49,066 nt of DNA, from positions 1,767,813 to 1,816,878 of the forward strand of contig CP070718.1 of the NCBI GenBank assembly GCA_020350565.1, written 5' to 3'. Below, piece by piece: positions 1-49,066 of the stretch. Below the pieces are notes generated by a model. That model was not told the origin of the DNA. It was given only the letters and a program-made list of their open reading frames with translations, and searched no databases. A program made the position numbers and the translations under genes. Source of the DNA: Phycisphaerales bacterium (GTDB taxonomy: Bacteria > Planctomycetota > Phycisphaerae > UBA1845). How positions within the stretch are numbered: the first letter of the stretch is position 1; each line of letters opens with the position of its first letter.

Positions 1-579
1 GTCGGTATCGTCCGTCATGTCGCCTGTGATCCAGGATGCCGCTCCTGTGGGACCGGTCGTGTAACTGGTGCCTAAGAACTTGAAGTTCTCGGAGACGTCC
101 CTTCTCTTGTAGTAGAAATCGATCTTCTGGTAATGCAGGGACCGGTTTCTCCAAATGCGATCGGTGTCGACCTCGCAGACGACGTACGCTCTGAGCCATG
201 CGGAGTCGCCATAGGCGATATTCTCATCGGGGGAGAGTTCGGCGCTGGCATACAGCTCGACCCAGCAGGAGCCTTGCGGATCGATACCGACCGCCGGGAT
301 CTGGCCGTTCAGGGCCACGGATGAGTCCCAGGTGCCAGCGTCGACGTAAACCTCGTTGATCCGGATGTCGTAGCTGCACTCGCCCTCCTCCCGGACTTCG
401 GTGGGGTCAAACACGGGGGTATGCCAGAACAGTGTCACTTTATCCGGATCCGGTCCGGCGGAGCCTGACAGTTGGCCCACGGTGGGGATCCCTTCTGCCG
501 CCGCTGGCAAGCCGGCCAGACACAAAACGGCGATGACCGTCGCAGCAACTAGAACGCTTTTGAATGGCAATGTGGACAT
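1..579 (-). CDS. Secreted protein of unknown function, 3' end outside the window
   Basis: This frame is open from an ATG at 579-577 to the left edge, giving the first 193 residues only. The start is set by a GGGAG ribosome binding site about 8 nt upstream. The N-terminus is a clear Sec signal peptide: a short basic stretch, a hydrophobic core (VLVAATVIAVLCLAGL) and an AAA cleavage region near residue 28. The mature part is rich in acidic and aromatic residues and looks like a beta-sandwich protein, with alternating short strands and two Cys residues. I do not recognise the family. It lies downstream of, and on the same strand as, the kinase gene that ends at 815. The 235-bp gap between them means co-transcription is uncertain. 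Product unknown; reality of the gene is well supported. Confidence 0.8.
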   Translation of the reverse strand, partial: MSTLPFKSVLVAATVIAVLCLAGLPAAAEGIPTVGQLSGSAGPDPDKVTLFWHTPVFDPTEVREEGECSYDIRINEVYVDAGTWDSSVALNGQIPAVGIDPQGSCWVELYASAELSPDENIAYGDSAWLRAYVVCEVDTDRIWRNRSLHYQKIDFYYKRRDVSENFKFLGTSYTTGPTGAASWITGDMTDDTD

Positions 580-814
580 GGCTGATCTCCCTGCCAGGTG
601 CTCGTCTGCCCCGTGCGCCCGAAGGCTTGAGCCGGCTGAGCACGCTTTTTAGCTGGTTCACAGATCATCGAACGGACCCGTTCCATCGAGAAACGTGTCA
701 CTTTAACCCGCGGACCGGTCCCCCTGCCGCGCGCCCGAAAGCCCGGCCGGCAGAGGCCGTCCGCCCAGGTAGGGAGCGTCAGCGCGGGGGGCAGACGAAG
801 GACTTTTTCATCTT

Positions 815-3268
815 TTATGGGTTTTCGGGAGGTGCGGTCGGCGAAGCAGACGGAAGGGACTCCAGCCGCCATTCGGCCAGCTCGTATTCGTTCATGGGGA
901 CTGCAGGGGCGGCGTTCGGATCGAACTGCATACCGGTCTGGAGGCATCGTTCGAACCAGTTGCGGGCTACGACTAGTTCGCCCTCAAGCAAGGAGACCTC
1001 CCCGGCATAGTAGCAGGCTTCGCACACGTGCTCGGGGTTGCCTTGGCTGACGGCTTCGGCGACGAGCTCGTCCGGCGTTACATATCCGGCCATGCAGCGA
1101 AAGATCTGCCGAAGCCAGAGTTCGCGTACCTCGCGCAGGGCGGTCGCGAGCACGGCGTCGGCCTCACGATCCCTGCCAAGCTCTCGCAGGATGAAGAATC
1201 GGCGGGCGTCCGAATAGAAGGGCCGACCAAGAAGAACGCGCATCCGACGGTAGTCTTCCACGGCCTGGTCGCGTCGGCCCAGAATCCACAAGGGCGTGGC
1301 ACGCTGATACAGATGCCAGACATTCGCGAACTCCTCAGGATCGCGATCCAGGAGGAAGGTGTAGTCTTCCACGGCCTTCTCGTATTCCTTCAGCCCTCGA
1401 TAGGCGTGCGCCCGATACAGGTATGCAGCCCACCGATACTTCTCGTGGGTCGTGGCCTGGCTGTACTGCTCAACGGCTTTGCGAAAATCACCTTGTCGGG
1501 CATAGATCTGCCCTTTGAAGATGACCCACTCCCCTTCTTCCTCCCCCAAGTCAATGAGCTTATCCGCGCTCGCCAACGCGCTGGCCAAGTCTCCGTTCAG
1601 CACGCTCAGCCAGGACACCCTCCGCCAGGCGAGTGCATGGGCGGGATTGCGTTCGACGGCCTTTTGGGCGAACTGGTATGCGCGTCGCGGGTCCAGAGTG
1701 GCATAGGATCGCAGATACCAGGCCTCGGCCGTATTCGGCGCCTCGCGCTCCGCGCGCTCGCGAAGTTGAGCGGCCCGCTCGACGTCGCCTGTTTCGCGAT
1801 ACATCTCGGCAAGCAACGCCCGGCATGCCCATCGTGAAGGTGCTCGCTGCAGCTCGCCTTGAAGAAGTCGAATGGCCGAGTTCCGTGTGTCCTCGTTATC
1901 GTATAGTGCCTGAGCCCACAGCAGGCGGGTTTCCGGCAGCTCCGGGTAACGTGTGGCCAGGAGTTCCGCACGCCCCACGACGTTGACTGCAGCGCTGCCC
2001 TCTACGGCCCGCTGAGCGCTCAGAACCTCCAGGCGAGCCTCAGCCAGGGCCTGTTGGCTGGACCACACTGCAGCGGCGATGCCCACCGCAATCACGAGGA
2101 CGGCGGCAACGCCGAAGGCAGCCGCCAGTCGATGCTTGCGCAGTTTCTTTTTGAGGAAGTAGAGATGACTGGGCCGCTTGGCGAGGATCGGCTCCCCGTC
2201 GAGGTATCGCTGAATGTCCTCGGCCATCTCCCGGGTAGACTGGTAGCGGTCGTTTCTTTCCTTCTCCAACGCCTTGTAAATGATGGATTCAAGCTCATGG
2301 TCGACCCGCTTGGACACGGACGACGGGGCGACGGGAGGCGTCTCAACGATGCGCTGAATGATTTCCGAAGGCCGGCCACTGCTGTTGAACGGCAAAGCAC
2401 CGGTCAGTGCTTCGAAGAGCATCACGCCGAGCGCATATACGTCGGTGCGGGCGTCGACCTCTTCAGCGGCTCCCCTGGCCTGCTCCGGGGAGAGATAAAA
2501 GAGCGTGCCCATCACTTGTCCCGGCTGAGAAAGCCGGACCGGCGCCCCAGAACCCGTCTCGGCTTCATCGGAGGCCTTCGCCAGCCCGAAATCGAGAATG
2601 TGCGGTACGCCTTCCGCGTCGATCAGGACATTCGCAGGCTTGAGGTCGCGGTGGACCACACCGTGTCCGTGGGCATAGTCGACAGCCTTACAAACCTGAA
2701 CGAACATGCCCAGCACCTGCGGAACGTCGGGTTGGACGTCCGACAGGTAGGCTTGCAGAGGCCTTCCGGCCACGAAGTCCATTGAGTAGTACTGCTGCCG
2801 CCCCACGTGCCCGCTCTCCAGCACGCGGACAATGTTGGGATGTTGCAGCCTGGCGGCGAGTTGGACCTCACGGGCGAAGCGCTGACGCGTCGCTGGGGGA
2901 GCGAAAGGACCGGCCAGCACCACTTTGAGCGCGACAATCCGCTTCGTGGCAGTTTGTAACGCCTTATAGACGACGCCCATGCCGCCCCGGCCCACCTCTT
3001 CGACGATTTCGTAGGCGGGGATCGCGGGTCGGCCGTTATCCTCGCGAACGTCGGCAGCCGGGGCCGTTCCGGAGACGCTGCGGGCCATTTCCAGCACGGA
3101 AAAGCCCTCAAGATAGGGCAGGAGCTCTTCCGCCAGGTCGGGATGTTCGGCAGCAAAGGACTCGATGGTCAGATCCTCTCCTGCCTGCCGGCGGTCAAAG
3201 TACTCGTTGATCAGCTCATCGATGCGCTCATCAGGAGAAGCCCCGCCCTGGGCATCATCGGAGGCCAT
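815..3268 (-). CDS. Membrane Ser/Thr protein kinase (Hanks type) with C-terminal TPR repeats
   Basis: An 817-residue eukaryotic-like kinase that should phosphorylate Ser/Thr on partner proteins at the inner membrane. Residues 1-65 form a helical segment common ahead of planctomycete kinases. The kinase domain (about 85-355) has a glycine loop GRGGMG (93-98), the ATP-binding Lys115, the catalytic loop HRDLKPAN (206-213), DFG (226-228) and an APE-equivalent SPEQ (260-263). All catalytic residues are present. One transmembrane helix (about 381-402) is followed by some 400 residues of TPR-type helical repeats that would lie outside the membrane and could sense a ligand or partner. A GGAG site 9 nt upstream supports this start. 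It is divergent from a sigma factor gene 185 bp away, a pairing typical of Planctomycetota. The substrate is unknown; the sigma factor pathway is a reasonable guess. Confidence 0.93.
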   Translation of the reverse strand: MASDDAQGGASPDERIDELINEYFDRRQAGEDLTIESFAAEHPDLAEELLPYLEGFSVLEMARSVSGTAPAADVREDNGRPAIPAYEIVEEVGRGGMGVVYKALQTATKRIVALKVVLAGPFAPPATRQRFAREVQLAARLQHPNIVRVLESGHVGRQQYYSMDFVAGRPLQAYLSDVQPDVPQVLGMFVQVCKAVDYAHGHGVVHRDLKPANVLIDAEGVPHILDFGLAKASDEAETGSGAPVRLSQPGQVMGTLFYLSPEQARGAAEEVDARTDVYALGVMLFEALTGALPFNSSGRPSEIIQRIVETPPVAPSSVSKRVDHELESIIYKALEKERNDRYQSTREMAEDIQRYLDGEPILAKRPSHLYFLKKKLRKHRLAAAFGVAAVLVIAVGIAAAVWSSQQALAEARLEVLSAQRAVEGSAAVNVVGRAELLATRYPELPETRLLWAQALYDNEDTRNSAIRLLQGELQRAPSRWACRALLAEMYRETGDVERAAQLRERAEREAPNTAEAWYLRSYATLDPRRAYQFAQKAVERNPAHALAWRRVSWLSVLNGDLASALASADKLIDLGEEEGEWVIFKGQIYARQGDFRKAVEQYSQATTHEKYRWAAYLYRAHAYRGLKEYEKAVEDYTFLLDRDPEEFANVWHLYQRATPLWILGRRDQAVEDYRRMRVLLGRPFYSDARRFFILRELGRDREADAVLATALREVRELWLRQIFRCMAGYVTPDELVAEAVSQGNPEHVCEACYYAGEVSLLEGELVVARNWFERCLQTGMQFDPNAAPAVPMNEYELAEWRLESLPSASPTAPPENP

Positions 3269-3316
3269 GACGTGTTTCTCCGCGAGGAATGCTCATCAAA
3301 GCTGACGACGCACCGT

Positions 3317-3345
3317 ATAATAGACGGCCGAAATCGCCACGGCAA
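3317..3345 (-). promoter_or_regulatory. Candidate sigma-70-type promoter for the kinase gene
   Basis: On the minus strand a TTGCCG (3345-3340) and a TATTAT (3322-3317) are separated by exactly 17 nt, about 50 nt before the kinase start codon. The same A/T-rich patch reads TATAAT on the plus strand (3316-3321) but has no good -35 box at the right distance for the divergent sigma factor gene. Consensus matching alone is weak evidence in a GC-rich genome. Confidence 0.33.
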
Positions 3346-3453
3346 ACCGCCTCGGTACATCGGTGCCTCGGCGTGACGGGCAGGAAGGTCGTTCGCGATG
3401 CGGGTCGACATCGGATGACGGGGCCGCCCCGGCATCCAACCGGCGAGTGATTC

Positions 3454-4107
3454 ATGGCCAACGGATCTCAAAAGCAAATCTGGCTCGACCTGGCCTGTCA
3501 GGGCGACCCCTCGGCGATCTCCAAGCTGATCGTCTCTTACCATCCGCTGCTGCGCCGCCGAGTGGCCGAGCGGATGGGAGACGCCATCATGGGCAAACTG
3601 GAGCCGGAGGACATTCTCCAGGAAGTGTACGTCGACGTCTTCGGCCGGATCAGCCGCTTCGAGAATCGGGGCTTGGATGCCTTCCTGAACTGGCTCCTGA
3701 CCATCGTTGACAGCAAGGTGAGAGACGCCGGGCGTGCCCTCCATCGTAAGCTCCGCGATGTTGACCGCGAGGTCGCGCCGGAAGCTGCGGACGTTTCCGA
3801 ATCCTACTGGAATCTGCTCGATGAACTTTACGCGGACTCCGGCACGCCGAGTCGCGTGGCCAGGCGCGACGAGGCCGTCGGAGCGCTGTTGGCGTGCATG
3901 TCGCAACTCTCACCGCTCCACCAGCAGGTGATCCAGATGCGATTCCTGGAAGGGCGCTCGGTGCGCGAGGCCGCGGAGGCCCTGGACAAATCGGACGCAA
4001 ACGTCGTAGCACTGACCAAGGCCGCGTTAAAGGCCTTGCGCAAATCGATGGATCGCCTGGGTGAATTTACACACGCCGATCAGCCGACGCCCAAACGTAG
4101 AACCTAA
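3454..4107 (+). CDS. ECF-like RNA polymerase sigma factor
   Basis: A 217-residue sigma-70 family protein that would direct RNA polymerase to a dedicated promoter set. Residues about 15-95 match region 2: a helical segment with EPEDILQEVYVDVF (50-63), the usual core-binding helix pattern. Residues about 140-200 match region 4: LSPLHQQVIQMRFLEG (152-167), followed by a helix-turn-helix in which AAEALDKSDANVVALT (173-188) is the recognition half. There is no region 1 or 3. The ribosome binding site is weak, so the start is chosen by the fit of the N-terminus to the family. It is divergent from the kinase gene, suggesting a signalling pair. No anti-sigma gene is adjacent. The length and the long linker between regions 2 and 4 resemble planctomycete-type ECF factors linked to kinases; the exact ECF group is not determined. 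Confidence 0.88.
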   Translation: MANGSQKQIWLDLACQGDPSAISKLIVSYHPLLRRRVAERMGDAIMGKLEPEDILQEVYVDVFGRISRFENRGLDAFLNWLLTIVDSKVRDAGRALHRKLRDVDREVAPEAADVSESYWNLLDELYADSGTPSRVARRDEAVGALLACMSQLSPLHQQVIQMRFLEGRSVREAAEALDKSDANVVALTKAALKALRKSMDRLGEFTHADQPTPKRRT

Positions 4108-4196
4108 ACGTCACGCGCCGCTCCCGCTCGCCCCACCAAATCGGGATTCACGCAGGGATAGAGGAGCACACCTTTCTGCGTTACCGAAGCGATCTC

Positions 4197-4300
4197 ATGC
4201 TGAAGCGAGAATATGCAGGACCGGCTTTCCAGCCGGTCCATGAACAAGCCAGCAGAATCGTACTGCACGTACAACAGGCTTAAAACCCTGTCCCACAGGG
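4197..4300 (+). repeat. Intergenic repeat element, copy 1 (with two hairpins)
   Basis: This stretch aligns along its length with 6539-6642 in the same orientation: a shared CATGC start, GAGAATATG, GGACCGGC, TTCCAG, ATCGT and ACAGGCT in the same order with small gaps. Copy 1 can fold a perfect 9-bp stem, GGACCGGCT/AGCCGGTCC around TTCC (4218-4239), and a 6-bp stem CCCTGT/ACAGGG (4286-4300). The gap from 4108 to 4388 between the convergent sigma factor and phosphatase genes holds nothing else that I can recognise. The element could be a REP-like repeat or part of a structured transcript end. Confidence 0.65.
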
Positions 4301-4388
4301 AAGAGCGTCCGCCATGTTACTTGATCGTCATCGCCCGCGTTTGGTGCCATCCGCCTGCCCGACACGCGTGGATGTGCATGGTCGGCTA

Positions 4389-6122
4389 TCACTCCGCGCC
4401 GCATTCGGCCAGCACCTCGGCCAGAAGTCCTCCGACTGACCCTGATGGCGGCTTGGCACCTATGTAGGTCGCCAACGTCGGCGCGATGTCCACAGTCTCG
4501 ACACGACGGTAGATCCGTTGAGCGGGCACGCCACAACCGGCGAAAACGATCGGCACGTAGGTGTCATAGCGCCACGGCGACCCATGGATCGCAGTGAGGC
4601 GGATACTTTCGTCATCGTATAGATGCCAGTACGGCTCCTGGACCACATAGATGTCGCCGGAGCGTTTGGGATGATAATTACGCCTGATCTGCTGGATCAT
4701 CGGCGCTTCCGGCAGCCGCCCACTGCGCAGGTCGCTGCTCGAGACGGCAAGCGCGACGCCGTCAAACTTCATCAGTTCGGCCGCAACGGCCCGCTCGACC
4801 TCCGCCTGGTCCAGCCCGTGTGAGCGAATCACGTCATGATTCAGGTACAGGTACGGATGAAAATACGTCTGGAAGAGATCCTTGCCGATCCCGAAGCGCT
4901 CCTTGAGCCGCTGGATCGCCGGTTCGGTGTCCAGTGCGTTCGGTTCGAGGCGCCTGGCTTCCATGCCCAAGCCGGCCACATACTCGGGCGCTTCCGGTGC
5001 TCCATGGTCTGCGGACAGGACGACCAGCGTGTTGTGCAGCCCGATCTTCTCTTCGACGAAACGAAAGAGATCGGTCAAAGTCCGATCCAAACGCAGAATG
5101 TTGTCTTCACTCTCCAGGCTTGACGGGCCGAAGATATGACCAATGTAATCCGTCGATGAGAAGCTGACAGACAGGTAATCCGGGATGTCATCCCGGCCCA
5201 ACTCCTCGTGGTCAATAAGGGCCATGGCGAATGCCGACGTCAACTCGTCTCCTACGGGGCTGACCGTCAGGAGCGTATAGAAGTACTTGCTATCGGCATT
5301 CCCAAACGGATGGGGAAATGTCCTACCGTAGCCCGGAAAGTCGGTCTCGTAGGGACGGTCATCATGCTCACCGAAGACGTAGGTCGATTGCTCACGCATG
5401 AGCTCCCATGACTTGCCCTGGTAGCTATCGGCGAGCCTCCTGCGGTTCCACTCGCTGACCCAGTCGGGGTATTGTTTATAGTAGAAGGTGCTGGTGATGA
5501 AGTCGCCCGTCTCCTTCGAGAACCAGTAGGCCTTTCCCGCGTGTCCAGCCATTGACACCGCACCACGATCCTTGACCGACACGCCGAAGATCTTCGAGCG
5601 ACCGCCGAAGTGCACCGCAAGCTCATCACTGAAGGTGGACGCCAGAATGGCCGCCGGTGACCGCCCTTTGGTTCTTGCCAGTTTCTGGGTCGGGTCGATC
5701 TCAACGTCCTTGGATTCCTCGGCGCGAGACGGCAGCAGCGGGTAGCGGGCATCCTCGATGTTATATGCCAGCTCACCGGTTTCGCGATCGAGCCACACAT
5801 TGGCCACCATCCCATGTGCGGCCGGGTCGGCCCCGGTGGCCAACGTCGCGTGCCCAACGATCGTTTCCGTGTTGGCATGGCGGTGGTGGGCGTCGTTGTA
5901 AACCGTGCCCTGTTCCAGCAAATAGCGGAAGCCCCCATCGCCCAGTCGATCATAATAGCGCCATGGCATATCCCCGCGAAGCTGGTCCACCGTAATCTGG
6001 AGAATCAGCTTGGGAACTTTCTGGTCGGCCGCATCGGCCCGCGCCACCAGCATAAGGACACAGAGGGCCGGTACCAGTGACCTTACTCCCAACATGCGAT
6101 GATTCTTCGTCCTATCGAGCAT
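4389..6122 (-). CDS. PafA-type alkaline phosphatase, exported
   Basis: A phosphate monoesterase of the alkaline phosphatase superfamily, about 577 residues, exported by an N-terminal signal peptide (core SLVPALCVLMLVARADA). The key residues of the Elizabethkingia PafA group can be placed by spacing: Thr87 as nucleophile in a TIVGHATLATG segment, Asn108 exactly 21 residues later, and a K-D-R triplet (184-186) corresponding to the PafA Lys/Arg pair that binds phosphate. Zinc ligands are visible in ITVDQLR (Asp46), STDYIGHIFG and SADHG. The ATG at 6122 is chosen because GGGAGAG lies 6 nt upstream. An in-frame ATG at 6155 would add 11 residues with no comparable site. The role is likely scavenging of phosphate from organic phosphomonoesters. 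It stands alone between two repeat copies, with no Pho-regulon genes beside it. A phosphodiesterase activity is less likely given the Lys/Arg pair. Confidence 0.9.
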   Translation of the reverse strand: MLDRTKNHRMLGVRSLVPALCVLMLVARADAADQKVPKLILQITVDQLRGDMPWRYYDRLGDGGFRYLLEQGTVYNDAHHRHANTETIVGHATLATGADPAAHGMVANVWLDRETGELAYNIEDARYPLLPSRAEESKDVEIDPTQKLARTKGRSPAAILASTFSDELAVHFGGRSKIFGVSVKDRGAVSMAGHAGKAYWFSKETGDFITSTFYYKQYPDWVSEWNRRRLADSYQGKSWELMREQSTYVFGEHDDRPYETDFPGYGRTFPHPFGNADSKYFYTLLTVSPVGDELTSAFAMALIDHEELGRDDIPDYLSVSFSSTDYIGHIFGPSSLESEDNILRLDRTLTDLFRFVEEKIGLHNTLVVLSADHGAPEAPEYVAGLGMEARRLEPNALDTEPAIQRLKERFGIGKDLFQTYFHPYLYLNHDVIRSHGLDQAEVERAVAAELMKFDGVALAVSSSDLRSGRLPEAPMIQQIRRNYHPKRSGDIYVVQEPYWHLYDDESIRLTAIHGSPWRYDTYVPIVFAGCGVPAQRIYRRVETVDIAPTLATYIGAKPPSGSVGGLLAEVLAECGAE

Positions 6123-6189
6123 CTCTGTCTCTCCCTCGTCGCCGCCCATCACCACAATCCTCCCGGCTGTCGTCGGGTGGCAGCAGCAC

Positions 6190-6330
6190 CTAGTCGAACA
6201 CTAGAGCGATCGTCTGCGTGATCACGTTCCAATCGTCGTTTAGGCGAATGGGGTAGGCGGGCTGCACGTTCAGGATGTACTGCGTATTCGCGTTCGGCCC
6301 GGCCCCAGATTCTGTGGAACCACGACCCGA
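6190..6330 (-). pseudogene. Remnant of an outer-membrane transporter-family (neuromedin-U-like) gene
   Basis: The minus-strand reading of about 45 residues before the stop at 6190 contains ILNVQPAYPIRLNDDWN followed by VITQTIA. This matches in order the signature of a widespread family of gram-negative outer-membrane beta-barrel proteins annotated as transporter or neuromedin U, in which NIQPV.PI.LN.DWN.I.RTI is conserved near the N-terminal part of the barrel. Those proteins are normally about 250-300 residues. Here the frame stops shortly after the motif and no barrel continuation is seen in other frames, so this is a fragment left by deletion. The assignment rests on memory of the family motif. 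Confidence 0.55.
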
Positions 6331-6538
6331 GCGGCCCGCGCAGCCGTAGTATAAGGAGACGACCCTGGCCCACAACCGTTTGGATGCAGGTTCCTTTCCT
6401 GCCTTTGAGCCGGTGGCCGCCCTTTCACGGACCTCCTTGTACGCTTTGCCCGTGCGAGGCGTTCCCGTTCATCCTGATAAACGGGGACGAACCTTGATGG
6501 CAGGAACACTCCTCGTCTTTCATTACCGCAGCCATCAC

Positions 6539-6642
6539 ATGCAGACAAGGAGAATATGTCGGACCGGCGTTCCAGATAGTCAATGAGCAGGCCCCAAGAT
6601 CGTGCCGCCCGTGTGACAGGCTCGAAAGCACACCCCACACTG
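6539..6642 (+). repeat. Intergenic repeat element, copy 2 (degenerate)
   Basis: A diverged partner of 4197-4300 in direct orientation. The outer blocks (CATGCAGA..., GAGAATATG, GGACCGGCGTTCCAG, GACAGGCT) are retained, but the second arm of the main hairpin has been lost: copy 1 reads AGCCGGTCC where this copy reads AGATAGTC. The two copies flank the phosphatase gene and the transporter remnant. Confidence 0.6.
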
Positions 6643-6912
6643 ATGAAGCCTCGGCACGCTTGCTCATGCCCAATGCCCGGGTGCGGGCGCCCTGCCCGAC
6701 GTCCGACCAAAACGCCGCGCCGATGATGAAACAAGGATACCGACTCGACCCGCGAGAACCCGCCCTACCGAACTGGCGTGGTCCGCATGGATATGCTATT
6801 CAGTGGCCAACGCCCGGGCCGGTGCCGGCGCCAGAATCCCGACATCCTGGCCTGGGTTCGCGTATGGGCGAGTGCCACACGCGTTGGGGGATCGATATTT
6901 GAGGGTGGACTT

Positions 6913-8772
6913 ATGCGAAGGATCAGGTGTTTCGGGTGGAATTTCGCGGTTCGACGAACCTGCAAACCTCTCAGCGTACTTGCATGTCATGCGGTGCTTG
7001 TGGCGGTCGGCTGCACGTCGACGTTGCCGCAGAGGTTTCAGGCGAATATCGATTATCTGGCCAGCGACCGGCTGGAGGGCCGTGGCCTCGGTTCCGACGG
7101 GATTGAGATGGCGGCCGAGTACATTGCCGAGCAATTCGGGATACTTGGTCTTGAGCCGGGGGGCGATCACGGCTCGTTCTTCCAGACATTCCAGGTTACC
7201 GTTCGACGGGAGCTTACTGAGGACGGCCATCTTGAGATCCCCGGGGCGAACGCGGGCCCACTCGTCCAAGGCACGGATTTCATCCCGCTGCACTTCACCT
7301 CTGACGATTCCTTCGAGGGCAGCGTGGTCTTCTGCGGATACGGAATCCAAGACGAGGAAAGGGGTCACGACGACTTAAAGGATCTTGACCTAACCGGCAA
7401 GGTCGCGTTACTGCTTCGCGGCGAGCCGGAATCGTGGAGGGATGATCAAGGCTTTCCCACGCGGCACGCCTCCTTCCGCAGTAAGGTGTACAACGTCAAG
7501 GACCGCGGCGCCGTCGCCGTTCTCATCGTTAGCAAGACACCTGCCAAGGGAGAAAGCGACGAACTGCAGGTATTCGCAAGTGGCGGCGCGGAGCAGTACG
7601 GACTCCCTGCGTTTCACGTGAAGCGTTCGGTGGCGGAAAGGATGCTCACGGCCGGGAAACTGCGGTCGCTTGCCGTCTTGGAACAGCAACTGGACGACAA
7701 CACCCACGTATCGGCCGAGTTGACGGGTGTGCATGCACGCGGCCAGGCCGTGATCAAGCGTACACGCGCCTCCACGAGCAACGTGATCGGCATACTCGAA
7801 GGCGAGGGCCCGGAAGCCGACGAATTCGTCGTCATCGGGGCCCATTACGATCACCTCGGCATCCAGGTGCCGATGCTCCGAAAGTTCAAGGCCGGGCAGA
7901 TGATGGAAGCGGACGCGAAGCCTCAGATCCACAACGGCGCGGACGACAATGCATCCGGCGTCAGCGGGCTGATCGAGATCGCCCGCCTCTTCTCCCATGA
8001 AAAGCGCCCTCGCAGGAGCGTGTTGTTTATCGCGTTTACCGGAGAAGAGACGGGCGTGCACGGCAGCAGGTACTTCGTAGGGCATCCGACGGTGCCGTTG
8101 GATGGCGTTGTCGCGATGATCAACCTGGACATGATCGGGCGGCTGAAGCCGGACTCGACAACGATTACGGCTATTCACGCTCGGACTGCCGACGAGTTGG
8201 GGCCCATCATCGAGGCGGCCGGGGCGAACGTCGGACTTCAGGTCGAATTGCCCTCCTCGCCGGCGGGCGGCAGCGACCAGATGCCGTTCATCGAGAACGG
8301 CATCCCCGCCCTTCACTTTTTCAGCGGCTTTCACAACGATTACCACAAGCCTTCCGACGACAGCGGCAAGATCAACGCGGAAGGTGGGGCCAAGATCGTC
8401 ATGTTGGTGCACGACGTGGCGAATCAGATCGCCAATCGAGACGAACGGCTGACCTTCCAGCGTCCGAAATCCAGCAGAGGCCAATCGGACGACCTGCCGA
8501 CCTATCGCGTGGTCATGGGCCTGACACCGGATGTTGCGGGCGATGACGGACCCGGTATGCTCGTTCACGCCGTGAGCCCCGACGGGCCTGCGGAAATGGC
8601 GGGCATGAAGGCAAAGGATCGAATCATCCGCATCGCAGGTAAAGACGTGTCGAACATCTTCGACTACATGGCGTCCACGCGACGCAATAAGCCCGGTGAT
8701 ACGGTCGAAGTCGTGATCTTGCGCGGCGGAGAAGAACTCAAGCTCGAAGTCACTCTTGCGGGTGCCAGGTAG
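6913..8772 (+). CDS. M28 family zinc aminopeptidase lipoprotein with PA and PDZ domains
   Basis: A 619-residue exported metallopeptidase that should remove N-terminal residues from peptides in the periplasm or at the outer surface. The start at 6913 is chosen because the next ~34 residues form a lipoprotein signal (basic start, hydrophobic VLACHAVLVAVG, lipid-carrying Cys34). Residues about 125-280 look like a PA insert. The two-zinc M28 site is complete: HYDHLG (His ~311), NGADDNASG (Asp ~342), the EE pair in FTGEETG (~377-380), NLDMIG (Asp ~405) and the late His in FHNDYHKPSDD (~478). The last ~100 residues form a PDZ domain (PDGPAEMAGMKAKDRIIRIAG), which may bind substrate C-termini. It is followed after 47 bp by the thioesterase gene on the same strand, probably one transcript. 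The lipobox -3 residue is Ala, slightly off consensus. Confidence 0.92.
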   Translation: MRRIRCFGWNFAVRRTCKPLSVLACHAVLVAVGCTSTLPQRFQANIDYLASDRLEGRGLGSDGIEMAAEYIAEQFGILGLEPGGDHGSFFQTFQVTVRRELTEDGHLEIPGANAGPLVQGTDFIPLHFTSDDSFEGSVVFCGYGIQDEERGHDDLKDLDLTGKVALLLRGEPESWRDDQGFPTRHASFRSKVYNVKDRGAVAVLIVSKTPAKGESDELQVFASGGAEQYGLPAFHVKRSVAERMLTAGKLRSLAVLEQQLDDNTHVSAELTGVHARGQAVIKRTRASTSNVIGILEGEGPEADEFVVIGAHYDHLGIQVPMLRKFKAGQMMEADAKPQIHNGADDNASGVSGLIEIARLFSHEKRPRRSVLFIAFTGEETGVHGSRYFVGHPTVPLDGVVAMINLDMIGRLKPDSTTITAIHARTADELGPIIEAAGANVGLQVELPSSPAGGSDQMPFIENGIPALHFFSGFHNDYHKPSDDSGKINAEGGAKIVMLVHDVANQIANRDERLTFQRPKSSRGQSDDLPTYRVVMGLTPDVAGDDGPGMLVHAVSPDGPAEMAGMKAKDRIIRIAGKDVSNIFDYMASTRRNKPGDTVEVVILRGGEELKLEVTLAGAR

Positions 8773-8819
8773 CGGCATCCGGCACCCGCGGCCGATCGGG
8801 TGGCAAAGGGAGTTCCTGA

Positions 8820-9236
8820 ATGACGTTGAAAGGCATGGGCAAGACGGGTGATCGGTTCAGCATGGAGTTCCGTATCGGCTATGCCGACTGCGATGCGATG
8901 GGCTACCTGCACCATGCCCGCTACTGGGAGTACTTCGAGCGAGTCCGGACGGAGCTCTTGCGAGCCAACGGATTCCGTTATCGTGACCTGGAGGAGCAAG
9001 GAGTGTTTTTTGTCGTACACAAGTGCGCTTGCACCTTCATCCGCCCTGTTCGTTACGACGATCTCGTAACGGTTTCGGCGAAGGTGGAGCGCATTACCCG
9101 GACGCGCGTGGACCACAGCTACGAGTTCCTTCGGGGCGACGATTTGCTCTGCCAGGCAACCACCACCCTCGCCTGCGTCGGGCGCGACGGCAAACCACGG
9201 CTCGCACCGGATGCCTTGTGGGCCGGCACGGATTGA
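8820..9236 (+). CDS. YbgC/FadM-type acyl-CoA thioesterase (4HBT, hot-dog fold)
   Basis: A 138-residue single hot-dog domain that hydrolyses acyl-CoA thioesters in the cytoplasm. The family signature is near the N-terminus: YADCDAMGYLHHARYWEYFE (21-40), with Asp25 at the position of the catalytic Asp of 4-hydroxybenzoyl-CoA thioesterase. Length fits the family. A GGGAG site 8 nt upstream supports the start; Met6 or Met15 are possible alternatives because the fold begins near residue 13. It lies 47 bp after the M28 peptidase gene in the same direction. No tol-pal genes, the classic neighbours of ybgC, are nearby, so the substrate cannot be stated. Confidence 0.9.
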   Translation: MTLKGMGKTGDRFSMEFRIGYADCDAMGYLHHARYWEYFERVRTELLRANGFRYRDLEEQGVFFVVHKCACTFIRPVRYDDLVTVSAKVERITRTRVDHSYEFLRGDDLLCQATTTLACVGRDGKPRLAPDALWAGTD

Positions 9237-9309
9237 CCTGCGCAGAATGCACAGGCGCTTGGGGTCGTCTCCTCGAACGTCGGATCTGCAGTCGAGAAAG
9301 GATTGAGAC

Positions 9310-9639
9310 TCAAGGCTTGACCGCGACACGTTTCACCGTTCGCCGGAGTTCCGCCAGCGCATCAAGGCACTCTTGCACGGCTTGAGCTTTGGCGTGCAAT
9401 TCGAGCTTTGCGGCCTGCTCGGCCAGCGCCGGGTAGCCGTGGGCATCGCCGCTGCCCGTCAGTTGATGGGCGCTCACACGCAGCATCTCAAAATCGCTTT
9501 CGTTGAGCGTTTCCTCGAACACTGCCAGCCGATCGCTGAGCCCTTCGACGAACTCTGTCACGATATCCGCAAGGGAGGCGTCTTGTTTGACAAGCTCAGA
9601 AAAGATCGGATCCTGAGGCGCAGGGTTATTCTGATTCAT
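9310..9639 (-). CDS. Hpt (histidine phosphotransfer) domain protein
   Basis: A 109-residue all-helical protein that matches a stand-alone Hpt module. The phospho-accepting His is His58 in SAHQLTGSGDAHGYPALAEQA, corresponding to the usual AHxLKGSxxxxG motif, with Thr in place of the common Lys after Leu. Such proteins pass phosphate between receiver domains in a phosphorelay. No hybrid kinase or intact receiver gene is adjacent, so its partners lie outside the window; it is an orphan here. Translation likely starts at 9639, right after AGGAA. The gene converges with the thioesterase gene, leaving 73 bp between them. Confidence 0.85.
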   Translation of the reverse strand: MNQNNPAPQDPIFSELVKQDASLADIVTEFVEGLSDRLAVFEETLNESDFEMLRVSAHQLTGSGDAHGYPALAEQAAKLELHAKAQAVQECLDALAELRRTVKRVAVKP

Positions 9640-9960
9640 TTCCTGGACCTTTCAGTATTCTGAGTTCTTTTGCTGCCTCCGCCCCGCCTTTGTCATCGTC
9701 ACGTATACGAGCGAGGTTTCGGCATGGCTGCCCGTGCCGCCTGTTGGAGGGTCCGGAAATGTCCCGCCATCGACAGCCTGATGTGTGGCACCAAGTCGTC
9801 CGAGGAAGTCGGCGAATCAGGCACATCATCCCTGTCACCGGCCAGGCAAGGTCGCTCGGCGTGCAGCACCGAGAAGCCGGCAGCTCGTTAAAACCAGCCG
9901 CCTCAGGTAAGATCGTCGGCTGTTCGCGTCAACGGGCCCTCACAGGCCCACGCGAAAAAA
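9640..9960. other. 321-bp gap; hairpin next to tRNA-Leu
   Basis: No gene is seen. Directly downstream of tRNA-Leu (reading minus) comes a run of six T and then a two-part stem: CGCGT pairs with ACGCG (9950-9954 with 9925-9929) and GGGCC with GGCCC (9945-9949 with 9934-9938). The T-run precedes the stem instead of following it, so it is not a textbook terminator. The remainder is the upstream region of the Hpt gene. Confidence 0.45.
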
Positions 9961-10043
9961 TGGGCGAGGCGGGAGTCGAACCCGCACGCCCTTTCGGGCA
10001 GGAGATTTTAAATCTCCAGCGTCTGCCATTCCGCCACTCGCCC
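9961..10043 (-). tRNA. tRNA-Leu (anticodon UAA)
   Basis: The minus strand folds into a class II tRNA of 83 nt. The acceptor stem is GGGCGAG/CTCGCCC with discriminator A. The D-arm contains GGCGGAATGGCAGACGC. The anticodon stem GGAGA/TCTCC encloses TTTAAAA with anticodon TAA. A long variable arm (TGCCCGAAAGGGCG) and the T-arm GCGGG-TTCGACT-CCCGC follow. The 3' CCA is not encoded. The long variable arm and anticodon agree on leucine. Confidence 0.97.
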
Positions 10044-10061
10044 GAGCGGCTACACCACAAC

Positions 10062-10090
10062 AGTCTAGATGAATCCGCCATCGGCTTGAA
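10062..10090 (-). promoter_or_regulatory. Candidate promoter for tRNA-Leu
   Basis: On the minus strand TTCAAG (10090-10085) and TAGACT (10067-10062) are 17 nt apart, and the second box ends 18 nt before the mature tRNA. Both boxes are partial consensus matches. Nothing else is recognisable in the 291-bp stretch between the tRNA and the outer-membrane protein gene. Confidence 0.3.
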
Positions 10091-10334
10091 CAGGCTCGCG
10101 GGCGTAAATTCGTACGCGCGCCGAGTCATCTTAGCCCGACTTCGGTCTCCATCCACCTCACGGCTTGTTGCAGAGCCCCGGGAACCTCCCTGTTGTAGTG
10201 CTGCTCGCGCACGCCGATTGTACTCCAACCGCTCGGGTCTTTCACCAGCGTTTTGTGGACGCTCGCCATGGACGATTGTCGCGCCGACGATACGCCGATG
10301 GCGATTGCACCAGGCATTGCCGTGAAGCAGGTCG

Positions 10335-11648
10335 TCAGAAGGGATGAAGGACCATCATCTGCACCCTCATCCCCTCCGGTGAGTAGGCCGTGTCGATGCG
10401 AAGGACGACGTGCTTCGCCATTGCGCGGAGCCCTACGCCGGCGCTCCACTTCATATCGCGATGCAGCGCACTGACCGACCAGTGCTCTGCAACGCGGCCG
10501 ACCTCGATAAACGGTGCAAACATGATCCAGTCGACTTCGAGCCAGTCGAGCACCGAATCCGGGCCGACGGGGTTCCAGTCGGGAATCAGGCGCAGCTCGG
10601 CGACATAGTTGATGGCCGCCTTGTCGTAGAATCGCCCCTCGGGATATCCTCGCAGCCGATTGAGACCGCCCAATGTGGCTCCGGCAAACGGAGGCGGGCG
10701 GCCGCTGTCCTCTTCCCACGTCGGTGCGTAAGAGGTCCATAGGTTGAGGGCCAGCGTGATCTGGCGGAAGTGCTCCGTCGGCTCGAAAGGCACGAACTGA
10801 GTAAACTCGCCTTCAACAGCAGTCCACGAGCCGGTACTGTCAAACGCCCCGAAGTCCCGGCTCACCGACATGCGAAGCGCGTTACCACGCGAAGGGTTCA
10901 CCGCGAAGTCCCGATTGTCGTATCGCAGCGACAGCCGCAGTCCGTTGGTCCGCAGCACACTATCGAGGTACTCGGTGTCCACGGTCTGATTACGGTAGAA
11001 GGTTTCGAGCTCCACGTACGTTCGTCCGGACTCGAGCGGATTGAAGCACTGATCTCCGCCCGTTGCCCCCTCGGCCAGCAGGCCTTGATCCAACACGTAG
11101 GTGTTGATCACCTTATCCCGCCCTTGCCCGATGGGAAGCAGGTACTTGAAGTTGAGGCGAACGAAGTTGTCGTCGCCGTCGCCCTCGATGAAGTTGTCCT
11201 CATCGGAATCGTGGCTACCGGCGCGCTCGAAAGGAAACCGAGGGTTTCCATCGCGGTACGTCTCGAATTCCTGAAACTTGCTGAGCGAAATGCGCGAATC
11301 GAGAAAGAGACGATCTCCAAGAGGAATCTTCGTATCGCTGCCGAAGAAAAAGAACGACATCGAGCCGTTGGTCGTATAAAAGCCGCCGAGCAGCAAGGAC
11401 ATTTGCTCCTGGAGGAAGCCGCTGCTGACGAAGGTTGCCCCGACACCGAAATCGAGATTCTCGTTGTAGAAGGCAAACGGTGCGACGGCAGTCTTGGGCT
11501 CGAACTCCTCGTCCTGATTCACGAGGATGTCCTGGCCGGCGGCGATCGAGCCGAGCAGCAAACTGACCGCCATGGCCGCCCGAATAGTCCTGGATCTGGA
11601 GTGGGATTCGCAGCGTGAGGCCGAAAACGGACTTGCGTTTCTCCGCAT
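10335..11648 (-). CDS. BamA/TamA-fold outer-membrane protein (surface antigen, Omp85-like barrel without POTRA)
   Basis: A 437-residue protein predicted to form a 16-strand outer-membrane barrel. After a signal peptide ending near residue 38 (MAVSLLLGSIAAG), the chain alternates aromatic strands and acidic loops and ends in a Phe, the signal for barrel assembly. The segment RLRGYPEGRFYDKA in the C-terminal third corresponds to the conserved L6 (V/I)RG(F/Y) motif of the Omp85 superfamily. No POTRA domains precede the barrel, so it is not BamA itself; its client or role is unknown. Patatin-type or stand-alone surface antigen relatives have this architecture. The start at 11648 has AGGAG 8 nt upstream. 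An overlapping ATG 10 nt earlier is in another frame and lacks spacing. It stands alone between the tRNA and the STAS gene. Confidence 0.85.
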   Translation of the reverse strand: MRRNASPFSASRCESHSRSRTIRAAMAVSLLLGSIAAGQDILVNQDEEFEPKTAVAPFAFYNENLDFGVGATFVSSGFLQEQMSLLLGGFYTTNGSMSFFFFGSDTKIPLGDRLFLDSRISLSKFQEFETYRDGNPRFPFERAGSHDSDEDNFIEGDGDDNFVRLNFKYLLPIGQGRDKVINTYVLDQGLLAEGATGGDQCFNPLESGRTYVELETFYRNQTVDTEYLDSVLRTNGLRLSLRYDNRDFAVNPSRGNALRMSVSRDFGAFDSTGSWTAVEGEFTQFVPFEPTEHFRQITLALNLWTSYAPTWEEDSGRPPPFAGATLGGLNRLRGYPEGRFYDKAAINYVAELRLIPDWNPVGPDSVLDWLEVDWIMFAPFIEVGRVAEHWSVSALHRDMKWSAGVGLRAMAKHVVLRIDTAYSPEGMRVQMMVLHPF

Positions 11649-12152
11649 TGGTCATTCTCCTGGCCTCCCGTCTCCGTGACGGAGGCGATGAGGCCGCGAG
11701 CACGCCGGCTCACGCACGCTCAACCGCTCCCGCAAAGACCGGCTCTTGGCCACCCGTCAACCGACGTCGATGATGCAGACCAGCTTACACGATGCAACCG
11801 TGACCATTCCCTCATTGAGGTACGCTTCCAAGAATGGGGCACTCGCCCCCACACGTCGAGAGAATTCACGAGGCCGAGCATGGAAATCGATCCCCGCGCT
11901 ACCGATTCGCTAGGCAAGCCAAAGATTGCAGAATCTCTGGTCGATTTCAAATCGTCGCAATCCTTCGCACGCCGATGCACTTCGACCCGCATCATCGACA
12001 GAGGTAGCCAGGCACCGTCACCCGTCCTTCCGTACGACGCAGCCCCCTGCCACGTGCTTTCTTCTGCCGCATCCGCCGTCTTCAAGGGCCCATCCAAACC
12101 CGGGCGTCGCCATGCATATCATGCCTGCGCTCAACCGCCAGGGAGTCGGTCG
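11649..12152. other. 504-bp gap without recognisable gene
   Basis: This region lies upstream of the outer-membrane protein gene and downstream of the STAS gene. Short open frames occur on both strands, but their translations show no family motif, no signal peptide and no ribosome binding site. It presumably holds the outer-membrane protein promoter; no convincing boxes or terminator were found. Confidence 0.4.
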
Positions 12153-12527
12153 TCAGCCCGATGCATCGCCCAGCCGGATATGTTCCAGAGCGTCGTCGAC
12201 GTTGTCGTGGATCTCAAAAACCTTGTCCAGGCGTGTGATGGCGAGAACGTCACGGATCGACGGTTGGATGTCCACAAGGATGAATCGCCGGCCTTTCTGC
12301 TTGAACTCCGTGAGCAGACTCACCAAGGCGCCAATCGACAGGCTGGGGAGGAATTGAACGTTCGCGAGATTCAGGACCACAGGCAGATCTGCGGCCTTGC
12401 CGGCGGCCTCCAATACCTCCGCCTGCAACTCACGCGTGAGATCCTCATCCATCTCCGCGGGTTCGACGTTCACCAGGACGATCTCTTCGTGCGGAACAAC
12501 CGATGCAACTTCTTTTTCTTCCGACAT
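12153..12527 (-). CDS. STAS-domain protein (anti-anti-sigma factor type)
   Basis: A 124-residue single STAS domain, the fold of SpoIIAA/RsbV antagonists, which bind anti-sigma kinases and are switched by Ser phosphorylation. The strand-helix pattern is clear: VVLNLANVQFL, then SLSIGALVSLL, then RRFILVDIQPSIRDVL. The phospho-acceptor position carries Ser in the LPSLSIGAL segment, replacing the usual DSSG. The start at 12527 gives the family length. An in-frame ATG at 12608 would add 27 basic residues lacking similarity. It follows the PilT-like gene by 103 bp on the same strand and could be co-transcribed. No RsbW-type kinase gene is near. The long acidic N-terminal half before the STAS core is short on motifs. 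Confidence 0.85.
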   Translation of the reverse strand: MSEEKEVASVVPHEEIVLVNVEPAEMDEDLTRELQAEVLEAAGKAADLPVVLNLANVQFLPSLSIGALVSLLTEFKQKGRRFILVDIQPSIRDVLAITRLDKVFEIHDNVDDALEHIRLGDASG

Positions 12528-12630
12528 GCGATTCTCGCTCTTTACCAAACGCCGACTCGATGGTCGACCGATTGACGGCTCCTTCAGCCCCGTGCCTCCC
12601 CTGCTCATCCTGGCCCGAGGGTCCTTTTCA

Positions 12631-13722
12631 CTACTCCGTCTCCGACGATCTCGTCCCCGGGCGCAGGATTCCGCGCATTGTCATGGACAGCGCTTCGGGG
12701 TTTGAGGCCCAGCGCAGGGCCTCGGTTCCTGACACAAGGTCAGCACGATACATCTTGAGCAGATGCTGATCGAAGCTCTGCATGCCCGATTCGCCGGCCT
12801 GGATGTACTCCGCAAGATCGCTGACCCTGTTTTCCAGGATGTATTTCTCGGTCACCGCAGTTCCGCGAAGGATCTCCACGGCCGGGCGCCGGCTGCCATC
12901 CTGAGCCCTCACCAGGCGTTGGGATATGATTGCCTCGATCGAACCGGCCAGTTGCGTCAGAAGCAACTTGTGTTCGACCGGGGGAAACATCGCAATGATC
13001 CGCTCGATCGTCTGCGGAGCGTTCGCGCTATGAACCGTCGAGAACACCTGGTGACCGGTGTCGGCAGCCTGCAGGGCGATGCGTAAGGTCTCGACGTCCC
13101 GCAGCTCTCCGACAAGAACGACGTCGGGGTCCTGCCGCAGTGCCTGTCGCAGTGCCCGCGCGAACGACGGCGTATCGCTGCCGACTTCGAGCTGCGAGAC
13201 GAGGGCCTTCTTACATGGATGAACGTACTCGATCGGATCCTCGATCGTGATGATTTTGGTCCGGAGCGTGCTGTTGATCAGGTCGATCATGGCGGCAAGC
13301 GTCGTGCTCTTGCCGCTGCCCGTGGTGCCCGTAACCAAGGTGAGCCCCCGGCGGACGAGCGCGATGTCGCGAACAGCCTTCGGAAGATTCAGCTTATCGA
13401 ACGGCGGAATCTCCGTACGAATGACCCGCATGACGATGCCCACATGCCCCAAGTGGCTGTATGCACTGCATCGGAAACGTGAGAGCCCGGGAACCGCATG
13501 CGAAAAATCAAGCCCCTCGATGATGGCGGCTTTTAAGTCAGTCTGGTCTGATTCCGGTGCAATGGAGGCGATGAAGTCCAGAGCCTGCTCGTTGGTCAGG
13601 GGCTGGGACTCCACGGAGCGAATCTGGCCCGCGATGCGCAGCATCGGGGCCGCCGATGCTTGAATGTGCACGTCCGACGCGTCGTGCTCAACCGCGAAAC
13701 GAAGCAGTTCCTGGAAGTTCAT
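12631..13722 (-). CDS. PilT-like type IV pilus retraction ATPase
   Basis: A 363-residue hexameric motor ATPase of the PilT/PilU group, which depolymerises type IV pili from the cytoplasmic side. Seen in order: an N-terminal PAS-like region with ASDVHIQASAAP (15-26), Walker A GTTGSGKST (132-140), Asp box IEDPIEY (160-166), Walker B VVLVGELRD (201-209) and His box HQVFSTVHS (224-232). Where PilT has AIRNLIRE there is AVTEKYILEN (289-298), so the retraction signature is altered and a PilU or PilT2-like role is possible. Met at 13722 is preferred because AAGGA lies about 8 nt upstream. Earlier in-frame ATGs at 13731 and 13788 lack this. No other pil genes adjoin it, though a pseudopilin lies 31 kb away. 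Confidence 0.92.
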   Translation of the reverse strand: MNFQELLRFAVEHDASDVHIQASAAPMLRIAGQIRSVESQPLTNEQALDFIASIAPESDQTDLKAAIIEGLDFSHAVPGLSRFRCSAYSHLGHVGIVMRVIRTEIPPFDKLNLPKAVRDIALVRRGLTLVTGTTGSGKSTTLAAMIDLINSTLRTKIITIEDPIEYVHPCKKALVSQLEVGSDTPSFARALRQALRQDPDVVLVGELRDVETLRIALQAADTGHQVFSTVHSANAPQTIERIIAMFPPVEHKLLLTQLAGSIEAIISQRLVRAQDGSRRPAVEILRGTAVTEKYILENRVSDLAEYIQAGESGMQSFDQHLLKMYRADLVSGTEALRWASNPEALSMTMRGILRPGTRSSETE

Positions 13723-14299
13723 CCTCGCCATCCTTTGCGCTATCGGGCGTGGGGAAAGTATAGCCGAGCGATGGCGGCTGGCAAACAACCTGACCGGCGT
13801 GTGGCACCGTTGTCCAACATTCGATTCGATCGACGGCCAGAAGCTGATCCGGGCGACGGTTCACGCAGCGTACAAGCGCAGAAAGCCGACCCAAATCATC
13901 GAGAACTTCGTCATCCCAGGAACGAGCCAGAATCGTTCGTCGGCTAAGTTTCCCGCATCAGGCAGGCGCCGTACACGACGATTCTTTCGGCAACGATGAC
14001 GACAGCAGGTGAGCGGTCAAGCGTTTCCCGGCCTCAGTCGCAGAGCCGCATGAACGGCCACGTTTTGGAGCCCTCCGGATGCTTGCGACCGAGTGATTCC
14101 AACTGGAACCGCACAGCGCTCACCCGCGTGACACTGCCATCCGTGGTTGTCCGCACATCATCCAGCAAGCCCAAGGCGGATAGGAACGAAAACGCAAGAT
14201 CGATGCTCATTCCTTTCCGTATGACTGTACCTGGGTGAAGTCTGCTGGCCTTGATCGTCAACTACGGCCGATTGATCACAACAGGATTCGTCGTTGAGT

Positions 14300-14391
14300 A
14301 GACGGTTTGTCCCCGCCCGGGTCTGACACAACGGTCCCATCCCTTCGGAACGCGGCTGGCGCCAGCGAAAACGCAGGTGGTCAAACCGTCT
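14300..14391. repeat. 92-bp element bounded by perfect 10-bp inverted repeats
   Basis: AGACGGTTTG at 14300-14309 is exactly mirrored by CAAACCGTCT at 14382-14391. The interior contains a second dyad, CTGGCGCCAG (14355-14364). As RNA it would fold into a long stem with an inner hairpin. As DNA it resembles a tiny MITE-like element. No flanking target duplication is obvious. Confidence 0.5.
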
Positions 14392-14607
14392 GATCGTCGA
14401 AAGCAGCCCGCGATCGAGCTTCCCGGCGGTATCATACGAATTGCCACTGAAAAGACTGACTTAAGGCGAGTATTCGCGCCAATTCGTAAGGATCTGCGCG
14501 GATGGCAGGCCGGATACGAGGGCCCTCCTGAAGCAGGCCCACGGCACAGGTCGCAGTCGCACTTACGACCGATAATCTGAAAGCCCGAGCCTTGAATCGT
14601 CCCGGTC

Positions 14608-14628
14608 TTATCGGGATAATGCCGATAA
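14608..14628. repeat. Inverted repeat, possible operator
   Basis: TTATCGG (14608-14614) and CCGATAA (14622-14628) are perfect 7-nt arms around a 7-nt spacer, about 320 bp before the LamG/SGNH start codon. Centre-to-centre spacing of one and a half helix turns suits a dimeric regulator site, but only one copy was noticed. Confidence 0.35.
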
Positions 14629-14949
14629 TACGACACGCAAGTCATCTAGAGTTCTGATCTTAGAGTGCCGGAAGTCAGCCGCCGATCGGCGCGGGAACCG
14701 TTTGTTGGCTTCGTGCCGTTGTTGCCGACGTTGCGCCATCGCGCACCAACTCGCCCGTGTGGTCGGCGTCGTGCGACAGGTAGTACGTGGTTCGAAAGAT
14801 CCAGAGAGGGACACAGAAGTGCAGGCTTCGCACCTCGATCCGGAGGGGCTGTCCAATTGTCGGGTCTTTAATCATCCGAAGAGAAGCTCTCCGGAAATCG
14901 AAGCCCAGCCTTCGCTGTCCACATCGTGAAAACGCAGCGAGAGGGAGAG

Positions 14950-17900
14950 ATGAACATGCACCCCGAAAGCGCCCAAGCTCCGCAATGCGCACCGATTCAT
15001 TCATGGCCGCTCGGACATCCGCACCAAGGCTGCCGGGAACTCACGCGTTTGCCAAGCGTAATCCTTGGTTGTGTGATCGCATTCGCATCTGCGCATGGTA
15101 TCGCCTCCGGCGAATGCCCCACAACAACGGTCGCCTACTGGCACCTCGACGAGACCTCCAGTGGCACGTACGTCGACAGCGCAAATGGCAACGATGGAAC
15201 CTGCGCCGGTGTGTGTCCGACGCCGGCTGCATCAGGGAAAATCAACGGCGCACAGGAATTCGACGGCGATACTACCGGGATTGACGTGGCCGCTGATCCG
15301 TCGTTTGACTGGGGCAAGGACGACAGTTTCACCATTGAGTTCTGGATGAAGCGCGACGGCCCCATCGGCTCCGGTGGCGTTCCGGACAATGAGGTCATCA
15401 TTGGACGCGACGACTCCGCCACGGACCTGCATTGGTGGTTCGGCGTGGCTAATACCACCGGTGCCGCGCACTTCCAGATCGGTGACGTGACGGGTGACAG
15501 TGTTGTGGTGGAAGGTCCCGCGGTGGACGACGGTCGATGGCACCACGTGGTCGGCGTCCGGGACGGGGACAACGATCTCAACATCCTCTACGTGGACGGC
15601 GAAGAGGCCGATAGCGTCTCCAAAGATTACGCTGCCGGGTTCGGTTCAGCCACCGCCGCGCTCAACATCGGCTGGCTGGATCTGTCAACCTACTACCATT
15701 ATGAAGGCGTCCTCGACGAGGTCGCCGTTCACAATCGAGTCCTCTCCCCGCAAGAGATCCGCAGTCACTATTACCTGGTGCGGGACTACTGCGACGTGTG
15801 TGCGACGCCCGTGAGGATCATGCCGCTCGGTGATTCCATCACCGTCGGCAACGCTTCCGGCGTGGTCCCTGACCAGGAGGAATACTGGGTCTCCTATCGC
15901 AAGAACCTCTGGGAGAGTCTCGGTGGGGCGGGCTACGTGGTCGATTTTGTCGGCGGTGAGGTTCACGGCGATTACTATGATCCGCCGTTCGATTCCCAGC
16001 ACGAGGGCCATGGGGGTTGGCGCGATGATGAGATCGCCTCGAATGTGGTCAGCTTCCTGACGGCGAATCCCGCCGACGTGGTCCTCCTGCACATCGGCAC
16101 CAACGCCCTTGATACCAGTCCCGCTGATGTGGAAGACATCCTTATCAACATCGATTTCGTCAGTGAGGACATCACGGTCATTCTAGCCCGCATCATCAAC
16201 CGCATGGATCACGAATGTCCGGACCCCTCGACGACCACGACGTTCAACGACAACGTCGAGGACATGGCCCTGCTTCGAATCGCCAACGGCGACAAGATCA
16301 TCATCGTCGACATGGAGTGCGGTGCCGGCATGGACTACCGTGAACAACCCGTCGGCGACATGAACGATAACCTCCATCCCTATGCCACGGGCTACGCGAA
16401 GATGGCGGACCTTTGGTTCCAAACACTGGACACTTTTCTGCCTCTCTGCGGACCTCACGCGCCAACGATCACAAGCGACCCAATCACGGAGGCCTTTGTC
16501 GGACAACTCTACAGCTACGACGTGGAGGCGACCGGCTCCCCTGAGCCCACTTATTCCCTGGTAACCTACCCCACGGGCATGACCATCAACGCAACGACCG
16601 GGCTGATTGAATGGACGCCGTCGGCAGGCCAGCTCGGCCCGAATCCGGTCACCGTCCAGGCGGAGAACACGGAAGGAACCGATACGCAATCGTTCACCGT
16701 CGGCGTCGTATATCCGCCGACATGCCCTGAAGACATGACGCACTACTGGAAGCTCGACGAGGATCCGGGGCCTCCCTACGAGGACTACTACGCGGACAAT
16801 GACGCGACTTGCACCAATTGCCCTGCCCCCACCACAGGTATCGTTGACGGCGCTCAACAGTTCGACGGCCTCGCCGACGAAGTGGACGTCGCCGATGACG
16901 ATACGTTTGACTGGGGCGCCTCCGACGAATTCTCCATTGAATACTGGATGAACAGCACGAGCGATTGCGGCGGCAACGAGGTCATCGTCGGGCGGGACGA
17001 CAGCTCGAGCAGTCTGCACTGGTGGACCGGCTGCGCGGATTCAGGTGATCAGGCAGTGTTCGTACTGGTCGACACAGCGGGTGGAAATGGCGGCAGCAGT
17101 AATTGGCCATACAGCGGCATCGATATAACCGATGGCTTCTGGCACCACATCGTGGCGGTTAAGGACTCCACGCACATCCGACTCTACGTCGACGGTCAGG
17201 AAAAGGACAGCGAGCCCAAATCGTATGCCGATGGTTTCGACGGTCCGGTGCCTGTCAACATCGGCTACCTCAATCTCAACGGACACTACCGCTACGAAGG
17301 GGCCGTGGACGAGGTTGCCCTTTATAACCGGGCGCTCGATATCAGCGAGATTCAGGACCACTACAACAGCGGCACCGGTAAGTCCTATTGCCAGGATATG
17401 CCTTCGCCGCCGACCATCACGTCCACCCCGGTGACGACGGCCTACGTGGGTCAACTCTACACCTACGACGTGGATGCGATCGGGTATCCGGCACCCACGT
17501 ATGCGCTGCTGACCTATCCCGTCGGCATGACGATCAACGAAACGACGGGGCTGATCGAATGGACGCCCACGGTCGACCAGATCGGGCCGAACTCGGTCTC
17601 CGTTCAGGCCAGCAATTCCGAGGGCGACGACACGCAGGACTTTACCGTAACCGTGTCCGAGGGCCCCATCTGCCCGGACGACATAATCTCATACTGGCCG
17701 CTCGATGAGACCTCGGGCCAGACGTTCGACGACTTCTACGGTGACAACGACGCTGCTTGCTCCTCCGGACATTGTCCAACGCCGGATGTGGGCGGCCTGA
17801 TCAACGGCTGCCAGGACTTCAATGGCGCGGATGAGTACCTGACGGTGCCGGACGACCCATCCTTCGATTGGAGCAGCACCGACAGCTTCACCATCGAAGT

Positions 17901-20900
17901 CTGGGCCAATTTCACCAACGTGAGCACCAAAAACAAATCGATGATCGGCAGGGATGAAGGCGGTGGTTCCCCCCATTGGTGGCTTGGCGCGAGCGTGAAT
18001 ACCGGTGTGGCCAAATTCAATCTGGTGGACACGAACGGCAACGGTGTTGCCGTGTCGGGCGGACCGGCAATCAACGACGGCTACTGGCACCACCTCGTGG
18101 CTGTTCGCGATGAGAGTCTGGATGAGAACCGATTGTACGTCGACGGCGATCTGGTGGACTGGGCGACACACGACTACACCGCAGGCTTTGAGGCATCGAC
18201 GACGTTGGACATCGCCTATATGGCCTACAACGGCAACCCCGATTACTTCTACGATGGCCTCCTTGACGAAATCGCGCTGTACCAGCGGGCGCTGGCGGAA
18301 CCGGAGATCAAGCAGCATTACGAAGACGGATTGCTCGGTTACGCCGTGTGCGGGGAACCGGAGGCTCCGAGTATCACGTCGACACCGGTCCTCGACGCAT
18401 CCGCAGGCCACCTTTACACCTACGACGTGGATGCGATCGGGTATCCGGCGCCCACGTACGCGCTGCTGACCTTCCCCGACGGCATGACGATCAACACGAC
18501 GACGGGGCTGATCGAGTGGACGCCCACGGTCGACCAGATCGGGCCGAACTCGGTCTCCGTCCAGGCCAGCAATTCTGAGGGCGACGACACGCAGAACTTC
18601 ACCGTAACCGTGTCCGAGGGCCCGATCTGCCCGGACGACATAATCTCATACTGGCCGCTCGATGAGACCTCGGGCCAAGCGTTCGAAGACTTCTACGGTG
18701 ACAACGATGCTGCTTGCTCCTCCGGACACTGTCCGACGCCGGACGTGGGCGGCCTGATCAACGGCTGCCAGGACTTCAACGGCACGGATGAGTACCTCAC
18801 GGCGCCGGATGACCCATCCTTCGATTGGAGCAGCACCGACAGCTTCACCATCGAGGTCTGGGGCAATTTCACCAACGTGAGCGGCAAGAACAAAGTGATG
18901 GTCGGCAGGGATGAAGGCGGTGGGTTCCCCCATTGGTGGCTTGGCGCGAGCGTGAATACCGGTGTGGCCAAATTCAATCTGGTGGACACGAACGGCAACG
19001 GCGTCGCCGTGTTGGGCGGACCGGCAATCAACGACGGCTACTGGCACCACCTCGTGGCTGTTCGCGACGAGAGCCTGGATGAAAACCGCCTGTATGTTGA
19101 CGGCGATCTGGTGGACTGGGCGACACACGATTACACCGCGGGCTTTGAGGCATCCACGACGTTGGACATCGCCTATATGGCTTACAACGGCACCCCGGAT
19201 TACTTCTACGATGGCCTCCTTGACGAAATCGCGCTGTACCAGCGTGCGCTGACGGAACCGGAAATCGAACAGCATTACGACGACGGATTGCTTGGCTACG
19301 CCGTTTGCAGGGAGCCGGAGGCTCCGAACATCACGTCGACACCGGTCCTCGACGCATCCGTAGGCCAGCTTTACAGCTACGACGTCGATGCTACGGGCCA
19401 TCCCGCGCCCACCTACACGTTGATCGAGAATCCCGACGGAATGACGATCAATGCGGCGACGGGTGTGATTGAGTGGACGCCTGCAGCGGAGGACGTCGGC
19501 GGCAATCCGGTCACCGTGAAGGCCCTCAATTCGGCCGGCGAAGACCAGCAGTTCTTCACGATTCAAGTGTCCCCGGGGGCCGTGTGTCCCGACGGCATGA
19601 CTTCGTATTGGAGGCTGAATGAGGTAAGCAGCGGCTCCTACGCGGACTCTGTCGATGGGAACCATGGAATCTGCGGCGACGCGGCTTGCCCCACACCGAC
19701 ACCTAGCGGGCAAGTGGATGCGGCACAACTGTTCAGCGTTGCGAGTAACACCGGCATCGATATCCCTCCAGACACTTCGTTTGACTGGGGAGCTGGCGAC
19801 AGCTTCTCTGTCGAGTATTGGATGATCACGGATCCATCAAGCACTTGCTCAGGAAATCAGGTTCTCGTCGGACGGGACGACGGCGCAACGCAGCTTCACT
19901 GGTGGACCGGCTGTTACGACGGTGGGGATCCTTCGTTCATCATTCGCAGTACGACCGGAGAGTCGGGGGATGATGGCGTCCTTCGAGGTATTTCCGACCT
20001 CACCGACGGATTCTGGCATCATATCGTGGCGGTCAAGGAGGGTGATGATCTACTGCTCTATGTCGACGGCGACGTCGAGGATTCCAGCAGCTTCGCGTTT
20101 ACGGCCGGATTCGACTCGGCCACCGCGGCAATCAACATCGGCTGGCTGAATCTCAGCGCCGGCTACAACTTCGACGGAACGATCGACGAGGTGGCCATCT
20201 ACAACCGGGCGCTGAAAGAGTACGAGATCGAGTATCACTATGCCAACGGGCAGATCGGCGAAGCCTACTGCGAGGACTATCTGGTCGCTCCCACGATTAT
20301 CTCCACGGCACCCGTCGAGGCCACGGCCGGAGAACTGTACACCTACGACGTCGACGCCGTGGGTAACCCCGTTCCAACGTATGCCTTGGACATCTATCCC
20401 ACGGGTATGACCATCAACCCATCCACCGGCTTGATCGAGTGGACACCTGACGTTGGGCAAGGGGGGTTGAACAGCGTCACCGTGCGGGCGACGAACTCCG
20501 AAGGTGACGACACTGAGGTTTTTGACATTGACGTGACGGTCCCATCTCCCTGCCCGGCCAACATGACCCACTACTGGAAGCTCGATGACGCCGCCGCACC
20601 CTATGAAGACTTCTACGGGGATAATGACGCCACGTGCAGCTTTTGCCCAACGCCCGCGACGGGGATCGTTGACGGTGCTCAGCAGTTCGACGGCCTCGAT
20701 GACGAGGTGGACGTCGCCGATGACAACACCTTTGACTGGGGTGCGTCCGACACCTTCTCCGTCGAATTCTGGATGAACAGCAACAGCGATTGCGGCGGCA
20801 ACGAGGTCATTGTCGGACGAGATGACGCCTCAAGTGACCTGCACTGGTGGGTTGGCTGCGCCGACGCTGGTGACGAAGCGATGTTTGTTCTGATCGATCG

Positions 20901-22407
20901 TGATGACGGCACCGGCGGAAGCGGCAGTTGGCCGTCCAGCGGCATGGACATAACCGACGGCTTGTGGCACCACATCGTTGCCGTCAGGGATGCGACCCAT
21001 GTCCGGGTTTACGTGGACGGCGAGCACAAGGAGGGCTTCCCAAAATCGTATACCGCCGGTTTCGACGGTGTCGCGCCGATCAACCTCGGCTATCTCAATC
21101 TCAGCGGCCACTATCGATATGAAGGCCTCCTTGACCAGGTCGCGCTGTATGATCGCGCACTGGATTCAACCGAGATTGAGGATCACTACAACAATGGCCT
21201 GGGCAAAGACTACTGCGAGGAGTGTTCGCCCCCGGTGATCTCGACCCAGCCTCAGAGCCAGACCGTGTGTGAAGGCGATGATGCGCCGTTCACCATATCG
21301 GCGACCGGCACCGGCACTTTGCACTATGCCTGGTCCATGGATACGACGCCGGTCGGCACTGACAGTCCGGACCTCACGCTGGTGGGCGTGCAGATGAGCG
21401 ACGACGGCGCGCAGATCACCTGCGACGTGACCGACGACTGTGATACGGTCACAAGCGACGCGGCGACGCTTAACGTAAACCCGGTTCCGACGGCTACCGC
21501 CTCGAACGACGGGCCGATCTGCGAGGGTAACGATGTCCAACTGACCGGCGGTCCGGACAGCATGGACACCTACTCGTGGACCGGGCCGGGCGCCTACACC
21601 TCGGATCAGCAGAGTCCACTGGTACCGGCGGCCGAGGCAGGTGACTACTGCCTGACGGTGACCCTGGCCGGCTGCCCGTCGCAGGAAGTCTGCACGACGG
21701 TCGTCGTGAATCCGATCCCGACGGCAACCGCCTCGAACGACGGGCCGATCTGCGAGGGTAACGATGTCCAATTGACCGGCGGTCCGGATGGCATGGACAA
21801 TTACTCATGGACCGGGCCTGGCGCCTACACCTCGGATCAGCAGAGCCCGCTGGTGTGGGCCGCCGAGGCGGGCGACTACTGTCTGACAGTGACCCTGGCC
21901 GGTTGCACGTCACAACCTGCTTGTACCACGGTCGTCGTAAACCCCGGACAACCCGCGATCGATCAACAGCCCAATGACGTGGCAGTCTGCGAGGGCCAGG
22001 ACGGCATCTGCACGATCGTAGCGCATGGCACGGGGACACTGCATTACTCCTGGTTGCTGGACAGCCAACCGGTCGGCACGGACAGCGACACGCTCGTGCT
22101 GCCGGACCTGCAGTTGGAGGACGACGGTTCCGAGATCAGGTGTATCGTCAGCGACGACTGTGGCCTGGTAATGAGCGACTCGGCATGGATCACCGTAGAC
22201 CCCATGCCTCTGGGCGACATCAGCGGCGACTGCGATGTAGATCTGGACGATTACGGCTTGTTTGCAGCATGCATGGGAGGCCCGGACGAGACCACGCCAC
22301 CGGGCGGTTGCTCGACAGAGCATTTCGAACGAGCCGACATGGACGATGACAGCGACGTTGACCTGGCGGACTTCGCTCTGTTCGAGACTTCGTATCCCAC
22401 TGGTTAG
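14950..22407 (+). CDS. Giant secreted LamG / SGNH-hydrolase protein with dockerin-like tail
   Basis: A 2485-residue exported protein. After a long signal region (hydrophobic core SVILGCVIAFASAHGIASG, ~37-52) come a LamG domain (56-275) and an SGNH/GDSL hydrolase (~290-505). The hydrolase has block I GDSIT (~294), GTNALD (~382) and the DNLHP Asp-His pair (~472), so it is probably an active esterase of the carbohydrate-esterase type. Five Ig-like (He_PIG) plus LamG pairs follow to ~2093, then an Ig-like domain, two VCxG-type Ig repeats (231-bp period, from 21487), another Ig-like domain and a paired EF-hand, dockerin-like tail (2420-2485; DVDLDDYGLF and DVDLADFALF). LamG modules bind sugars or proteins, so the likely job is polysaccharide binding and deacylation outside the cell. 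The start at 14950 sits behind AGGGAG; Met at 14956 is an alternative with better spacing. Units 3 and 4 are almost identical in DNA. Confidence 0.9.
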   Translation: MNMHPESAQAPQCAPIHSWPLGHPHQGCRELTRLPSVILGCVIAFASAHGIASGECPTTTVAYWHLDETSSGTYVDSANGNDGTCAGVCPTPAASGKINGAQEFDGDTTGIDVAADPSFDWGKDDSFTIEFWMKRDGPIGSGGVPDNEVIIGRDDSATDLHWWFGVANTTGAAHFQIGDVTGDSVVVEGPAVDDGRWHHVVGVRDGDNDLNILYVDGEEADSVSKDYAAGFGSATAALNIGWLDLSTYYHYEGVLDEVAVHNRVLSPQEIRSHYYLVRDYCDVCATPVRIMPLGDSITVGNASGVVPDQEEYWVSYRKNLWESLGGAGYVVDFVGGEVHGDYYDPPFDSQHEGHGGWRDDEIASNVVSFLTANPADVVLLHIGTNALDTSPADVEDILINIDFVSEDITVILARIINRMDHECPDPSTTTTFNDNVEDMALLRIANGDKIIIVDMECGAGMDYREQPVGDMNDNLHPYATGYAKMADLWFQTLDTFLPLCGPHAPTITSDPITEAFVGQLYSYDVEATGSPEPTYSLVTYPTGMTINATTGLIEWTPSAGQLGPNPVTVQAENTEGTDTQSFTVGVVYPPTCPEDMTHYWKLDEDPGPPYEDYYADNDATCTNCPAPTTGIVDGAQQFDGLADEVDVADDDTFDWGASDEFSIEYWMNSTSDCGGNEVIVGRDDSSSSLHWWTGCADSGDQAVFVLVDTAGGNGGSSNWPYSGIDITDGFWHHIVAVKDSTHIRLYVDGQEKDSEPKSYADGFDGPVPVNIGYLNLNGHYRYEGAVDEVALYNRALDISEIQDHYNSGTGKSYCQDMPSPPTITSTPVTTAYVGQLYTYDVDAIGYPAPTYALLTYPVGMTINETTGLIEWTPTVDQIGPNSVSVQASNSEGDDTQDFTVTVSEGPICPDDIISYWPLDETSGQTFDDFYGDNDAACSSGHCPTPDVGGLINGCQDFNGADEYLTVPDDPSFDWSSTDSFTIEVWANFTNVSTKNKSMIGRDEGGGSPHWWLGASVNTGVAKFNLVDTNGNGVAVSGGPAINDGYWHHLVAVRDESLDENRLYVDGDLVDWATHDYTAGFEASTTLDIAYMAYNGNPDYFYDGLLDEIALYQRALAEPEIKQHYEDGLLGYAVCGEPEAPSITSTPVLDASAGHLYTYDVDAIGYPAPTYALLTFPDGMTINTTTGLIEWTPTVDQIGPNSVSVQASNSEGDDTQNFTVTVSEGPICPDDIISYWPLDETSGQAFEDFYGDNDAACSSGHCPTPDVGGLINGCQDFNGTDEYLTAPDDPSFDWSSTDSFTIEVWGNFTNVSGKNKVMVGRDEGGGFPHWWLGASVNTGVAKFNLVDTNGNGVAVLGGPAINDGYWHHLVAVRDESLDENRLYVDGDLVDWATHDYTAGFEASTTLDIAYMAYNGTPDYFYDGLLDEIALYQRALTEPEIEQHYDDGLLGYAVCREPEAPNITSTPVLDASVGQLYSYDVDATGHPAPTYTLIENPDGMTINAATGVIEWTPAAEDVGGNPVTVKALNSAGEDQQFFTIQVSPGAVCPDGMTSYWRLNEVSSGSYADSVDGNHGICGDAACPTPTPSGQVDAAQLFSVASNTGIDIPPDTSFDWGAGDSFSVEYWMITDPSSTCSGNQVLVGRDDGATQLHWWTGCYDGGDPSFIIRSTTGESGDDGVLRGISDLTDGFWHHIVAVKEGDDLLLYVDGDVEDSSSFAFTAGFDSATAAINIGWLNLSAGYNFDGTIDEVAIYNRALKEYEIEYHYANGQIGEAYCEDYLVAPTIISTAPVEATAGELYTYDVDAVGNPVPTYALDIYPTGMTINPSTGLIEWTPDVGQGGLNSVTVRATNSEGDDTEVFDIDVTVPSPCPANMTHYWKLDDAAAPYEDFYGDNDATCSFCPTPATGIVDGAQQFDGLDDEVDVADDNTFDWGASDTFSVEFWMNSNSDCGGNEVIVGRDDASSDLHWWVGCADAGDEAMFVLIDRDDGTGGSGSWPSSGMDITDGLWHHIVAVRDATHVRVYVDGEHKEGFPKSYTAGFDGVAPINLGYLNLSGHYRYEGLLDQVALYDRALDSTEIEDHYNNGLGKDYCEECSPPVISTQPQSQTVCEGDDAPFTISATGTGTLHYAWSMDTTPVGTDSPDLTLVGVQMSDDGAQITCDVTDDCDTVTSDAATLNVNPVPTATASNDGPICEGNDVQLTGGPDSMDTYSWTGPGAYTSDQQSPLVPAAEAGDYCLTVTLAGCPSQEVCTTVVVNPIPTATASNDGPICEGNDVQLTGGPDGMDNYSWTGPGAYTSDQQSPLVWAAEAGDYCLTVTLAGCTSQPACTTVVVNPGQPAIDQQPNDVAVCEGQDGICTIVAHGTGTLHYSWLLDSQPVGTDSDTLVLPDLQLEDDGSEIRCIVSDDCGLVMSDSAWITVDPMPLGDISGDCDVDLDDYGLFAACMGGPDETTPPGGCSTEHFERADMDDDSDVDLADFALFETSYPTG
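17464..19377 (+). repeat. Two near-identical 957-bp in-frame tandem units inside the LamG gene
   Basis: The block TACGACGTGGATGCGATCGG recurs at 17464 and 18421, 957 bp apart (319 codons). Almost the whole unit between is the same, with scattered mostly silent changes. The corresponding point of the next unit is at 19378, again 957 bp on, but that unit is clearly diverged. The unit before begins at 16516 (948 bp) and the last spacing is 966 bp. Each unit encodes one Ig-like plus one LamG domain. Confidence 0.9.
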
Positions 22408-22585
22408 GTCACGCTCCTGGCCCCGGCGGACATCGCGGACGAGCTTCTGACATACGAGGCTGCAGGTGCCGGCAGCCACGCGCGTTCGCGAAGGAAGAGA
22501 ACATGCGAGACCCTGTAGTTCGCGCGGCGTGCGATAGAATTCACAGTAGATGCGTTCTTCTTCGCGGTTGTCAGGAGGTTGAATT

Positions 22586-25500
22586 ATGAACAGAATGGAA
22601 CTGTTCCTCACGAGCCGAGGTCTCGCGATCTGTCTCGCCTTTTTGATGCCGGGCACGTTCATCTCCGCTCCCCGAGCGATGGCAGATTCTCCCGACCTCG
22701 ATTTTCACAGCCATTTCGTCGATGATGACGACACCGGCGCCAGCAGCGGCAATGGAGACGGTGTCGTCAATTGCGATGAGACCATCGAGCTGCTGATCAC
22801 GCTCGAAAACACGGGAGACGGAGACGCCCATACCGTCCGCGCGATCTTAAGCACGAACGATCCGTTCGTCGTGGAAATCACCGACAGCTCGGAATTCTAT
22901 CCGGACATCCCGGCCGGCGAGACTGCAACCTGCATCGAGGATTTCGACATCGTCATCGCGCCAGACTGCCCCGACGGCCATCAGATCGCCTTCGATCTCA
23001 GTATCCTCGCGGATGAAGGCTTCTGGAATGACAGCTTTGTGATCATCAGCGGGCCGTGCGGCGGGACCCCGACCCTGTCTTATAGCAGCCACGTTGTGGA
23101 TGACGATGACACCGGCGCCAGCAGCGGCAATGGAGACGGTGTCGTCAATTGCGATGAGACCATCGAGCTGCTGATCACGCTTGCGAACACCGGAGACGGG
23201 GATGCCCACGAGGTCGGCGCGATCCTCAGCACCGATGATCCGTACGTCGTGGAAATCACCGACAGCTCGGAATTCTATCCCGACATCCCGGCCGGCGAGA
23301 CCGCAACCTGCATCGAGGATTTCGACATCGTCATCGCACCGGACTGCCCCGAAGGGCATCAGATCACCTTCGATCTCAGCATCAACGCGGCCGAGGGTTT
23401 CTGGTCAGACAGCTTTTTCATCACGGTGGGCCCCTGCTCCATATGCGGCAATGGTGTATGTGATTCCGGAGAGGACTCGGTTACCTGCTGCGACGACTGC
23501 GGTCCAGTATGCGGCGACGCTGCGTGCAACTGCGGAGAGGACAGCCTGACGTGTTGTGAGGATTGCGGCGCCGTGTGCGGAGACGGCACCTGCAACTGCG
23601 ATGAGGACACCTGTACCTGTCCGCTGGATTGCGGCTCGTCTTGCGGTGACGGGTGCTGCAATGGCGACGAGGATACGTGCGACTGCTGCGTTGATTGTGG
23701 CACGGCCTGCCCCGACGGCTGCTGTAGTACGGAATGCGGGGAAGATGAATTCAATTGTCCTGAGGACTGTTGCGGGCCATACACGATTGGAGGGTTTGTC
23801 TATGACGATTGCGAAAACCCGGGCACCAGCGGGATGCAGGGGGTGACCGTTTGCGTCGACTGCCAGCCAGGCTTTCAGAACTGTACCGACAGCTCCGGAT
23901 CGGCCGGGTCCTGGCAGATCCCCGATGTTCCTTGCGGCACCTGCACTGTAACAGCCGCCCTCAACCTGTATGATTTCTGTCATGTCGTGGACGCATGCCC
24001 CCCGGATCCTTGTGAAGGCACAGCCGTCGTCATCGTCGACTCAACTCACGAGCAGGAGAATCTGAATATTGAGTTTCTGGGAGTCGCCCTTCCACCTCCT
24101 GAATGCGATGAAGATTCGGATTGCGACGACGCAGACCCGTGCACTTTGAATCGATGCGTGAACGAGCAATGCGTATATCCTCCGGCCTCAGCGGGAACGG
24201 CGTGCGGTGATCCAACGGACGACGACTGCACGAATCCGGACTCATGCGACGGGGCAGGCCAGTGCCAGGCTAACCACGCTCCTGCGGGTACACCCTGCGG
24301 CAGCCAAGCCGACGACGAGTGCACCGCCCCTGATACCTGCAATGGTGAAGGCATCTGTCTTGCCAACGACGCGCCTGTGGGAACGGCTTGCGGTGACCCA
24401 ACGGACAACGACTGCACCGATCCGGACACCTGTGACGGTGATGGCCTGTGCGAGTCCAATCACGCTCCTCCGGGCTCCACCTGCGGTGATCCAACAGATA
24501 ACGAATGCACAGATCCGGATTCCTGCGACGGGACTGGCAATTGCCTGCAGCACGATGCGCCAACGGGAACGCTCTGCGGCGACCCAACAGACGACGCATG
24601 CACGGACCCGGATTCTTGTGACGGCACCGGCAACTGCCTTCCCAACAACGAGCCTGACGGAACTGACTGCGATGACGGCCTGTACTGCAACGGAGCTGAG
24701 ACTTGCGCGGGCGGCATCTGTCAAGGCGGAACGGCTCCCGACTGCAATGACGGCATCGATTGCACGGATGACGCGTGCAATGAGGCCACCGACTCATGTG
24801 ACAACGTGCCCAACGATGCGCACTGCCCCGACGACGGTTTGTTCTGCAACGGGACCGAGAGCTGTGATGCCTCGTCAGGATGTGTCTCCAGTGGCGACCC
24901 ATGTCCCACCGGCATGTCCTGCAACGAAACCACCGACAGTTGTGAGCAGTGCCAAGGTGACTCCGACTGCGATGACGGGGTGGATTGCACGGATGACACC
25001 TGCGTAGCCGGCGCATGCGTGTTCACACCCAACGATGCCCATTGCCCCAACGATGGCCAATTCTGCAACGGAACCGAGAGCTGTGATGCCTCGTCCGGTT
25101 GTATATCGAGCGGCGACCCGTGCCCTGCCGGCATGTCCTGCAATGAGAGCACTGACCGCTGTGAGCAGTGCCAAGGTGACTCTGACTGCGATGACGGAGT
25201 GAACTGCACGGACGATACGTGCGTGGCCGGTACGTGTGTGTTCACACCTAACGATGCCGACTGCCCCGACGACGATTTGTTCTGCAATGGGACCGAGAGC
25301 TGTGATGCCTCCTCAGGATGCGTATCGAGCGGCGACCCCTGCCTTGCAGGCAAAGTGTGCAACGAGCAAACCGACACGTGCGAGGACGCCGATCTCGATG
25401 ATCCACTCGCCGATCAGGATTCTGATGGTGACGGCGTGCCCGATACGGCAGATGCCTGTCCTGGTACGCCCCCAGGCACGCACGTTGACGCCAACGGTTG

Positions 25501-26341
25501 CGCCTGTCATCAACTTGATCGGGATGGCGACGATGTCGATGATTGCGGCGATCGTTGTCCCGACACGCCTTCCTCGGAACGCGTCAATGAGCAAGGATGT
25601 TCTTGCAGCCAGATAGACTGCGATGATGACGACTCGTGCACAATCGATTCCTGCCTGAACGGTAACTGTATCAACGCCCCAATCGACTGCGATGACGGCG
25701 ATTCGTGTACAGAGGACAATTGCCTCGGGGGCCTCTGCCAGAACACACCAATAGAATGTCCGGATGATACCGAGTGTGTTGACGGTGAATGCGTTCGTTT
25801 TTGGACACTAACGGTGAGGCTTCAGCCCGGGGATGTAGGCAGACCGCCTCCCGAGCAATGGCTTCAGGACGGTACCCTATACTCGTTGCCGATCCCGGAG
25901 CCCGCGGCTGAGTCACTGTATGTGTTCGACCATTGGGAAGGGAGTGTGCAACCCGCCCAGGAGATGGCTGACATCCTGGAGATTCTGATGGATTCGGACA
26001 AGACACTCACTGCAGTTTACAGGGCCGTCGATTGTCTAGGTGACGATGAGAGCGCCCCAGACATGTACTGTCTTGAAGAAGCCTGCGTCGAGTGCCGTAA
26101 CGACGACGACTGTGCTGACGACGGGCTGTTTTGCAACGGCACAGAGAGATGTGCAGATGGCGCGTGCATCCATGAAGGAAGCCCCTGCCCACCGACCAAA
26201 TCCTGCGACGAGGATCTCGATACCTGCTGCGTACCTGCGCCTTGTGGCGCCGGATGCGGATGCACGCCGGACGCACCGATGGTGGGAATCATCCTCTTCG
26301 GACTGCTCACGTTGCGATTTGTGGGGCGGCGAGCGCCATAG
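22586..26341 (+). CDS. Secreted Cys-rich repeat protein with MYXO-CTERM-like C-terminus
   Basis: A 1251-residue exported protein. Signal peptide 1-34. Two near-identical CARDB/Ig-like repeats of 126 residues (about 37-282). About five short Cys repeats of the form CGNGxCxxGEDxxTCCxDC (289-398). A carboxypeptidase-regulatory-like beta-sandwich (~400-495). Five ~33-residue repeats of the pattern ACGDPTDxDCTxPDxCDGxG (~515-690). Three longer repeats with CxGTESCDASSGC. Thrombospondin type 3-like Asp-rich calcium motifs (DSDGDGVPDTADACPG). An InlB-like divergent repeat (FDHWEGSV). The last 28 residues have Cys residues, a 16-residue hydrophobic helix (MVGIILFGLLTLRFVG) and a basic RR end. That is the plan of MYXO-CTERM-type sorting tags, so surface anchoring is likely. 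AGGAGG lies 7 nt upstream of the ATG. Function is probably structural or adhesive; no catalytic domain was seen. Confidence 0.88.
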   Translation: MNRMELFLTSRGLAICLAFLMPGTFISAPRAMADSPDLDFHSHFVDDDDTGASSGNGDGVVNCDETIELLITLENTGDGDAHTVRAILSTNDPFVVEITDSSEFYPDIPAGETATCIEDFDIVIAPDCPDGHQIAFDLSILADEGFWNDSFVIISGPCGGTPTLSYSSHVVDDDDTGASSGNGDGVVNCDETIELLITLANTGDGDAHEVGAILSTDDPYVVEITDSSEFYPDIPAGETATCIEDFDIVIAPDCPEGHQITFDLSINAAEGFWSDSFFITVGPCSICGNGVCDSGEDSVTCCDDCGPVCGDAACNCGEDSLTCCEDCGAVCGDGTCNCDEDTCTCPLDCGSSCGDGCCNGDEDTCDCCVDCGTACPDGCCSTECGEDEFNCPEDCCGPYTIGGFVYDDCENPGTSGMQGVTVCVDCQPGFQNCTDSSGSAGSWQIPDVPCGTCTVTAALNLYDFCHVVDACPPDPCEGTAVVIVDSTHEQENLNIEFLGVALPPPECDEDSDCDDADPCTLNRCVNEQCVYPPASAGTACGDPTDDDCTNPDSCDGAGQCQANHAPAGTPCGSQADDECTAPDTCNGEGICLANDAPVGTACGDPTDNDCTDPDTCDGDGLCESNHAPPGSTCGDPTDNECTDPDSCDGTGNCLQHDAPTGTLCGDPTDDACTDPDSCDGTGNCLPNNEPDGTDCDDGLYCNGAETCAGGICQGGTAPDCNDGIDCTDDACNEATDSCDNVPNDAHCPDDGLFCNGTESCDASSGCVSSGDPCPTGMSCNETTDSCEQCQGDSDCDDGVDCTDDTCVAGACVFTPNDAHCPNDGQFCNGTESCDASSGCISSGDPCPAGMSCNESTDRCEQCQGDSDCDDGVNCTDDTCVAGTCVFTPNDADCPDDDLFCNGTESCDASSGCVSSGDPCLAGKVCNEQTDTCEDADLDDPLADQDSDGDGVPDTADACPGTPPGTHVDANGCACHQLDRDGDDVDDCGDRCPDTPSSERVNEQGCSCSQIDCDDDDSCTIDSCLNGNCINAPIDCDDGDSCTEDNCLGGLCQNTPIECPDDTECVDGECVRFWTLTVRLQPGDVGRPPPEQWLQDGTLYSLPIPEPAAESLYVFDHWEGSVQPAQEMADILEILMDSDKTLTAVYRAVDCLGDDESAPDMYCLEEACVECRNDDDCADDGLFCNGTERCADGACIHEGSPCPPTKSCDEDLDTCCVPAPCGAGCGCTPDAPMVGIILFGLLTLRFVGRRAP
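22715..23440 (+). repeat. 378-bp direct tandem duplication in the Cys-rich protein gene
   Basis: ACCGGCGCCAGCAGCGGC recurs at 22733 and 23111, exactly 378 bp (126 codons) apart, and most of both units is identical at the DNA level. This indicates a recent duplication or gene conversion of one Ig-like domain. Confidence 0.85.
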
Positions 26342-26738
26342 AGCGCTGATGGGCAAAAGGCACTGACAAATGGCAGACAGCCGAAGGCACGTCTGTTACC
26401 CGCCGGGGCATCTGCAGCCCAGCCGGGCAGCAATGTGCCCGGCGGCGGTTACTGAGTCCAGGCGTTGCCGGCCTTCTCCGACCGAATGACTTCCAACGGT
26501 GATGGGATCCGTCTCAACGCGCGCTCGAGAATCCCCAGCGACTTGGCGATCCTCGTTCCCGACCCTGGTCAGCACACCCCTTCGTATCGGACCCATGTTG
26601 TCGCATGCGAGCGCCGCTTGAGACACGGCCCTGCTCGAAGCTCACACGTGATGAAAAAGAAGCGCCACGCGACGGTGGGCATGCCGTCACATGACGCTAG
26701 TGCCTGGATAAGGGCAGTAAGTCGAGAATGCAGGCCCG
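26342..26738. other. 397-bp gap between convergent genes
   Basis: The gap separates the ends of the Cys-rich protein gene and the dockerin-tailed gene. No coding pattern is visible. Apart from one weak terminator candidate near the right side, nothing recognisable was found. Confidence 0.45.
26653..26680 (-). terminator. Weak candidate terminator of the dockerin-tailed exoprotein gene
   Basis: About 60 nt after the stop codon on the minus strand, CCAC and GTGG can pair around CGTCGC and are followed by CGCTTCTTTTT. The stem is only 4-5 bp, so this is tentative. Confidence 0.28.
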
Positions 26739-29700
26739 TTATCCGCTGAACGCCCCCTGGAAGGCCGCGTAATCCTTCAGGTCAACGTCGCCGTCGCCAT
26801 CGATATCGGCGCAAGCACAAATGGACTGGATCGACAAGCCGGGCCCTTGCAGGCACACCCCAAACTTCGCGAAGTCCTGCAGGTCCACGTCGTCATCCCA
26901 GTCCATGTCACCCGGCGTAATGCATCCTACACGGATGCTGACGACGGCGATGTTGGAATCACCGCCTTCAGGAGGCATACCCCCGTCGCCGGCCTTGTAC
27001 TCGAAGCTGTCATCGCCGGTAAAGCCCGCCCCGGGCATGTAGTATACAACGTCGAGGCCACCCGACAGCGCGTAGGGCACCGTGGTGATGGGGGCCCCCG
27101 TGTTCGGGTCCTCAAGGCCGCCATGGCCGGGCAGACTCATGACGGTATAAAACAGCATCCCCGGCGGGTCAGGCTCGCCGTCGTCGTCCGCCTGAAACTC
27201 AATCACTGCCGACGTGTCCATCGGCATACCCTCCATCCGGTCAATTGCGATCGGTGGGTGCCCGGCACAAGCGCCCAGGGCAGAGAGATCCGTCTCGGAG
27301 AAGCCCGGGGGAATCCCGTTGCCTTCGGACAGCCCGGCAATGCCGTCTGTCGCCTCGACGTTCAGGTAGCTGATCACGATGGTCCCGTCAAAGTACATCT
27401 CAACCTGGAAGGTGTTGGAGTTGGTGGCGCCGTACTCGGGCACATCCTCGTAGGTCACCACTACGCGATCGGCAAACTGCTCCCAACTGACCGACCCACC
27501 GTTTTGCGGGCTGAGGTCGTCGAACAGCGCCGAAAGCCGCGGCATGGCGAAGTGATCATCCAGCGCGATGTAATAGGTCGCGTCACCGCTGGTGAAAGTG
27601 ATGTTGCCGTTACTGTTGATGTAGAAGCTGTCGTAGTCGACGCCGTACAACGATACCATGGCTCCACCAGACAGCGTGATCAACTCATAGTCGTCCTCAT
27701 CAAGGTCGATCTGGGTGCCGCCGGCTGGATCCGTGGGCAGGCTGGAGATTTGCTCGACGCAAGCGGTGTAATAATCGCCGCTGCCGTCAGGAGCAAACAG
27801 GATGCTTAGGTAATCCAGATCGTTGTCGCCGACGGCTACCTCGAACTCTTCGGTAAAGTAGTCCGGATCCGTGTCGAAGGAGTAACAGTTGCCACCATTG
27901 TCGTCGGTCGTTTGCAAGCCGGCCAAGTTTTCCGCGTCGACCGCGAAGTAGTAGGTGGTGCCGCCGTCCAGGCCGGACAGGTCGATCGTGTGGCTGGTGA
28001 CGTAGCCGCCCTGTTTGGCGCTGTAGTCCAGCGTGGCACAGTCAACGCCATAGCGGACCGCGCTGTTGGCCTCCCGGTCAGTCTCGAAAACGATCGTGGC
28101 GGTCGACGGTCCGGTGACGGCGACTGTCACATTCGTGATGGTTGGCGCGGCGCAAACCACAACGGCGGTGTCTTCCACCAGGACGTTTGTGTGGCCCTGC
28201 CCGTCGTCTGCGTCGATATACTCAACCCAGACGTCATCACCGTCGCTTACCACGAGAACGCCGAGGCTGTCCGTGACATGGAGGTCGATGGACCCCTCGA
28301 ACCGCCCCGTCGAGTCGCCGGTCTCGGTCAACGTCACCATCTCGCCGACAGGCTCGGAATCGGAATAGATCGTGACGTCAACGGTGTCCGGGGCGCCAAT
28401 GTCGACATCCAGATCGCAGTCCTCCACTGTGATGTACGCCGTGTCCACACAGGCGTAGCCGGGACGATCCAGCGTCACGGTGCCGGCGTTGAAGCAGGGC
28501 GGAGGCACGATCGGGTAGCGCCAGGCGGTCAGGGCATCCACATCGTCCCGGAGGGGATGATCGATGAACTCGAAGAATGAGCCGGTCAGATAAGAGGCGT
28601 AGATCATGGCGGGGTCCAGCGCGCCGGACTCGTCCTGTGGTGTCAACGGGTCATCATCGTCCACGCTGAACAGGAGAGTCAGGACTTTATGCTCGTTCCC
28701 GGCGGAATCCCAATCCAGCACCGTCCAGACAAACTCGAACGCGTCGATGTCCGTATCATCATCAAGACCGAGGTGGGTGACATCGTCGATGGCTTGGACG
28801 AAGCCGCCACCAGGCAGCACCTCGTAGATGTCTCCGGGATCGAGCAGGCCGGGGGGAGTGTAGATGTAGGTCGCCTCGTGATCCGGCGAGAACAACCAAG
28901 TCTCGCAGACCGGGTCCGGCGGGTCCTCGTAGTAAAGGAGGACGTCGAGCGAATCGACGTCGTCGTCCTCTTCTTCGTCAAGGAGTGGATTCGGCCAAAG
29001 ACTGGTATGCAGGGTCGTCTCGTCCTCGATTGGGTAATGGGCCCCGACGATGGCGGGCGACGTGAGCGTAAAGAGGATCAGGCCCATGATCTCATCGTGC
29101 TCGTAGGTTTGACCGTATGTCGAGCCGCCGGGGGACTGGACCCGGGTCGGCACCTCACAGTCGCCCGGCGCGGGCAGGCTGCCCACGTAGTGCCCGGCCG
29201 TATCGTCATCGTAGGAAATCACCAGGTACTCCGGACCCGCGATGCACTGCGACTCGAACCCGGAAACGGGCTCGGGCAAGGGGTCCGGCCCCACGAGATC
29301 GGCCATCGAGAAATCGACGCTGTCGTGCCCGTCGAGATCGAAATACTGGTCCACGACGTCTGCCGGCGAGATCGCAGGATCTTCACAGGTAGGGGCCGGG
29401 TGGTGGTCAGGGACCATCCCGGGTATCGGCCAGGGGTCCTGCGCAAAGATGGCAAAATCGTTCTTGACCCCGTCGGTGCCATCCACTGGCAACGGCGGCC
29501 CGTGCCAAAGGTAGGCGTCCCCCGGATCGAAGACTTCGTCACCGTCATGGTATGGGTCGCTCAGTTCAGTGTCGGAGCCGATGTCCAGCGAGAACTCCAA
29601 CTCGCCGGCAGAACGGGGGGCCGGCGGGCCGGCCAGGCTCAGGATGATCCAACCCTCGAATGACGCGTTGGCAACGTCATCCTGGAAAGACCCCACGCCA

Positions 29701-30461
29701 GGCGGGTTGACCATCGCATCGGTCTGGGCCTGCACGTGTACATTGGCGACGTGTCCAACCGTTGCGGGGTAAGAGCCGTTCCCCTGCTGCGATCGGATTC
29801 CCCTGACCATGGGAAGATCGAAGTGATTCGCGGGGTTGGGCAAGTCAGTGCCGTTGAGTTGGACCTGCGTCGAGAACACGTTGGCCGGATCTTCCAGAAA
29901 CGCCTCATGCTTCAACCAGGCGAAAGAGAACTGGTCCCACAGGTAATAGACCGTCACCGGGTCGCCGGGCGTGCCGTCGACCCGGAGGCCCATGTCCAGG
30001 ATGATGTCGGCAATCCCCCAGGCGGTATAAGGAGGGGCGTCAGGACAGTTGTGGTTGCCGATCGACCATGCATACCACCAGATCTTGACGGTGTCGGTGC
30101 CGATTCCGTCTACCCAGAATGCCGTCAAGCCTTGTCCGATGATGGCGCAACTGGCAGCGCAAGGCGGCTTGCATATCGACTCGCACACTCCGGCCCGATC
30201 ATAGCCGCCCCACCCCGGCCAGATCACCGTGCTGGTCTTCGGCAGGAATATCGGCCAGGGGCATGCTGCACAGCGAGACCCCAGCGTATCTGCCTGGGTG
30301 AAGCCAGTCCAACTGCCCGAGTTGAACGCCCACACCGGGTCCTGGGCCCTGGCGACGGGACTGCCCAGTGGCGCGAGTATCGCCGTGGCAGCCAAGGCCG
30401 CGACGCAGGCATTCGTCCCGCCACGGCTGCACCTGGGACTGTGCTTTGTGTGTGTTCTCAT
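26739..30461 (-). CDS. Large secreted modular protein with dockerin-like tail
   Basis: A 1240-residue exported protein. The start at 30461 has AAGGAG 7 nt upstream and opens a signal peptide (core ACVAALAATAILAPLGSPVARA). An earlier in-frame ATG at 30596 would add 45 residues with no signal character. Residues ~40-655 are a large region I do not recognise, with N-terminal Cys pairs (CAACPW, CESICKPPCAASC) and many Asp-rich turns. After it come four modules: an AGTVTLDR...Cys beta-domain (~657-770), an FN3-like domain (~770-860), a nidogen-like beta-sandwich (DYLSILF to LSALGAC, ~880-1063) and a cadherin-like domain ending in PPEGGDSN (~1065-1178). The tail has two EF-hand-like motifs (DVDLQDFAKF, DVDLKDYAAF). 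The same four modules in the same order are in the C25 protease at 36318-41003. Likely an extracellular structural or binding protein; no catalytic motif found. It is divergent from the sigma factor gene at 30640. Confidence 0.88.
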   Translation of the reverse strand: MRTHTKHSPRCSRGGTNACVAALAATAILAPLGSPVARAQDPVWAFNSGSWTGFTQADTLGSRCAACPWPIFLPKTSTVIWPGWGGYDRAGVCESICKPPCAASCAIIGQGLTAFWVDGIGTDTVKIWWYAWSIGNHNCPDAPPYTAWGIADIILDMGLRVDGTPGDPVTVYYLWDQFSFAWLKHEAFLEDPANVFSTQVQLNGTDLPNPANHFDLPMVRGIRSQQGNGSYPATVGHVANVHVQAQTDAMVNPPGVGSFQDDVANASFEGWIILSLAGPPAPRSAGELEFSLDIGSDTELSDPYHDGDEVFDPGDAYLWHGPPLPVDGTDGVKNDFAIFAQDPWPIPGMVPDHHPAPTCEDPAISPADVVDQYFDLDGHDSVDFSMADLVGPDPLPEPVSGFESQCIAGPEYLVISYDDDTAGHYVGSLPAPGDCEVPTRVQSPGGSTYGQTYEHDEIMGLILFTLTSPAIVGAHYPIEDETTLHTSLWPNPLLDEEEDDDVDSLDVLLYYEDPPDPVCETWLFSPDHEATYIYTPPGLLDPGDIYEVLPGGGFVQAIDDVTHLGLDDDTDIDAFEFVWTVLDWDSAGNEHKVLTLLFSVDDDDPLTPQDESGALDPAMIYASYLTGSFFEFIDHPLRDDVDALTAWRYPIVPPPCFNAGTVTLDRPGYACVDTAYITVEDCDLDVDIGAPDTVDVTIYSDSEPVGEMVTLTETGDSTGRFEGSIDLHVTDSLGVLVVSDGDDVWVEYIDADDGQGHTNVLVEDTAVVVCAAPTITNVTVAVTGPSTATIVFETDREANSAVRYGVDCATLDYSAKQGGYVTSHTIDLSGLDGGTTYYFAVDAENLAGLQTTDDNGGNCYSFDTDPDYFTEEFEVAVGDNDLDYLSILFAPDGSGDYYTACVEQISSLPTDPAGGTQIDLDEDDYELITLSGGAMVSLYGVDYDSFYINSNGNITFTSGDATYYIALDDHFAMPRLSALFDDLSPQNGGSVSWEQFADRVVVTYEDVPEYGATNSNTFQVEMYFDGTIVISYLNVEATDGIAGLSEGNGIPPGFSETDLSALGACAGHPPIAIDRMEGMPMDTSAVIEFQADDDGEPDPPGMLFYTVMSLPGHGGLEDPNTGAPITTVPYALSGGLDVVYYMPGAGFTGDDSFEYKAGDGGMPPEGGDSNIAVVSIRVGCITPGDMDWDDDVDLQDFAKFGVCLQGPGLSIQSICACADIDGDGDVDLKDYAAFQGAFSG

Positions 30462-30639
30462 CGCTTCACTCCTTATGCTTTTGAAGCCCGACGATTGCCA
30501 GGCCCGCTGCACCCCGTCGGTGTCTCTTACACCGCACTTCAAGCGGCTTGCGACACTCGTTGGGACCCTTGTCCTGCACATCCAAGGAGGCGACAATCAC
30601 CCCTGGACCCGGACAAAAAAAGTGCCGTGCGAGCACAAC

Positions 30640-31239
30640 ATGGCCGAGTCTTCCGAACAAAGCGTTTCCCATCAGCTCGCAGCCGCCAGGCAGGGGGATC
30701 AACAGGCCATCGGCGCCCTTTTTCGCCTGCTCTACGACGACTTGCGGATGATGGCGGCGCGCTACATGCAGCAGGAACGCGCGGCTCACACCTTGCAGGC
30801 GACGGCCCTGGTCCACGAGGCCTATCTGCGGCTTGTCGATCGACAAGTGGCAAATTGGCAGGACCGGGCCCACTTTCTGGCGGTCGCCGCGCAGGCCATC
30901 CGGCGGGTACTGGTGGATCACGCCAGGGGCCGAGGCCGCAAGAAACGAGGCGGTGGGCACAAGGAAATCACCCTATCGACCTCCATGGCAATTGCGGGTG
31001 GGCAGAATGTCGACCTGCTCGCCCTGGACGAAGCCCTGAACCATCTGAGTGAAACCGATCCGCTTGAAGCCCACATCGTGGAAATGCGGTTCTTCGCGGA
31101 GCTGACGGTGGAAGAGATTGCCGAGGTCCTCGGCATCTCTGATCGCAGCGTCCGACGGCACTGGAACTACGCTAAGACCTGGCTGTACCGCGAACTGAGA
31201 AAAGGCGAGACGAGGGCTGAGCGTGGAGAGCGGCCATGA
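30640..31239 (+). CDS. ECF-type sigma factor coupled to a kinase
   Basis: A 199-residue sigma factor of the planctomycete-rich ECF group with the TLQATALVHEAYLRL motif (51-65) in region 2. Region 4 runs from about 130 to 188, with LTVEEIAEVLGISDRSVRRHW (155-175) as the helix-turn-helix. The ATG at 30640 is chosen because family similarity begins directly after it. The frame stays open upstream but that part is antisense to the divergent exoprotein's 5' end. The ribosome binding site is weak, and a GTG at 30622 is an alternative. Its stop overlaps the start of the kinase gene by 4 bp (ATGA), so the two are translationally coupled and very likely work together. Divergent to the cassette exoprotein gene with 178 bp between start codons; regulation of that gene by this sigma factor is an attractive guess. 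Confidence 0.93.
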   Translation: MAESSEQSVSHQLAAARQGDQQAIGALFRLLYDDLRMMAARYMQQERAAHTLQATALVHEAYLRLVDRQVANWQDRAHFLAVAAQAIRRVLVDHARGRGRKKRGGGHKEITLSTSMAIAGGQNVDLLALDEALNHLSETDPLEAHIVEMRFFAELTVEEIAEVLGISDRSVRRHWNYAKTWLYRELRKGETRAERGERP

Positions 31240-34031
31240 CAACTGAGCGATCCGCCCGCTTGCGAGAACTGTTCAACCTTGCGCTCGATCGCCCCCCCGA
31301 ACAGCGCGGTGTATTTCTCAGTGAGGCCTGCTCGGGAGAGCCGTCGCTACGCTCCGATTTGCAGTCCTGGCTTGCCGCATTCGATGAAGCGAACAGCTTT
31401 CTCGAATCACCTGCTCTCGGGGGGCTGTCGGCCCTCACGGATGAGTCGGCCGCGACGATGATCGGGAGAAAAGTGGGCCAGTATCGCATCGAACGCCTGA
31501 TAGCCTCTGGGGGTATGGGTTGCGTATACGCGGCGGAGCAAGAGCAGCCCCGGCGGACGGTAGCCTTAAAGGTCCTTCGACCCGGGATTGCGTCTCCGGC
31601 CACCCTGCGTCGCTTTACACATGAAGCTGAAATCCTCGGCCGGCTCCGGCATCCGAATATCGCACAGATCTACGAAGCCGGCACTTACAACGCCGCAGGC
31701 GCCCGCGCGCCATACTTCGTTATGGAGCATATCCCCGACGCACGTTCGATTGTCCAGTACGCAAACCAAGAGGGGCTTTCCGCGCGGCAACGCCTTCGCC
31801 TGATTGCTGAGGTTTGCAGCGCCGTGCAGCATGCCCACCAGCGCGGCGTGATTCACCGCGACTTGAAGCCGGGCAACATCCTGGTCGATGCGTCCGGGCA
31901 GCCGAAAGTAGTGGATTTTGGTGTAGCGCGGGCCACCGATGCCGACGTGCAAGCGACCACGCTGCAAACGGACGTGGGTCAGCTCATTGGGACGCTTCCC
32001 TATATGAGTCCCGAACAGGTCAAGGGGGATCCCCATGAGTTAGATACGCGTAGCGACGTCTACTCGCTGGGCGTGGTTTGTTACGAGTTGCTGGCCGGTC
32101 AGCTACCTTACGATGTCAAGGATACGCCGATCACGGAGGCCATCCGCGTTATTGCCGAGGCTGCCGTCCTGCCGCTGGGTTCGCGTGACCGGACTTCGCG
32201 GGGAGACGTTGAGACCATCGTCGGCCGGGCGCTCGAAAAAGATAAGAGCCGGCGATATCAATCGGCCGCCGAGCTTGCCGCCGATATCCGCCGCTACCTC
32301 AACGGCGAGCCGATCACCGCTCACCCACCAAGCTCGCTGTACCAGTTGCGCAAGTTTGCTGGACGAAACAAGGCATTGGTTACCGCAGCGGCCGCAGTGT
32401 TCGTGGTGCTCGTGGCCGGCATCGTCGGCGTGAGCATTGGCTTGAACCGGGCCGTCGCAGCGGAAGAACTGGCCAGGCAACGGAGTGAGGAATCGGACAC
32501 CGTCACGGGTTTCCTTGCGGACATGCTTACGTTGGTGAATCCGGAGGAGATTGGCCGAGATGTCCTGGTTCAGGATGTACTCGATCAGGCCTCTGGAACG
32601 ATTGGCGAGGAGCTGGCGGACAAGCCACGGATTGAGGCTCGCTTACGCCACGCGATCGGCAGCGCCTATATGGGCCTCGGCAAATACGCACCGGCTTCCG
32701 AGCACCTCGAGCGCGCGTCGGGAATCGGCCGACGCGAGTTGGGCGAAGAGCATCCTACAACACTGACCTACTTGAGTGCTTTGCCTGTCCTTTACTATAA
32801 ACAGGGGCGTTACGACAAGGCGGAAGCGTCATGCTTGGACACTTTCAAGATTCAGCAGCGCGTCTTGGGGAAGGAGCATCCGGACACGTTGGACATGATG
32901 AACATGCTCGCCGTCCTGCATAATCAAAACGGCCGACTCGACGAGGCCGAGTCACTCCACCTTCGGATTCTCGAGGTTCGTCGCCGCAGCCTGGGTGAGG
33001 AGCACCCGGACACGCTGAACTCCTTGCATAATCTTGCCGCCGCATACGATAGCCAGGGGCGCTACGACAAAGCCGTCCCGCTCCTGACCCAGGTCGTGGA
33101 GACCAGGCGCCGAATTCTCGGTCCCCAGCACCCTGAGACCCTTTTCTCACTGAATAACCTTGCCTTCGCGTATGACGCCCTGCAACGCTACGACAAGGCC
33201 GAGCCACTCTACTTGGACGTGTTGCAAGCGCGTCGCCGGATCCTGGGCCCCGAGCATCCGGACACACTGGAATGCATGAACAATCTTGCCACCCTCTACG
33301 AAAGCCAGGGCCGCGCCAGCGAGGCAGAGGAGCTGCACCGGCAGGCCCTGGAAATTCAGCGGCGAGTGCTGGGACCGGAACATCCGGCGACCCTGACCTC
33401 CCAAAACAATCTTGCTGTTCTGTACTTCGGCCAGGGCGACTACGACCGTGCCAAGGCGTTGTTTGTGCAGACGTTGGAGACTCGCCGCCGCGTTCTCGGA
33501 CCGGAGCATCCGAGCACGCTGACCTCTCTGAACAATCTTGCCTTCACGTACAAGCAACAGCGTAGATATGAGGAAGCTGAAGCCTCGTACGTTCAGGTAG
33601 TAGAGTTGCATCGCCGGGTGTTCGGCCCGGCTCATCCGGAAACGCTGGACGCCGTGCGCGAACTGGCTCTATTGCGCCTGGCGCGAGGCTACCCGGACCA
33701 AGCGGAGCCGTTGATAGCCGAGGCCCTCGCGGTCGCAAGGACATCAGAGGCGGTAGAACAGCAAAAGGCACAGTTGTTGCACGGCTACGGCGAGTGCTTA
33801 ACGCAGTTGGAACGATACGACGACGCAGAAGCGGCGTTGCTCGAATCGATCCAAATCCTGACCGCTTCCTTCGGCGAAAAGCACGGGCGGACGGTCGCCG
33901 TCATCGATTCGCTCGTCGGACTCTACGAAGCCTGGGGTAAACTGGAGAAGGCCGCCGAATGGCGCGCCAGACTGCCGACGACCCAGCCAACCGCCGACAT
34001 CACGGAGAGGCCGTCCGCGGAAAACCGTTGA
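31236..34031 (+). CDS. Membrane Ser/Thr kinase with kinesin-light-chain-type TPR repeats
   Basis: A 931-residue Hanks-type kinase. Residues 1-75 are a helical leader. The kinase domain (~82-355) has the glycine loop ASGGMG (90-95, first Gly replaced by Ala), Lys112, HRDLKPGN (207-214), DFG (227-229) and SPEQ (258-261); it should be active. A transmembrane helix covers about 380-403. From ~470 to 850 there are roughly nine TPRs of the 42-residue kinesin-light-chain type, each carrying LGxEHPxTLxSxNNLAxxY, which bind peptides or proteins. The ATG overlaps the sigma factor stop. The gene probably senses an envelope signal through the TPR region and acts on the coupled sigma factor or its regulon; that link is inference from coupling. 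It ends 100 bp from the convergent radical SAM gene, with no obvious terminator. Confidence 0.95.
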   Translation: MTTERSARLRELFNLALDRPPEQRGVFLSEACSGEPSLRSDLQSWLAAFDEANSFLESPALGGLSALTDESAATMIGRKVGQYRIERLIASGGMGCVYAAEQEQPRRTVALKVLRPGIASPATLRRFTHEAEILGRLRHPNIAQIYEAGTYNAAGARAPYFVMEHIPDARSIVQYANQEGLSARQRLRLIAEVCSAVQHAHQRGVIHRDLKPGNILVDASGQPKVVDFGVARATDADVQATTLQTDVGQLIGTLPYMSPEQVKGDPHELDTRSDVYSLGVVCYELLAGQLPYDVKDTPITEAIRVIAEAAVLPLGSRDRTSRGDVETIVGRALEKDKSRRYQSAAELAADIRRYLNGEPITAHPPSSLYQLRKFAGRNKALVTAAAAVFVVLVAGIVGVSIGLNRAVAAEELARQRSEESDTVTGFLADMLTLVNPEEIGRDVLVQDVLDQASGTIGEELADKPRIEARLRHAIGSAYMGLGKYAPASEHLERASGIGRRELGEEHPTTLTYLSALPVLYYKQGRYDKAEASCLDTFKIQQRVLGKEHPDTLDMMNMLAVLHNQNGRLDEAESLHLRILEVRRRSLGEEHPDTLNSLHNLAAAYDSQGRYDKAVPLLTQVVETRRRILGPQHPETLFSLNNLAFAYDALQRYDKAEPLYLDVLQARRRILGPEHPDTLECMNNLATLYESQGRASEAEELHRQALEIQRRVLGPEHPATLTSQNNLAVLYFGQGDYDRAKALFVQTLETRRRVLGPEHPSTLTSLNNLAFTYKQQRRYEEAEASYVQVVELHRRVFGPAHPETLDAVRELALLRLARGYPDQAEPLIAEALAVARTSEAVEQQKAQLLHGYGECLTQLERYDDAEAALLESIQILTASFGEKHGRTVAVIDSLVGLYEAWGKLEKAAEWRARLPTTQPTADITERPSAENR

Positions 34032-34131
34032 TCCAAATCTAAGCAACCTGCCACGCCGCATAAGTGTCGCCAGCCGCTTCGATCGCCGAAATGCCGGCGG
34101 CCTTGCAGCGCGACGGCCCCGCAACCCGTCG

Positions 34132-36135
34132 TTACGGCCACGTGGCAATGGCCGCGACATATTCGTGAGCGACCTCGTAACCACGAGAGCCGCGCTGTCC
34201 TTCAGCAAGCAACTTCAAGAACTCTTCCGCCAGGGCTTCACGCCTGTCGGGGTCGATGGCATCGTAGAAGGCGGTCCCGGCACCGGACTTGAGAAGGTGT
34301 TCAAGGACTTCCTCGGGACGGTCGTAGCGGAATACGACGACGCCTTCCCGCAATTCTTCGACCGCGAATCCCTCGGCGAGCAGTTCCGTCTCGGCACTCT
34401 CGGCATCGCGGGGGAAATCAAACGCAACGCGCTTCTCCAGCATGGACGGATCGCGGGCCACAAGCTCTGCAAATATCTCCAGCGGCTCGCGCGGCGAGTT
34501 CTCCTTGTGCACGACGAAAGCTAGCCGACCGCCGGTGGACAAAGCGCGGCCGGCAGCCGCGAAGAAAGGCTTTAGCGGGATGTATCCCAGGACCCAGCTC
34601 GAGAAGATGAGGTCGAACGGGCCTTCGGCTTCCATTGCCCGGAGCGCATCACCGGGAATGAAGCGGACGTTTCTGAATCCTCTGACCTGAACGCGTTTGC
34701 GGGCCTCAGCCAACATGCCCTCGGAAAGATCAACCGCCACGATGCTCCGGACCTGTCCAGCCAGTAGCGCGGTTGCGTAGCCGGTCCCACAACCGGCCTC
34801 GAAGAGGTGCTCGTCGCCGCGAAGCTGCAGCTTTCCGACAAGCTCGTCAATCGGCTTGGCGGCCTCCGTGAGCCAGAACGCGTCGTAATCGCTGTAGACC
34901 CGGTCGTACGCAGACTGCAGCTCTTCCGCCCCAACGACTTCCCGCGCCTCGGAGTGAATCCCGAAGAAACGCGGCACCGCGTGTGATTGGGGCAGGCATT
35001 CCTCGCAAAGCCTGTGGGACACTTCGGGCTGCGTGGGCAGTTCGCAACCGGATAGCGGCTTTGTGAGCAGGCGACCGACGCAGCTCGTCCTGGGCCTGCG
35101 AAAGTGCTTGCCCATTCGTTCGAGAATCCGCGCCAGCGGCTCACGACGAACGTTCCCGAACGACACAGGTGCCAACTGGCAAGGGCAGACCTCCCCGCTC
35201 CCGTCGATGTATAGATGAGTCAAACCGGCTCCGCAGCCAAATGCTTGCGGCGACTCCAGATACACATACGAGGAAAGGATCGGCAGGTCGTCGTCGCGGG
35301 CCACTTGCTTCTGGTATTCGAGGATCAGTTCTCGTTCGCTCTTGGTGAGCAAGACCTCCGTCTGACCGGCCAGCTTCCCGGTCGCACTGGGTTCGAGCAG
35401 GTGCACCTCCCGGGCGCCGGCGTCGGCCGCGAAACGCATAAAGGACATGAAGCATTCCGCCCGCAGAAACGCACGCGTCGCTACCGCAACCGCATATGGA
35501 TACAGATCATGCCGACCCGCTGTTTGCAGCGCCCTCAACGCCGTCTGGAACGCACCTTTCGTTCCGCGCAGCCGATCGTGCTCTTCTTCATCAGCCGAAT
35601 CGAGGCTGACGCCGATGCCGAAGACCCCACCGTCTCGCAGGCGTCGGGCGCGCTCGTCAGTCAGCCCCATGCCCGTGGTTCCGACAATCAGACAGCAACG
35701 CTCGTCGAACAAACTGACGATCTCTTCAAGATCGTCGCGCAGCAGGGGCTCTCCTCCGGTCAGCGTGACCATCACGGCGCCCAGCTCCTGCAGCTCGCCC
35801 ACAACGCTCCTCAAAGTCTCGACCGAAAGGTCCTGTTGACTACGCCCGGCGTTGTAGCAGTGCCAGCAATTGAACATGCACCGGTTGGTCACCGCCAACG
35901 CAACGGAATAGAGGCGTCGTTCGCTGGCATCGCCGAGCAGTCGAAATCCCTCCGTCAGTTTGTCAAACGCCGGACTGGGATAGGGAGGAAAGTGCGTGTT
36001 CACGACGAAGCGGTCGCCGAAGCGCACGGCTTTCTCATGGGAGAAGTATTCCTTGAGAAAGCCGGCCACTCTGGGATGCAGCTTTGTGAAAGGCGGTCTT
36101 TTCGAGAGTTCGATGAAGAACTCGTCACCTCGCAT
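34132..36135 (-). CDS. Radical SAM (SPASM-like) protein fused to a class I SAM methyltransferase
   Basis: A 667-residue fusion. Residues ~75-250 form a radical SAM domain with the 4Fe-4S motif CMFNCWHC (Cys86, Cys90, Cys93) and TGGEP (126-130). Residues ~300-395 carry extra Cys in a SPASM-like arrangement (CGAG, VCPCQ, then C-x2-C near 380), suited to auxiliary iron-sulfur clusters as in peptide-modifying enzymes. Residues ~405-560 are a Rossmann methyltransferase with motif I EAGCGTGYA (~442-450), followed by a ~100-residue C-terminal part. The first 70 residues are unassigned. SPASM proteins usually modify peptides or act as anaerobic maturases; whether the methyltransferase acts on the same substrate is unknown. 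No candidate precursor peptide gene was found beside it. GAGG lies 9 nt before the ATG. A terminator separates it from the upstream C25 gene, so it likely has its own promoter. Confidence 0.9.
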   Translation of the reverse strand: MRGDEFFIELSKRPPFTKLHPRVAGFLKEYFSHEKAVRFGDRFVVNTHFPPYPSPAFDKLTEGFRLLGDASERRLYSVALAVTNRCMFNCWHCYNAGRSQQDLSVETLRSVVGELQELGAVMVTLTGGEPLLRDDLEEIVSLFDERCCLIVGTTGMGLTDERARRLRDGGVFGIGVSLDSADEEEHDRLRGTKGAFQTALRALQTAGRHDLYPYAVAVATRAFLRAECFMSFMRFAADAGAREVHLLEPSATGKLAGQTEVLLTKSERELILEYQKQVARDDDLPILSSYVYLESPQAFGCGAGLTHLYIDGSGEVCPCQLAPVSFGNVRREPLARILERMGKHFRRPRTSCVGRLLTKPLSGCELPTQPEVSHRLCEECLPQSHAVPRFFGIHSEAREVVGAEELQSAYDRVYSDYDAFWLTEAAKPIDELVGKLQLRGDEHLFEAGCGTGYATALLAGQVRSIVAVDLSEGMLAEARKRVQVRGFRNVRFIPGDALRAMEAEGPFDLIFSSWVLGYIPLKPFFAAAGRALSTGGRLAFVVHKENSPREPLEIFAELVARDPSMLEKRVAFDFPRDAESAETELLAEGFAVEELREGVVVFRYDRPEEVLEHLLKSGAGTAFYDAIDPDRREALAEEFLKLLAEGQRGSRGYEVAHEYVAAIATWP

Positions 36136-36191
36136 GGCGTCTTTCCTCTACACGCGCAGCAGCCATCCCGTGTAAGGTAGGCCCGCGAGAG

Positions 36192-36237
36192 TATGAAAGA
36201 AAGGCCCCGCACGCGGAAGTAACCACACGCGGGACCA
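36192..36237 (-). terminator. Rho-independent terminator of the C25 protease gene
   Basis: On the minus strand, about 80 nt after the stop codon at 36318, CCCGCGTGTGG (36233-36223) pairs with CCGCGTGCGGG (36216-36206) through 11 positions including G-U pairs, with a 6-nt loop, and is followed by GCCTTTCTTTC. This fits an intrinsic terminator and separates the protease gene from the radical SAM gene. Confidence 0.65.
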
Positions 36238-36317
36238 GGTCTTGTCATCAGGTGGCATCGGACGAGTCGTAAGAGGCCGCAACCTCGTCCGCGCCCTTCA
36301 GCGGCGCTTTTCCGCAG

Positions 36318-39300
36318 TTACTGGAACATGCCCATCATCATCTGGAACGCGGCGAAATCGCCGAGATCGACGTCGGCGTCCGCGTCGGAGTCGAACACCT
36401 CACATTCCGTCGTCGGCGGGCCGGCATCGGGCCCCGTCATGCATTCGGGGAAGTAGACGAAGTCGGCCAGGTCCACCACGCCATTTTCATCGTAATCGCA
36501 CGGTAGCTCGACCTCCGGCAGGCCCCAGATCTCTATCGCATCGATGGCCGCCTCCGTGATCGAGTTGTTCGGGTTGTCCGTCGCGCTGAAGCGAACCTTC
36601 ATCTGTGCACCCGGCGTGATGTAGTCGACCATCTCGATCGTCGGCTCCACCCAGCCCACCGTATGCGGCACGCTCTCGATCAGCACCCACGAGGCGCCGT
36701 TGTCATTGGAAATCTCGACGTCCAGGCGGTCTATGTCGCCGTCATCGCAGGTGAACCAGCGGGCATAGCGCAGCTTGGGATCGATCACGCCGGCCACGTT
36801 CACCGTGGGAGAGATCAGCCGTGTGGGGCCGCCGTCCACGTCCGCACCGATCGCCCGCTCGGTCAGATAGCAGCGCCCCGAACCGTCGTAGTCGCTGGAG
36901 GGGGCCCCCGGGCTGCCGGCGATCGGAACGAGCCGCTCCCAGGCGCCGGTTTCCAGTTCGATGTTCTCTATGATCCAGCCCTTGTCCGTCTCGAAGTCGT
37001 CTTCGAAGAAGGTCATCGGACCACCGACCGTGACCGAGACCGTGGCAACGTTCGAGCCGGCCGTCGCATCCCGTGCGGAATACTCGAACTCGGCCACCAG
37101 GTTCTGATAGATCGGCGGCGAGTACCGGACCACTGCCCCGCCATCAACGAGCTCATACGGCACCTCGGTGATCGCCCCGGCGCCCGGATCATCCAGTGTG
37201 CCCTCCAAAGGCAGGCTCTCAATGAAGTAGGTCAGGGGATCGCCGTTGGGATCGATGGCGTTCAGGGTAACGTCCACCGGAGTCGAGATGGGCGTCGCGG
37301 CCGTTACGGGATAAGCGACCGGTGCCCACGCGGGACCACCGACCGTTACCGTCACCGTCGCGATGTTCGAGCCGGCCGTAGCGTCTGCGGCGGAATACGT
37401 GAACTGCGCCGTCAGGGTCTCCTCGCCCACCGGCGGAGCGTACTGCACGACGTTCCCGCCGCCCACCAACTCATAGGGAACTTCGGTGATCGCCCCGGCG
37501 CCCGGATCGTTCAACGTCCCGGAAGCAGGCAGGCTTTCAATGAAGTACGTCAGCGGGTCTCCATTGGGATCGGTCGCGTTCAGCACCACGTCGACCGGCG
37601 TGCTGGCCGGCGTCGAGGCGTTGACGTTGAACGCCTGCGGATCCCACGCCGGACCGCCCACGGTGATCGACACGATGGCTGTATTTGAATCGCCGCCTTC
37701 CGGCGGAACGCCGCCATCGTTGGCCACGTACTGGAAGTTGTCCCCGCCGCTGTAGGTCGACTCCGGCTGATAACTCAGCTCGTTGCCGTTGTCGGCCAGC
37801 TCATGCGGGATCGAGGTGATCTGCCCGAACCCGGGCTCATACAGGTCACCATGCGTGGGCAGGGTGGTCACGATGTAAGTCAGTGCGGCCGGCGGATCCG
37901 GCAAGCCGTCATCCGTGGCTTGCAGCGTGATCGCGATGGAGTCCGCGCCCACCGGACCGGTAACCTCGACGGGCATGGCCGTCGGCGGCTTCGGACCACA
38001 GGCGCCCATCTCCGATAGGTCGGTCGGGTAGAAGTCCGGGCTCAAGCCCTCGCCCTCGGACAGACCCGCGATACCGTCGTTCACCGCAACCTCCAGATAA
38101 CTGATCGTGATGGTCCCATCGAAGAACAGCTCGACCTGGAAGGTGCTGCTGTTGGACGTGCCGTACTCGGGCACGTTCTCGTAGGTCACTACCGCCCGAT
38201 CGGACAACTGCTTCCAGCTCACGGCCCCACCCGCATCGTCGACGCTGAAATCATCAAACAGCGGCGAGATCCGCGGCATATCGAAGTGATCTGCCAGCGA
38301 CTCGGTGTAATCCGAGTCCCCGGAGCCGAAGGTGATGTACCCGTTGTCACAGACGTAGAAGCTGGAGTAGCTGACGCCATAGAGCGATACGGTCTGCCCA
38401 TCGCCCAGCGTCACCTGCTGGTAGCTGTCCTCCGTGATGTACAGCGCCGTCCCGCCGGCCGGGTCGGTGGGCAGACTCTCGATCGGCTCCGTACAACCAT
38501 CGTAGAAGTCGTACGTGCCACTAAGCTCGAAGGTCAGGGTCAGGTAATCCAGATCGTTACTGCCACTGAACTCCTCGGTAAAGAAGTCGGGCACTTCCGG
38601 CGTCGTGAAGGTGTAGCAACTGCCACCATTGTCGTCGCTGGCGGTGTTGCCCGCTTCGTCTTCGGCCTCCACCGCATAGAAGTAGGTTGTGTTGTCGTCA
38701 AGCCCGGCCAGCTCGACCAGCGGCTCGGTGCTGTAGCCGCTGCCGGCGGTCGTCTCCGTCAGGGAATCGCAGGACGTGCCGTAGTGCACCGTGCCTCTTG
38801 TGGGCTCGTCGGTGTCAAAGGTGATCGTAGCGCTGCGCGCCTCGATGTTAATCGCCTCGACGTTGGAGATCATCGGCGCGGTGCAGTCTACCGGTGCAGT
38901 CGCGGTAACCACCACGTCCGTGCCACCCTCGCCGTCGTCGGCATCGATGTACGTCACCGTAATGGTGTCGCCCTCCGCCACCAGCAACACGCCGGCGCTG
39001 TCCGTCCCGCTCAGCGTGATGAAGCCTTCAAACCTGGCGGAGTCCGGATCGGTCTCCGTAAGGGTAACCTGCTCAACGCCGGTCTCGGAATCCGAGTCGA
39101 TATCGACCGTCACATCATCGACCACCGTGTCGTCCGTGTTCAGGCCACAGTCGTTGACCAGGATTGTCGCGGTGCCTTCGCACGCATACTTCATACGATC
39201 CAATGTGACCGTGCCGGCATCGGTACAGGTTCCCTTGAACGCGACTGCCGGGTCGCCAAACAGGTTCAACTCGTAGTAGCACCACCTCATGCAGTCTTCG

Positions 39301-41003
39301 TTGATGCGGTAGAGGTTATCCTCCTTTGAGTCCTGGTTGGCCCGCCCCATCTCGGGCATATCCTCGTCCGGATTGAACACGGCGTCCCAAAACTCACGGT
39401 TAAACCGTTGAGAAGGGCCGTCGGTGGAGTACCACTCGCCATAGCCGTAACGCGCATTCATGACCACTCCGAAAGCGGCGTGATCCGTCTTGATATTCGC
39501 CGTTTCGGCCCAGCACTCCGTACCGTCGAAGTGGCCGGCGTCGCAAGTCTGCGAGTAGACGAAGCAAAGATCCTCGTTGATCAGGTCGTTGAGAACGTCG
39601 CTGTTGTACAGCTTCATGGCGTAGTCCGGGCTGCCGTGGCCCAGATGGTTGACGATATGCTGACCGGCGTTGATCCGCGCCTCGATTTCGGTTGGCGGCC
39701 AGTCGTTGCCCGGCCAGTCACGATCGTACAACGTGTCGATCGTGAAGTCGTCGGAGGGAAAACCGATGGTCGTGTATCCATGGGCATCCGAGCCGTCGAT
39801 CAACTCGTCCAGATAATTGCCACCGTATTCCGCTACACCGCCGAATCCGAGGTATTCGCCCACCAATATGACCTTCTCCGGCTGGGAGTGCTGACCGGTC
39901 ACGTACCAGATGGTCTTGTCCACGAAGCGCCCGACCTCGGTGGTGTTGTCGGCCGCGGCACGCCCCACGAACACCTCGGCTATCAGATCGACATCGCCGC
40001 CACCCTCGCCGTCGGTGGGCTCACCCCAATAGCCGTCGCCGTCGTAGTTCCAAGTGCCGTCGAGACAGCCGAAAAAAAGATCACCGGGCATGTCGTTGAT
40101 GCCGTCGACGTAGAGATCCTTCGCCGGGATGGCGTCATCGTCGGCACCGATGATAACATACTGGATCCCGTCATTGAGATATCGCTCGATGATATAGTCG
40201 CGCACATCGACGGGATCACTGCTGCCGACGTCGGTGGTCGTTGTATGGATTTCGGTCGGCATGCCGTAACTGTCATGATGGTTCTTGAGCGGCACAAAGG
40301 CCCCGGCGAGCGATTCGGTAGTGAGAATCATCAGTTCGAAAGCTTCTCTGTCTCGTTCTCCCCCCCTTGGGTACGTATCGGCAACCCCGGGGTTATCCAC
40401 CCGGGCACGGACCTCCACTTCGTCCTCTTGGAAGCCTCGAAAGAGAGGGGAAAGCCTGCCTGTGTCAATCGTGTCAACCACAACCGTCAGGCGAGGATAG
40501 TAGTAAAGCTCGCCCGAAGTCGGAACGTATTGAACCGGCTGCAATTTCAGGGTCAGAGTTGCATAACCACGAAAATGATGCACGCCGATGTTCTCGAACC
40601 GAGTCCCCGGGAAAGGCTGGTCCGAGGAGTAGATGGCGCTGTCGGGGACCGGTGGACTGGCGGCCCCCGGGCCGGACGACAGCGGCACCGGACGTGCAAG
40701 CGGCTCGATCAGGTAACCGTCGCCGAGGGCGACCTGCTCCCCAGCCACAATCTCGATGCGCGAGACTTCGGCGCCCATGGGAAGCAGGAGCCGCGCACCG
40801 CTCGCAGGCAGGGCTGGCTGCCCAGCCTTCCCGCCGTTCGTGCAACCGGGAATGGTCACTCTGTCGTAGATCTGCCCCCCCAGGGAGACCTTTGAGAGCT
40901 TCGGACGGTCAAATGTGTAGTCTACAGTCAGTTGTTCCGCCGTCGCCGAAACGGCCCAACTCCCCAACGTGATGACGCAGATGAGCAAGGTGTGAAGCTT
41001 CAT
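36318..41003 (-). CDS. Secreted gingipain-like cysteine protease (peptidase family C25) with dockerin-like tail
   Basis: A 1561-residue exported caspase-fold protease. The ATG at 41003 opens a signal peptide (HTLLICVITLGSWAVSATAE) behind AGGGTGG. Residues ~24-220 resemble the C25 propeptide. The catalytic domain (~220-600) has His ~455 in NHLGHGSPD and Cys ~486 in SQTCDAGHF, 31 residues apart, like the His/Cys dyad of gingipain R. It continues with the AGTVTLDR domain (~590-705), FN3 (~705-800), nidogen-like (~815-998), a cadherin-like PPEGGDSN domain (~1000-1110), two ATDPNGDPLTYFIESLP repeats (~1115-1325), a MAM-like domain (~1330-1500) and a paired EF-hand tail (DLADFVYF, DLGDFAAF). C25 includes secreted proteases and the PorU sortase of the type IX system; no other type IX genes are visible. 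A role in degrading or processing extracellular proteins is likely; specificity (Arg or Lys) cannot be read. Confidence 0.92.
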   Translation of the reverse strand: MKLHTLLICVITLGSWAVSATAEQLTVDYTFDRPKLSKVSLGGQIYDRVTIPGCTNGGKAGQPALPASGARLLLPMGAEVSRIEIVAGEQVALGDGYLIEPLARPVPLSSGPGAASPPVPDSAIYSSDQPFPGTRFENIGVHHFRGYATLTLKLQPVQYVPTSGELYYYPRLTVVVDTIDTGRLSPLFRGFQEDEVEVRARVDNPGVADTYPRGGERDREAFELMILTTESLAGAFVPLKNHHDSYGMPTEIHTTTTDVGSSDPVDVRDYIIERYLNDGIQYVIIGADDDAIPAKDLYVDGINDMPGDLFFGCLDGTWNYDGDGYWGEPTDGEGGGDVDLIAEVFVGRAAADNTTEVGRFVDKTIWYVTGQHSQPEKVILVGEYLGFGGVAEYGGNYLDELIDGSDAHGYTTIGFPSDDFTIDTLYDRDWPGNDWPPTEIEARINAGQHIVNHLGHGSPDYAMKLYNSDVLNDLINEDLCFVYSQTCDAGHFDGTECWAETANIKTDHAAFGVVMNARYGYGEWYSTDGPSQRFNREFWDAVFNPDEDMPEMGRANQDSKEDNLYRINEDCMRWCYYELNLFGDPAVAFKGTCTDAGTVTLDRMKYACEGTATILVNDCGLNTDDTVVDDVTVDIDSDSETGVEQVTLTETDPDSARFEGFITLSGTDSAGVLLVAEGDTITVTYIDADDGEGGTDVVVTATAPVDCTAPMISNVEAINIEARSATITFDTDEPTRGTVHYGTSCDSLTETTAGSGYSTEPLVELAGLDDNTTYFYAVEAEDEAGNTASDDNGGSCYTFTTPEVPDFFTEEFSGSNDLDYLTLTFELSGTYDFYDGCTEPIESLPTDPAGGTALYITEDSYQQVTLGDGQTVSLYGVSYSSFYVCDNGYITFGSGDSDYTESLADHFDMPRISPLFDDFSVDDAGGAVSWKQLSDRAVVTYENVPEYGTSNSSTFQVELFFDGTITISYLEVAVNDGIAGLSEGEGLSPDFYPTDLSEMGACGPKPPTAMPVEVTGPVGADSIAITLQATDDGLPDPPAALTYIVTTLPTHGDLYEPGFGQITSIPHELADNGNELSYQPESTYSGGDNFQYVANDGGVPPEGGDSNTAIVSITVGGPAWDPQAFNVNASTPASTPVDVVLNATDPNGDPLTYFIESLPASGTLNDPGAGAITEVPYELVGGGNVVQYAPPVGEETLTAQFTYSAADATAGSNIATVTVTVGGPAWAPVAYPVTAATPISTPVDVTLNAIDPNGDPLTYFIESLPLEGTLDDPGAGAITEVPYELVDGGAVVRYSPPIYQNLVAEFEYSARDATAGSNVATVSVTVGGPMTFFEDDFETDKGWIIENIELETGAWERLVPIAGSPGAPSSDYDGSGRCYLTERAIGADVDGGPTRLISPTVNVAGVIDPKLRYARWFTCDDGDIDRLDVEISNDNGASWVLIESVPHTVGWVEPTIEMVDYITPGAQMKVRFSATDNPNNSITEAAIDAIEIWGLPEVELPCDYDENGVVDLADFVYFPECMTGPDAGPPTTECEVFDSDADADVDLGDFAAFQMMMGMFQ

Positions 41004-41497
41004 CGTACCACCCTTTTTTCTAATCGACATGTCGTATTCACAGAACCTCGAGCTTTCATCCTACCAGAACAAGCGGCTCGACTCCAACAAGAATGGCACA
41101 TCCCCCCGCGAATTCTGCTCGTATGCTCGCCCCATCACATCGCCCCAGCTGGACACACGTTGCTACCACGCCTGCTTGTGCCTTGCTGCGCAGTCGCTGC
41201 CCGCTGCTTCATGCCGACGACCTGATCCCGAGGGCGCACAGTCCGTGCCTCATGCTCCAAGCGACTTCTTCATCTGAAGCGACACTTACCCTTTTTGTCA
41301 GATTCTGGCCAACCATCCTGACCAAAGGAACTGCTGGAATCAACTGAGTACGGCGGTTGCCGGTGTCAGCCAGAGTTGATCGCCAGGTTGGGCGATTCTG
41401 AGCAGATGTGGGGCCAGAGATGTCTGAAGGCTTTGGAGGTCTCTGTCCTGCGATCTTCCTGCGAACCGGCAGCCGCATGTGCCCGTTGGGACAAGGT
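41004..41497. other. 494-bp gap without recognisable gene
   Basis: This lies between the 5' end of the C25 gene and the 3' end of the c-di-GMP protein gene, both on the minus strand. No frame looks coding on either strand. A partial dyad (TCAGATTCTGG and CCATCCTGACC, ~41298-41324) is visible but imperfect. The C25 promoter should be here; no clear boxes were identified. Confidence 0.4.
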
Positions 41498-44197
41498 CTA
41501 CTCAAAGCCCGGCATGGCCAGCTCTACGTATTCCGTGGGGGATACGCAACCAAGCTTGCCACTTCCGGAGGCCTCGTCAGAGAGTTCCCTGCTGCAACGC
41601 ATGAACTGCTCGGCCTTTCGGGTAAAGGCATCTACCACCACCGGGTCGAACTGGCTACCCGTGCCTTGGACAATGATTTCACAGGCCTCCTCATGCGGCA
41701 CGGCATGCTTGTACACTCGTTCCGTTGTCAGAGCGTCGTAGACGTCGGCGACAGCCGCTATGCGTGCCTCGATCGGGATCTCCTCACCCTTCAGCCCCCG
41801 TGGGTAGCCCTCACCGTTGTACCACTCATGATGACAGTGAGCGATGATCTCAGCCATCTGGAGGAAGCCGATCGGGGCACCTTTTTCCATAACCGAACGA
41901 ATGGTGGCCGCACCGATTGACGCGTGACGCTCCATGACCTCCCTCTCCTTGGCTGTCAGCTTCCCAGGCTTGAGGAGTATGCGGTCCGGAATAGCGATTT
42001 TGCCGATGTCGTGAAGCGGCACCGCATGCCGGAGGTCGTGGATAAAGCGGTCGGTGATCGCGGCGCTGAATTCGGGCCTTTCCCTCAGGCCCTCCGCGAG
42101 CATCGTGCAGTATTCAGTGACGCGCTCCAGGTGTTTGCCCGTACCATCGTCCCGATACTCCGCGAGGGTGGCCAAGGCGATCACCACCGCGTCACGCGCT
42201 GCGTTCGACGCCTCACGTTTCTGATGGCTTTCGATGGCACCTGCGGAAAGATTGCACAGCAGATCGATGCACTCCAGATCGAATGCGGTAAAAACACGCG
42301 ATGCTGACCGCCCCGTGACGTTGAGCACACCGATCTGTTTGCGATCGGCGGACAGGACCGCCGACACAAGAGGTACCCGGCGGAAGACGTCCGCTCCCAG
42401 CAGCTCGCCGTGCTCCAGGAGCTGAGCCTTGGTGTTGACGACAAGTTTTTCGCGGTAAGGCATCCAGGAACCGTCGTCGGAGAGAACCAGCGGCAAGCGA
42501 ACTTGCGCCGCTTCCTCCTCGTCAATCCCAATCGAACGAGCAACGGTCAGGACTTTTCGGTCTTCCGAGGGCAGCAGAATCGCCACTTGTCGACAGCGGG
42601 TCAGCTCGGCGGCCGCCAGGACGATCTTCTCCAAAGCGACTTGCAGATTGTCCGCGGTGATGAGCGAGCTGGCCAAGTCCGCGAGAAAGCCCATCACCCG
42701 GGCCTTTTCCTCATCCGCTTCTTCGGACATCTGGGCATCAGCCCCGGAGGCAACGGCAGGGCTTTGCCTGCATGGGCGCAGCAAGGCACCTAATGCGGTT
42801 GCCTCTGCGTCGGCCCATACCACCGTATCGTCCTGAAGGGATCTTTTTGACGCTGCCATTGGGGGCGAACCCGCGCCGATGGCTATGACCGGGATGCTTC
42901 TCGTTTCGCTTGACAGGTCGCCACCTTTCAGGCAGGCCTCACCGAGCACGTCATCCCGGCGTTGAACCGTTACAATCAGATCAGGTGGATCCCGGAAAAC
43001 ACGATCTCGCGCCGATGTCGTATCGGCTGCGCCGCTTACTTCGTACCCCTGGAGTTTCAACGCCTGCATTCGAGCGGCCCGCGTTTCGTCATTCTCGTCG
43101 ATGATCAGCAGCTTGGCAGGCACGCGGCTTCCGTCGCTCCCTGGCGGGCCCGGTTGGCTCTTGCTGCGTTCTGTGAGGCCTCCCTCAGCGGCCCGACTGT
43201 CCGAGTACGTAGTGCACGAAGCCAGAGAGACACGATTCCGACCGGCTCGTTTGGAGTGGTACAGAGCCTCGTCCGCGGCCCGCAACAAGTCCTCGGGCGA
43301 CTCCACCTCTGCTCGACGCTCCGCTACACCAAGGCTGACCGTCACCCCGAAGGAGTGCCCTCCATATTCGATGCACGCAGACTCTACCGCGCTCCGCCAG
43401 CGCTCCGCCGCTCGGGCTGCCTGGAGCTCACTGGCACCGGGACAGATGACCAGGAACTCCTCACCGCCCAACCGAGCCACCGTCTCCCCAACGCGGACGG
43501 ACCGTTGCAGCGCGGCAGCAATAGTCTGCAGGGCTTTGTCTCCCGCGTCATGGCCCCAGAGATCGTTGACCTTTTTGAAATGATCGATGTCCATCATGAC
43601 CGCGGAAAGTGCCTTGTCGTGACGGCAGGCCAACGCCCAGTGCTCGTCCAGACGCTCCAACGCCTCGCGACGGTTCATCAGACCCGTCAACTCGTCCGTC
43701 GTGGCAAGCTGGTGCAGTTTCTCGTTGGCCTCGGCAAGTTTGTCCGTTGTGATGGCCATCTCGGCGTTGACTCGGTGCAGCTCGCGATTTCGCTTGTCGA
43801 GATCACCCTTCAAACCGATGATTCTTCCCGCCGCCTGAAGGCGAGCGAGCAGTTCCCGCCCTTCAATGGGCTTGGCGGCAAAATCGTCAACGCCGGCCTG
43901 AAATGCTGCCGTGATCAGCTCCGCACTCGCATGAGCCGTGACCATGATGATGTAAATGAAGCCGCAATAGCGATTGGAACGGATGGCCCTACAAAGGTCG
44001 CCCCCGTTCATCTTGGGCATGTCCCAGCCGGTAATAACGATCTGGGGACCTGTGTCCAGAACGATCTGCAACGCATCGGCCCCGTTGCGGGCGGTCAAGA
44101 CGCCGTGCCCCGCAGATTTCAATACACGGCTCATGAATTCGAGGGCGGCGGGATCGTCGTCCACCACCAGTACCCGTAACGTATCGTGATCCAACAT
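41498..44197 (-). CDS. Dual c-di-GMP protein: receiver-GGDEF-receiver-GAF-HD-GYP
   Basis: An 899-residue cytoplasmic protein that could both make and break cyclic di-GMP. Domains: receiver (~7-120), GGDEF cyclase (~165-325) with an intact GGEEF active site (244-248), a degenerate receiver (~360-475), GAF (~500-655) and HD-GYP phosphodiesterase (~665-870) with HDIGK (729-733) and HHEWYNGEGYP (789-799), both complete. In the first receiver the phospho-acceptor Asp is replaced by Gly57 (TGWDMPKMNG where D-W-x-M-P is usual), while the acidic pocket DDD (13-15), Thr87 and Lys109 remain. The second receiver also has no acceptor Asp at the expected place. The cyclase inhibitory RxxD is RVGE (235-238). 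So input is likely not classic phosphorylation, and output may be set by the GAF ligand. Ribosome binding site is weak; the start fits the receiver fold. Likely controls attachment or motility. Confidence 0.93.
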   Translation of the reverse strand: MLDHDTLRVLVVDDDPAALEFMSRVLKSAGHGVLTARNGADALQIVLDTGPQIVITGWDMPKMNGGDLCRAIRSNRYCGFIYIIMVTAHASAELITAAFQAGVDDFAAKPIEGRELLARLQAAGRIIGLKGDLDKRNRELHRVNAEMAITTDKLAEANEKLHQLATTDELTGLMNRREALERLDEHWALACRHDKALSAVMMDIDHFKKVNDLWGHDAGDKALQTIAAALQRSVRVGETVARLGGEEFLVICPGASELQAARAAERWRSAVESACIEYGGHSFGVTVSLGVAERRAEVESPEDLLRAADEALYHSKRAGRNRVSLASCTTYSDSRAAEGGLTERSKSQPGPPGSDGSRVPAKLLIIDENDETRAARMQALKLQGYEVSGAADTTSARDRVFRDPPDLIVTVQRRDDVLGEACLKGGDLSSETRSIPVIAIGAGSPPMAASKRSLQDDTVVWADAEATALGALLRPCRQSPAVASGADAQMSEEADEEKARVMGFLADLASSLITADNLQVALEKIVLAAAELTRCRQVAILLPSEDRKVLTVARSIGIDEEEAAQVRLPLVLSDDGSWMPYREKLVVNTKAQLLEHGELLGADVFRRVPLVSAVLSADRKQIGVLNVTGRSASRVFTAFDLECIDLLCNLSAGAIESHQKREASNAARDAVVIALATLAEYRDDGTGKHLERVTEYCTMLAEGLRERPEFSAAITDRFIHDLRHAVPLHDIGKIAIPDRILLKPGKLTAKEREVMERHASIGAATIRSVMEKGAPIGFLQMAEIIAHCHHEWYNGEGYPRGLKGEEIPIEARIAAVADVYDALTTERVYKHAVPHEEACEIIVQGTGSQFDPVVVDAFTRKAEQFMRCSRELSDEASGSGKLGCVSPTEYVELAMPGFE

Positions 44198-44721
44198 GGG
44201 CGAATACCGGCCTCATACAACGAGCAGCAACCTGGGCAGAAGGTCGCTTTTGAAGGGCGAACGAAAAAGGCCCCACGATAGCGATAACCCCGCGTACGCG
44301 CGTCTCGCACGTTGATTTGGAGGCCACCGCAACAGGCGCCGCCTGGGTCTGTGCGGACCCGGCCATTTCATTCGGCGGCGTGGGAAACATTCACGAGGCC
44401 CTTCGGGTTTATCGTCGCAGAACGGAACTGCGGTAAGTTGAACTGCAAACCGGCTTCGCAGCCGCACTTGGGGTTTGTCCGGTCGCGCGGTCAATCGCGT
44501 CGTGGCTGTAAGCCGAACATAGGGGGAAAGCGGCCATGGACGCAGAATCAGGCTTACCGGACGGCTTCCATGCTGCCTGCACGCACGTTGTTATCGGATG
44601 ACGGACGACCGGAGCGCCGTTCCTGAGAAAGTCAAACCGGCGTCAACGATCACTTTAAACGCACTGGATCTTGACAAGCTGATCGGGGTGGTCACCCCTG
44701 GATTGAATTCGACCTGAAACG
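44198..44721. other. 524-bp gap without recognisable gene
   Basis: This lies between the 3' end of the pseudopilin gene and the 5' end of the c-di-GMP protein gene. No coding pattern was found. A small dyad GGGGT-GGTC-ACCCC (44685-44698) sits 24 nt after the pseudopilin stop and might end its transcript, but it has no T-run. Confidence 0.4.
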
Positions 44722-45687
44722 CTACGGCCGGGGGAAAGGCAGGTTGTCACGGCCGGTGCCGGAGAAGTGCCTGTTGTGCGGTTCATCCTCATCAGTGGGC
44801 GGTGTGCCCCCGGGGTCATTCGGATCCGGACCGTCGAGGTACATGCCATTCTCGTCGGTGCGATACCCGAGCTGCCTGTTTGTGTTGGTCTCTCCATGGC
44901 CATCCGTGAATACGGCGTTGACTTTGCCATCGTGCCTCGGATGCACGGCGGTGCGCGGGCTGCCCGAGTCGCCGGTCCCACGGTCGGAGCTGGAAGACAA
45001 ATGGGGCGGGTCCAGCGACCATCCGTGGTTGCCGTAGTCGGAGTACTCGGTTCCCATAGGATCATACGAGGTGCGCTCGAACTTCGAGAATCCGGCCGCC
45101 GTTCCCATGGAATCCGCGAACATCACCGTTCCGGCGAAGTCACTGACGCTCGACATGCGGACGGGGAAATTGTGGAACCGCCCATTTGTCTGCCGTCCGT
45201 TCCCCAGGAATTGATGGTTGTAGCCGTAAGCATAGTTCCGCTCGTTTATCCACTCGGGCACCTGAGGACATTGGAAAAGCTCGTTGTCGTAGTCCTGCCG
45301 ATCGACAATGGCGGCCAGATCCGGGTCGGTCGAGTAATCCTCGTAAGAAATCGGGCGGTCAAAACCAAAGAGACTGATCTGTGCACCGGCGGTTGCCGGC
45401 CATCGAGGACGGTACTTGAACCCGTTGCCGACGTCGTAGTAGTTCGCCGGGTTCGATGGGCCCCCGTTCTTCTCGTACATCCTGCCCGGCAGGCAGATGC
45501 CATCGTTTTCATCAGCGTAGATCTGCCATCCTTTGCCCAGTTCGCGTAAGTGCGTCAGGCATATCAGCGTTTTGCTGGCGGTTCTGGTCTTGCTTAGGTA
45601 AGGGATAAGGATGGCGATCAGCAAACCGATGATCCCGACGACGATGATCAACTCGATCAGCGTGAAAGCGCGTCTCGGTGATGACAT
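44722..45687 (-). CDS. Type II secretion-type pseudopilin (prepilin-like, H-X9-DG protein)
   Basis: A 321-residue protein with a class III prepilin leader: short basic MSSPRR, cleavage expected before Phe in AFTLIE, Glu at mature position 5, and a 20-residue hydrophobic helix (LIIVVGIIGLLIAILIPYL). Ala stands at -1 where Gly is usual. Near the C-terminus RHDGKVNAVFTDG fits the H-X9-DG motif of planctomycete-type pseudopilins, a family hugely expanded in that phylum. Such proteins are assembled into pilus-like fibres or act as periplasmic structural proteins; the exact role is unknown. GGAG lies 8 nt before the ATG. The TlpA-like gene lies 177 bp upstream on the same strand. No assembly ATPase or platform gene is adjacent. 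Confidence 0.92.
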   Translation of the reverse strand: MSSPRRAFTLIELIIVVGIIGLLIAILIPYLSKTRTASKTLICLTHLRELGKGWQIYADENDGICLPGRMYEKNGGPSNPANYYDVGNGFKYRPRWPATAGAQISLFGFDRPISYEDYSTDPDLAAIVDRQDYDNELFQCPQVPEWINERNYAYGYNHQFLGNGRQTNGRFHNFPVRMSSVSDFAGTVMFADSMGTAAGFSKFERTSYDPMGTEYSDYGNHGWSLDPPHLSSSSDRGTGDSGSPRTAVHPRHDGKVNAVFTDGHGETNTNRQLGYRTDENGMYLDGPDPNDPGGTPPTDEDEPHNRHFSGTGRDNLPFPRP

Positions 45688-45864
45688 GGCTGATTCTCCG
45701 GCGTGTGACAGACGATGGGCTTGCCGACATCATCCAAGCCGAGGCTTGCGGCCTCTACAAACCGTTTCGCAGTGCGTTGAGGAAACGAAGCTCCCGACGC
45801 GCAGGTCGATCGCTGGGGCGTTTTCCGCGACGAACAATCCCTTGCAGTATGTGAAAGATGCGTC

Positions 45865-47076
45865 CTATCGATTCAGCAGTTCCTTTAACAGGTCCTCGAA
45901 CGAGCGTTTCAGTGTCTCATATTCCTCGCCTGTTGCCGGGCCCGAGAAACCGGAGTGAACGGCTCTGACGGTGCCTTCGGCATCCAAAAACACCGAAGTG
46001 GGGTAAGCTTTGAAATCCTTCAGAAACGGCAGTTTCGCAGTGGCCACCCCGGGCTCCGCGCGACCGGCCAAGAACATCGGGTACTTGACGCCGTGATGCT
46101 TCATGAATGTCCGCACCTGACGAGCATCACGCTGCTGCTCGCCTGAAAGCTCGAATGCCAGCCCAATGATCCTCAAACCCTTGGCGCGATATTTCTCATC
46201 CAGCCCCACCAGGTAACGCGTCTCATCGTGGCAGTTGGGGCACCATGTACCGAACACTTGCAGAATCAAAGCCTTGCCGCCCTCCGCTTCCGTCGCCAGC
46301 GATGTGGACTTGCCATTCAAATCCGAGAACACGAGCGAACCGAGGTTTGCCTTCGCTGCGTACTGGCCCTTCTCGAAGCCGCTGGGCAATCGGGCTCCGG
46401 GATCGCGCGTCGCGGTCCACGTCTCATGCCACTTGTCGCCGGACCAGAAATCGCCCTCAAGTGAGCCGTCATCTCGCAGTGCGGCCTCGAACAGGAAGGC
46501 GTGCCCGCCGTCGAAGCAGGACAAGGTAAGCCGGTTGCCATGGACGATTCCGGCGATGTGCCCATAGTCGCCAGTCGTCGTCAGGAACGTTCCCTCGATT
46601 GACGTGCCGCCGGGTTCGGTCCTGAAAACGCCGACGACCGGCTCCTCGCTCTGCGAGAAACGAGCGGACCATCGGCCGGAAAACGCCTCAGCGTTGCCCC
46701 CCTTCTCCTCCAGACGCGCTTCTCCCTCCGTCCTGACCGCCCGAAAGGGCATGCTCACCACGCGGCTTCTGCCTTGCTTCCTCCACTCACCGGACAGCGA
46801 TCCGGTGTCGGCATTTCGCTTGGCACGGATCTCCGAGTCGTAGTAGTCAATGGTCAGGACGACATCATCGTCCTCAACGGCGACGCGCGGCACGTCAAAA
46901 CACTGCGAGCCATTGCAGATCGTGGCCGCCCATGCTTCACCCTCTTGTCGAAGCGTCAGATCGAAAGGCAGTTTGCCGCCGGGGGAATCAAGCCACGCGT
47001 CGTACCGCGTCGTTCCCGAGCCCCACGTGCTGGTGACAAGAAGAAGGCTCATCGCTGCAGCCAGACGCTTGCTCAT
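45865..47076 (-). CDS. Exported TlpA-like thioredoxin-fold protein
   Basis: A 403-residue protein with an N-terminal signal peptide (MSKRLAAAMSLLLVTSTWGSG), a ~210-residue beta-rich region (25-225) repeated in strand pattern like a lipocalin or DUF4369-type domain, and a C-terminal thioredoxin/AhpC-TSA domain (~240-400). The redox motif is FGTWCPNCH with Cys279 and Cys282, followed by a KYRAKGLRIIGLAFE segment and the cis-Pro region FLKDFKAYPTSVFLD (Pro at TxxPT position). It should reduce disulfides or peroxides in the periplasm, using electrons from a DsbD-type partner not seen here. AGGAGG 6 nt before the ATG fixes the start. The beta-rich part plus thioredoxin arrangement is common in Planctomycetota and Bacteroidota. 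It is divergent from the small lipoprotein gene. Confidence 0.9.
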   Translation of the reverse strand: MSKRLAAAMSLLLVTSTWGSGTTRYDAWLDSPGGKLPFDLTLRQEGEAWAATICNGSQCFDVPRVAVEDDDVVLTIDYYDSEIRAKRNADTGSLSGEWRKQGRSRVVSMPFRAVRTEGEARLEEKGGNAEAFSGRWSARFSQSEEPVVGVFRTEPGGTSIEGTFLTTTGDYGHIAGIVHGNRLTLSCFDGGHAFLFEAALRDDGSLEGDFWSGDKWHETWTATRDPGARLPSGFEKGQYAAKANLGSLVFSDLNGKSTSLATEAEGGKALILQVFGTWCPNCHDETRYLVGLDEKYRAKGLRIIGLAFELSGEQQRDARQVRTFMKHHGVKYPMFLAGRAEPGVATAKLPFLKDFKAYPTSVFLDAEGTVRAVHSGFSGPATGEEYETLKRSFEDLLKELLNR

Positions 47077-47320
47077 TGCATTCCTCCTATCGCGCCCTTT
47101 TGAAAGATACGCTAGCCCGATCCGCCGTGCCCCGGCAGATTACCCTGGCGACGGTCGCGTTCCAAGTGGCGCGACATCCTGGGACGGACGACTCGCAGAA
47201 ATCCCTTGTGCGAATACGGTGCTCTGTTACACTTCCGCGCGGCGCGGCCACGTGGCGCGGCCGGCCCGTTCAACGGGCATGGATTTCCCATTCTCACATC
47301 CAAGCATAAGGAGCGGTTTA

Positions 47321-47851
47321 ATGAGCGGTCGATCGATCAAGCCCCTTGCATTCACATTTGGGCTTTTGCTCCTCATGGGTTGCAGCTACCTGGGCATCGA
47401 CATGGGTAAGGGACCCGCTCAGGCGCAGCAGGCTGCGGACTGTCTTGTTCGAGTCTGGGTCGATGGCAAGGAGGCACCTTGTGTGGAGGGCTGGCGTGAG
47501 ATCAAGCAGCCGGTCGACACCGATCTTAAGCTGAAGTACGAAATCCCCCACCCAGAGAAGATGGGCGACGTCAAGTCGGTCATGATCAACATCTTCCCCG
47601 ACTTCAACGGGCAGCCTTCCGGGCAGGCGGACTTCATCGTCTTCGCAACGGACACCAATAACCCGGACGCGCAGATGAAGGCCGGCAAGCTCTATGACCT
47701 CAGCAAGAAAATTGAAGAACTGACCTACATGGACGAGAACAGCAAGCGGGTCGACGGCATCAAGCTGAAACCGGGCACCAAGTACTACATGAACTTCGTT
47801 GTCTCCGCGGACCGCAGCGAAACGGCCTCCGTCGTCTTCACGACCAAGTAG
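47321..47851 (+). CDS. Small lipoprotein of unknown function
   Basis: A 176-residue protein. The ATG at 47321 has AAGGAG 7 nt upstream and starts a lipoprotein signal with lipobox LLMGC (Cys21). An open frame extends far upstream but overlaps the divergent gene and lacks these features. The mature part begins with a Gln/Ala-rich stretch, has two Cys (CLVRVWVDGKEAPC) that could form a disulfide, and is predicted beta-rich. It ends with KPGTKYYMNFVVSADRSETASVVFTTK, which looks like an FN3-type strand pair. I do not recognise the family. It is alone, divergent from the TlpA-like gene and convergent with the HAD gene. Confidence 0.85.
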   Translation: MSGRSIKPLAFTFGLLLLMGCSYLGIDMGKGPAQAQQAADCLVRVWVDGKEAPCVEGWREIKQPVDTDLKLKYEIPHPEKMGDVKSVMINIFPDFNGQPSGQADFIVFATDTNNPDAQMKAGKLYDLSKKIEELTYMDENSKRVDGIKLKPGTKYYMNFVVSADRSETASVVFTTK

Positions 47852-47868
47852 CGTTTGTTCACCCACCC

Positions 47869-47925
47869 AGCCCCGGTACCGTATGAGACTTGATTCAGTG
47901 CCCTCAGGTGAACCGTATCGGGGCT
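47869..47925. repeat. Inverted repeat between convergent genes
   Basis: AGCCCCG (47869-47875) and CGGGGCT (47919-47925) are perfect 7-nt arms around 43 nt, filling the gap between the convergent lipoprotein and HAD genes. The second arm overlaps the HAD stop codon. It might act as a two-way transcript end, but no T-run follows. Confidence 0.35.
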
Positions 47926-48622
47926 ACCCTGCGTGCGAGTTGAGCACGGCGGGAAGCTCGGCCAGCGACCGGATCATGTAATCGGGCTTGCTCTTGCCGA
48001 TGTCGTGGACTCGATCATCACGGCAGACCCAGATAGTGGTTATGCCAAGCTTGGAGGCACCCCCCACGTCGCTATGAAGTGAGTCCCCCACGTGGGCCAC
48101 GCGATCCGCAGGCGCGCCCATCCGTTCCAAGGCCTTTTCGAAGATCAAGGGATCAGGCTTGTAGGATCGCACGTCCTCCGAGCAGATGACCTCATCAAAG
48201 TGGAAGCCGTGATGCTCGAGGGCCTGCTCAAGCGGCCTCCTGTCCGCGTTTGACACGCAACAGGTGGGGAGGTCAATGCGGCGCAGGGCCTCCTCCGCCT
48301 CCGGGTGGAGACCCGGACAACGCCAATACCGCTCCAGGGGCGCCACCAGCGGCGCGGGGTCAGCCTCGACGTCATACTCCTTTAGCGTTGCCGCAAGGCT
48401 GATCAGCTCGCATTCGTAAAGCGTTCGGAAGCCCTTGTGGTTGCTCCCCTCGATGGTGGCGAAGAAGACCTCGCCCCAATGGATGGCAAACGCCCGAGCA
48501 TCTATCGGAAGGTTGAGAAGATCGACGATTCTGCGACATGTAGCCTCGACCGCCGCCCGGTCGCCGGCCGCCACCGTGCCGAAAAAATCGATGAACACTG
48601 CATCAAAATGCCGCTTTGCCAC
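47924..48622 (-). CDS. HAD-family hydrolase (phosphatase or dehalogenase-like), GTG start
   Basis: A 232-residue cytoplasmic HAD enzyme. All four motifs are visible: nucleophile Asp12 in FIDFFGT, Ser124 in CVSNAD, Lys155 in SYKPDP and the acidic pair in VGDSLHSD (Asp180, Asp185). Motif I has Phe where phosphatases usually have the second Asp (DxD), which is the pattern of haloacid dehalogenase-type and some epimerase or 5'-nucleotidase-like members, so a phosphatase activity is not certain. The start is a GTG at 48622: GGGAGGAG lies 5-6 nt upstream and the protein then begins just before motif I as in the family. ATG codons at 48640 and further upstream would put the ribosome binding site inside the gene. 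The upstream gap of 170 bp separates it from the divergent aspS. Confidence 0.88.
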   Translation of the reverse strand: MAKRHFDAVFIDFFGTVAAGDRAAVEATCRRIVDLLNLPIDARAFAIHWGEVFFATIEGSNHKGFRTLYECELISLAATLKEYDVEADPAPLVAPLERYWRCPGLHPEAEEALRRIDLPTCCVSNADRRPLEQALEHHGFHFDEVICSEDVRSYKPDPLIFEKALERMGAPADRVAHVGDSLHSDVGGASKLGITTIWVCRDDRVHDIGKSKPDYMIRSLAELPAVLNSHAG

Positions 48623-48792
48623 CCGATCTCCTCCCAACATCCTTTGCGCGAGAGCGAGAAGTATACGGGCGCGGCGCGCGGATGGCCAACCCGGTCCGAT
48701 GTCATTTGGCGATTGCATTTCCCGCGTTCTCCCCCTACAAATGGGCCTCGATTCGAGGGGATGGCAGGAATTCACAACCCGGGAGAAGAGCC

Positions 48793-49066
48793 TTGGCCAT
48801 TGCGTACAACCAGCGAACACATCTGTGCGGCGTCTTGCGTGCGTCCGATGTCGGCAAGAAGGTGACCATGGCCGGCTGGGTCGGCCACGCACGCGATTTC
48901 GGGGGCATGATCTTCGTCGTGTTGCGGGACCACACCGGCGTCACGCAGCTCAAGTTCGACCCTGCGAAAAACGCCGCATCTCACGAAGCGGCCCACGGTC
49001 TGCATAATGAGGACGTGATTGCGATCGTCGGCGAGGTCGTTCACCGCGGCGACAAGGTCAATCCGA
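48793..49066 (+). CDS. aspS: Aspartyl-tRNA synthetase, N-terminal part, TTG start
   Basis: The first 91 codons of a class II tRNA synthetase that charges tRNA-Asp; the rest lies beyond the right edge. The start RTHLCGVLRASDVGKKV followed by MAGWVGHARDFGGMIFVVLRD is the anticodon-binding OB fold that opens bacterial AspS, with the aromatic and GG positions kept. The family start is only reached by a TTG codon at 48793, placed 7 nt after GGGAG. The first in-frame ATG (48868) would delete the beginning of the OB fold. Without the catalytic part it cannot be decided whether it is a discriminating (Asp only) or non-discriminating enzyme that also serves tRNA-Asn. It is divergent from the HAD gene. 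Confidence 0.88.
   Translation, partial: MAIAYNQRTHLCGVLRASDVGKKVTMAGWVGHARDFGGMIFVVLRDHTGVTQLKFDPAKNAASHEAAHGLHNEDVIAIVGEVVHRGDKVNP

Follow-up and report, generated by a model that had tools for sequence, protein, structure and literature searches.

Two predicted secreted proteins with a common C-terminal block

The window (the whole stretch of DNA analysed, 49,066 nucleotides of a Phycisphaerales genome) contains two open reading frames on the minus strand, P0001 (26739-30596) and P0002 (36318-41030), both of which begin with Sec-type signal sequences as read from the sequence. The likely start codons and the layout of the two proteins are given in Table 1. P0008 (29736-31052, plus strand) was rejected as a gene, since it looks like a shadow frame.

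BLASTP aligned residues 701-1224 of P0001 with residues 602-1125 of P0002 (282 identities in 528 columns, 53%, E=2e-152), corresponding to window positions 26925-28496 and 37656-39227, respectively. This block is the sole long similarity of the two proteins, and outside it no alignment was obtained except with the extra copies of module M4 in P0002 and between the dockerin-like ends. The homology is also visible at the DNA level (68.6% identity over 757 bp), far beyond chance. The initial annotation had described a cassette of four modules in the same order in two exoproteins, and the alignment over approximately 525 residues confirms this. It had placed the copies at 26930-28495 and 37670-39235, correct within 1-14 bases, and had left the minus strand unstated. 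Missing from it were the dockerin-like tail on both proteins (seen in the alignment of their ends), the two extra M4 copies and the additional beta-domain (M5) of P0002, and one or more additional cassette copies that the same genome carries behind a subtilase.

Table 1. Features of P0001 and P0002 in the window, with the basis of each assignment.
Feature	Position	Strand	Basis
P0001 gene: signal peptide, N700, cassette, dockerin-like end	26739..30461	-	Likely ATG at 30461 (Met, then Sec-type signal sequence, read from sequence)
Dockerin-like double Ca-binding motif, P0001 C-terminus	26742..26924	-	PF00404, 19.7 bits; alignment with P0002 end
Copy 1 M4, cadherin/Big_9-like, ends PPEGGDSN...RVG	26925..27263	-	Alignment with P0002; weak Big_9
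Copy 1 M3, divergent NIDO-like domain	27264..27869	-	NIDO in 57/79 homologues; AF2 model, pLDDT 89.8
Copy 1 M2, FN3-like domain	27870..28145	-	PF16656, 3.6e-6; weak fn3
Copy 1 M1, S-layer-type Ig-like domain, four cysteines	28146..28496	-	Alignment with P0002; NmSLP sequence/fold match
N700, ~615-residue uncharacterised region	28497..30344	-	Homologues in 11/59 other relatives, all without cassette
P0002 gene: signal peptide, C25 propeptide and protease, cassette, extra M4 copies, M5, dockerin-like end	36318..41003	-	Likely ATG at 41003
Dockerin-like C-terminal motif, P0002	36321..36506	-	Alignment with P0001 end; own HMM
M5, extra beta-rich domain	36516..37022	-	By eye
Two extra M4-like copies, not in P0001	37023..37640	-	Alignment, Pfam
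Copy 2 M4	37656..37994	-	Alignment with P0001
Copy 2 M3	37995..38594	-	Alignment with P0001; NIDO profile
Copy 2 M2	38595..38876	-	Alignment with P0001; Pfam
Copy 2 M1	38877..39227	-	Alignment with P0001
Peptidase C25 domain	39243..40331	-	PF01364, 6.4e-44; conserved His465 and Cys496
C25 propeptide	40476..40931	-	PF08126, 1.4e-11; Lys-gingipain propeptide structure 5mun, 1.9e-6

In front of the cassette P0002 carries a C25 protease, as initially reported, and a propeptide is present as well. The assignment to Peptidase C25 is based on the PF01364 profile and on the His465/Cys496 pair, which is invariant in all 21 of 21 C25 homologues. The corresponding region of P0001, about 700 residues without a credible Pfam family, had been called unknown and remains an uncharacterised extracellular region, with no Pfam family detected by Pfam scan in P0001 or in two homologues of N700.

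Identity of the modules

Module M1 belongs, by both sequence and fold homology, to the S-layer Ig-like domains of the Nitrosopumilus maritimus S-layer protein (NmSLP) type. In a profile search it matched residues 1501-1594 of NmSLP (E=1.4e-21), and the M1 model (pLDDT 91.3) superposes on the ninth Ig-like domain of that protein (PDB 8C8K/8C8M) with a TM-score of 0.87, 1.8 A and 32% identity (Foldseek E=2.3e-10). Ig domain 9 has been described as the base of that S-layer, next to the membrane (PMC11153153). However, NmSLP is a lattice protein with ten Ig domains, whereas cassette proteins usually have a single M1 appended to an enzyme, an arrangement that does not point to a lattice former, and the likeness to an S-layer protein is no proof of assembly. 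Domains of the Ig-like kind act as spacers quite generally.

M2 is FN3-like, as initially annotated, with matches to PF16656 and fn3. The third module had been described as nidogen-like and possibly a new variant; the relation to NIDO (PF06119) stands, with 57 of 79 M3 homologues matching at E≤0.01 (best 9e-10), but it is probably a divergent member of the Pfam family and not a new kind. The window copies lie below the gathering cut-off of 25 (23.8 for P0001 M3 alone, 17.5 and 16.1 within the whole proteins), another homologue exceeds it (L120, 34.2), and the matches span part of the profile only. Structure prediction of this DYL domain gave a confident model (AF2, pLDDT 89.8), for which neither sequence nor fold comparison found a significant match among solved structures (best PDB E 0.17). 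The fold is nevertheless not unique, because in the viral library BFVD the model (27261-27872, minus strand) resembles uncharacterised proteins of Mimiviridae sp. ChoanoV1 and of phages (best E 9.5e-11). Conserved cysteines in M1-M3 are compatible with disulfides, which would be expected in an extracellular setting.

The cadherin-like label of M4 stands as Big_9/Cadherin_4-like, with the qualification that the best gathering-level matches in P0002 fall on the extra copies and that the match in P0001 is weak. Some other cassette proteins gave weak M5 matches in their tails. The end of P0001 scores 19.7 bits against Dockerin type I (cut-off 22.9). Among the 73 cassette proteins described below, 55 terminate in an EF-hand/dockerin-like motif by regular expression, and 18 tails lack it by the same search, some of these being truncated.

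Distribution and partners of the cassette

The survey covered 60 genomes of one Planctomycetota order, own genome included, most of them metagenome-assembled genomes (MAGs). Cassette matches were found in 42 of the 60, many of them full length. The own genome alone gave 12, including partial sets and a third copy (G000:C1:163394-164785; L117:2744-6466) behind a subtilase-type region, with one in-frame TAG that may reflect a disrupted gene or a MAG sequencing error. Among the 150 matches listed, 46 span all four modules, 27 modules 1-3 and 25 modules 1-2. Inside the order the modules are thus not mostly alone, as 73 of the 90 listed matches with module 3 have modules 1 and 2 directly in front. 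In total, 73 distinct proteins have modules 1-2-3 in fixed order, most of them also module 4, and the joints between modules are mostly 1-6 residues. A literature search found no description of the cassette.

The front parts of these 73 proteins were assigned to S8a (48), C25 (9), BNR-type (5), S8b (4), S1a (3), S1b (3) and N700 (1), with labels given per front-part cluster, from representatives scanned with Pfam, and not per protein. Within the S8a cluster, pairs from one genome range from 24 to 80% identity, which makes the cluster a wide one. The modules therefore do recur together beside unrelated catalytic domains, in six N-terminal groups and with N700, as had been anticipated, but the cassette lies behind these domains, not in front of them.

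The proposal of a portable unit of about 500 residues is upheld by the many partners and the fixed order, although the unit is not strictly indivisible. Module 3 occurs without modules 1 and 2 behind C25, and in MAGs of Acidobacteria, CSSED10-310 and Nitrospiraceae modules 1-2 occur without 3, following regions that belong to the S8a and trypsin-type clusters. At the level of the phylum, 29 of 246 genomes (counting the own genome) gave matches to module 3, most of them partial, and modules 1-2 were also present at one (L185) of the few loci that were read.

Exchange between genes

On the cassette tree the partner labels require 17 changes, compared with a minimum of 6 and a mean of 24 after shuffling, and partners are therefore partly conserved and often exchanged. 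Cassettes with different partners have a median identity of 55.2% within a genome and 49.5% between genomes (p=6e-6, for pairs lacking independence). In 13 cases the nearest cassette with a different partner was in the same genome, where 2.5 were expected and the maximum in 1000 permutations was 9.

In genome G008 two S8 proteins have front halves that are 24% identical and cassettes that are 74% identical (84% at the DNA level over 1357 bp). When an S8 gene and a BNR gene of the same genome were compared in DNA windows, identity was 38-49% in front of the cassette, 61-78% over M1-M2 and 84-99% over M3 together with the beginning of M4. The match between an S8 and an S1 gene of G019 begins near the start of M1 and continues to the end of the protein. 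Since genes with unrelated or 24%-identical fronts in G008 have stretches of M3-M4 DNA that are 84-99% identical, the sequence patterns indicate exchange or homogenisation of the cassette between genes. All S8a pairs, compared for enzyme and cassette identity, gave no general same-genome excess, and strong homogenisation is therefore local, being clear in G008 and in one G019 pair. The window copies have diverged (54%), and for this reason an exchange event of their own cannot be dated.

Homologues of N700 are encoded in 11 of 59 other genomes of the order, and none is joined to a cassette. The front of P0001 thus belongs to a cassette-free family, and on this sequence evidence P0001 has probably gained its cassette. 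We have also weighed an ancestral, otherwise vertically inherited cassette, in front of which enzyme domains were swapped, and regard it as unlikely. It would account for S8a being the commonest partner (48/73), for M1-M2 behind S8a-like regions in other phyla and for the partial clustering of partner labels on the tree, but the same-genome similarity across partners and the sharp intragenic shifts in identity need exchange, and the cassette-free N700 proteins suggest gain.

Possible role of the cassette

We find it reasonably probable that secreted proteins of this order use the cassette as a portable C-terminal tail without catalytic function, which serves as stalk and retention element and has spread by recombination. 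The tail would form a string of extracellular beta-domains (S-layer-type Ig, FN3, NIDO-like and cadherin-like) after the enzyme domain, usually followed by a putative calcium-binding dockerin-like end. As a stalk it would place various secreted hydrolases at some distance from the cell, and it would also retain them in the matrix or surface layer. New combinations of enzyme and tail would arise when 3' gene halves recombine within one genome. Export, stalk geometry, calcium binding and surface retention, and the biochemical function of the cassette as a whole, we infer from sequence; the attachment or assembly role suggested in the initial annotation may be understood in the same way.

A bolder reading, which we advance tentatively, is that the whole order mounts unrelated hydrolases on a common envelope receptor via one interchangeable docking tail, built round the archaeal S-layer-type Ig and the NIDO-like domain and homogenised by gene conversion in some genomes.

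How planctomycete exoenzymes are anchored is, to our knowledge, poorly understood, and the cassette provides a way into the question. The order is a testable case in which one tail is reused on C25, S8 and S1 proteases, on BNR-type proteins and on an uncharacterised protein, with exchange tracts between genes still visible in some genomes, and through the cassette the secreted enzymes of planctomycetes are connected with an S-layer Ig domain of solved structure.

It is possible, if doubtful, that M3 and M4 instead bind a polymer or other cells and so aim unrelated hydrolases at the same target. NIDO and cadherin-like domains are found in animal adhesive and matrix proteins, and C25 is among the cassette partners. 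In the gingipains of Porphyromonas gingivalis the precursors of RgpA and Kgp have a haemagglutinin/adhesin domain between the catalytic and C-terminal domains (PMC10319874), which would fit such an arrangement. On the other hand, M1 and the dockerin-like end suggest spacing and retention, and the Pfam matches of P0002 at E≤1 include no cleaved-adhesin family, which places the protein outside the gingipain haemagglutinin/adhesin group. Like P0002, RgpA and Kgp have a multidomain C-terminal region that comes after a C25 protease and is common to several proteins, but they differ in their other domains and in phylum, and the cassette proteins were found without a T9SS tail and with partners including S8, S1 and BNR-type. 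Because the domains differ, the gingipain layout would be the closest functional analogue in the sense of working alike, and not a sign of membership. A paper cited in PMC10319874 reportedly deals with domain rearrangement and allelic exchange in P. gingivalis surface proteins. The adhesin reading is compatible with the stalk and retention reading.

The dockerin-like ends of most cassette proteins raise the question of a cellulosome-like system, in which these ends would plug the enzymes into cohesin scaffolds. Such a cohesin/dockerin "planctosome" for peptide degradation has been proposed in planctomycetes of the Nemodlikiaceae (PMC6461901), and the likeness lies in secreted peptidases of planctomycetes that terminate in a dockerin-like motif. 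The own genome (estimated to be 67% complete) yielded no cohesin, and among the 60 genomes cohesins were present in 20 of 42 with the cassette and 9 of 18 without it, that is, with no association. Cohesin-dockerin assembly was accordingly rejected as a candidate, and we give it little likelihood here.

We hold it to be very improbable that the tail serves chiefly as a signal by which a dedicated export system sorts or secretes these proteins. It would agree with the C-terminal position of the tail on all cargo, with two tails that scored as hydrophobic and CTERM-like, and with exosortases encoded in the own genome, but both proteins of the window start with Sec-type sequences and lack a CTERM tail, and a multidomain signal of 525 residues would be unusual. 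The stalk and retention reading is the one that we prefer.

Three further genes of the window were read. One on the plus strand (14926-22407) encodes a 2493-residue protein with a GDSL lipase-like domain, six LamG domains, He_PIG repeats and a dockerin-like end. The next (22586-26341, plus strand) encodes a 1251-residue cysteine-rich protein in which CDDG-type motifs are repeated and whose short, hydrophobic C-terminal tail contains RR and resembles CTERM sorting signals. Between P0001 and P0002, on the minus strand (34132-36135), lies an apparent radical-SAM enzyme fused to a methyltransferase-like domain, as judged by eye.

Follow-up and report, generated by a model that had tools for sequence, protein, structure and literature searches.

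The protein REC1-GGDEF-REC2-GAF-HD-GYP, which combines a domain type that makes c-di-GMP (GGDEF) with one that breaks it (HD-GYP), carries an N-terminal receiver domain, REC1, in which the phospho-acceptor aspartate is replaced by glycine (Gly57). It is encoded in the window, the whole stretch of 49,066 nucleotides that was analysed. To judge from the sequences compared, REC1 of the window is the cleanest case of acceptor loss in its family. The interpretation we lean towards is that Gly57 reflects a lineage-specific loss of the acceptor, which uncoupled REC1 from phosphorelays, and that the domain has been kept as a dimerisation and linker module.

Receiver, linker and enzyme domains of the window protein

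The coordinates of the gene and its parts are collected in the table; the translated open reading frame contains IVITGWDMPKMNG.

Table. Features of the gene for the REC1-GGDEF-REC2-GAF-HD-GYP protein (window positions)
Feature	Position	Strand	Basis
REC1-GGDEF-REC2-GAF-HD-GYP protein, 899 aa	41498..44197	minus	ORF list and Pfam domains
REC1, residues 9-120, receiver lacking the acceptor Asp	43838..44173	minus	Pfam PF00072, 87.9 bits (genome search)
Gly57 codon GGC, phospho-acceptor column	44027..44029	minus	sequence and alignment
REC1 acidic pair Asp13-Asp14, kept	44156..44161	minus	alignment
REC1 Thr87, kept	43937..43939	minus	alignment
REC1 Lys109, kept	43871..43873	minus	alignment
REC1-to-GGDEF long helix, residues 113-166	43700..43861	minus	model secondary structure, linker lengths
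GGDEF domain, residues 165-322, GGEEF at 244	43232..43705	minus	Pfam
REC2, about residues 360-485, decayed receiver	42743..43120	minus	alignment, genome search, models, fold search
REC2 Val411 at acceptor column	codon 42965-42967	minus	alignment
GAF domain, residues about 517-656	42230..42649	minus	Pfam GAF_3/GAF; modelled
HD-GYP domain, residues 678-854	41636..42166	minus	Pfam HD_5/HD

In an alignment with 54 relatives, Gly57 falls exactly into the acceptor column, which is occupied by Asp in 41 of the 48 readable REC1 domains, and its codon GGC is a single base apart from the Asp codon GAC. An earlier note on this DNA had described the glycine, its codon and the context TGWDMPKMNG in the same way, and sequence and alignment bear this out; the peptide (residues 56-65), however, lies at window positions 44003-44032, 5 nt away from the 44008-44037 given there. 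Also as described earlier, the acidic pocket (Asp13/Asp14), Thr87 and Lys109 have been retained, and the same is true of Pro61 (D+4), Gly65 (D+8), Phe106 (K-3), the T+1 Ala and the Y-T coupling pair. Conserved columns were defined as those with one residue in at least 85% of the 41 Asp-bearing rows; the window's REC1 departs from just one of these 23 columns, namely the acceptor, and the other non-Asp REC1 domains have 2 (L016), 5 (L015), 7 (L144 and L119), 9 (L120) and 10 (L030) mismatches. With the acceptor column masked, the window's REC1 scores 141.6 bits in a leave-one-out model, thereby exceeding 7 of the 41 Asp-bearing rows. Both this score and that of L016 lie inside the range of the Asp-bearing rows (124.4-169.3 bits), and the other five non-Asp REC1 domains score below all 41. 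Relative to the other domains, REC1 of the window has drifted no faster than that of its sister L125 (identity to the 46 other rows, window vs L125: REC1 0.375 vs 0.387, GGDEF 0.444 vs 0.456, HD-GYP 0.568 vs 0.589). An AlphaFold2 model of the full-length protein, built from 50 of the 55 family rows, gives REC1 a pLDDT of about 97 and the full (beta-alpha)5 pattern; the placement of the domains in this model is unreliable (pTM 0.47).

The receivers of the same genome were read at the acceptor column with a model built from the Asp-bearing REC1 domains of the family. Asp was found in 29 of the 30 best-scoring of 41 PF00072 matches, the sole exception being REC1 of the window. The 11 weaker matches, one of which is the window's own REC2, are mixed at this column (Asp, Glu, Asn, Met, Gly, gaps and one place that was not recovered).

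REC2 is a real but weak receiver, whose decay goes well beyond the loss of the Asp. The earlier note had stated that the second receiver lacks the Asp as well, which holds, as Val411 occupies the acceptor column; the description is nevertheless incomplete, since neither model gives the second half of the domain a confident fold. REC2 reaches 21.3 bits against PF00072 (cut-off 30.2), and its acceptor-masked score of 43.2 bits, compared with a median of 169.1, is above only 1 of the 42 Asp-bearing REC2 rows. In the full-length model, it is confident only as far as the third strand, and residues 411-490 have block means of 32-56, except for one block at 75. The second half is weak too in a stand-alone model built from 50 sequences; a fold search with the REC2 model returned receivers as the top matches (best E 7.5e-5).

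Both enzyme domains possess their catalytic motifs. The GG(D/E)EF cyclase motif is present as GGEEF; at the RxxD inhibitory site, 20 rows, including the window and L125, have RxxE, and 30 have RxxD. In the HD-GYP phosphodiesterase, the HD and GYP motifs and the metal-ligand columns are all found, and His689, His729, Asp730, His758, His789, His790 and Asp818, which we take to be the metal ligands, are kept in 55 of 55 rows. The GAF domain is less clear in Pfam, where both GAF scores are below threshold (GAF_3 with 26.1 bits, just under the cut-off of 27). The proposal of the earlier note that the protein would need another input seems fair for an enzyme with both catalytic motifs and two receivers that lack the acceptor.

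REC1 is joined to GGDEF by a linker that forms a single helix in the model. Of the 48 rows compared, 32 have a spacing of 52 between Lys109 and Asp168, 14 have 59, and single rows have 45 and 31; the window has 59, the same as its nearest relatives. The spacings 45, 52 and 59, which account for 47 of the 48 rows, differ by sevens, as would be expected of a coiled coil in which the heptad register matters. The DgcR paper describes the linkers of REC-GGDEF proteins likewise, as coiled coils with a heptad register (PMC8041772).

Acceptor states in the family and in the window's lineage

The family set comprises reading frames with GGDEF and HD-GYP matches together; 58 rows were obtained and 55 were kept, the distant L008 and L106 and L130, which is the same gene as L121, being dropped. 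L022, whose frame is broken between GGDEF and GAF, L124 and L133, which have no GGDEF match, and L034 lie outside this set. All 60 nearest genomes gave some match, mostly to single domains. At an E-value of 1e-125, family matches were found in 20 of the 114 genomes of the order, and the own genome was the sole match in a sample of 392 genomes of the phylum, where scoring covered the two top candidates of each genome.

Seven of the 48 readable REC1 domains lack the Asp: Gly is found in the window and L015, Asn in L016 and Ala in L030, L119, L120 and L144. This count omits L023, L035, L123, L139 and L145 (5'-cut or masked) as well as L021 and L166 (without REC1). In the latter two, no REC1 is recognisable before GGDEF, and the region appears hydrophobic. 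For REC2, where L125 and L166 are omitted, 42 of the 53 readable domains have Asp at the acceptor and 11 do not. On a tree built solely from GGDEF, GAF and HD-GYP columns, and thus without receiver columns, the acceptor changed at least five times in REC1 and at least nine times in REC2; these counts alone do not separate loss from gain, but loss is the natural reading because most rows carry Asp. Both acceptors are lost in 3 of 47 rows, with REC1 lost in 7 and REC2 in 10, and these rows offer too few independent pairs to judge whether the two losses are linked. L030, L119 and L120, which belong to one genus, group together with support and each carry Ala at the REC1 acceptor, and the family thus contains an old non-Asp receiver that has been kept, outside the window's clade. 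Among the REC-GGDEF relatives and the split L022, Asp is found at the acceptor in 21 of 21 rows, two of which are non-independent (L155 is the L038 protein, and L164 overlaps L138, a member of the family set).

The closest relative of the window protein is L125 (592-2877, G063:C66), which shares 58% identity over the tree columns, that is, the non-receiver domains (SH-aLRT 97), followed by L010 (SH-aLRT 96); the three proteins form a supported clade (SH-aLRT 96-97). REC1 of L125 has the Asp (TDWNMPEMDG), REC2 is absent, and GGDEF joins GAF via a short linker. In L010, the acceptor is Asp in REC1 and Arg in REC2. As both relatives carry Asp in REC1, Gly57 is probably specific to the window's lineage. 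A glycine, or another non-Asp residue, conserved throughout the clade, which the earlier note had named as the supporting observation to look for, is thereby ruled out. The simplest history of the clade would be an ancestral decay of REC2, which was later removed in L125, with the Asp of REC1 being lost solely in the window's lineage. Because of the long branches (0.49 and 0.36 changes per column), a "recent" loss is recent only in relative terms. No closer relatives were found among 51 genomes of the family, 114 of the order, 397 drawn from the class and 392 drawn from the phylum; the class and phylum searches scored the best two candidates per genome, and weaker members may be missed there. 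A search of genome contigs retrieved mainly REC-GGDEF proteins from other phyla.

The residue at K+2 was also compared. Ala, Ile, Leu or Val is found here in 6 of 7 non-Asp and 15 of 41 Asp-bearing REC1 rows (Fisher p 0.034, a test that ignores kinship, with three of the six non-Asp rows being one clade). The window has Ile, L125 and L010 have Phe, and some Asp-bearing relatives also have Ile; the pattern might be meaningful, but is suggestive only. According to Bourret et al. (2025, PMC12632262), these four residues drive CheY toward active conformations and occur more often in pseudo-receivers.

Possible explanations for the loss of the acceptor

If Gly57 indeed uncoupled REC1 from phosphorelays, the domain would have lost the ability to accept phosphate at its normal site, and its folding and dimerisation would persist. 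REC1 would still hold the coiled-coil stalk of GGDEF, and the cyclase would therefore be expected to work at a fixed, phosphate-independent level. The Ile at K+2 would favour an active-like conformation, provided that the CheY result carries over. One step further, the remaining control could lie in GAF-linked signalling to HD-GYP, in c-di-GMP itself or in the expression level. Against a settled uncoupling stands the observation that Gly57 was seen once, in one genome, which does not imply fixation. Moreover, the near-perfect REC1 may fit a very recent, perhaps unselected, change equally well as a functional uncoupled receiver. It is somewhat doubtful, though conceivable, that the glycine is such a recent change, inactivating or neutral and perhaps restricted to the strain, and that REC1 is beginning to decay like REC2 with no settled new role. 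Every pocket residue of REC1 but one remains, REC2 is decayed or deleted in the window's clade, and most of the other REC1 domains without Asp (L015, L120, L119, L144 and L030) no longer match 5 to 10 of the conserved columns, all of which is consistent with the onset of decay; however, the reading frame is open, the other enzyme domains are inside the family range, and REC1 has diverged no faster than REC1 of the sister. A broader scenario, which we regard as rather doubtful, is that this order-restricted family is repeatedly leaving two-component phosphorelays in steps from an intact receiver via loss of the acceptor only and decay of the pocket to removal of the domain, with the stalk and both enzyme domains being kept. 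The window protein would then represent the first step for REC1 and a late one for REC2, and REC1 would be a fixed-on dimer module.

Two further explanations would leave phosphorylation, or the Asp itself, in place. Gly57 has Thr56 (D-1) and Asp59 (D+2) close by on either side; with the metal and phosphate ligands retained, one of these neighbours could take the phosphate and REC1 could still be a phospho-switch. In CheY D57N, Ser56 is reportedly phosphorylated. Nevertheless, Asp-bearing relatives often have Thr at D-1 as well, which is therefore no special adaptation, and D+2 is Asn and Arg in the two nearest relatives, Asp59 being new in the window's lineage. To our knowledge, an Asp at D+2 has no acceptor role, and we know of no case in which a neighbouring residue is phosphorylated with Gly at the acceptor. 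A substitute acceptor is improbable. A one-base error in sequencing or assembly is very improbable. A single-base change from GAC to GGC would suffice, and the genome, a single contig, has a completeness rating of 67%; however, none of 39 homologous genome stretches and none of 41 receiver matches contain internal stops, and several ORFs of 900-2500 aa are intact in the window; the sequence is therefore not riddled with errors. Furthermore, acceptor loss is common in the family (7 of 48), and a real change is therefore likelier than an error.

Relation to known receivers, histidine kinases and gene neighbourhood

REC1 of the window is recognised by PF00072 and carries Gly instead of Asp at the acceptor, and to judge from these properties it joins an already known class, the aspartate-less receivers on GGDEF proteins. 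In Maule et al. (2015, PMC4395418), Gly makes up 11% of the replacements in such receivers, which are enriched on GGDEF proteins, and the second acidic residue is acidic in just 29% of them, whereas the pair is complete in the window's REC1. REC1 likewise resembles the pseudo-receivers as described by Bourret et al. (PMC12632262), having lost one of five conserved residues, but it is more receiver-like than the average pseudo-receiver in keeping the D+4 Pro, the D+8 Gly, the T+1 Ala and the Y-T pair. It is uncommon that REC1 has otherwise changed so little, and that such events are so frequent in the family.

PleD (1w25, 2v0n; receiver, pseudo-receiver, GGDEF) ranks among the top PDB matches by both sequence and fold. 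It is a c-di-GMP synthase with two receivers, one of them a pseudo-receiver (PMC12632262). The first receiver of PleD is phosphorylated, whereas the first receiver of the window protein lacks the acceptor Asp and neither of its receivers can be phosphorylated at the usual site; the order of PleD is REC-REC-GGDEF, whereas REC2 of the window protein follows GGDEF and precedes GAF-HD-GYP. In DgcR (6zxb, 6zxm) and WspR (3bre), REC is joined to GGDEF by a coiled coil with heptad steps, and the window protein with its spacing of 59 has a linker of this type. DgcR is described as a constitutive dimer that is switched by a register shift (PMC8041772), and for WspR a phosphorylation-independent regulation has been proposed. 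Both have phosphorylated receivers and are devoid of REC2, GAF and HD-GYP, whereas the window protein has all three domains. The literature searched contained no paper joining receiver domain, HD-GYP, GAF domain and planctomycetes and, in the accessible text, no description of the architecture REC1-GGDEF-REC2-GAF-HD-GYP. How bacterial pseudo-receivers are switched on and off is called a mystery in Bourret et al. (PMC12632262). REC1 of the window offers a clean natural contrast for this question, as essentially one conserved position differs from working relatives; since the sister keeps the Asp, exchanges of this single residue can be studied side by side in enzymes that are alike in other respects. 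In addition, the label REC on a c-di-GMP enzyme need not imply control by a kinase.

HATPase_c is found at 24 places in the genome, the closest of which is about 245 kb away from the gene, and Pfam scans of 20 window ORFs, this protein included, revealed no histidine kinase. The flanks of the family gene were searched by BLAST in 14 relatives, using 20 sequences from the own genome, one of which (L214) is a wrong frame. A kinase is located near the family gene in at least 3 of the 14 relatives, several flanks ending at contig ends, and none was seen in the 11 others. A HisKA-HATPase gene was found at L234, the locus of the L010 gene, 479 bp from that gene on the opposite strand, and at L243 and L245, where the kinase gene is directly upstream on the same strand; all three relatives carry Asp in REC1. 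Many response regulators work without an adjacent kinase. As kinase-free neighbourhoods are thus common, also in 11 of the 14 relatives, the distance to the nearest kinase is weak support for an uncoupling of REC1. L243:6023-9595 and L245:6487-10062 are longer members of about 1190 aa, which are encoded directly behind a hybrid histidine kinase gene, and the L243 protein has an additional N-terminal HDOD domain.

No neighbour of the window gene was matched in the flanks of the 14 relatives, where only antisense frames inside the gene were hit, and a scan for promoters and terminators gave nothing above the shuffled expectation. The genome (G000) is a single contig of 3.8 Mb with intact frames; it is rated only 67% complete, and the contig may represent just part of the genome. 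At 815-3268 and 31236-34031, the window encodes two TPR-containing Ser/Thr protein kinases, the second about 7.5 kb from the gene. Very long surface-type proteins are encoded at 14926-22407, with six laminin-G-like stretches, and at 36318-41030, the latter being a C25 peptidase with Ig-like repeats.
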